34,482 bases of DNA from Paracoccaceae bacterium (GTDB taxonomy: Bacteria > Pseudomonadota > Alphaproteobacteria > Rhodobacterales > Rhodobacteraceae): the NCBI GenBank assembly GCA_023260935.1, contig JALQTL010000371.1, positions 1 through 34,482 of the forward strand, written 5' to 3'. The position numbers were made by a program, and so were the translations under genes. The notes below the pieces were generated by a model. That model was given only the letters and a program-made list of their open reading frames with translations, had not been told where the DNA came from and ran no database searches. This document shows, piece after piece, positions 1 through 34,482 of the stretch (position 1 is its first letter; each line of letters opens with the position of its first letter).

Positions 1-1413
1 AGCCATGTCCGGTTCGATCCGGCGCGCGATGCGCACCATCGCCGCGCAGGCGGTGTCGATATCGGGGAAATGCCCGGCCCCAACGGCAGCAAGGATGGCA
101 GAGCCAAGCGCCGGCGCCTCGGTCTCTTCCGTCAGTTCAAGCGGCAGGCCCAATGTATCGGCATGAACCTGCATCCAGAAAGGCGACCGCGTGGCCCCGC
201 CGGCCACCACGATGCGCCGGGCCGTAAAGGCCTGTCCGAAGGCATCGACAATGGCACGGGTGCCAAAGCAGATGGATTCCACCAATGCCCGATAGACATG
301 GGCCGGCGTGTGCTTCAGCGACAGGCCGGTGATTGCACCGCGCGCAAGGGCATCTGTATGCGGGGTCCGGTTGCCCTGGAAATGGTCCACCGCCAGCAGA
401 CCTTCGGCCCCCGGGGGAAGTGCCGCCGCCTGAGCGTTCAGCGTATCGAAATCCATATGTTCGGCAAAGTTGCGCTTGAACCACGCAATGACCGACCCGG
501 TCGAGGTTTGCCCGCCTTCGATGATCGGGCGGCCGGGATAGACGCAATCCATATAGGTGCCCCAGACGCCCGGCGCATGAACGGACCGCGCGGCCACGCC
601 CAGTTGCAGATGCGAAGATCCGGTAATCAGGGCAAGGTCGCCCGGCTGCGTGACGCCAAGGCCGATCATCCCGATGAAAGCATCGGCACCGCCCTGCACC
701 ACTGGCAGACCCGCCCGCAGGCCAAGGTGGTGCGCGGCCTTGTCCGTCAGCGGGCCGATCACCTGACCGGGGGCCACCACCTCGGCCGGCCAGCGATGCT
801 TCAGGTCGGAAAGCCCCAGACGTTCCAGCAGCGACAGCGGCCAGCCGCCATGTTCGGTCTGATAATGCCAGCGCATCGTGATGTTGTTCAGGCTGGCCAC
901 CCAGCGGCCTGTCAGTCGCAAGGTCAGGAAATCCTGATACTCGCCCACCATGGCGGCCCGCGCCCAAAGCTCGGGCTGGTGGCGCTTGATCCACAATGCC
1001 TTGGGGATCATCCATTCCGGGCTGACCGGGCCGGACCCGGCCCCGTTCAGCCGCAGCGCCGGGTTGCCGGAAGCCGCCACTTCGGCCGCTTCGGCATGAG
1101 AGCGGACATCCATCCAGAGCAGGCAAGGCCGCAGCGGACGGCCTTCGGCATCCAGCGCGACAACCGTGCATGATGTCGTATCGCAGGCCAGCGCACTGAC
1201 CTGATCGGGGGTGATGCCTGCCGCCGCCACTGCCTCGCGCACCGCAACACCGGCGGCGTGCCACCAGTCATCGGGGTTCTGTTCGGCCTGACCGGGTTCA
1301 GGGAAGCTGGTTGCATAGGGCCCTTTGCCCACGCCGCGCGACCGCCCCGACAGATCAAACACATGCGCCCGCAGCGACTCTGTCCCGCCATCGATGCCGA
1401 TCACATAGGTCAT
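1..1413 (-). CDS. FGGY-family carbohydrate kinase, partial (C-terminus runs off the left edge)
   Basis: Reverse-strand reading from ATG at 1413 gives MTYVIGIDGGTESLRAHVFDLSGR..., with ...ACDTTSCTVVALD..., ...GSSHLQLGV..., ...GGATRSPFWMQVHADTLGLPLELTEETEAPALGSAILAA..., typical FGGY/ribulokinase-like. Open to position 1, so absent from the ORF track. Confidence 0.9.
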   Translation of the reverse strand, partial: MTYVIGIDGGTESLRAHVFDLSGRSRGVGKGPYATSFPEPGQAEQNPDDWWHAAGVAVREAVAAAGITPDQVSALACDTTSCTVVALDAEGRPLRPCLLWMDVRSHAEAAEVAASGNPALRLNGAGSGPVSPEWMIPKALWIKRHQPELWARAAMVGEYQDFLTLRLTGRWVASLNNITMRWHYQTEHGGWPLSLLERLGLSDLKHRWPAEVVAPGQVIGPLTDKAAHHLGLRAGLPVVQGGADAFIGMIGLGVTQPGDLALITGSSHLQLGVAARSVHAPGVWGTYMDCVYPGRPIIEGGQTSTGSVIAWFKRNFAEHMDFDTLNAQAAALPPGAEGLLAVDHFQGNRTPHTDALARGAITGLSLKHTPAHVYRALVESICFGTRAIVDAFGQAFTARRIVVAGGATRSPFWMQVHADTLGLPLELTEETEAPALGSAILAAVGAGHFPDIDTACAAMVRIARRIEPDMA

Positions 1414-1460
1414 GGTTCGAGCCCCGGCTTTTCTGCGCCTGCGATGCTGCACATGCACTG

Positions 1461-1479
1461 TTGTGCAAGGTCTGCACAA
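1461..1479. promoter_or_regulatory. Candidate operator: perfect inverted repeat TTGTGCA-AGGTC-TGCACAA
   Basis: 7-bp arms with 5-nt spacer in the kinase/regulator divergent intergenic region; a further TGCACA lies at 1448-1453. Confidence 0.6.
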
Positions 1480-1543
1480 ATGTTGATATGCGTTGACGAA
1501 AGGCTACGTCAAGTGGCTAGATGGCGTCAGACAAGGGGTGGGC

Positions 1544-2497
1544 ATGTCTGGCAATCCGAGAGACAGAGACGATCTGATTCAGGCAACTTGGCTCTATCAC
1601 GTCGGCCAGATGAGCCAGGAGGATGTCAGTCGCCGCATGGGTCTTTCGCGCTTCAAGGTCTTGCGATTGCTGCAAGAGGCGCGCGATCTGGGGCTTGTTC
1701 GGGTCAGCATCGAAATTGGCACCTCGGCCACACTGGCGCTTGCCGACAGGCTTGCCGCGCGCTTCTCGCTGGAGAATGTGCTGGTCGCCCCCGAAACGGG
1801 CGGTGACGATGCCGCCGCGCGCCGGGCAGTGGGGCAGATGGCAGCGGGCTGGCTGGCACGCATCGGACGCGAGGGCGAGGTGACCATCGGCGTGGGCTGG
1901 GGCCGGACCATGGCAGCCATGGCCGACGCGCTGGCGGGCCTGCGCAATCCGGGGCTGTGCTTTGTATCGCTGATGGGATCGATGACCCATGCCACGGCAA
2001 CCTCGCCTTTCGATGTCTGCCTGCGGCTTGCGGCGCTGACCGGGGGGCGCGCGGTCTTTCTGCCTGCGCCGTTTCTGGCCGATACGCCCGCCGATGCAGA
2101 GCAGATCCGCGCACAGCGTATGGTGCGAGAGGCGCTTTGCGTGGCCAAGGCGGCCGATCACATGGTGATCTCGGTCGGGGAATGCACGCCCGAGGCACTT
2201 TTGCAATCCACCGGGGTGCTGACACCCGATGAGGTGGCAGAACTTGCCGCAGCGGGCACCGTCGCCGATACGACCGGCAAGTTCTTTACCCCCGGGGGCG
2301 GTCTGGCTGACACAGACCTGAATGCCCGCGCGCCCTCTATCGGGCTGGACGACATGCACCGCTCTCGGGTGACGCTTCTGGCGGCCGGTCAGGGCAAGGT
2401 CCGCGCAACGCGGGCGGTTCTGGCAGCGGGTTTCGTGAACAGGTTGATCGTGGACGAGGCGCTGGCCTGCGCCCTGCTGGAGGAGAGCGGCACATGA
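1544..2497 (+). CDS. SorC-family sugar-binding transcriptional regulator
   Basis: MSGNPRDRDDLIQATWLYHVGQMSQEDVSRRMGLSRFKVLRLLQEARDLGLVRVSI: N-terminal HTH, then sugar-binding domain (GVGWGRTMAAMADAL...). ATG at 1544 after AAGGGGTGG is preferred over TTG at 1493. Confidence 0.88.
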   Translation: MSGNPRDRDDLIQATWLYHVGQMSQEDVSRRMGLSRFKVLRLLQEARDLGLVRVSIEIGTSATLALADRLAARFSLENVLVAPETGGDDAAARRAVGQMAAGWLARIGREGEVTIGVGWGRTMAAMADALAGLRNPGLCFVSLMGSMTHATATSPFDVCLRLAALTGGRAVFLPAPFLADTPADAEQIRAQRMVREALCVAKAADHMVISVGECTPEALLQSTGVLTPDEVAELAAAGTVADTTGKFFTPGGGLADTDLNARAPSIGLDDMHRSRVTLLAAGQGKVRATRAVLAAGFVNRLIVDEALACALLEESGT

Positions 2498-3342
2498 AGG
2501 GATTTGGGGTCCACACCTCGATGTGGACGATGGCATGGGATCATGCCGGGTCGGAAAGGGCGGTTGCGGCATGCAAGGCTTTGGGGTTCGATTTCATCGA
2601 AATCGCACTTCTGTCGCCGGAAAAGGTGGATACCGCTCACTCTCGCCGCCTGCTGGAGCGCGAGGGGATGACCGCCGTATGCTCGCTTGGGCTGCCCGAG
2701 GGCAAGCGGGCATCGACCGAGCCCGAGGCGGCAAAGGGGTTCCTGCGTCATGCTCTGGATCAATGCGCCGCAATCGGGGCGCAGGCGCTGACCGGGGTGA
2801 CCTATGGCGGCATCGGAGAGCGCACAGGACAGCCCCCGACGGAGGCCGAATACGACGCCGTGGCCCGGGTTCTGGCCGATGCAGCAGCCCATGCGCGCAA
2901 GCTTGGCATTGCCTTCGGGATCGAGCCCGTGAACCGCTACGAAAACCACCTTCTGAACACCGGCTGGCAGGCGGTGCAGATGATCGAAAAGGTGGGGTCG
3001 GACAACATCTTCATCCACCTCGACACCTATCACATGAACATCGAAGAGCGTGGCATGGCGCTTGGCATCCTCGATGCCGGGCCGCATCTGCGTTACATCC
3101 ACCTGTCGGAAAGCGATCGTGGCACCCCCGGTGAGGGCAATGTGCGCTGGGACGAGGTTTTTGGCGCGCTCAGGGCGGTCGGGTTTTCCGGGGGGCTTGC
3201 GATGGAAAGCTTCATCGACATGCCGCCCGAGGTGGCATGGGGCCTTGCCGTCTGGCGGCCGGTGGCGACAAGCCGGGATGTGGTGCTGGACCGTGGCCTG
3301 CCGTTCCTGCGCAACAAGGCCGCCCAATACGGGCTGGTCTAA
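2494..3342 (+). CDS. Sugar phosphate isomerase/epimerase, D-tagatose/D-psicose 3-epimerase-like TIM barrel
   Basis: Motifs GIEPVNRYENHLLNT, HLDTYHMNIEE, IHLSESDRGTPGEGNVRWDE, AMESFI typical of the family; ATGA overlap with the upstream regulator. Confidence 0.88.
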   Translation: MKGFGVHTSMWTMAWDHAGSERAVAACKALGFDFIEIALLSPEKVDTAHSRRLLEREGMTAVCSLGLPEGKRASTEPEAAKGFLRHALDQCAAIGAQALTGVTYGGIGERTGQPPTEAEYDAVARVLADAAAHARKLGIAFGIEPVNRYENHLLNTGWQAVQMIEKVGSDNIFIHLDTYHMNIEERGMALGILDAGPHLRYIHLSESDRGTPGEGNVRWDEVFGALRAVGFSGGLAMESFIDMPPEVAWGLAVWRPVATSRDVVLDRGLPFLRNKAAQYGLV

Positions 3343-3464
3343 GACTGGCACGAAGACTGGCCCGAACAGCCTCTTATGGGCAACTTGCCTTGCGGGCCGG
3401 TTCAAACCGGCGCCCGTCACGCAGACCTTTCACCCCGCGCCAATGGCCGGACGGTTGGCATTGG

Positions 3465-4139
3465 TCATGCTTTGCCACGGCAGACGCCGTGCAGGAAGAT
3501 GTGGATGGCCCGGTCGCGCCGAATGTTTTGCTCTTCAGGGCTGCGCGGTATGCGATCCGGGTCCAGCAAACCCGGAATGGCGTTGCCGACCACCATGTCG
3601 ACCAGCAGTTCCGCCGCGGCAGCGATTTCGTCGGCGGAAAGTGCGACTTCGCCGGTTTCGACGGCACGGGCAAGCTCATCTCGAACCAGCCCTGCGGCGT
3701 GGGCGGGGCCACTGCGGCTCAGGCTGCGGCTCAGTTCCGGATAGGAACGCGCTTCGGCAATGACGGTGCGAAGCATCTCGATCACCACCTCGGGCTTTTC
3801 GCGATGGGGGTTGAAGGTCAACAGGATACGCAGCCTTTCCTCAAGCGGCGCATCACGTTCTTCAAGGCGCAGCGGCCGGAACAGCGCCTTGCTCATCCGG
3901 GCAAGCCCTGCGCCAAGCAATTCCTCGCGGCTGCGATACAAGGAATAAAGCGTGCGCTTGGACATGTTGGCCCGGCGTGCGATATCGGCCATGGTCACAT
4001 CTTCCGGTGCCCGTTCGGAAAGCAGTTCTATCGCACAGTCCAGAACCAGCGTTTCACGCTTTTGCGGGCACATCTGAACCGGGCGCCCGCGCTTGCGGGC
4101 ATCCCTGACGTCTTTTTCCGCGGGCAACTTTTCAGTCAT
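3465..4139 (-). CDS. TetR/AcrR-family transcriptional regulator
   Basis: MTEKLPAEKDVRDARKRGRPVQMCPQKRETLVLDCAIELLSERAPEDVTMADIARRANMSKRTLYSLYRSREELL: TetR HTH. Start at 4139 preferred over 4247; divergent from the RND operon. Confidence 0.87.
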   Translation of the reverse strand: MTEKLPAEKDVRDARKRGRPVQMCPQKRETLVLDCAIELLSERAPEDVTMADIARRANMSKRTLYSLYRSREELLGAGLARMSKALFRPLRLEERDAPLEERLRILLTFNPHREKPEVVIEMLRTVIAEARSYPELSRSLSRSGPAHAAGLVRDELARAVETGEVALSADEIAAAAELLVDMVVGNAIPGLLDPDRIPRSPEEQNIRRDRAIHIFLHGVCRGKA

Positions 4140-4197
4140 TGGCGCGATCCTTGACGCTTTCTGGAAAAAACTTGCACCGGCAGTGTGGCGGCGCTTT

Positions 4198-4213
4198 ACA
4201 AAACCGTATAGTT
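4198..4213. promoter_or_regulatory. Candidate TetR operator (imperfect palindrome ACAAAACCGTATAGTT)
   Basis: AAC..TA..GTT dyad in the AT-rich part of the TetR/RND divergent intergenic region. Confidence 0.3.
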
Positions 4214-4276
4214 CCCTATTTGCCTGCATAAAAGATTCAGATTGCACTCACCGAATTTCCACGGGAGCAAACCGCC

Positions 4277-5425
4277 ATGCCGACATTTCTTCATTCCGCC
4301 CGAATGCTGCTGGTGCTGGGTCTTTTCGCCAGCGCAACAGCGGGGCATGCGCAGCAAGCCGGCGGCGAGCGCCCGGCGATGCCGGTGACGGTGGTGACGG
4401 TCGAGGCCAGTGACGTGCTGCTCACCTCGACCCTGCCGGGGCGTGTCGCTGCCTCACGGGTGGCCGAAGTGCGGCCCCAGGTCAGCGGCATTGTTCTTGA
4501 GCGCCTGTTCGAAGAGGGCAAGCCCGTCGAAATCGACGATCCGCTGTATCGCATCGATGCAGCCAGCTATGAGGCAGCCAAAGCCGCGGCCGAGGCCAAT
4601 CTGGCGCAAGCGCAGGCGCAGTTCCGCGCGGCCCAGCGCGAAGAAGCCAGGCAGCTGGAGTTGAGCCAGCGTGCCGTGACCAGCCAGCAGGCGCTGGATC
4701 AGGCCATCTCGGCCCGGGACGTTGCCGAAGCCGCCGTCAAGGTGGCCGAGGCACGGGTGCTGTCGGCCAATATCGATCTTGAGCGCACCACGATCAGGGC
4801 CCCGATCGCCGGGATCGTCGGGCTAAGTCAGGCCACACAGGGCGCATTGGTCACCGCTGGTCAGGCGGCTGCGCTGACCGTGATCCGCAAGCTTGACCCC
4901 GTTTATGTGGATGTGACGCAATCTGCGGCCGAAATTCTTGAATGGCGCCGGTCCGGCCAAGAGGTGCCCGAAGCAGAAGGCGCGCGTGTCACGCTGCGGC
5001 TGGCGGATGATGCCACCTATGAACATCAGGGGGTTCTTTCCGCCGCAGAGCCCTATGTAAACGAACAAACGGGTGTCATTGTCCTTCGGCTGGAATTTCC
5101 CAACCCGGAACAGTTCCTGCTGCCGGGCATGTATGTGCAGGTGGAAGTCCCGCAGGCGGTGGTGAAGAACGCGATCCTGACCCCGCAGGAAGCGGTCACG
5201 CGGGACCGCCGGGGCCGTCCGATTGCCATGGTGGTGAATGCCCAGAATCAGGTGGAAACGCGCGAACTGACGGTTGAGCGCGACCATGGCAATCAATGGG
5301 TCGTGACCGACGGGCTTGCCTCTGGCGACCGTGTGATTGTCGAGGGTCTTCAGAAAGTGGCACCGGGCATGACCGTCGTGCCGGAAGAACGGCAGGCCAC
5401 GGCAACCGCCGCGACCGGCAACTGA
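4277..5425 (+). CDS. RND efflux pump periplasmic adaptor subunit (AcrA/MexA-like)
   Basis: Signal peptide, then TLPGRVAASRVAEVRPQVSGIVLERLFEEGKPV..., ERTTIRAPIAGIVG, LLPGMYVQVEVPQ. Confidence 0.93.
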   Translation: MPTFLHSARMLLVLGLFASATAGHAQQAGGERPAMPVTVVTVEASDVLLTSTLPGRVAASRVAEVRPQVSGIVLERLFEEGKPVEIDDPLYRIDAASYEAAKAAAEANLAQAQAQFRAAQREEARQLELSQRAVTSQQALDQAISARDVAEAAVKVAEARVLSANIDLERTTIRAPIAGIVGLSQATQGALVTAGQAAALTVIRKLDPVYVDVTQSAAEILEWRRSGQEVPEAEGARVTLRLADDATYEHQGVLSAAEPYVNEQTGVIVLRLEFPNPEQFLLPGMYVQVEVPQAVVKNAILTPQEAVTRDRRGRPIAMVVNAQNQVETRELTVERDHGNQWVVTDGLASGDRVIVEGLQKVAPGMTVVPEERQATATAATGN

Positions 5426-5447
5426 TCCTCAACACTGGGAGCCCCCG

Positions 5448-8400
5448 ATGGCACGCTTTTTCATCGACCGGCCCGTGTTCGCATGGGTGATCTCGATCCT
5501 GATCATGGGGATCGGCCTGCTGTCGATCTTTACGCTGCCCATCGCGCAGTATCCGCAGATCGCCCCGCCCTCCGTGCGGATCAGCGCCCAGTATCCCGGG
5601 GCTTCGGCCGAAACCGTAGCCAATACCGTCACCCAGATCATCGAACAGCAGATGACCGGGCTGGACGGGATGCGCTATATGGCTTCGTCCTCTACATCGG
5701 CCGGCACAAGCAGCATTACCCTGACCTTTGAGGCGGGCGTGGACCCAGATGTGGCGCAGGTTCAGGTCCAAAACAAGCTGGCGCAGGCAACGCCCCTGCT
5801 GCCCGAGGCGGTTCAGCGGCTGGGCGTGCGCGTGCAAAAAGCTTCGGCGTCCTTCTTCATGGTGATCGCGCTTATCTCGGAGGACGGGCGGCTGGATCAG
5901 GCAGACCTGTCGGATTACCTGAATACGAACATGGTCGACGAATTCAGCCGGATCGAAGGCGTTGGCGGCGCTCAGGTTTTCGGCGCGCAATATGCCATGC
6001 GGATCTGGCTTGACCCCAACAAGCTGGCCGCGTTCGAAATGACCCCCGCGGATGTGGTCAGCGCCGTCTCGGCGCAGAATGCGCAGATTTCGGCCGGGGC
6101 CTTCGGCAGCCTTCCCGCGCCCGAGGGCCAGCAGTTGAACGCAACGATCACCGCGCAATCGCTGCTGTCCACGCCCGAAGATTTCCGCAACATCGTCCTG
6201 CGCGCGGAAACCGATGGCGGGCTGGTGCTATTGCAGGATGTTGCGCGGGTCGAAATCGGCGCAGAGAACTATGCCACCATCGCGCGATACAACGGCCAGC
6301 CGTCTTCGGGGATGGCGCTGAACCTTGCGTCGGGCGCCAACGCGCTGGACACCGCCGAACGCGTCAAGGAACGCATTGCCGAATACTCTCAGTTCTTCCC
6401 CGCGGGCGTCAGCTACGTCATCCCCTATGATACGACGCCATTTATCGAGATTTCGATCAATGAGGTGCAGAAAACCCTGTTCGAGGCGATTGGTCTGGTC
6501 TTCATCGTGATGCTTTTGTTCCTGCAAAACATCCGCGCCACGCTGATCCCCACGCTGGCCGTGCCGGTCGTCATCCTTGGCACCTTTGCCATCCTTTCCC
6601 TTGCCGGGTTCACGATCAACACGCTGACCATGCTGGCCATGGTGCTGGCCATCGGCCTTCTGGTCGACGACGCCATCGTCGTGGTCGAAAACGTCGAACG
6701 GATCATGGAGGAAGAGGGCCTTTCCCCGCGCGAAGCGACGCGCAAGTCGATGGGCCAGATCACAGGCGCGCTGATCGGCATCGCGCTTGTTCTTTCGGCG
6801 GTCTTCGTGCCGATGGCCTTCTTCGGCGGGTCCACGGGGGTGATCTACCGCCAATTCTCGATCACCATCGTCTCGGCCATGGGATTGTCGGTGTTGGTGG
6901 CGCTGACGCTGACGCCGGCGTTATGCGCCACGATCCTGCGACCCAAGGACGCCCATGGCGCGCGACGCGGGCCGTTGGGCTGGTTCAACGCCGGGTTCGA
7001 CCGGCTGACAGGCGGCTATGCGGGAACGGTGGGCTACCTGATCCGGCGGCCGCTGCGCGTGCTGGTGATCTATGGGGTCATGGGCTACGGCATGGTCTAC
7101 CTTTTCGACAAGACACCCACCGGCTTTCTGCCGGCCGAGGACCAGGGCATCCTGCTGACGCTGATCCAGGGCCCCACCGGTGCCACCGTCGAGCGCACGC
7201 AAGAGGTGCTGAGGCAGGTCGAAACCCATTTCAACACCGCCGAGTCCGAAAATGTGGAATCCATCTTTGGCGTGGTGGGTTTCAGCTTTGCAGGTCAGGG
7301 GCAGAACATGGGCCTTGCCTTTGCCCGCCTGAAGAACTGGGACGAACGCCCCGCACCCGGGCAATCGGTGCAGGCTGTCGCCGGCCGGGCATTCCCCGCC
7401 TTCATGGGCATCCGCGATGCGCAGGTCTTTCCCATCGTGCCGCCTTCGGTGATCGAACTGGGCAACGTTTCGGGCTTCGACTTCTATCTTCAGGCGCAGG
7501 GCGGGCAGACGCATGAACAGCTTCTGAACGCACGGAACCAGTTGCTTGGCCTCGCGGCCGAAAGCCCGTTGATCGCCTCAGCCCGGCCCTCGGGGCTTGA
7601 GGACGCGGCGCAGTTCAGGCTGAACATCGACTGGCGCGCAGCCGGCGCCCTGGGCGTGACCCCGGCCTCTGTGGGCACCATGCTGAACATCGCATGGGCC
7701 GGAACCTATGTGAACGATTTCAACGATAACGGGCGGATCAAGCGCGTTTATGTGCAGGGCGAACCCGATAGCCGGGCAAACCCGTCCGATCTGCAAAAAT
7801 GGCGCGTGCGCAACGCCGGGGGCGAGCTTGTGCCCTTTGCCAACTTTACCAGCGAAAGCTGGGAATACGGCCCGCAAAGCCTGACACGGTATAATGGCGT
7901 GCCATCAATGCAGATTCAGGGATCGCCGGCGCCGGGTGTTTCCACCGGTGAGGCGATTGCCGAAATGGAGCGGCTGGTTCAGCAACTACCCCCCGGCTAC
8001 AGCGTCGCATGGACCGGCCTTTCGCTTGAAGAGCAGGAATCCGGCGGTTCGGCGCCGTTGCTGTATGCGCTGTCGCTGGCAGCCATCTTCCTTTGCCTTG
8101 CGGCACTTTATGAAAGCTGGGCCATTCCATTCTCGGTCATGCTTGTCATGCCGATCGGCGTGCTTGGCACGATGGCCGCGGCATATTTGTTCGGGTTCGA
8201 AAACGGGGTCTTCTTCCAGGTGGGCCTGCTGACGGTGATTGGCCTCACCGGCAAGAACGCGATCCTGATCGTCGAATTCGCGCGAGAACGTTTCGAAGCG
8301 GGCGAGGATCTATTCTCGGCCGTCAATGAGGCAGCACGCCAGCGTTTCCGGCCCATCATCATGACCTCGCTCGCCTTTTCGCTGGGCGTGGTTCCGCTTG

Positions 8401-8591
8401 TGCTGTCAACCGGCGCGGGCGCGGGCGGGCGGACAGCCGTAGGCTATGCGGTTCTGGGCGGGACGATCACGGGCACCGTGCTTGGCGTATTGTTCGTGCC
8501 GCTTTTCTTCGTGCTTGTCGCAAAGGTGTTCAACCGCAAGCGCGTGCTGGCCAATGCCGGCGCCCCTGCGGCACAGTCAAAATCTGTGTGA
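5448..8591 (+). CDS. RND efflux permease, HAE1 family (AcrB/MexB-like)
   Basis: 1047 aa; MARFFIDRPVFAWVISILIMGIGLLSI..., GLLVDDAIVVVENVERIMEEEG, GLTGKNAILIVEFARERFEAG. Confidence 0.95.
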   Translation: MARFFIDRPVFAWVISILIMGIGLLSIFTLPIAQYPQIAPPSVRISAQYPGASAETVANTVTQIIEQQMTGLDGMRYMASSSTSAGTSSITLTFEAGVDPDVAQVQVQNKLAQATPLLPEAVQRLGVRVQKASASFFMVIALISEDGRLDQADLSDYLNTNMVDEFSRIEGVGGAQVFGAQYAMRIWLDPNKLAAFEMTPADVVSAVSAQNAQISAGAFGSLPAPEGQQLNATITAQSLLSTPEDFRNIVLRAETDGGLVLLQDVARVEIGAENYATIARYNGQPSSGMALNLASGANALDTAERVKERIAEYSQFFPAGVSYVIPYDTTPFIEISINEVQKTLFEAIGLVFIVMLLFLQNIRATLIPTLAVPVVILGTFAILSLAGFTINTLTMLAMVLAIGLLVDDAIVVVENVERIMEEEGLSPREATRKSMGQITGALIGIALVLSAVFVPMAFFGGSTGVIYRQFSITIVSAMGLSVLVALTLTPALCATILRPKDAHGARRGPLGWFNAGFDRLTGGYAGTVGYLIRRPLRVLVIYGVMGYGMVYLFDKTPTGFLPAEDQGILLTLIQGPTGATVERTQEVLRQVETHFNTAESENVESIFGVVGFSFAGQGQNMGLAFARLKNWDERPAPGQSVQAVAGRAFPAFMGIRDAQVFPIVPPSVIELGNVSGFDFYLQAQGGQTHEQLLNARNQLLGLAAESPLIASARPSGLEDAAQFRLNIDWRAAGALGVTPASVGTMLNIAWAGTYVNDFNDNGRIKRVYVQGEPDSRANPSDLQKWRVRNAGGELVPFANFTSESWEYGPQSLTRYNGVPSMQIQGSPAPGVSTGEAIAEMERLVQQLPPGYSVAWTGLSLEEQESGGSAPLLYALSLAAIFLCLAALYESWAIPFSVMLVMPIGVLGTMAAAYLFGFENGVFFQVGLLTVIGLTGKNAILIVEFARERFEAGEDLFSAVNEAARQRFRPIIMTSLAFSLGVVPLVLSTGAGAGGRTAVGYAVLGGTITGTVLGVLFVPLFFVLVAKVFNRKRVLANAGAPAAQSKSV

Positions 8592-8621
8592 GGCGACGCA
8601 GCGATCTTGCGGGCCTGTGTG

Positions 8622-8640
8622 GTTCTGGTTCATCCAGAAC
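8622..8640. repeat. Inverted repeat GTTCTGG-TTCAT-CCAGAAC (hairpin)
   Basis: Perfect 7-bp arms, 5-nt loop, just downstream of the RND permease stop. Confidence 0.6.
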
Positions 8641-8710
8641 TGCACTATGGGGGCGCGGCAGCTTTCAGCGGGATCAGCGCCCGCATGCCTCTTGCGCGAC
8701 GATCCTGTTT

Positions 8711-8733
8711 GCCCCGTGATCCCGTCACGGGGC
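8711..8733. terminator. Strong hairpin GCCCCGTGA-TCCCG-TCACGGGGC at the convergent gene junction
   Basis: Perfect 9-bp arms with 5-nt loop overlapping the stop of the reverse-strand DUF3047 gene; no clear U-tract, so the terminator role is tentative. Confidence 0.45.
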
Positions 8734-9402
8734 GCCGGAAAGGCGAAGGTCCGAGATTTCCGCCCGGATGCGCGATTGCGTATCGTCCGAGTCGGCACTG
8801 AGGGCGAGGCCGATCAACGACAAATCCCGTTGCCCGTAAATGCGTTCAAGATCGGATCGAAGGTCAACGGTTTCCGCATACTCACCGCCCCCTGCCGGTC
8901 GCAGGACTATGCTCATGCCCCGCGCGCCAAGGTACGGGCTTGGCACCCGGTCGCCCCGGGCGTGCAGCCCACCCCAGACATACATCAGCACCCTGATGTC
9001 AGGCTGCTTCAGCAGGCCCCTTATGCCAAGGTCATCCAGATTTGCCGCCACCTCTTGCGGTGCAAAGATGAAATAGAGCGACTGGTTCCTGTCATCGCCC
9101 CCCTTTTGCGACAGATCGGTCGGCGGAACCCCGTCTTCAACACGCCACGTCCAAGTAGCGCTTGATGCCGAACGCAAACTTTCGGGCACGGCACGCCAAA
9201 GCAGCGAAACGCTGTCATCAGACGTGACAGAAATCCGCGCAGGGCTCTGTTGCCAGTTGTTCCCCCCGAAAAGGTGGAATTTCTGATGGGTCCAGCCTTA
9301 AAGCGGAATAGCCTCGGCCCATGCGGTTCCGGCTGTGGCTACAGCGATCCAAAGAACCGCCGCGACAGAAACCTGACCGCTTCTCTTGAAAATTCCCGGC
9401 AT
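8725..9402 (-). pseudogene. DUF3047-type exported protein gene interrupted by one in-frame TAA (9298-9300)
   Basis: Reverse strand from ATG 9402: MPGIFKRSGQVSVAAVLWIAVATAGTAWAEAIPL*GWTHQKFHLFGGNNWQQSPARISVTSDDSVSLLWRAVPESLRSASSATWTWRVEDGVPPTDLSQKGGDDRNQSLYFIF...; signal peptide and mature domain share one frame. The track's 8725..9189 ORF starts at an internal GTG. Confidence 0.75.
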
Positions 9403-9798
9403 CTTTCCCTCGTGGTCCCGACAGTTGGTCAAATCTGCTGATGTGCAGGTTCAACCGCACAGAGCTGTATTTCTTGTTACACTGACCTGCCCCCCGGAAT
9501 TGCGAAAGCGGTATGCCCACAGGATCGCGCCGATCAGAGGGGAAGAGGCCCGGCCAGATCCTCTGGCCCTCAAGGAATTAGGGTCAGATCTGCCGCTGCC
9601 ACAAAAGGCCCGGTCACTTGGTTGTGAGGGGCCAGCGTGGTCGTGGCGGGTTGCAGCCAGCACCGCGGCCAGTCCTCTTGCGTCCCGCTGCACATCACAA
9701 TCTTCGCAGAAGCCGGCAGTCTTCGTCATTGCCTTGTAACCGGACGTTCCCCTCTGCTTCCATCGGGAACCGCCATCATGCCGAATCCCGTTTACATC

Positions 9799-9812
9799 AC
9801 TAGAAATATAGT
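9799..9812. promoter_or_regulatory. Candidate ArsR operator (ACTA-GAAATA-TAGT)
   Basis: Short dyad in an AT-rich patch abutting the proposed ArsR start codon. Confidence 0.3.
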
Positions 9813-9813
9813 T

Positions 9814-10146
9814 ATGTTAAGCGACATGACGAACCCTGCACACGCCAAACAGATCGCACAAGCCTTGGCCTCTCTCGGGCATGAAGCGCGCCTTGGGGTC
9901 TATCGGCTGCTTGTGCGCGCCGGGGATACCGGGCTGAGCGTGGGACAATTGGTGGAGGAGTTGGGCCTTCCCGCGTCGACGCTGGCGCATCACCTGCGGA
10001 TGCTGGTCCAGTCCGGTCTGGTGATCCAGGAGAGGCAGGGGCGAGAGGTCATCAACCGACCGGACTTTGCGGCCATGGCAAGGATCACCGCCTACCTGCA
10101 AGAAGAATGCTGTTCCGGGGTGCAGCGCCGGACGGATGCCGCCTGA
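9814..10146 (+). CDS. ArsR/SmtB-family metalloregulator
   Basis: MLSDMTNPAHAKQIAQALASLGHEARLGVYRLLVRAGDTGLSVGQLVEELGLPASTLAHHLRMLVQSGLVIQERQGREVINRPDFAAMARITAYLQEECCSGVQRRTDAA: ArsR winged HTH. ATG 9814 or 9826 preferred to the upstream extension. Confidence 0.87.
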   Translation: MLSDMTNPAHAKQIAQALASLGHEARLGVYRLLVRAGDTGLSVGQLVEELGLPASTLAHHLRMLVQSGLVIQERQGREVINRPDFAAMARITAYLQEECCSGVQRRTDAA

Positions 10147-10188
10147 CCTTTTTTTGATCATCATAACCATAAAACCGGAGTAGTCGCT

Positions 10189-11238
10189 ATGTTGGATCTA
10201 TCAGCTACCCCCGAACCAAGCATCGGCGACACGATCCGCCGGTTCGCCTCGCGCCACCGCGTCTGGCTTGTCAGTCTGGCGATCCTGCTCGTCGTCTTCG
10301 TCCTTGCCCCGGGGCAGGCGCTGACCAGCAGCCGGTTCGTGGCCGGGGCCCTGATCGACACAGCGCCGTTCCTTGCCCTGTCGATTGCGGTCGCGGCCTA
10401 TGCCACGGCCAGCGGGGCTGACAACCTGATCGCCCGGGTCTTCGCCGGATCACCCCTGACGATGATCGCGGTCGTGGCGGCCTTTGGCGCGCTGTCGCCC
10501 TTCTGTTCCTGCGGCGTGATCCCGCTGATCGCGGCGCTCTTGTCCATGGGCGTGCCCTTGTCGGCGGTCATGGCCTTCTGGCTGGCCTCGCCCGTCATCG
10601 ACCCCTCGATGTTCGTGCTGACATCGGGTCTTCTGGGCGGCGAGTTTGCCATCGCCAAAACCTTGGCGGCCATCGGGCTTGGGGTGTTCGGCGGCTATGT
10701 CACCTTTGCCCTGTCGCGGGCAGGGAACCTGTCCGATCCATTGCGCCCGGGCGTCGGCAATGGCGGCTGCGGGGCGTCGGCGGTGCGCAGGCCCGGGAAG
10801 GTCGCGTGGCGCTTCTGGCAAGAACCGGCGCGGCGCGCGAAGTTCCGCAAGGAAGCGCTGTCGTCAACCCTGTTCCTGCTGAAATGGCTGACTCTGGCCT
10901 TTCTGCTCGAAAGCCTGATGCTGGCCTATGTCCCGGCGGACTGGGTCGCCTCGGCCCTGGGTGGCGAAGGGTTTGCCCCGGTTCTGACAGCAACGCTGGT
11001 GGGTGTTCCGGCCTATCTGAACGGCTACGCGGCGCTGCCGCTGGTGTCTGGACTGATCGAGCAGGGGATGGCGCCGGGTGCAGGGCTTGCCTTCCTCGTT
11101 GCCGGGGGTGTCACCTCGCTGCCTGCGGCCATCGCGGTCTTCGCGCTGGTCAAGCGTCCGGTCTTTGCGCTCTACATCGCCTTTGCCCTGATCGGCTCGC
11201 TGTCAAGCGGGCTTCTCTATCAGGCCTGGCTGTCATGA
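10189..11238 (+). CDS. Permease of the ArsP/COG0701 (SO_0444-like) family
   Basis: Multi-TM protein with GALSPFCSCGVIPLIAALLSMGVPLSAVMAFWLASPVIDPSMF and GVPAYLNGYAALPLVSGLIEQGMAPGAGLAFLVAGGVTSLPA. Confidence 0.85.
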   Translation: MLDLSATPEPSIGDTIRRFASRHRVWLVSLAILLVVFVLAPGQALTSSRFVAGALIDTAPFLALSIAVAAYATASGADNLIARVFAGSPLTMIAVVAAFGALSPFCSCGVIPLIAALLSMGVPLSAVMAFWLASPVIDPSMFVLTSGLLGGEFAIAKTLAAIGLGVFGGYVTFALSRAGNLSDPLRPGVGNGGCGASAVRRPGKVAWRFWQEPARRAKFRKEALSSTLFLLKWLTLAFLLESLMLAYVPADWVASALGGEGFAPVLTATLVGVPAYLNGYAALPLVSGLIEQGMAPGAGLAFLVAGGVTSLPAAIAVFALVKRPVFALYIAFALIGSLSSGLLYQAWLS

Positions 11239-11690
11239 GTGGCGGGATCACCCATATCCTCTGCGGCGTCGATGGCTCGGCCCCGGCATGCGTCGCGGCC
11301 GACCGGGCGGCCGATCTGGCCCGCACCTTGGGTGCGCGGTTGACCTTTGTCGCGGTGGCCCGCGCGGGAATACCCGATCCGGCGCTAGTCGGATACATGC
11401 AGGTCGAAGGCCTTGGCGAGGAACCTGTCCCGCTTCTGCCCGAGGCCGCCGAGCGCTGCCTGTCCATCGCACTGACCAAGGCGTCCGCCAAAGGCTACAC
11501 GGGCGCGGCGCGTCTGGTCCGAACCGGCAAGGTGGCAGAAACGCTGATCGCTGTCGCGGATGAGATCGGGGCGGATGCGATTGCCATCGGTCGGCACCGC
11601 CATTCCGGACTGCGCCGCGCTGTTGTCGGATCCGTCGCGCAACAGATCGCAGACCGCACGTCGCACACCATCCTTTCCTGTTGCTGCTAG
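11235..11690 (+). CDS. Universal stress protein (UspA family) ending in Cys-Cys-Cys
   Basis: MSGGITHILCGVDGSAPACVAADRAADLARTLGARLTFVAVARA...GADAIAIGRHRHSGLRRAVVGSVAQQIADRTSHTILSCCC; ATGA overlap with the permease. Confidence 0.85.
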   Translation: MSGGITHILCGVDGSAPACVAADRAADLARTLGARLTFVAVARAGIPDPALVGYMQVEGLGEEPVPLLPEAAERCLSIALTKASAKGYTGAARLVRTGKVAETLIAVADEIGADAIAIGRHRHSGLRRAVVGSVAQQIADRTSHTILSCCC

Positions 11691-11859
11691 GGTAAGTGCA
11701 TGATGATCCGTTTGGAACTGGCCAATCCCCGACACCCGGATGAGCGAAAGCTGTTACCAACCGGCCACGCGGCGATACACCTTTTGGTTCCCTGCTTCAT
11801 GCTCTCCAACCTTTTCCGGGAAAGGCCAGGATGAGACGAGGGAATTCAGGCAGGGGAAC

Positions 11860-14445
11860 CTATTTCGCGATCAACCCGCGTGCCGAACCCGCGATCAGCA
11901 GGGCAACATCACCCATGGCGCGCAGGGGCGAGATATTGGGCGGAATTGCCAGATAGCGCGGGCGCCATTCGGGCTGGAACTTCTGCTTGAAGGCCCGCAG
12001 CCCCTCAAAATTGTAGAATGCGCCCCCGTGGCGATAGATCAGCCGCCCGAAGCGGTTCCAGGAACGGGACACCGACCTTTCGGACAAACCGGAAAGCGGC
12101 GCCATCCCAAGACTGAATTCTTCGGCCCCTTCATCCCGGTAATGCTCGATCAGGCTGAGGAACATGAACTCCATCAGGCCGGATGCTTCCTCGGGCAAGT
12201 AGCGCATCAGATCGACCGTGATATTGCGCCCGCCCTTGCCTTTCATGACATTGGCAAAGGCGATGACCCTGCCATCCTTGCGCACAACGGCAATATCGAA
12301 CAGCGCAAGATAGGCGGGGTCGAACCGGCCAACCGAAAATCCCTTTTCGCGGCCCGTCTTGCCGCCCAGCCACGCATCCGAGATAACGGCCAATTCGTCG
12401 ATCAGGGCCACGTCATGGGGTGCCGAAAGCAAGGCGAATTCGTACCCGTCCCGTTGGCGCTTGTTCATCGCCGTGCGCATGTTCTTGAACCTGCCGCCGG
12501 CAAGGCTGAACTCCGGCAGGCGGATAACCGCTTCCTCGCCGATCTTGTGAAGCGTCAGGCCAAGCTCCACCCACAGCGGCAGGTTGCTGGCACTGACTTC
12601 ATAAAAGACCGGGCGCGCGTTGGCGCGGGTGGCCTGATCGGCAAAGGACCAGACCAGCGCCTCAAACTCTTCCACCTTGCCCACCGGATCGCCAAGCACG
12701 ATCCATGATGCCCCATGAATGCCGTACATGAGAAAGGCATTGCCGCTGTCAGAAAACAGGAACCGCTTGTCCCCGGTCTGGCTAAGCCAGCATTGCGGGT
12801 CATCCGCCCCGGCACAAAGACCGGCAGCATGGGGCAGGGCATCGGGTTCGGGATCTTTGGTCAGATCCTTTCGGATCGGGCGGGTCAGCAGATAGATGCC
12901 GAAAAAGAACAGCAATGCCGTTGCCGCAAGCCCCGCGCGCAAGGCCCGTGGCGTGTTTGAGTCCCGCGAAAATTCGGACCACAGATCGTTAGAATAAGGA
13001 ACGGCCTTGTGGATGAAGAAAAAGAACGCCGCCGCGGCCGCGCCCGCCCCGATGACCGTGGCAAACCAGCGAAGATCAAAGACACCCGAGGTCAGCTGAC
13101 CAGGGCGGTCGAATGCCTTGCGGAAGGGAAGAAGCACAAGCGCGCCCGCGCCAAGGAAGGCTGCGTTCTGGGCACCAAAGTCATTCAGAAGCGACGCCAC
13201 AGCCCCGGCCAGCAGGGCGCCGACGGCAAACCACCAGGCCGAGGAAACCCGAAGCGCAAGGCCATGCGAAACGATGATCAGGGCAACCCCGGCAATGGCC
13301 GAAGCAAGGGTGCCGCCTTCCAGCAGCAGGGCGCCGACAATATCGCCTTCAGAGATTGCTGCGGCACGCACCGTGGGAAGCATGGTGATCAGAAGCAGCC
13401 ACACCCCGAAGCCAAAGGTTACCGCAGCAACAAGACCCGGCGAAAACCCGTGCAGGGTGGCGACAGCCGGTTGCAGGGCGGGGGCCCGCGCCAGCAGGCG
13501 GCTGCCAAGGCCTTTGGCAAGCCGGATCTCGTTCAGCGCCACCAGCAGAAAGGCCAACGCGAATGGCACAAGATAATAGATCAGACGGAACAAGAGCAGC
13601 GCCGCCGCCGCATCGCTGACCGGCACCGAGGCAGGCATTGTTCCCAGGACAACGGTTTCGAACACGCCAACCCCGCCGGGAACGTGGCTGAGCACGCCGA
13701 TCATCGTTGCCGCGGCGTAAACCGCGACAAAGATCGTGTAATCCGGCTTGCCCGCCGGCAGCAGCACCCACAGCGCAAAAGACGCAGCCGCAATGTCGAT
13801 CAGGGTCACCACAAGTTGCCCGCCAAGATCGGGCAGGGGCGGCAGCCGCAAGGCGTGGCCACGAATGCTGACAGAACGCTGGGTAGCGGACAGCCAGACG
13901 ATCAGCCCCACGGAAAGCGCCACGATCAGACCGGCCACGCCTTGTATCGTCGGGGCCGCAAAGGGCAGCAGGGCCCCCACCGCGCCGGGGTGAAAGGCCA
14001 GCGCCGCCACGCCCACAAGCGTAAGCCCGGTTCCAAGGGCAAGGGCGATATAGCCCGAAACCGCAGCCACCTCAAAGGCGTTCAGGCCAACGGCGGAATA
14101 GATCCGATAGCGCACGGCACCACCGGAGACGACGCTGACCCCGATCGTGTTCCCGAAGGCATAGCCCAGAAAACCGCCAAGGGCGACGATGCGCCGATCA
14201 AGCCGTTTCCCGATGAAGCGCAATCCGAACCAGTCGTAAAAGATCAGCGCGACGTAACCGATGGCCGTGGCACCCAAAGCTGCGGCAAGAACCGATGCCG
14301 GGGTTGCCTTGATCTGCGCCGCGACATCGGCAGCGTTGACGGGTTTCAGCAGGTGGTAGAGCGCATAAAGCCCAAGCGCAAACAGCACGATACCCAGAAG
14401 AACAGGCGTGGCCCTCCGCAGGGATTGAAGGTTCAGTCGCGCCAT
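11860..14445 (-). CDS. mprF: Bifunctional lysylphosphatidylglycerol flippase/synthetase MprF
   Basis: About 861 aa: TM flippase domain (GYAFGNTIGVSVVSGGAVRYRIYSAVGL) plus C-terminal GNAT-like synthase domain (DKRFLFSDSGNAFLMYGIHGASWIVLGDPVG... RHGGAFYNFEGLRAFKQKFQPEWRPRYLA). ATG 14445 preferred over 14562. Confidence 0.92.
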   Translation of the reverse strand: MARLNLQSLRRATPVLLGIVLFALGLYALYHLLKPVNAADVAAQIKATPASVLAAALGATAIGYVALIFYDWFGLRFIGKRLDRRIVALGGFLGYAFGNTIGVSVVSGGAVRYRIYSAVGLNAFEVAAVSGYIALALGTGLTLVGVAALAFHPGAVGALLPFAAPTIQGVAGLIVALSVGLIVWLSATQRSVSIRGHALRLPPLPDLGGQLVVTLIDIAAASFALWVLLPAGKPDYTIFVAVYAAATMIGVLSHVPGGVGVFETVVLGTMPASVPVSDAAAALLLFRLIYYLVPFALAFLLVALNEIRLAKGLGSRLLARAPALQPAVATLHGFSPGLVAAVTFGFGVWLLLITMLPTVRAAAISEGDIVGALLLEGGTLASAIAGVALIIVSHGLALRVSSAWWFAVGALLAGAVASLLNDFGAQNAAFLGAGALVLLPFRKAFDRPGQLTSGVFDLRWFATVIGAGAAAAAFFFFIHKAVPYSNDLWSEFSRDSNTPRALRAGLAATALLFFFGIYLLTRPIRKDLTKDPEPDALPHAAGLCAGADDPQCWLSQTGDKRFLFSDSGNAFLMYGIHGASWIVLGDPVGKVEEFEALVWSFADQATRANARPVFYEVSASNLPLWVELGLTLHKIGEEAVIRLPEFSLAGGRFKNMRTAMNKRQRDGYEFALLSAPHDVALIDELAVISDAWLGGKTGREKGFSVGRFDPAYLALFDIAVVRKDGRVIAFANVMKGKGGRNITVDLMRYLPEEASGLMEFMFLSLIEHYRDEGAEEFSLGMAPLSGLSERSVSRSWNRFGRLIYRHGGAFYNFEGLRAFKQKFQPEWRPRYLAIPPNISPLRAMGDVALLIAGSARGLIAK

Positions 14446-14667
14446 CCCGCCCTCTTGTCCGCTTGAAGCGATGGTTTGCAGGATCGTTCTTAGACTTCCA
14501 GACACATGCCCGAAACCGCCAAACGTGCCGATGCGACGCTTCTTACGAAATTGTAGAGACATGGAAAAGCGATCCTTGGTCGCGGTCCCCGAATACCTGC
14601 GGCAGGCAGGTCCAAAAGCGGGCGCTGGTGCGATCTGCCAGACCGGTCCAGACAGATGCGCCCGCGC

Positions 14668-15144
14668 TTATGCCCGGGCCATGGGCTGCGGGCAGGCATC
14701 GGCCAGCGTTTCCGGCACGCTCAAAAGCGCCTCCAGCCCGCAATTTCCATGGGTCAGATCCGCAAGTGTCACCATATCAAGTTCATGGTAGAAGGCTTCA
14801 ACCGCACGCGCGATAAAGCCGCGCAAGCGGCATTCGTTCGAAAGCGGGCAGGTGTTGGTTTCGGGGTCAAAGCATTCCGCGAAAGGATGCCCTGCTTCGA
14901 ATACGCGAAAGACAGATCCCATCGAAATCTGCTCAGGCGCCCGCGCCAACCGCAGCCCGCCATGCCTGCCGCGCAGCGTTTCGATGAAGCCATGCGCCTG
15001 TAGACCATTCACCACCTGCAAAAGATGGTTCAGCGACGCGTTGCTGACTTGGGCGATTTCCGCTGTGCGCAGGGTCTTGCCCTGATTGCAGGCGCAGGCC
15101 ATCAGCACACGCGCGGCCAGATTGGTCTTTGTTGTAAGGCGCAT
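14668..15144 (-). CDS. nsrR: Rrf2-family transcriptional regulator, NsrR-like
   Basis: MRLTTKTNLAARVLMACACNQGKTLRTAEIAQVSNASLNHLLQVVNGLQAHGFIETLRGRHGGLRLARAPEQISMGSVFRVFE..., cluster ligand set ECFDPETNTCPLSNECRLRG (CX7CX5C). Confidence 0.82.
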   Translation of the reverse strand: MRLTTKTNLAARVLMACACNQGKTLRTAEIAQVSNASLNHLLQVVNGLQAHGFIETLRGRHGGLRLARAPEQISMGSVFRVFEAGHPFAECFDPETNTCPLSNECRLRGFIARAVEAFYHELDMVTLADLTHGNCGLEALLSVPETLADACPQPMARA

Positions 15145-15157
15145 CGAAGTCCCATTT

Positions 15158-15187
15158 GCGGCGCAACTTTTTCAGTTTTTACGCCGC
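15158..15187. repeat. Inverted repeat GCGGCG-N18-CGCCGC with nested AACT-TTTTC-AGTT
   Basis: Read directly just upstream of the nsrR-like start codon. Confidence 0.45.
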
Positions 15188-15203
15188 CAAGGTGGAAAGA
15201 AAC

Positions 15204-15217
15204 ATGATCCAGATCAC
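15204..15217. promoter_or_regulatory. Candidate FNR/CRP-family box ATGAT-CCAG-ATCAC
   Basis: Core TGAT-N4-ATCA matches FNR spacing (TTGAT-N4-ATCAA), one mismatch at each outer position; in the divergent region between the nsrR-like and flavoprotein genes. Confidence 0.4.
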
Positions 15218-15494
15218 ATTTGAACGTTCCGGGCTGCGACAAGTCCCTTCAAGCACTCATGTGAGCGATGTGTTGATTTCTGCTAAGGTCGGGGAAATTC
15301 CTTGCCCCCGGCGCGGCGGCGGGCTGCGATCAGTGTAACCCTGCGCAATAGATCATCGCTGAAACCTTGCGGGATGCACAGCGCCAGCCAGAGTTTTTGT
15401 TTGCCAAGGGTGTAACAATTCGTAGCCTCAGGGGAATAGGACATGGCTGCTCGGAACATTCGGGCTGCTCCCTGAGTGACATGAGGGACGACGC

Positions 15495-17651
15495 TTGAAG
15501 AAACCGATCCTCTTTCTCATCGCTGCGGCGGTGGTTCTTGCTCTGCTTTTCGGGCTGCGCGGCCAATCCCTAGATCTGGAAAGCCTGAGGGCGACGCTTG
15601 ACCGGCTGCGGGTCTGGCAGGAAAGCCATGGGCTGACGCTGATGCTGGCCTTCTTTGCGCTTTACGTTGTGGTGACGGCGCTGTCATTGCCCTTTGCGGT
15701 CTGGATGACGCTGGCCGCCGGGGCCTTGTTCGGCTTCTGGAAAGGCCTGTTGATCGTGTCCTTCGCGTCGACCATCGGGGCCACGCTGGCCTTTCTGGCG
15801 GCGCGCTACCTGTTGCGCGACTGGGTTCACGAAAAGCTTGGCAACCGGGCGGCCGCAATTGACGAAGGCCTGCGCCGGGACGGGCCGTTCTTCCTGTTCT
15901 CGCTGCGGCTGATCCCGGTCATCCCCTTCTTCGCGGTCAACCTGCTGATGGGGCTGACGCCAGTTGGGGCGGGCACCTTCTATCTGGTGAGTCAGGCTGG
16001 CATGCTGGCCGGCACGGCGGCCTATGTGAACGCGGGAACGCAGCTTGCCGGGCTGGAAAGCCTTTCGGGCATCGTATCCCCCGCCCTGCTTTTATCCTTT
16101 GCCGTTCTGGGCATCTTTCCATGGATCGCGCGCATGGTCGTGAACCTGCTGAAACGCCGCAAGGTCTTTGCCAGATGGAAACGCCCAACCTCTTTTGACC
16201 GCAACCTGATTGTCATCGGCGCGGGCGCGGCAGGCCTTGTTTCGGCCTATATCGCGGCCGCGACAAAGGCGAAGGTCACGCTGGTGGAAAGCCACAGGAT
16301 GGGCGGCGACTGCCTGAACTATGGCTGCGTCCCGTCAAAGGCGCTGATCAAAAGCGCCAAGCTGGCGCATCAGATGCGCCAGGCCGATCATTACGGGCTG
16401 GAACCCGTAGAGCCTAAGGTGCCCTTTGCCCGGGTGATGGCCCGGGTGCATCAGGTGATCGCCGATATCGCCCCGCATGACAGCGTGGAGCGGTACACGA
16501 ATCTTGGGGTCGAGGTGCTGGAGGGGTATGCCAAGCTGATCGATCCTTGGACGGTCGAAATTGCGATGAACGACGGCAGCACCCGCCGCCTGACCACCCG
16601 CGCCATCATCATCGCCACCGGCGCGCAGCCCTTTGTGCCGCCCCTGCCGGGGATCGAAGACGTGGGCTTCATGACTTCGGATACGATGTGGGACGCGCTG
16701 AAAGACCGCCAGACCGCGCCGAAGCGGCTGGTGGTGCTGGGCGGCGGGCCCATAGGGTCGGAACTGGCGCAAAGCTTTGCCCGGCTGGGGTCGGAAGTGA
16801 CGCAGATCGAAATGGCGCCCCGGATCATGATCCGCGAGGATGAAGAGGTTTCGGCGTTGGTCAAGGGCTCGCTTGAGGCGGACGGGGTCAAGGTGCTGAC
16901 CGGGCACAAGGCGCTGTCCTGTGGTGTCACGGATGGCCGCAAGTGGCTGGAGGTGGAACATCAGGGCCAGACCCGCCGCATCGAATTCGATGACATGATC
17001 GTTGCCGTCGGCCGGGCCCCGCGTCTGAACGGCTTTGGTCTGGAAGAGTTGGGGATCAAGGTCAACCGCGTGGTTGAGACGAACGAATATCTTGAAACAC
17101 TCTATCCCAACATCCTTGCCGCAGGCGATGTGGCGGGCCCCTATCAGTTCACCCACACCGCCGGTCATCAGGCGTGGTTCGCCGCCGTCAATGCGCTGTT
17201 CGGCGATCTGAAGCGGTTCAAGGCCGATTACCGGGTGATCCCCTGGGCCACCTTTACCGACCCCGAGGTGGCGCGGGTGGGCCTTTCCGAAGCCGAGGCG
17301 AAGGAAAAAGGCATCGCGGTCGAGGTGACGCGCTATGGCATGGATGATCTGGATCGGGCGATTGCCGACGGATCGGCGCATGGCTTCGTGAAGGTGCTGA
17401 CCCCCCCGGGCAAGGACCGCATCCTTGGCGTCACCATCGTGGGAGAACATGCGGGCGACCTGATCGCCGAATTCGTGCTGGCGATGAAGCACGGGCTGGG
17501 GTTGGGCAAGATCCTTGGCACGATCCACATTTATCCCACCTTGGCCGAGGCGAACAAATACGCCGCCGGCGAATGGCGCCGCGCGCATGTAAACCCGCGC
17601 CTTCTGGCCATTGTGGAACGCTTCCACCGCTGGCGCCGCAGACAGGCCTGA
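15495..17651 (+). CDS. Fusion: N-terminal VTT/SNARE-associated (TVP38/TMEM64) membrane domain plus C-terminal MerA/Lpd-like FAD-dependent pyridine nucleotide-disulfide oxidoreductase
   Basis: 718 aa, TTG start. N-terminus: LPFAVWMTLAAGALFGFWKGLLIVSFASTIGATLAFLAARYLLRDWV...FFLFSLRLIPVIPFFAVNLLMGLTPVGAGTFYLVSQAGMLAGTAAYVNAGTQL. C-terminus: NLIVIGAGAAGLVSAYIAAATKAKVTLVESHRMGGDCLNYGCVPSKALIKSAK... Confidence 0.92.
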   Translation: MKKPILFLIAAAVVLALLFGLRGQSLDLESLRATLDRLRVWQESHGLTLMLAFFALYVVVTALSLPFAVWMTLAAGALFGFWKGLLIVSFASTIGATLAFLAARYLLRDWVHEKLGNRAAAIDEGLRRDGPFFLFSLRLIPVIPFFAVNLLMGLTPVGAGTFYLVSQAGMLAGTAAYVNAGTQLAGLESLSGIVSPALLLSFAVLGIFPWIARMVVNLLKRRKVFARWKRPTSFDRNLIVIGAGAAGLVSAYIAAATKAKVTLVESHRMGGDCLNYGCVPSKALIKSAKLAHQMRQADHYGLEPVEPKVPFARVMARVHQVIADIAPHDSVERYTNLGVEVLEGYAKLIDPWTVEIAMNDGSTRRLTTRAIIIATGAQPFVPPLPGIEDVGFMTSDTMWDALKDRQTAPKRLVVLGGGPIGSELAQSFARLGSEVTQIEMAPRIMIREDEEVSALVKGSLEADGVKVLTGHKALSCGVTDGRKWLEVEHQGQTRRIEFDDMIVAVGRAPRLNGFGLEELGIKVNRVVETNEYLETLYPNILAAGDVAGPYQFTHTAGHQAWFAAVNALFGDLKRFKADYRVIPWATFTDPEVARVGLSEAEAKEKGIAVEVTRYGMDDLDRAIADGSAHGFVKVLTPPGKDRILGVTIVGEHAGDLIAEFVLAMKHGLGLGKILGTIHIYPTLAEANKYAAGEWRRAHVNPRLLAIVERFHRWRRRQA

Positions 17652-17928
17652 TAACACCCGCACCCAGCCAAGGGGGCGACCGGTGGCGGCAAGGGTGGTT
17701 CTGTCGCTATGCCGCTTTTCTGCCTTCTTGCCGGCGCGGCAGGGTTGGCCACGGCTTCGAGCGCAGACACTGCTTGCGCCCAGTCCAGACGGTAGGGATG
17801 GAAACCAATGGGCCAGATGCGCGTTCACGATCTGAAAACAGGTAAACAGCGCGCCAAGGGGTCAAGCCTTCTGCCTTGATATGGACAACTTGGGCAAACA
17901 CATTCAGCAAGCTTCCCATCCGCAGCAG

Positions 17929-17976
17929 CCGGGGCCAGCCCCCCGGACCCCTCGGGGATATTATGAACAGATGAAG
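17929..17976. repeat. Palindrome-rich intergenic motif (CCGGGGCCAGCCCCCCGGACCCCTCGGGGATATTATGAACAGATGAAG)
   Basis: GGGGC-CA-GCCCC hairpin followed by a second GC dyad and an AT-rich tail; resembles intergenic sequence I recall from Rhodobacteraceae genomes. A related GGGGGCCAGCCCCCCGG occurs near 27006-27022. Confidence 0.4.
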
Positions 17977-18074
17977 GCAAAGGGGCCGGCCGATCACATG
18001 GTTTTGCAGATACCAAACCCCGCACCCTGTGCGACAGTGCCTGACCCCCCGGACAGAGGCGCGAGAGCCAGGAC

Positions 18075-19436
18075 GTGGCACGCATCATCGAAATGCTGAA
18101 AGCCCTGTTTGCCCTGGCCCGGTCGGGCGGGATGACGGGTGCCCTGCCCGCCCGGGTGGTGGCCGAAATCGACCGGCGCGAAGCGGCGGGGGAACGGCTG
18201 GTGGGTTGGGTCCAGCTGGCGCTGGTGGTGACCTTTGGCACGCTTTACGCCCTGAGCCCGCGGGCCGAGGGCAGCAGCAATACCAGCTTCACCTCGACCG
18301 TGCTGGTCATCTATTTCGTCTTCACGCTGTTCCGGGTCTGGCTTTCCTATCGGCGGGTGCTTCCAACATGGTATCTTGTGATATCGATCATCGCGGACGT
18401 CGGGCTGCTCTGCGCGCTGATCTATTCCTTCCATATCCAGTACAACCAGCCCGCCGCCTTTTATCTGAAGGCGCCGACGATGATCTATCTGTTCATCTTC
18501 ATCAGCGTCCGGGCACTGCGCTTTGATCCGCGTTTCGTTCTGCTGACCGGGCTGATGGCTGCCGTCGGATGGTTCGCGCTGGTGATCTATGCCCTGAACA
18601 CCGATATGGGTCAGATGCGGATCACCCGAAATTATGTGGATTACATGACGTCGAATTCCATCCTGATCGGGGCCGAGATCGACCGCGGCATCGCCATACT
18701 GGGGGTGACCTTCGTGCTGACGCTGGCGCTGTACCGGGCGCGGGCGGTTCTGATCGATGCCATCAGCAGCCATACCGCGGCATCCGATCTTGCCCAGTTC
18801 TTTTCGCCGCAGGTTGCCGCATCGATCACGAAGGCAGACGATCTGCCGGCGGCGCAGATGTCAAAAACCCGCGAGGCGGCGATCCTGATGGTGGATCTGC
18901 GCTCTTTTACCGCCACCGCAGCCAAACTGCCCGCCGAAGCCGTGATGACGGTGCTGGGGCTGTATCAGGATGCGGCCGTGCGGGTGATCGAGGCGCACGA
19001 CGGGCAGATCGACAAGTTCATGGGCGACGGGATCCTTGCCACTTTCGGCGCCGTCGAGGACAGTGAAACCCATGCCGCTGACGCGCTGCGCGCGGCGGTT
19101 GCGCTGACCCTGGCGATTGACGCGATCGAGCCCGCAGTCCGTGCGGCGGGCTGGTCCGGCCCCTTTCAGGCCGGCATTGCCGTTTCCAGCGGCCTGGTCA
19201 CGGTGGGGGTTGTGGGCGGGCAGAGCCGGCTGGAATTCACGGTGATCGGCAATGCCGTGAATACCGCCGCCAAGCTGGAAGCCGCCAACAAGGTGGAAGG
19301 CACCAGAGTCTTGACCGATGCGGCAACCTTCGACCGCGCCATGGCGCAGGGCCATGATCTGCCGGCAGTGGAAATGCGGCCGGGGCGGCATATCTCGGGA
19401 TTGGCAAAGCCGGTGGATCTGGTGGTTCTGGCCTGA
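18075..19436 (+). CDS. Class III adenylate/guanylate cyclase with N-terminal multi-TM anchor
   Basis: GTG start; roughly six TM stretches, then EAAILMVDLRSFTATAAKL..., DKFMGDGILATFG, LEFTVIGNAVNTAAKLEAA. Confidence 0.88.
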   Translation: MARIIEMLKALFALARSGGMTGALPARVVAEIDRREAAGERLVGWVQLALVVTFGTLYALSPRAEGSSNTSFTSTVLVIYFVFTLFRVWLSYRRVLPTWYLVISIIADVGLLCALIYSFHIQYNQPAAFYLKAPTMIYLFIFISVRALRFDPRFVLLTGLMAAVGWFALVIYALNTDMGQMRITRNYVDYMTSNSILIGAEIDRGIAILGVTFVLTLALYRARAVLIDAISSHTAASDLAQFFSPQVAASITKADDLPAAQMSKTREAAILMVDLRSFTATAAKLPAEAVMTVLGLYQDAAVRVIEAHDGQIDKFMGDGILATFGAVEDSETHAADALRAAVALTLAIDAIEPAVRAAGWSGPFQAGIAVSSGLVTVGVVGGQSRLEFTVIGNAVNTAAKLEAANKVEGTRVLTDAATFDRAMAQGHDLPAVEMRPGRHISGLAKPVDLVVLA

Positions 19437-19532
19437 GACTGGCGGGAGGGGATGAGGAAGCACGAAAGCAGACGAACGAAAAGCCGCGGTATTTTCAGGG
19501 CCATTGACCCCTGACCGCGAAAAACGGCATTG

Positions 19533-19548
19533 TGGCACCGCCGGTGCT
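19533..19548 (+). promoter_or_regulatory. Possible sigma-54 -24/-12 element TGGCAC-CGCCG-GTGCT
   Basis: GG-N10-GC spacing and TGGCAC match; overlaps a GCACCG-C-CGGTGC palindrome, so chance in GC-rich DNA is possible. Confidence 0.2.
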
Positions 19549-19655
19549 GGCCGTTCTTCTTCATCATTCCGCCGATCCGGACATCACCCGCAATCCGCCC
19601 GACCAGCCCTCGCCCCGCCCGTTGCGGTGATGCAGCAGACGACAAGGACAAAGAC

Positions 19656-21422
19656 ATGGTCCACACCCAACCAGCAGGCCCCGCAGCGGCGCCGGGCGCA
19701 GGCCGCCCCCGCGTCCGCCGGATGCGGGCAAGCTGGCTGCGGCTTGCTTCGGGTCTGGTGCTGTTCGGCTTTGTCCTGACGCATCTTCTGAACCACGCGC
19801 TGGGGCTGATCTCTATCGACGCGATGCTGGCCGTGCAGGAATGGCGCACCGCGATCACCCGCAGCCTTCCGGGAACGGCCTTGCTGATCGGCTCTGCCGT
19901 GATCCATATGCTGCTGGGGCTGGCACGGCTGACCGGGTTGCACAGCTGGCGGATCGGCCTTTCCGGCCTGTTGCAACTGGGCTTCGGCCTGCTGATCCCG
20001 ATCCTGATGGTCCGCCATGTTCTGGGAACCCGGGGCGTTCACAGCCTGTTCGGTATCGAGGACGATTACACCTATGCCCTCTGGGCGATATGGCCGGGCG
20101 AGGCGCTGAACATGGCGATCCTGATCGTTCTGGTCTGGGTGCATGGCTGCATCGGCCTGCATTACTGGCTGGACCGGCGGGCGTGGTATCGGCGGTTCCT
20201 GTGGCTGTGGCAGGGGTTGGCGCTTCTGATACCGGTGCTGGCCTACAGCGGCTTTGTCAGCGCCGGACGGCTGGTTCATCTGCAAGGGGGATATGTCAGC
20301 CCGTTCAAGCCCGGCCAGTATGAAGAAATCACCGGGCTGATGCTGACCTCGCAAAAGGTCTATTACGGGATGCTGGCGGCAAGCGTCTTGATCTGGCTGT
20401 TGCTGCTGCTGGCCAACCGGCTGGGGTCGCGGGTGACAGTCACCTATGCCAACGGGCCCACGGTACAGGCCCCGCGCGGGCTGTCGCTGCTGGCCATCAG
20501 CCGGATCAACCGGGTGCCGCATGCATCGGTCTGCGGCGGCAGGGCACGCTGTTCCACCTGCCGCGTGCGTGTGCTGGCGGGGCAAGACCAGCTGAACCCG
20601 CCTTCGGAACAGGAACAGCGGGTGTTGCGCCGGGTTGGGGCGCCGGCCAATGTGCGGCTGGCCTGCCAGATCTTTCCCACCGCCAACCTGACGGTTTCCA
20701 CCCTTTTGCCGGCCCGCGCCGATGCGCAGCGCGATCAGGGGGGCGACAAGTATCTGTGGGGCGTGGAACAGGATGTCACGGTGATGTTCTGCGATCTTCG
20801 CGGCTTTACCCGGATGGCCGAGGGCCGGCTTTCCTATGACGTGGTATTCCTGCTGAACCAGTTCCTTGGCTGCATGGCCGACACGATCGAAGAGACGGGC
20901 GGCTTTGTCGACAAGTTCATGGGCGATGGCGTGATGGCGATCTTTGGCATCGACAAGCCCCGCGATGAAGGCGCCCGTCAGGCGCTTGCGGCGGCCCGGG
21001 CCATGGGCGGGGTGCTGGATGCCCTGAACCAGAGCCTGCGCGAGGCCCTGCCTGCCCCGCTGTCGATGGGCATCGGCATTCACAGCGGCGCGGCCATCCT
21101 GGGCCGCATCGGGGCGGTGCGGCAGTCAGAGGCCGGCACCGCCCGCCTGACTGCCCTTGGCGAAACCGTCAATCTGGCCAGCCGTCTGGAGGGCATGACC
21201 AGGGATCTTGGCGTTCAGCTTGCGCTTTCGGCTGTCACCGTCGAATGGGCGGGTCTTCCGCCCGCGCCGGGGCTTGATGCCCAAGAGGTTGACGTGCGCG
21301 GACTAAGCCACCCGATTGCCATCTTTGCCGTGAAGCGCGCGGCAGACCTGCCCCAACCGTCCGATGGCCCCACGCCGCAGGGGGCCGCTGCACCGGAAAC
21401 GGCCATCGCCGCCGCCGGCTGA
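19656..21422 (+). CDS. Redox-type class III adenylate cyclase: SdhC-like His-rich 6TM anchor + [2Fe-2S] ferredoxin + cyclase domain (CyaC-like)
   Basis: TM His motifs (THLLNHALG, VIHMLLG, MVRHVLG, WVHGCIGLHYWL); ferredoxin SVCGGRARCSTCRVRV...LACQ (CX5CX2CX34C); cyclase VTVMFCDLRGFTRMAE, DKFMGDGVMAIFG, LTALGETVNLASRLEG. Confidence 0.9.
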   Translation: MVHTQPAGPAAAPGAGRPRVRRMRASWLRLASGLVLFGFVLTHLLNHALGLISIDAMLAVQEWRTAITRSLPGTALLIGSAVIHMLLGLARLTGLHSWRIGLSGLLQLGFGLLIPILMVRHVLGTRGVHSLFGIEDDYTYALWAIWPGEALNMAILIVLVWVHGCIGLHYWLDRRAWYRRFLWLWQGLALLIPVLAYSGFVSAGRLVHLQGGYVSPFKPGQYEEITGLMLTSQKVYYGMLAASVLIWLLLLLANRLGSRVTVTYANGPTVQAPRGLSLLAISRINRVPHASVCGGRARCSTCRVRVLAGQDQLNPPSEQEQRVLRRVGAPANVRLACQIFPTANLTVSTLLPARADAQRDQGGDKYLWGVEQDVTVMFCDLRGFTRMAEGRLSYDVVFLLNQFLGCMADTIEETGGFVDKFMGDGVMAIFGIDKPRDEGARQALAAARAMGGVLDALNQSLREALPAPLSMGIGIHSGAAILGRIGAVRQSEAGTARLTALGETVNLASRLEGMTRDLGVQLALSAVTVEWAGLPPAPGLDAQEVDVRGLSHPIAIFAVKRAADLPQPSDGPTPQGAAAPETAIAAAG

Positions 21423-21441
21423 CCCGGGGGTTTCGGCGTCC

Positions 21442-23067
21442 TCAGGGGCCAAGCCCCTGCATCGGACCTTGCTGGTTGGCGCGGGCAAGGGCGGCTGCCA
21501 GAAGGCGCAGCAGCGCCCGCAGCCACAGCCCGGCGGGATCTTCGGCACTGCCTTGCCATTCTGCCAGCCGGAGCAACAGTGCCACCCGGTCGGGGGGCAG
21601 ATGCGGCAGGGCAAGGGCCCCGCCCTCGACCAGCAGGAAGACCTGCGGCAGAACATCGGCCAAGGGAATTTCGGGCAGGGGAGTCCCGGCCCCCGCCGCG
21701 CTGGCGGAACCGGTAGCCCCGATCAGCAAGGGCAGGTCAGACAAACGGCGGTCAGCAAGGGCGGACCAGATACCGGGCGGTGCGCCGCGCGGCAGGCGGC
21801 GCGTCAGCAGGCGGTTCCGGTGGCAGGCGGCCAGAAAGCGGCCAAAGGGCTGATCGTGCTCGTGCAGGCCTGCGCCTTCGGCCGCATACAGCACACTTGC
21901 CAACGGGTCGGGCGGCAGGTCCGCCAGCGACATTGTCGTCATCGAAAGCCCGTCGGCGTCACCTTCCAGCAGGGTGAACGCAGGAGGAAAGGCGCAGGTC
22001 GATGGCAGGGACACATCGGTGATCTGCCCGGCAGCGGTATCGGCCCGACTGGTGGCGTGCAGGTGCAAATGGCCCCCGAAGTGCAACCGCAGACCCGCAG
22101 CCGCCAGCCGTTCCGCGACGGCAGGTGAAGGGCTGCGCCGCGCCAGCGCATCATCGGGCAGCACCGCCGAAAACCCGGGCAAGGGCGGCAGGATCGGATA
22201 ATGCGAAACCGGCAGCAACAGCTTGCCCTGCTGGCGCGCGCGGCGGACCACATCGCCAATCCAGTCCAGAAGGAAGGGCTTTACCCGCAACACCGCATCC
22301 CACCCCGCATTGGCCGGATCATGGAAGGCCCGCTTGCGGCGGGGATCGGCGATGCCGGGCCTAGGCTCGAACACCGTGGCATCCAGCATCAACAGCCAAA
22401 GCCCCGGCTCCGGTTCCACCAGATACGAGGCATCGGTCAGCCAATGGGCCGTGCCGCCATCGGCCGACCCGGCCAGAAAGCGGCGGTCTTCAAAGCTGTC
22501 CGATGGGCCAAAGGGGCTTTCCCAATGCAGATGCCACGGCTGCCGGCGCAAGCCAAAGGCCGCCATCGGTTCCAGCGCCTGTGGAAAGCCGGGGCAGCGC
22601 AACGCCGCCGACAGAACAGACCCAGGGGCATGGGCCGCCGCCAGATCGGGGTCGCTTGTCACAAGTTCCGATTGCCCCGGCCCGGTCGCCTGCCGGATCG
22701 CCAGATGCTTGCCCGCCACGCCATAGCCATCGTGATTGCCGGGCAAGGCAAGAAACCTCAGCCCCAGCCGGGCCTCGGCCTCGTGCAACAGGGCCGACAG
22801 TCGCCGCAGGTTTTCGGCCTGCCCGTCATCGCTGTAATCCCCGGCCAGCACGACAAGCCGGATGCCGCTGGCCGCGATCCGTTCCAGCGCCGCGCGAAAG
22901 GCCATGGCGCTTTCATTCACGGCCCGGCCACTGGCGCGCACCGCCTCCCAAGGTCGCAGGCTGTAGGGCCGCCCGCCAATCGGAAAACCTGCCCCCCCGA
23001 AATCACCGGCCGGATCGTGCAGATGCGCATCTGCAATCAGCGCAAGGCGGTGGCGGGCCTGCGGCAT
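21442..23067 (-). CDS. Calcineurin-like metallophosphoesterase
   Basis: Motifs ADAHLHDP, LAGDYSDDG, LPGNHDGYG, VSHYPILP, GGHLHLHA in order; 541 aa with C-terminal extension. Confidence 0.87.
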   Translation of the reverse strand: MPQARHRLALIADAHLHDPAGDFGGAGFPIGGRPYSLRPWEAVRASGRAVNESAMAFRAALERIAASGIRLVVLAGDYSDDGQAENLRRLSALLHEAEARLGLRFLALPGNHDGYGVAGKHLAIRQATGPGQSELVTSDPDLAAAHAPGSVLSAALRCPGFPQALEPMAAFGLRRQPWHLHWESPFGPSDSFEDRRFLAGSADGGTAHWLTDASYLVEPEPGLWLLMLDATVFEPRPGIADPRRKRAFHDPANAGWDAVLRVKPFLLDWIGDVVRRARQQGKLLLPVSHYPILPPLPGFSAVLPDDALARRSPSPAVAERLAAAGLRLHFGGHLHLHATSRADTAAGQITDVSLPSTCAFPPAFTLLEGDADGLSMTTMSLADLPPDPLASVLYAAEGAGLHEHDQPFGRFLAACHRNRLLTRRLPRGAPPGIWSALADRRLSDLPLLIGATGSASAAGAGTPLPEIPLADVLPQVFLLVEGGALALPHLPPDRVALLLRLAEWQGSAEDPAGLWLRALLRLLAAALARANQQGPMQGLGP

Positions 23068-23072
23068 GCAGG

Positions 23073-23561
23073 TCAGTCCGGGCGGCGGCGGTACAGGAAA
23101 TAGCGCCCCTGTTCGACGCCCCCGGGCAGGGGCAACGGGACCAGCCGCGCATCTTCCAGCGGCAGGCCGCTGGCCGCCACCCCACCGGGCGCCAGAAGGC
23201 TGGCCACCAGCCCCGGCAACCAGACCAGCGTATCGGCATCCTTTTCGGGATAGCCGGTGCCGATATCGGCATGCACCAGCGCCGCCCCCTTTCCGGCAAA
23301 GCGGGCTGCCGTCTGACGAATTTCCCCCAGCACCAGATCATCCGGAGCGGGCACGCTGGACCCATGCGCCCCGAGCGCCCGGTCAAAGGCGATGATGCGC
23401 CGGCCGGCAAACCTTTCGCGCAGGTGGCTGTAGGTGCGCCCGTTGCCCAGCCCCACCTCCAGCACCGCGCCTGTTGCCGGAAGGTCCAGATCGGCGGCGA
23501 TATGGTTCAGGATATCCCGCTGCGCCAACATGCGGCGGATGAAACTGTCAAGACGGCTCAT
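23073..23561 (-). CDS. Class I SAM-dependent methyltransferase-like protein
   Basis: GAVLEVGLGNGRTYSHLRERFAGRRIIAFDRALGAH: motif I plus acidic residue; short (162 aa). Confidence 0.7.
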   Translation of the reverse strand: MSRLDSFIRRMLAQRDILNHIAADLDLPATGAVLEVGLGNGRTYSHLRERFAGRRIIAFDRALGAHGSSVPAPDDLVLGEIRQTAARFAGKGAALVHADIGTGYPEKDADTLVWLPGLVASLLAPGGVAASGLPLEDARLVPLPLPGGVEQGRYFLYRRRPD

Positions 23562-23571
23562 CAGCTTCCTT

Positions 23572-24891
23572 TCAGGCCTTCACCACCTTGTCCATCGGCA
23601 GGCCAAGCCGGCCAAAGACATTGCGTGTGTCGATGATCAGCGCCGCATGGCTGGCCATGGCCGCATAATCCAGACCGTCATGATCGGTTGAAATCAGCAC
23701 CGCTTCAAAGCCTTGCAGGCTGGCCGCATCCAGCGGCACCGACCGGCGCCCCATCAGCGCACCATAGGCGCGGGTGCGGGGGATCTGGGGAACGAAGGGA
23801 TCGTGATAATCCGCCCGGCCACCCCGTTCCTCGATCAGTTCGATCAGGCGCAGCGACGGGCTTTCACGAATATCGGGCACGTTCTTCTTGTAGGCCAGCC
23901 CCACGACCAGCACCCGTGACCTGCTGAGCGCGCGGCCAAGGCGCCTGTCCAGTGCCTCGGCCAGACGGTTGACCACATGGCGCGGCATGGCGGAATTGAT
24001 CTCTCCCGCCAGTTCGATGAAGCGCGTGGTCAGATCGTATTCGCGCGATTTCCACGTCAGGTAAAAGGGATCGATCGGGATGCAGTGCCCGCCCAGCCCG
24101 GGCCCGGGATAGAAGGGCATATAGCCAAAGGGCTTGGTCTTGGCGGCTTCGATCACTTCCCAGATATCAATGCCCATGGCGTCGTAGATCACCTTCAACT
24201 CGTTCACCAGAGCGATGTTGACGGCGCGAAAGACGTTTTCGGTGATCTTCACCGCCTCGGCCGTGGCGGGGGTGGAAACCGGCACCACACGCGCCACCAC
24301 GGCGCTGTAGAACGCCTCGATCAGGGCCGTGGCGCGTGGGCCGTCACCGGCCACCACCTTGGGGATGCTGGCGGTATCGAAAGCGCGGTTGCCGGGGTCT
24401 TCCCGTTCGGGCGAAAAGCCAAGGAAGAAATCCTGCCCCGACCGCAACCCGCCGCGTTCCAGCACCGCCTTTACCGGCCCATCGGTCGTGCCGGGATAGG
24501 TGGTGCTTTCCAGCACGATCACCTGATCGGGGCGCAGAGTGGCGGCAATGTCTTCGCAGGTGCGCAGAACGAAGGAAAGGTCAGGCTCTCGATGCCGGGT
24601 CAGCGGCGTGGGCACGCAGATCACGATCACATCGCATTGGCCCAGACGGGCAAAATCCCCGGTTGCCGCGAACCGGCCCGCCGCAACCTCTGCGGCCAGA
24701 GCGGGCTGTGGCACAGCCTCGATATAACTTTCGCGCGCATCGATCGCGGTGATCTTGGCCGGGTCGGTATCAAACCCCAGAACGGTGAACCCCGCCCGCG
24801 CCGAGGCCACGGCAAGCGGCAAGCCAACATAGCCCAGCCCGATGACGCCCACTTGTGCGCGCCGCGCGGTGATCTTTTCCAGAAGTGTCAT
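23572..24891 (-). CDS. Nucleotide sugar dehydrogenase (UDP-HexNAc/UDP-glucose 6-dehydrogenase family, WbpA-like)
   Basis: MTLLEKITARRAQVGVIGLGYVGLPLAVASARAGFTVLGFD..., ESTTYPGTTDGPVK, FGYMPFYPGPGLGGHCIPIDPFYLTWKSRE, GLAYKKNVPDIRESPS. Confidence 0.93.
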   Translation of the reverse strand: MTLLEKITARRAQVGVIGLGYVGLPLAVASARAGFTVLGFDTDPAKITAIDARESYIEAVPQPALAAEVAAGRFAATGDFARLGQCDVIVICVPTPLTRHREPDLSFVLRTCEDIAATLRPDQVIVLESTTYPGTTDGPVKAVLERGGLRSGQDFFLGFSPEREDPGNRAFDTASIPKVVAGDGPRATALIEAFYSAVVARVVPVSTPATAEAVKITENVFRAVNIALVNELKVIYDAMGIDIWEVIEAAKTKPFGYMPFYPGPGLGGHCIPIDPFYLTWKSREYDLTTRFIELAGEINSAMPRHVVNRLAEALDRRLGRALSRSRVLVVGLAYKKNVPDIRESPSLRLIELIEERGGRADYHDPFVPQIPRTRAYGALMGRRSVPLDAASLQGFEAVLISTDHDGLDYAAMASHAALIIDTRNVFGRLGLPMDKVVKA

Positions 24892-24996
24892 GCCTTGCCC
24901 AGCGCTGCCTCGTGCTGTGACATGGGGCGCACCGACAAGGCCTGTCAAGCGACGCGCCCGCGTTTCAGCCTTTCGTGAACAGGGTCAAGGCTGCGG

Positions 24997-25025
24997 TTGG
25001 TTCGGCCTTGGCTATGGGCTAGGCT
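24997..25025 (+). promoter_or_regulatory. Sigma-70-like promoter TTGGTT-N17-TAGGCT
   Basis: Hexamers with 17-bp spacer about 33 bp upstream of the glycosyltransferase start codon. Confidence 0.4.
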
Positions 25026-25058
25026 TGCCGCACGAACCACAGACCCGGGATTGAAACC

Positions 25059-26177
25059 ATGGCGCGACCGGCGCGGCGCATCGCCTTTTACGCCCCGCTG
25101 AAGGCGCCAGATCATCCGGTGCCTTCGGGTGACAGGCTGATGGCGCGCCAGATCTGGGCGGCTCTGGAACAGGCGGGCTACCGGCCAGAACTGGCCTCGA
25201 GCCTGCGCGCCCGGATCGGCGACAGCGACGATTGGGCCGGCTGGGCCGGCCTGCAACAGACCGCAACGGCCGAGCAGGCGCGGATTGCCGCCCGATGGGG
25301 GCGCGACGGGCCGCCGGACCTTTGGTTCAGCTATCACCCCTATTACAAATCTCCCGACCTGATCGGCCCGCCCCTTGCCCGGCGCTTTGGCCTGCCCCTG
25401 ATCACCTGCGAGGCATCGTGGTCAGCCCGGCGCAACGTCGGCATCTGGGCCCAGATGCAGGCACTGGCGCTGGATGCCGTTTGCGCGGCGGCGCTGAACC
25501 TGTGCCTGACCACGCGCGATGCGGCGGGGCTGGCGCTGGCGGCACCACAGGCGCAGCTTTCGGCCTTTCCGCCCTTCATCGACATGACCGCCTTTACCGC
25601 CCCGCCCCGGCCCGAACCGGGCCACATCGTGACCGTGGCGATGATGCGCGCGGGCGACAAACTGGCCAGCTATCGCGCGCTGGCACAGGTGCTGGAACAG
25701 CTTCCCCCGGCGCTTGACTGGCGGCTAAGCATTGCAGGCGGCGGGCAGGCCGAGGCCGAGGTTCGGGCGCTTTTTGCCGGTCTGCCGGCGGGCCGGGTAG
25801 ACTGGTGCGGCGCACTGGACCGCGCCGGTGTGGCGGCGCTCTTGGCGCGCGGCATGGTCTATCTCTGGCCCGGATACGGCGAAGCCTATGGTCTGGCCTA
25901 TCTGGAAGCGCAGGCGGCGGGCCTGCCGGTTGTGGCCTTTCGCACCGCAGGTGTGCCCGAGGTGGTGGCCCCTGAAACCGGCGGCGCGCTGGTGCCCGAA
26001 GGCGATACCGGCGCCATGGCGGCAGCCGTGGCGGCCCTGCTGGCCGACCCGGCCCGCGCCAGCCGGGAAGGGGCCGCCGCCCGGCAACAGGTGGCTGCGC
26101 GCCATTCCTTCACCGCGGCCACGGGCCGTCTGGCAACAATGATCGAATCCATCTGCACCGGCACGAGGCTTTCATGA
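25059..26177 (+). CDS. Glycosyltransferase, GT4/group 1-like
   Basis: MARPARRIAFYAPLKAPDHPVPSGDRLMARQIWAALEQAG..., C-terminal YLWPGYGEAYGLAYLEAQAAGLPVVAFRTAGVPEVVAPETGGALVPEGD. Confidence 0.9.
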   Translation: MARPARRIAFYAPLKAPDHPVPSGDRLMARQIWAALEQAGYRPELASSLRARIGDSDDWAGWAGLQQTATAEQARIAARWGRDGPPDLWFSYHPYYKSPDLIGPPLARRFGLPLITCEASWSARRNVGIWAQMQALALDAVCAAALNLCLTTRDAAGLALAAPQAQLSAFPPFIDMTAFTAPPRPEPGHIVTVAMMRAGDKLASYRALAQVLEQLPPALDWRLSIAGGGQAEAEVRALFAGLPAGRVDWCGALDRAGVAALLARGMVYLWPGYGEAYGLAYLEAQAAGLPVVAFRTAGVPEVVAPETGGALVPEGDTGAMAAAVAALLADPARASREGAAARQQVAARHSFTAATGRLATMIESICTGTRLS

Positions 26178-26938
26178 CCGCACCCACCCTGCGCAAGACG
26201 CTGGATGACCTTGCCAATCGCGGGCAGCAGGCTGTTCTGTGGTGGCGCGATGACGATGCTGTGCAGCCGACGCCTGATCTGGACCGGCTGCTGGCAACCT
26301 CGGCCCGCTGGCAGGTGCCGGTCACGCTGGCGGTGATCCCCGAACCGACTGGCCCTGCATTGGCAGAGCGTCTGGCCCACAGCCCCGCGGCCAATGTGGC
26401 CGTTCACGGCTGGAATCACCGCAACCATGCCCCGGCGGGAGAGAAAAAGCAGGAACTGGGCAGCCACCGGCCGCAGGTTCAGGTGCTGGCCGAATTGGCG
26501 GCCGGTCTGGCGCGGCTGCATGCCCTGCACGGCGCGCATCTCGTGCCCGTGCTGGTGCCGCCATGGAACCGTATCGCGCCCGCGCTGCTGCCGGCGCTGG
26601 CGCGCTGTGGGTTTCAGGCGCTTTCAGTCTTTGGCCCGGCGCGGCCGGGGCCCATTCCGGCCATCAACACCCATGTCGACCTGATGGATTGGCACGGCAC
26701 AAGGGGCGGCCGGGCAACCGATGATCTGCTGGCCGAACTGGCAAAGGCCATTGCGGCTTCGGTTCAAGTGGCCACGGGGCCAGAGCCACTTGGCATCCTT
26801 TCGCATCATCTGGTGCATGATGCCCGAGCATGGCACTTTCTGGACGTGCTGTTCGATCTGACACGGGATCACCCCGGATGCCGCTGGGTCGGGCTGCCCG
26901 ATCTTTTGCCGCCGAGTGATCGCGCGCTGATACCCTGA
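26174..26938 (+). CDS. Polysaccharide deacetylase-like (NodB-fold) protein
   Basis: WWRDDDAVQPTPDLDRLLATSARWQVPVTLAVIPEP..., AVHGWNHRNHAPAGEKKQELG; ATGA overlap with the preceding GT. Confidence 0.75.
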   Translation: MTAPTLRKTLDDLANRGQQAVLWWRDDDAVQPTPDLDRLLATSARWQVPVTLAVIPEPTGPALAERLAHSPAANVAVHGWNHRNHAPAGEKKQELGSHRPQVQVLAELAAGLARLHALHGAHLVPVLVPPWNRIAPALLPALARCGFQALSVFGPARPGPIPAINTHVDLMDWHGTRGGRATDDLLAELAKAIAASVQVATGPEPLGILSHHLVHDARAWHFLDVLFDLTRDHPGCRWVGLPDLLPPSDRALIP

Positions 26939-26957
26939 AGCGCATGGAACACAGCAA

Positions 26958-26986
26958 TAGACAGCCTTGAATCGCTGGTCTAGGCT
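26958..26986 (+). promoter_or_regulatory. Sigma-70-like promoter TAGACA-N17-TAGGCT
   Basis: 17-bp spacer; shares the -10 region context CTAGGCTTtGCC with the promoter at 24997-25025. Confidence 0.4.
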
Positions 26987-27033
26987 TTGCCAACAAAATG
27001 GCGAAGGGGGCCAGCCCCCCGGGGCTGGGCGCA

Positions 27034-28980
27034 ATGGAACCCGACGCAATGCCGACAGACGGACCGACAGCGGCAACAGATCTGCTGAGGATAGAGGATC
27101 TTCGCGTCTCGTTTCCCTTGCCGGGCGGGCAGCTTGATGCGCTGAAGGGCGTCAGCCTTCGGGTTCTGCCGGGCAAGGTAACGGCGCTTGTCGGGGAATC
27201 CGGTTCCGGCAAATCCGTTCTGGGGCAGGTGGTCATGGGGCTTCAGCCCGAAACGGCCCGCACCTCGGGGCGCATTCTCTTTACCCGGCCTGATGGCGAC
27301 GGCACCCCGCAAGACTTGCTGAAAATGCCGCGTGACGGGCGGCAGATCCGGTCCATCCGGGGCCGTCATATCGGCATGATCTTTCAGGAACCGATGACCT
27401 CGTTTTCACCGCTGCACACGGTGGGCAACCAGATTGCCGAGGTTTTGCAGATTCACGATAGCCTTTCGCCGGCCGAACAACGCGAAAAATCCGAAGCGAT
27501 GCTGTCGCTTGTGGGCTTTGCAGACCCGCGGCGGGTGTTCGACATGTATCCGTTCGAATTGTCGGGTGGCATGCGGCAACGTGCGATGATCGCCATGGCG
27601 CTGATCTGCGGCCCGTCTTTGCTGATTGCCGATGAACCGACAACTGCGCTGGATGTGACGATTCAGGCGCAGATCCTGACGCTCTTGCGCGATCTGCAAC
27701 AGCGGCTGAACATGGCGGTGCTGCTGATCACCCATGATCTGGGGGTTGTGGCGAATGTGGCCGACGAAGTGGTGGTGATCTACCGCGGCCGCATCATGGA
27801 GGCCGGACCGGTTCAGCCGATCTTCCGCAATCCCGGGCATGCCTATCTGAAGGGTCTGATGAACGCCATTCCGCACTTCGGCATGGACCGGGGCGAAAGG
27901 CTGCGACCCTTGCGCGAAATAGCGCTGGACCGCAGCCGCCTGCATGGCGCCATTGGCGCAACGGCACCCGTTGCCCCCGGTTCAACCGGGGTGCAGGTTG
28001 ACGGGGCGCCGGTGCTGCTGTCGGTACGCAATCTGCGCAAGACCTTTGAGACCCGCCAGCAGCAATGGCGCATCGGCTCAAAGGAACAGGCACAGGCGCC
28101 GGCCGTGGATGGCGTCAGCTTCGACATCCGCCGCGGCGAATGTCTGGGCCTTGTGGGCGAAAGCGGCTGCGGCAAGACCACTGTAAGCAAGATTCTGATG
28201 CGGGCCATCACGCCGGATGACGGATCTGTCGTCTTTGACGATGGTACCGGGCCGGTGGATGTGCTGAAAGCCGAAGGGGCCGCGCTGCAAAAGCTGCGCC
28301 AGCGGATCCAGATGGTGTTCCAAGACCCGGTTTCATCGCTGTCGCCGCGGATGACCGTGGGCAATATCCTTGCCGAACCGATGGAAATTCACGGCATCGG
28401 CAATGCCGAAAGCCGGCGTGCCAGCACATCCGCCCTGCTGGAGGCGATCGGGCTGGAACGCAGTGCCAGCACCCGCTATCCGCACAGCTTTTCCGGGGGG
28501 CAGCGGCAGCGTATCGGCATTGCGCGCGCCCTGACGCTGGCCCCCGGGCTGGTCATCTGCGACGAACCCGTTTCGGCGCTGGATGCTTCGGTTCAGGCGC
28601 AGATCCTGAACATGCTGAAGGATCTTCAACGCGATCTGGGGCTGACCTATCTTTTCATCTCACACAACCTTGCGGTTGTCGACTACATGGCAGACCGGGT
28701 GGCCGTGATGTGGCGCGGCCGGATCGTGGAACTTGCCCCGCGGGAACGGCTGATGCAGGCGCCCGTCCACCCCTATACAAAGGCGCTGCTGGCCGCCGTG
28801 CCCCACCCCGATCCGGCAAGGTCGCTTGATTTTGCCACTGTCGGCCGGTCCAGCAGCGAAAGCAGCGCCGAGTGGCCCCGCGCATTTCGGGCCGAAAGCG
28901 GCATGGTGCCGCTGGATCTGGGATCGGGGCATTTCGTGCTGGCCGATCCGAAGGCCGATGCGGCAGAGGTGCGGGCATGA
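27034..28980 (+). CDS. ABC transporter ATP-binding protein, two fused ATPase domains (oligopeptide type, Dpp/Opp/YejF-like)
   Basis: Two Walker A (GESGSGKS, GESGCGKT) and two signature motifs (LSGGMRQRAMIA, FSGGQRQRIGIA). Start may be 26998 or 27034. Confidence 0.93.
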   Translation: MEPDAMPTDGPTAATDLLRIEDLRVSFPLPGGQLDALKGVSLRVLPGKVTALVGESGSGKSVLGQVVMGLQPETARTSGRILFTRPDGDGTPQDLLKMPRDGRQIRSIRGRHIGMIFQEPMTSFSPLHTVGNQIAEVLQIHDSLSPAEQREKSEAMLSLVGFADPRRVFDMYPFELSGGMRQRAMIAMALICGPSLLIADEPTTALDVTIQAQILTLLRDLQQRLNMAVLLITHDLGVVANVADEVVVIYRGRIMEAGPVQPIFRNPGHAYLKGLMNAIPHFGMDRGERLRPLREIALDRSRLHGAIGATAPVAPGSTGVQVDGAPVLLSVRNLRKTFETRQQQWRIGSKEQAQAPAVDGVSFDIRRGECLGLVGESGCGKTTVSKILMRAITPDDGSVVFDDGTGPVDVLKAEGAALQKLRQRIQMVFQDPVSSLSPRMTVGNILAEPMEIHGIGNAESRRASTSALLEAIGLERSASTRYPHSFSGGQRQRIGIARALTLAPGLVICDEPVSALDASVQAQILNMLKDLQRDLGLTYLFISHNLAVVDYMADRVAVMWRGRIVELAPRERLMQAPVHPYTKALLAAVPHPDPARSLDFATVGRSSSESSAEWPRAFRAESGMVPLDLGSGHFVLADPKADAAEVRA

Positions 28981-30863
28981 TCACACGGCGGCGCGCAATC
29001 GCAGGGCTGATGGGCAGCTTGGCCCTGCCCCGGATAGCCCGGGCCGAGGCACCCCAGCCGGCCGGCCAGCCCGCGCCCCTTGGCGAAATGACAGACCGGC
29101 TGCCGCTGAACCCCCGGGTGATCGACCTGCCGGGACTGGGCCGAGCCACCGGGCAACAGGGCGGCACGCTGCGCATTCTGGTGGGTGGCCAACGCGATGT
29201 GCGGCTGATTCCGATCTATAGCTATGCCCGTCTGCTGACCTATGGCCCGGATCTTCAGTTGCGCCCCGATATCCTTGCCGGCGTGGATGTGGAAGACGAT
29301 CAGATCTTCACCTTCCACCTGCGCGAAGGCCATCGCTGGTCGGACGGCACGCCGTTCACCGCCGAGGATTTCCGCTATACTTGGGAAGATGTGATTTCCC
29401 ACCCGAAACTGTACAAGAGCGGCCCGCCGCCCGAACTGGTAGCCAGCGGTCAGCCCGCCCGGTTCGAGGTGCTGGATGACCTGACCGTCCGCTACAGCTT
29501 TGTCAGCCCGATGCCGGCTTTTCTGCCAAAGCTCGCCGCGCCATTGCCGACCGTGCTGTTCATGCCCAGCGCCTATCTGAAGCAGTTTCACGCAAGCTAT
29601 GCAGATGAGGCATCGCTGACCCGGCTGGCCGAAGAGCAACGGGTGGATGACTGGCGGCGCCTGCACATCAAGATGTCGCGGTCCATCCGGCCGGAAAACC
29701 CTGACCTGCCGACGCTGGAGGCGTGGCGTCCGCGCACCGCCCCCCCGGCCGAACAGTTCGTGTTTGAACGCAACCCCTATTTCCATCGGGTTGATCAGGC
29801 AGGCACGCAACTACCCTATTTCGACCGGGTGGTGCTGAACGTCGTCTCGTCCGAAATCATTCTGGCGAAGACAGCCACCGGGGAAAGCGATCTTCAGGCT
29901 GCCGGCCTGGCCTTTCCCGATTACACCCTGTTGAAGCGGGCGGAAAAGACCCACCCGCTGCGCGTGGCCCTGTGGCGGAAATCGCAAGGGTCGGCCATGG
30001 CGCTGTTTCCGAACCTCAACTGTGTCGATCCGGTCTGGCGTGACCTGTTCCGCGATGTGCGGATGCGGCGCGCCCTGTCGGTTGCCATCAACCGCGAGGA
30101 AATCAACAAGGCGCTGTTCTTCGGCCTCGGCGTGGAAAGCGCTGATACGGTGATGCCCGATTGCCCGCTGTATCGCCCGGACTACGCCCGGGCCTGGGCG
30201 CAATATGACCCCGATCTGGCCAATGCGCTGCTGGATGAACTCGGCCTGACCGAGCGCGGGTCAGGCGGCATCCGCCGTCTGCCCGATGGCCGTCAGGCGG
30301 GGATCGTGGTGGAGACGGCGGGGGAAAGCACGCTTGAAACCGATATTCTGGAACTGATCCGCGATCACTACCGCGAGGTGGGGCTGGCGCTTTACATCCG
30401 CACCTCTCAGCGCGACGTGTTCCGCAGCCGGGTGCTGGCAGGGCTGGTGCAGCTTTCGGTTTGGCAGGGGCTGGATAACGGCGTGCCCGATGCCCACAGC
30501 TCTCCCGAAGGCTTGGTGCCCACAACCGGTGATCAGCTGCAATGGCCGCTGTGGGGCAGCTGGTATGCGTCGGGCGGGTCGGCGGGTGAAGCGCCCGACA
30601 TGCCCGAAGTGGTGGCCCTGATGGACCTGCTGAAAGCCTGGGGCGACAGCGACGATCCGCAGATGCGTGAAAGGATCTGGCACCAGATTCTTGCCCTGCG
30701 GGCCGATCAGGTGTTTTCGATCGGCACGGTCAACGGCGCCTTGCAACCGCTGGTGCGGTCTGCCCGGCTGGTCAACCTGCCCGAAGAAGCCCTTTACGGC
30801 TTTGAACCCACCAGTTTCCTGGGCGCCTATCTGCCCGATACCTTCTTTTACGCGCAGGTCTAG
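28977..30863 (+). CDS. ABC transporter substrate-binding protein, SBP_bac_5 family
   Basis: Tat-like RRR leader (MITRRRAIAGLMGSLALP); LREGHRWSDGTPFTAEDFRYTWEDV, RMRRALSVAINREEINKALFFGLG; ATGA overlap with the ATPase gene. Confidence 0.92.
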   Translation: MITRRRAIAGLMGSLALPRIARAEAPQPAGQPAPLGEMTDRLPLNPRVIDLPGLGRATGQQGGTLRILVGGQRDVRLIPIYSYARLLTYGPDLQLRPDILAGVDVEDDQIFTFHLREGHRWSDGTPFTAEDFRYTWEDVISHPKLYKSGPPPELVASGQPARFEVLDDLTVRYSFVSPMPAFLPKLAAPLPTVLFMPSAYLKQFHASYADEASLTRLAEEQRVDDWRRLHIKMSRSIRPENPDLPTLEAWRPRTAPPAEQFVFERNPYFHRVDQAGTQLPYFDRVVLNVVSSEIILAKTATGESDLQAAGLAFPDYTLLKRAEKTHPLRVALWRKSQGSAMALFPNLNCVDPVWRDLFRDVRMRRALSVAINREEINKALFFGLGVESADTVMPDCPLYRPDYARAWAQYDPDLANALLDELGLTERGSGGIRRLPDGRQAGIVVETAGESTLETDILELIRDHYREVGLALYIRTSQRDVFRSRVLAGLVQLSVWQGLDNGVPDAHSSPEGLVPTTGDQLQWPLWGSWYASGGSAGEAPDMPEVVALMDLLKAWGDSDDPQMRERIWHQILALRADQVFSIGTVNGALQPLVRSARLVNLPEEALYGFEPTSFLGAYLPDTFFYAQV

Positions 30864-30866
30864 GCG

Positions 30867-31865
30867 ATGGCGGCTTACATCCTTCGGCGCATCCTGACGA
30901 TGATCCCGACGCTTTTCCTGATATCGATTCTGGTGTTCGTGATCATCGAACTGCCGCCGGGTGACTATTTCGAAAGCTATGTCGCCGAACTGAAAGCGCT
31001 TGGCGAACAGGCCGATCTGGCTGAGATCGAGATGCTGCGTGAAAGATACGGCTTCGACCAGCCCCAATACATCCGGTATCTGCATTGGGTGGGGGGCATG
31101 TTTCATGGCGATTTCGGCTATAGCTTCGCCTATCGGCTGCCGGTCAGCGAGGTGGTGGGCGACAGGCTGTGGCTGACCTTCGTGCTGTCCTTCCTGACCA
31201 TCCTTTTCACCTGGATCGTGGCCTTCCCCATCGGCATCTATTCGGCCACGCATCAATACAGCTGGGGTGATTACGGGCTGACCTTCCTTGGCCTGATCGG
31301 CCTTGCGGTTCCCAATTTCATGCTGGCGCTTCTGATGATGTATTTCGCGAATATCTGGTTTGGCCTGTCGATCGGAAACCTGATGGACAGCACCTATCTG
31401 GATCAGCCGATGAGTTGGGCAAAGGCCCAGTCCATCCTGTCGCATATCTGGATTCCGGTGATCATCATTGGCATGGCCGGGACGGCAGGCATGGTACGGC
31501 GCCTGCGCGCAAACCTGCTGGACGAGTTGCAAAAGCAATATGTCATCACCGCCCGCGCCAAGGGGCTGGCCCCCGGCCGGGTGCTGCGCAAATACCCGCT
31601 GCGCATGGCCCTGAACTTCTTCATCGCCGACATCGGCTCGATCCTGCCGGCCATGATCTCGGGCGCCGAGGTCACGGCCATCGTGCTGTCGCTGGAAACG
31701 ACCGGGCCCATGCTGATCCGGGCCCTGCAAAGCCAGGACATGTATCTGGCCGGGTCGTTCCTGATGTTTCTGGCGGTGCTGACAGTGGTGGGGGTGCTGG
31801 TCTCTGACATCGCGCTGGCGCTGCTTGATCCGCGCATCCGGCTGGGCCGGGGGAATGCCAAATGA
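30867..31865 (+). CDS. ABC transporter permease (DppB/OppB-like)
   Basis: MAAYILRRILTMIPTLFLISILVFVIIELPPGDYF..., VITARAKGLAPGRVLRKYPLRMAL. Confidence 0.94.
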   Translation: MAAYILRRILTMIPTLFLISILVFVIIELPPGDYFESYVAELKALGEQADLAEIEMLRERYGFDQPQYIRYLHWVGGMFHGDFGYSFAYRLPVSEVVGDRLWLTFVLSFLTILFTWIVAFPIGIYSATHQYSWGDYGLTFLGLIGLAVPNFMLALLMMYFANIWFGLSIGNLMDSTYLDQPMSWAKAQSILSHIWIPVIIIGMAGTAGMVRRLRANLLDELQKQYVITARAKGLAPGRVLRKYPLRMALNFFIADIGSILPAMISGAEVTAIVLSLETTGPMLIRALQSQDMYLAGSFLMFLAVLTVVGVLVSDIALALLDPRIRLGRGNAK

Positions 31866-33046
31866 CCCAACACCACAAAAGGCCTGACGGATTGCCGGCC
31901 CCGGGTGCGCCGTTGCAGCATTATGTTTCCGACGTGCCCTTTGACCCCAACGAAGGCGAAGGCCGGCTGGACGGTATGGCCGAGGCGTCGCAACTGCAAC
32001 TCATGTGGTGGCAATTCCGGCGCCACCGGGTTGCCGTGGTGTCGCTTGTGTTTCTGGTGCTTCTCTATGCCAGCATCCTGATCACCGAATTTCTGGCGCC
32101 CTATCATCAGGATACCCGCCATCTGGACGATATCTACGCCCCGCCGCAGCAGGTGCATCTGTTCCACGAAGGGCGTTTTGTCGGCCCCTTCGTCTATGGC
32201 CGAGAGCGCAGTCTTGATATGGAAAACCTGCGCCGGATCTACACCGACGACAAGACGGATGTGCAGAAACTGCGGTTCTTCTGTCAGGGCGATGACTACC
32301 GCTTCTGGGGCATGATCCCGGCCAGCCTGCACCTTGTATGCCCGGCCGAGGGCGGCAACATGTTCCTGCTGGGCACCGACAGGCTGGGGCGGGATGTTCT
32401 GTCGCGTATCCTTTACGGCGCGCGCATTTCTTTGACGATCGGCCTGCTGGGCGTCACGATGAGCCTTGTTCTGGGCATCGTGATCGGCGGGCTGGCGGGC
32501 TATCATGGCGGCTGGTTCGATGCCGCCACGCAGCGCGTGACCGAGGTGCTGCAATCCATCCCGTCGACCCCGCTGTGGATGGCCCTTGCAGCCATCATAC
32601 CGGTGACGTGGAGCCCGATCCTTGTCTATGCCGGGATCACGGTCATCCTTGGCATGTTGGACTGGACGGGGCTGGCGCGGGCGGTCAGATCAAAGCTTCT
32701 GTCCCTGCGTGAGGAAGATTATGTCCTTGCCGCAAGGTTGATGGGGGCAGGCAGTGCGCGCATCATCGGGCGCCATATGGTACCCGGCTTCATGTCGCAC
32801 CTGATTGCCTCGGCCACGCTGACGATACCCGGGATGATCCTTGGCGAAACCGCTCTCAGCTTTCTGGGCATCGGCCTGCGCGCGCCGATCACAAGCTGGG
32901 GCATCATGCTGACCGAAGCCCGCAGCGTGAACATCATCGCACTGTATCCTTGGCTTATTCTGCCTGTTGTGCCCGTGATCCTTGTTGTTCTGGCTTTCAA
33001 TTTCCTGGGAGACGGGCTACGCGATGCCGCTGATCCGTATAAGTAA
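31862..33046 (+). CDS. ABC transporter permease (DppC/OppC-like) with long periplasmic insertion
   Basis: LLGTDRLGRDVLSRILYGARISLTIGLLGV..., EEDYVLAARLMGAGSARIIGRHMVPGFMSHLIASATLTIPGMILGETALSFLGIG; about 100 aa between TM1 and the LLGTD motif. Confidence 0.94.
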   Translation: MTQHHKRPDGLPAPGAPLQHYVSDVPFDPNEGEGRLDGMAEASQLQLMWWQFRRHRVAVVSLVFLVLLYASILITEFLAPYHQDTRHLDDIYAPPQQVHLFHEGRFVGPFVYGRERSLDMENLRRIYTDDKTDVQKLRFFCQGDDYRFWGMIPASLHLVCPAEGGNMFLLGTDRLGRDVLSRILYGARISLTIGLLGVTMSLVLGIVIGGLAGYHGGWFDAATQRVTEVLQSIPSTPLWMALAAIIPVTWSPILVYAGITVILGMLDWTGLARAVRSKLLSLREEDYVLAARLMGAGSARIIGRHMVPGFMSHLIASATLTIPGMILGETALSFLGIGLRAPITSWGIMLTEARSVNIIALYPWLILPVVPVILVVLAFNFLGDGLRDAADPYK

Positions 33047-33124
33047 GGGCAGCGCAAGGGCCTGGCCCCTGTGCAGCCAAAGGCCGGACTTCTGCCCGGT
33101 TTCGCCACAGTCAGGACAATGCCG

Positions 33125-34345
33125 ATGAAAGACCGCGCGCGAAACCACCGCGTTCTGATGTACAGCCACGATACCTTTGGCCTTGGCCATCTTCGCCGCT
33201 GCCGCACCATCGCCCATTCGCTTGTGCAGGATTATCGGGGGATGATGGTTCTCATCATCTCCGGCTCGCAGATCGCGGGGGCCTTCGATTACCGGTCGCG
33301 CGTCGATTTCGTGAAGATTCCCAGCGTCATCAAGCTGCGCAATGGGGAATACACCTCGCTGTCCGAGCATATCGATGTGAAGGACACCATCGAAATGCGG
33401 CGGTCGATCATCCAGCACACGGCGAAATCCTTTCAGCCCGATATCTTCATCGTCGACAAGGAACCGATGGGCCTGCGCGGCGAGATCGAGGATACGCTGG
33501 CCTATCTGAAATCGCAGGGCACCACGCTGGTTCTGGGCCTGCGCGATGTGATGGATGCCCCCCATCTGTTGCAGGCCGAATGGCAGCGCAATGACGTGAT
33601 GGCCAAGATCGACAGGTTCTTCGACCACATCTGGGTCTATGGCCCGCCCGATTTCTATGATCCGCTGACGGGGCTGGATGTGCCGCAATCGGTGCGCGAC
33701 CGGATGGAGTTCGTGGGCTTTCTGGAACGCAGCGCGCATGGCAACAAGCCTTCGCAGAACCAGCCGGAAGGGGAATACATCCTTGTCACCACTGGCGGGG
33801 GTGGCGATGGGGCCGATCTGATCAACGATGTGATGAACGCCTATCTGCATGACCCGGGGCTACCTGAACGCGCGCTGGTGGTCTTGGGCCCCTACATGAC
33901 AGCGGACCTGCGGGCGGAATTCACCCGGAAGGGCCAGTCGATCCCGCAGATCGAGGTGATCGATTTCGATACAAGAATGGAAGAGTTGATCGCCGGGTCC
34001 AAGGCCGTGGTCGGCATGGGCGGCTACAATACCTATTGCGAGATCCTTTCCTTCGACAAGCCGGCGCTGATCGTGCCGCGCGTCATCCCGCGAGAGGAAC
34101 AGCTTTTGCGTGCTTCCCGCGCAGCCGAACTGGGCATGGTCGACATGCTGTTGCCCGAAGAGGCCAGAAACCCCGCCCGAATGGCCGCCGCCCTGCGCGC
34201 GCTGGTGCGCCGCGCCCCGCCGTCAAAGGGCTGGCCCGGCCTGCGGTTGGACGGGCTGGACAACATCTCGGCCCTGGTTGGCGAAGAGCTTGCCCGCAAG
34301 CATCACGCCAGTGCGCCCGCAGCGGAATTGCGGATCGCGACATGA
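33125..34345 (+). CDS. Glycosyltransferase, MurG/GT28-like
   Basis: RVLMYSHDTFGLGHLRRCRTIAHSLVQ..., VTTGGGGDGADLINDV..., AVVGMGGYNTYCEILSFDKPALIVPRVIPREEQLLRA. Confidence 0.85.
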   Translation: MKDRARNHRVLMYSHDTFGLGHLRRCRTIAHSLVQDYRGMMVLIISGSQIAGAFDYRSRVDFVKIPSVIKLRNGEYTSLSEHIDVKDTIEMRRSIIQHTAKSFQPDIFIVDKEPMGLRGEIEDTLAYLKSQGTTLVLGLRDVMDAPHLLQAEWQRNDVMAKIDRFFDHIWVYGPPDFYDPLTGLDVPQSVRDRMEFVGFLERSAHGNKPSQNQPEGEYILVTTGGGGDGADLINDVMNAYLHDPGLPERALVVLGPYMTADLRAEFTRKGQSIPQIEVIDFDTRMEELIAGSKAVVGMGGYNTYCEILSFDKPALIVPRVIPREEQLLRASRAAELGMVDMLLPEEARNPARMAAALRALVRRAPPSKGWPGLRLDGLDNISALVGEELARKHHASAPAAELRIAT

Positions 34346-34476
34346 CGACACCGGCCCGGCCACGGCTTGCCGTGGTGCTTTTGGTCCTCGACATGGTCCG
34401 ACGGGTTCGGCGAGTGCGCTATCGGTCAGAAATCGCGGAGAAGCTCGATGGGGCTAGCCCACCAGCGGAGGGTTAA
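34342..34476 (+). pseudogene. Putative GT4 glycosyltransferase 5' end, family-like sequence lost after about 34380
   Basis: ATGA overlap with the upstream gene; MTTPARPRLAVVL resembles starts of GT4 proteins (usually continuing KGYPRLSETFIAQE), but the sequence reads LVLDMVRRVRRVRYRSEIAEKLDGASPPAEG* and no frame resumes the expected motif. Confidence 0.4.
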
Positions 34477-34482
34477 TCGCAA

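What the first reader, a model, noticed from the sequence alone, without database searches (positions are those of the whole stretch)
18075..21422. Tandem class III cyclases, one with heme-type anchor and [2Fe-2S] ferredoxin domain
Two membrane cyclases with different anchors are encoded in series. The second combines a multi-His SdhC-like anchor, a CX5CX2CX34C ferredoxin domain and an intact cyclase domain, the layout of the redox/quinone-responsive S. meliloti CyaC. The neighbour has a different, His-poor 6TM anchor. The pair could integrate quinone redox state with another membrane signal into cAMP; the pairing is less familiar to me than either protein alone.
Basis: partly seen in the sequence, partly recalled or inferred. 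Interest (0 to 1): 0.6.

Follow-up and report, generated by a model that had tools for sequence, protein, structure and literature searches.

The report
Paired adenylate cyclases beside glycan-transport genes
Two neighbouring genes encode membrane enzymes predicted to make the messenger cAMP, one a clear relative of a known respiratory-redox sensor; the pair is kept together in six rare Rhodobacteraceae-type genomes next to genes for sugar-polymer and transport proteins, which suggests that cAMP controls that envelope machinery.

Summary
Window 19656-21422 encodes a full-length orthologue of the quinone-responsive adenylate cyclase CyaC: four membrane His, CX5CX2CX34C ferredoxin and all six class III catalytic residues are present. 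Its anchor model best matches the dihaem fumarate reductase subunit FrdC. Window 18075-19436 encodes an uncharacterised 6TM cyclase (cyc1) in which the transition-state Arg is Lys, as in all 82 sequences aligned.

The pairing is real but narrow. In a class-wide sample 54 genomes carry both genes and only the window's has them adjacent; no other genome sampled from the genus has either. Yet six of the seven Rhodobacteraceae-type genomes with a close cyc1 have cyaC directly behind it, usually within about 60 nt and once overlapping by 4 nt, and these CyaCs form one clade.

The stronger context is larger. Across Alphaproteobacteria, cyc1 lies next to an MBL-fold hydrolase, often a stand-alone cAMP-binding protein and an ABC exporter, and a glycosyltransferase/deacetylase/peptide-type ABC cluster. 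Similar clusters carry other cyclases in rhizobia, CyaC among them. I read the pair as two independent cAMP inputs, one of them respiratory redox, to a cAMP-linked envelope cluster. Activity, ligands and regulation are untested.

The parts
18075..19436 (+). cyc1: 6TM-anchored class III cyclase-homology protein, 453 aa, signature SFHxQYxQPxxFYLKxPT in the anchor, Lys400 in place of the transition-state Arg
   Evidence: start may be ATG 18093
19656..21422 (+). cyaC orthologue: four-His 6TM anchor, [2Fe-2S] ferredoxin domain, class III cyclase domain, 588 aa
19437..19655 (+). 219-nt gap between the two genes; 39, 31, -4 and at most about 85 nt in relatives
21442..23067 (-). calcineurin-like metallophosphoesterase (MPE), convergent with cyaC; same place in the P. 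haematequi MAG and G643
23073..23561 (-). Methyltransf_17 protein, conserved beside the cluster (69-74% in two paired genomes, 61% in R. tropici)
23572..24948 (-). nucleotide-sugar dehydrogenase (UGDH), 81-82% identical in two paired genomes
25059..26177 (+). GT4-family glycosyltransferase
26174..26938 (+). polysaccharide deacetylase-like protein (Pfam below cut-off, conserved with the cluster)
26998..28980 (+). fused double-ATPase of a Dpp/Opp-type ABC transporter
28980..30863 (+). family 5 solute-binding protein of that transporter (the listed ORF opens at 28872)
30867..31865 (+). ABC permease B
31862..33046 (+). ABC permease C
33071..34345 (+). GT28/MurG-like glycosyltransferase (GTm)

Best explanation
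The pair is a two-gene cyclase operon that gives one cAMP-linked envelope cluster two separate membrane inputs. CyaC reports the redox state of the ubiquinone pool through a dihaem-b anchor and possibly its [2Fe-2S] domain. cyc1 reports an unknown membrane or periplasmic signal through a conserved 6TM anchor. Each works as its own homodimer and makes cAMP. The likeliest receiver is the stand-alone cyclic-nucleotide-binding protein that often travels with cyc1 (in this genome on contig C129); an MBL-fold hydrolase of the same set may end the signal. The output is the neighbouring glycosyltransferase / deacetylase / ABC-transport machinery. Shown: gene content, residues, conservation, adjacency and clade. 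Inferred: co-transcription, enzyme activity, haem binding, quinone sensing, the receiver and the output.
For: CyaC orthology and invariant His/Cys/catalytic residues. FrdC entries are the top three fold matches of its anchor, probability 0.99-1.00. Six of seven Rhodobacteraceae-type genomes with close cyc1 have cyaC directly downstream, with gaps of 39, 31 and -4 nt (ATGA overlap) in three of them. Those CyaCs are one clade, support 1.0. Cluster synteny MPE-methyltransferase-UGDH-GT4-PDA-NBD is shared with the P. haematequi MAG and largely with G643. cyc1 lies within 12 kb of the cluster SBP in 28 of 61 class-sample genomes with both. An MBL hydrolase lies upstream of cyc1 on the same strand in 58 of 80 loci, and ABCx in 22, cNMP in 19 and MBL in 48 of 60 well-covered loci. 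G643 reads ABCx-cNMP-MBL-cyc1-cyaC on one strand. CyaC orthologues also sit beside GT4-PDA in R. tropici and R. leguminosarum. Quinone control of S. meliloti CyaC: PMC10463352.
Against: No activity, expression or ligand data. cyc1 carries Lys at the transition-state Arg position. 18 CyaC loci of the relatives sample show no polysaccharide deacetylase, GT4, UGDH or SBP relative within about 10 kb and no cNMP, MBL or ABCx relative, so CyaC mostly works elsewhere. One close relative (G765) has cyc1 without cyaC. In the window genome the cNMP-MBL-ABCx genes are on another contig, and there is no promoter evidence for an operon.
Confidence: 0.45

Rival explanations
1. The genes are neighbours by descent only. 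CyaC moved in beside cyc1 once in a Rhodobacteraceae ancestor and both simply feed the global cAMP pool and CRP-type regulators.
For: Paired CyaCs are a single clade, so one insertion explains all six. Most genomes with both genes keep them apart. Both are patchy, accessory genes.
Against: The pair persists across separate genera at about 60% identity while flanking order changes, with near-overlapping genes. CyaC also joined the same kind of cluster in rhizobia in a separate clade.
Confidence: 0.27
2. cyc1 is a weak or inactive cyclase kept for regulation, and CyaC is the only effective enzyme of the pair.
For: Lys replaces the transition-state Arg in 82 of 82 cyc1 sequences, window included. 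Its domain scores lower than CyaC's.
Against: Both metal Asp and the Asn are invariant, the base-contacting Lys and Thr almost so, and the change is family-wide, also in genomes without a CyaC neighbour.
Confidence: 0.15
3. The two proteins form a heterodimer that computes quinone state and a second signal in one active-site pair.
For: Conserved adjacency in six genomes; class III active sites form at dimer interfaces (general knowledge).
Against: CyaC has a complete residue set and S. meliloti CyaC prevails as a dimer (PMC10463352). cyc1 and CyaC lie apart, or one occurs without the other, in most genomes. The anchors show no similarity to each other, and K400 does not depend on the partner.
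Confidence: 0.08

Closest known systems
CyaC (SMc01818) of Sinorhizobium meliloti, redox-regulated adenylate cyclase (PMC10463352, citing Wissig 2019)
   Same: Full-length alignment at 39% identity, four membrane His, four Fe-S Cys, six catalytic residues, same domain order. The reference copy is L133, flanked by LysR-type and TetR-type (RutR) genes as described for SMc01817 and CycR.
   Different: No LysR or TetR partner gene beside it; paired with a second cyclase and an envelope-gene cluster; haem and quinone response not tested here.
FrdC, dihaem membrane anchor of Wolinella succinogenes quinol:fumarate reductase
   Same: Top three Foldseek matches of the CyaC anchor model, probability 0.99-1.00.
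   Different: E-values 0.1-0.3, TM about 0.5, model from five sequences only; no Pfam match of the anchor to a succinate dehydrogenase family.
6TM-anchored bacterial class III adenylate cyclases
   Same: Six membrane segments, long helix into a class III domain; nearest solved catalytic domains are bacterial adenylate cyclases such as 2w01, CyaB (3r5g) and photoactivated cyclases.
   Different: cyc1 anchor has no confident PDB fold match, its own signature motif, and Lys for the transition-state Arg.
S. meliloti, Mesorhizobium and R. tropici plasmid clusters with ABC exporter, cNMP-binding protein, MBL hydrolase, glycosyltransferases and Dpp-type ABC genes
   Same: Same gene families, 36-76% identity for the main members.
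   Different: Their cyclases are other types (449-aa soluble cyclase, DUF3095 neighbour) or CyaC, not cyc1. I found no paper describing the cluster.

Membership tests
CyaC-type redox cyclase | 6TM anchor with four membrane His (haem-b ligand candidates) | tested here: met
   H43, H84, H121, H163 invariant in 56 homologues apart from gaps in one sequence
CyaC-type redox cyclase | [2Fe-2S] ferredoxin domain between anchor and cyclase | tested here: met
   Fer2 35.4 bits, CX5CX2CX34C, four Cys invariant
CyaC-type redox cyclase | complete class III catalytic residues | tested here: met
   D380, D424, K420, T499, N506, R510
CyaC-type redox cyclase | groups with S. meliloti CyaC as a full-length homologue | tested here: met
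   39% over 91% of length; in one tree, within the Rhodobacteraceae branch
CyaC-type redox cyclase | binds two haem b and responds to quinone | not testable with these tools
   needs spectroscopy and enzyme assay
SdhC/FrdC-like anchor | fold match to dihaem FrdC | tested here: inconclusive
   top three hits with probability 0.99-1.00, but E 0.1-0.3 and TM about 0.5
SdhC/FrdC-like anchor | sequence match to a Pfam succinate dehydrogenase or fumarate reductase anchor family | tested here: not met
   only Guanylate_cyc and Fer2 found
canonical class III adenylate cyclase (cyc1) | class III catalytic domain above curated cut-off | tested here: met
   43.3 bits against 21.9
canonical class III adenylate cyclase (cyc1) | two metal Asp, base-contacting Lys and Thr, transition-state Asn | tested here: met
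   D274, D318, K314, T389, N396
canonical class III adenylate cyclase (cyc1) | transition-state Arg | tested here: not met
   Lys400 in the window and 81 relatives; so cyc1 is filed as a class III homologue, not as a canonical adenylate cyclase

The most novel reading that the evidence does not exclude
Alphaproteobacteria carry an undescribed, non-transcriptional cAMP module: swappable membrane or soluble cyclases (the cyc1 family, CyaC, others) plus a stand-alone cAMP-binding protein, an MBL hydrolase and an unusual ABC exporter that control a glycan and peptide-type transport cluster. In this lineage respiratory redox was wired into it through CyaC.
Probability: 0.3. Interest if true: 0.8.

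Novelty: new variant of a known kind. Interest (0 to 1): 0.55.

Why it matters
S. meliloti CyaC has a known input (quinone redox), but what cAMP from such cyclases controls outside S. meliloti is open. A cluster that keeps cyclases, a cAMP-binding protein without a DNA-binding domain, a hydrolase and envelope genes together makes a direct cAMP-to-envelope route testable in laboratory strains, among them S. meliloti and R. tropici, which hold related clusters. The cyc1 family also offers a natural test of catalysis without the transition-state Arg.

Tried and rejected
Misbinned contig: rejected, because the RND pump at 5448-8591 is 74-88% identical to same-family genomes and MPE relatives at 39-40% are in same-genus genomes, although cyc1 and cyaC themselves were not found in the 15 other genus genomes. 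'Pair never conserved': my first conclusion from the class sample, overturned by the named-genome scan and the family search. YejABEF identity of the ABC cluster: not supported, since the solute-binding protein matches only weakly to Opp/Nik-type models. Fold of the cyc1 anchor: no confident PDB match. Literature searches for the cluster found nothing, but only open-licence papers are held. Promoter scan uninformative.

Full report
What is there. Two co-directional ORFs lie at 18075-19436 and 19656-21422. The window is a whole contig (C114) of an 83%-complete draft genome in 479 contigs, which has two further cyclases, both on contig C129. The contig belongs to the family: the RND pump at 5448-8591 is 74-88% identical to same-family genomes.

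The second gene is a CyaC orthologue. Full-length homologues at 37-45% occur in 17 of 100 relatives, none in the 15 other genus genomes searched. A reference CyaC of S. meliloti was found (L133). Its neighbours, a LysR-type gene before it and a TetR-type (RutR) gene after it, agree with the published SMc01817/CycR arrangement (PMC10463352). In 56 aligned CyaCs, four membrane His, four Fe-S Cys and the cyclase residues are kept almost without exception. The AlphaFold2 model of the anchor (5 sequences, pLDDT 75) has the W. succinogenes FrdC dihaem anchor as its three best PDB matches, though with E-values of 0.1-0.3. Haem binding and quinone response are inferred from CyaC, not tested.

The first gene is a family of its own. 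cyc1 has invariant or nearly invariant anchor residues, among them D108, H120, Q125, K132 and E201, around the motif SFHxQYxQPxxFYLKxPT. In its catalytic domain the metal Asp and transition-state Asn are invariant, but the transition-state Arg is Lys in all 82 sequences. The anchor model (40 sequences, pLDDT 84) has no confident PDB match.

Is the pair conserved? In an evenly drawn class sample of 385 genomes, 71 have cyc1 and 112 have CyaC; 54 have both, and only the window's has them within 2 kb. Four genomes of one genus have them about 9-10 kb apart. A scan of named genomes and a search of 397 family genomes changed the picture. Close cyc1 relatives are rare (six family genomes with the window), but cyaC lies directly downstream in the Paracoccus haematequi MAG (L175/L268), Rhodobacterales bin44 (L176/L269), Rhodobacteraceae UBA6273 (L179), G572 (L270) and G643 (L272), and not in G765 (L271). 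L175 and L268, and L176 and L269, have equal contig lengths and identities and are counted once each. Gaps are 39, 31 and -4 nt in L268, L179 and L270, at most about 85 in L269, about 62 in L272 and 219 in the window. These CyaCs form one clade with support 1.0, sister to unpaired Rhodobacteraceae CyaCs.

The larger neighbourhood. Downstream of the pair lie MPE, a Methyltransf_17 protein, a nucleotide-sugar dehydrogenase, GT4, a deacetylase-like protein, a Dpp-type ABC transporter and a MurG-like glycosyltransferase. cyc1 and the transporter's solute-binding protein lie within 12 kb in 28 of 61 class-sample genomes that have both, often tail-to-tail next to the permeases. In the named loci an MBL-fold hydrolase is upstream of cyc1 on the same strand in 58 of 80, and in Stappiaceae the order is ABC exporter, stand-alone cNMP-binding protein, MBL, cyc1. 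G643 has that run followed by cyaC. The 18 CyaC loci of the relatives sample show none of these three genes. In the window's genome the exporter, cNMP protein and MBL are on C129 (L255 10649-14744), beside a dCache-cyclase and a SAM-cyclase-AAA protein. The cNMP proteins have the phosphate-binding motif GEIAILCDxxRTAT. The 80 named loci were picked by score, so those counts are not an unbiased sample.

The cluster outside cyc1. S. meliloti (L276), Mesorhizobium (L274) and R. tropici (L275) plasmids hold the same gene families. S. meliloti has a different, 449-aa cyclase, Mesorhizobium has cyclases and DUF3095, and R. tropici has both a cyclase and a CyaC, the latter beside GT4-PDA. R. leguminosarum plasmids also have CyaC beside GT4-PDA. 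Rhizobial cluster CyaCs are a separate branch, so CyaC probably joined this kind of cluster more than once.

Interpretation. Recurrent recruitment of different cyclases, with a cAMP-binding protein lacking a DNA-binding domain, suggests local cAMP control of the cluster. In this lineage CyaC would add respiratory redox as an input. This is inference from gene neighbourhoods. The product of the cluster, the cyc1 signal, cAMP synthesis by cyc1 and the effect of the cNMP protein are unknown. Searches of the open literature found no description of the cluster, which is weak evidence of novelty because most subscription journals are missing.

Noticed in passing
L255 10649-14744 (own genome, contig C129): ABC exporter, stand-alone cNMP-binding protein and MBL hydrolase in a row, 54-71% identical to the set beside cyc1-cyaC in G643, next to a dCache-cyclase and a SAM-cyclase-AAA protein.
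   Followed up: yes
L183 5838-8432 and relatives: The ABC exporter of the module has its ATPase domain split by about 250 residues, and Walker A Lys is replaced by Arg (GxDGSGR) in the motif variants listed among 29 copies, so it may not be a normal ATPase.
   Followed up: partly
18075-19436: Lys at the transition-state Arg position is invariant in the whole cyc1 family; it may be a catalytic variant.
   Followed up: partly
15495-17651: VTT membrane domain fused to an FAD/NAD disulphide oxidoreductase, 718 aa, directly upstream of cyc1.
   Followed up: no
11860-14562, minus strand: 900-aa lysylphosphatidylglycerol synthase-like protein, beside an Rrf2 regulator (14668-15144).
   Followed up: no
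21442-23067, minus strand: Large metallophosphoesterase convergent with cyaC, found in only three of 60 relatives (39-40% identity) but kept beside cyaC in two paired genomes; its substrate could include cyclic nucleotides, untested.
   Followed up: partly
L276 821-23239 (S. meliloti plasmid p_2, CP050512.1): Related cluster in a model organism with its own 449-aa cyclase, a 155-aa cNMP protein annotated as Crp/Fnr regulator, and a polysaccharide lyase.
   Followed up: partly
L133 (CP090106.1): Record labelled plasmid pSymB is 3.7 Mb and carries the chromosomal cyaC region, so the label looks wrong; the genes between cyaC and RutR are two IS4 transposases.
   Followed up: no
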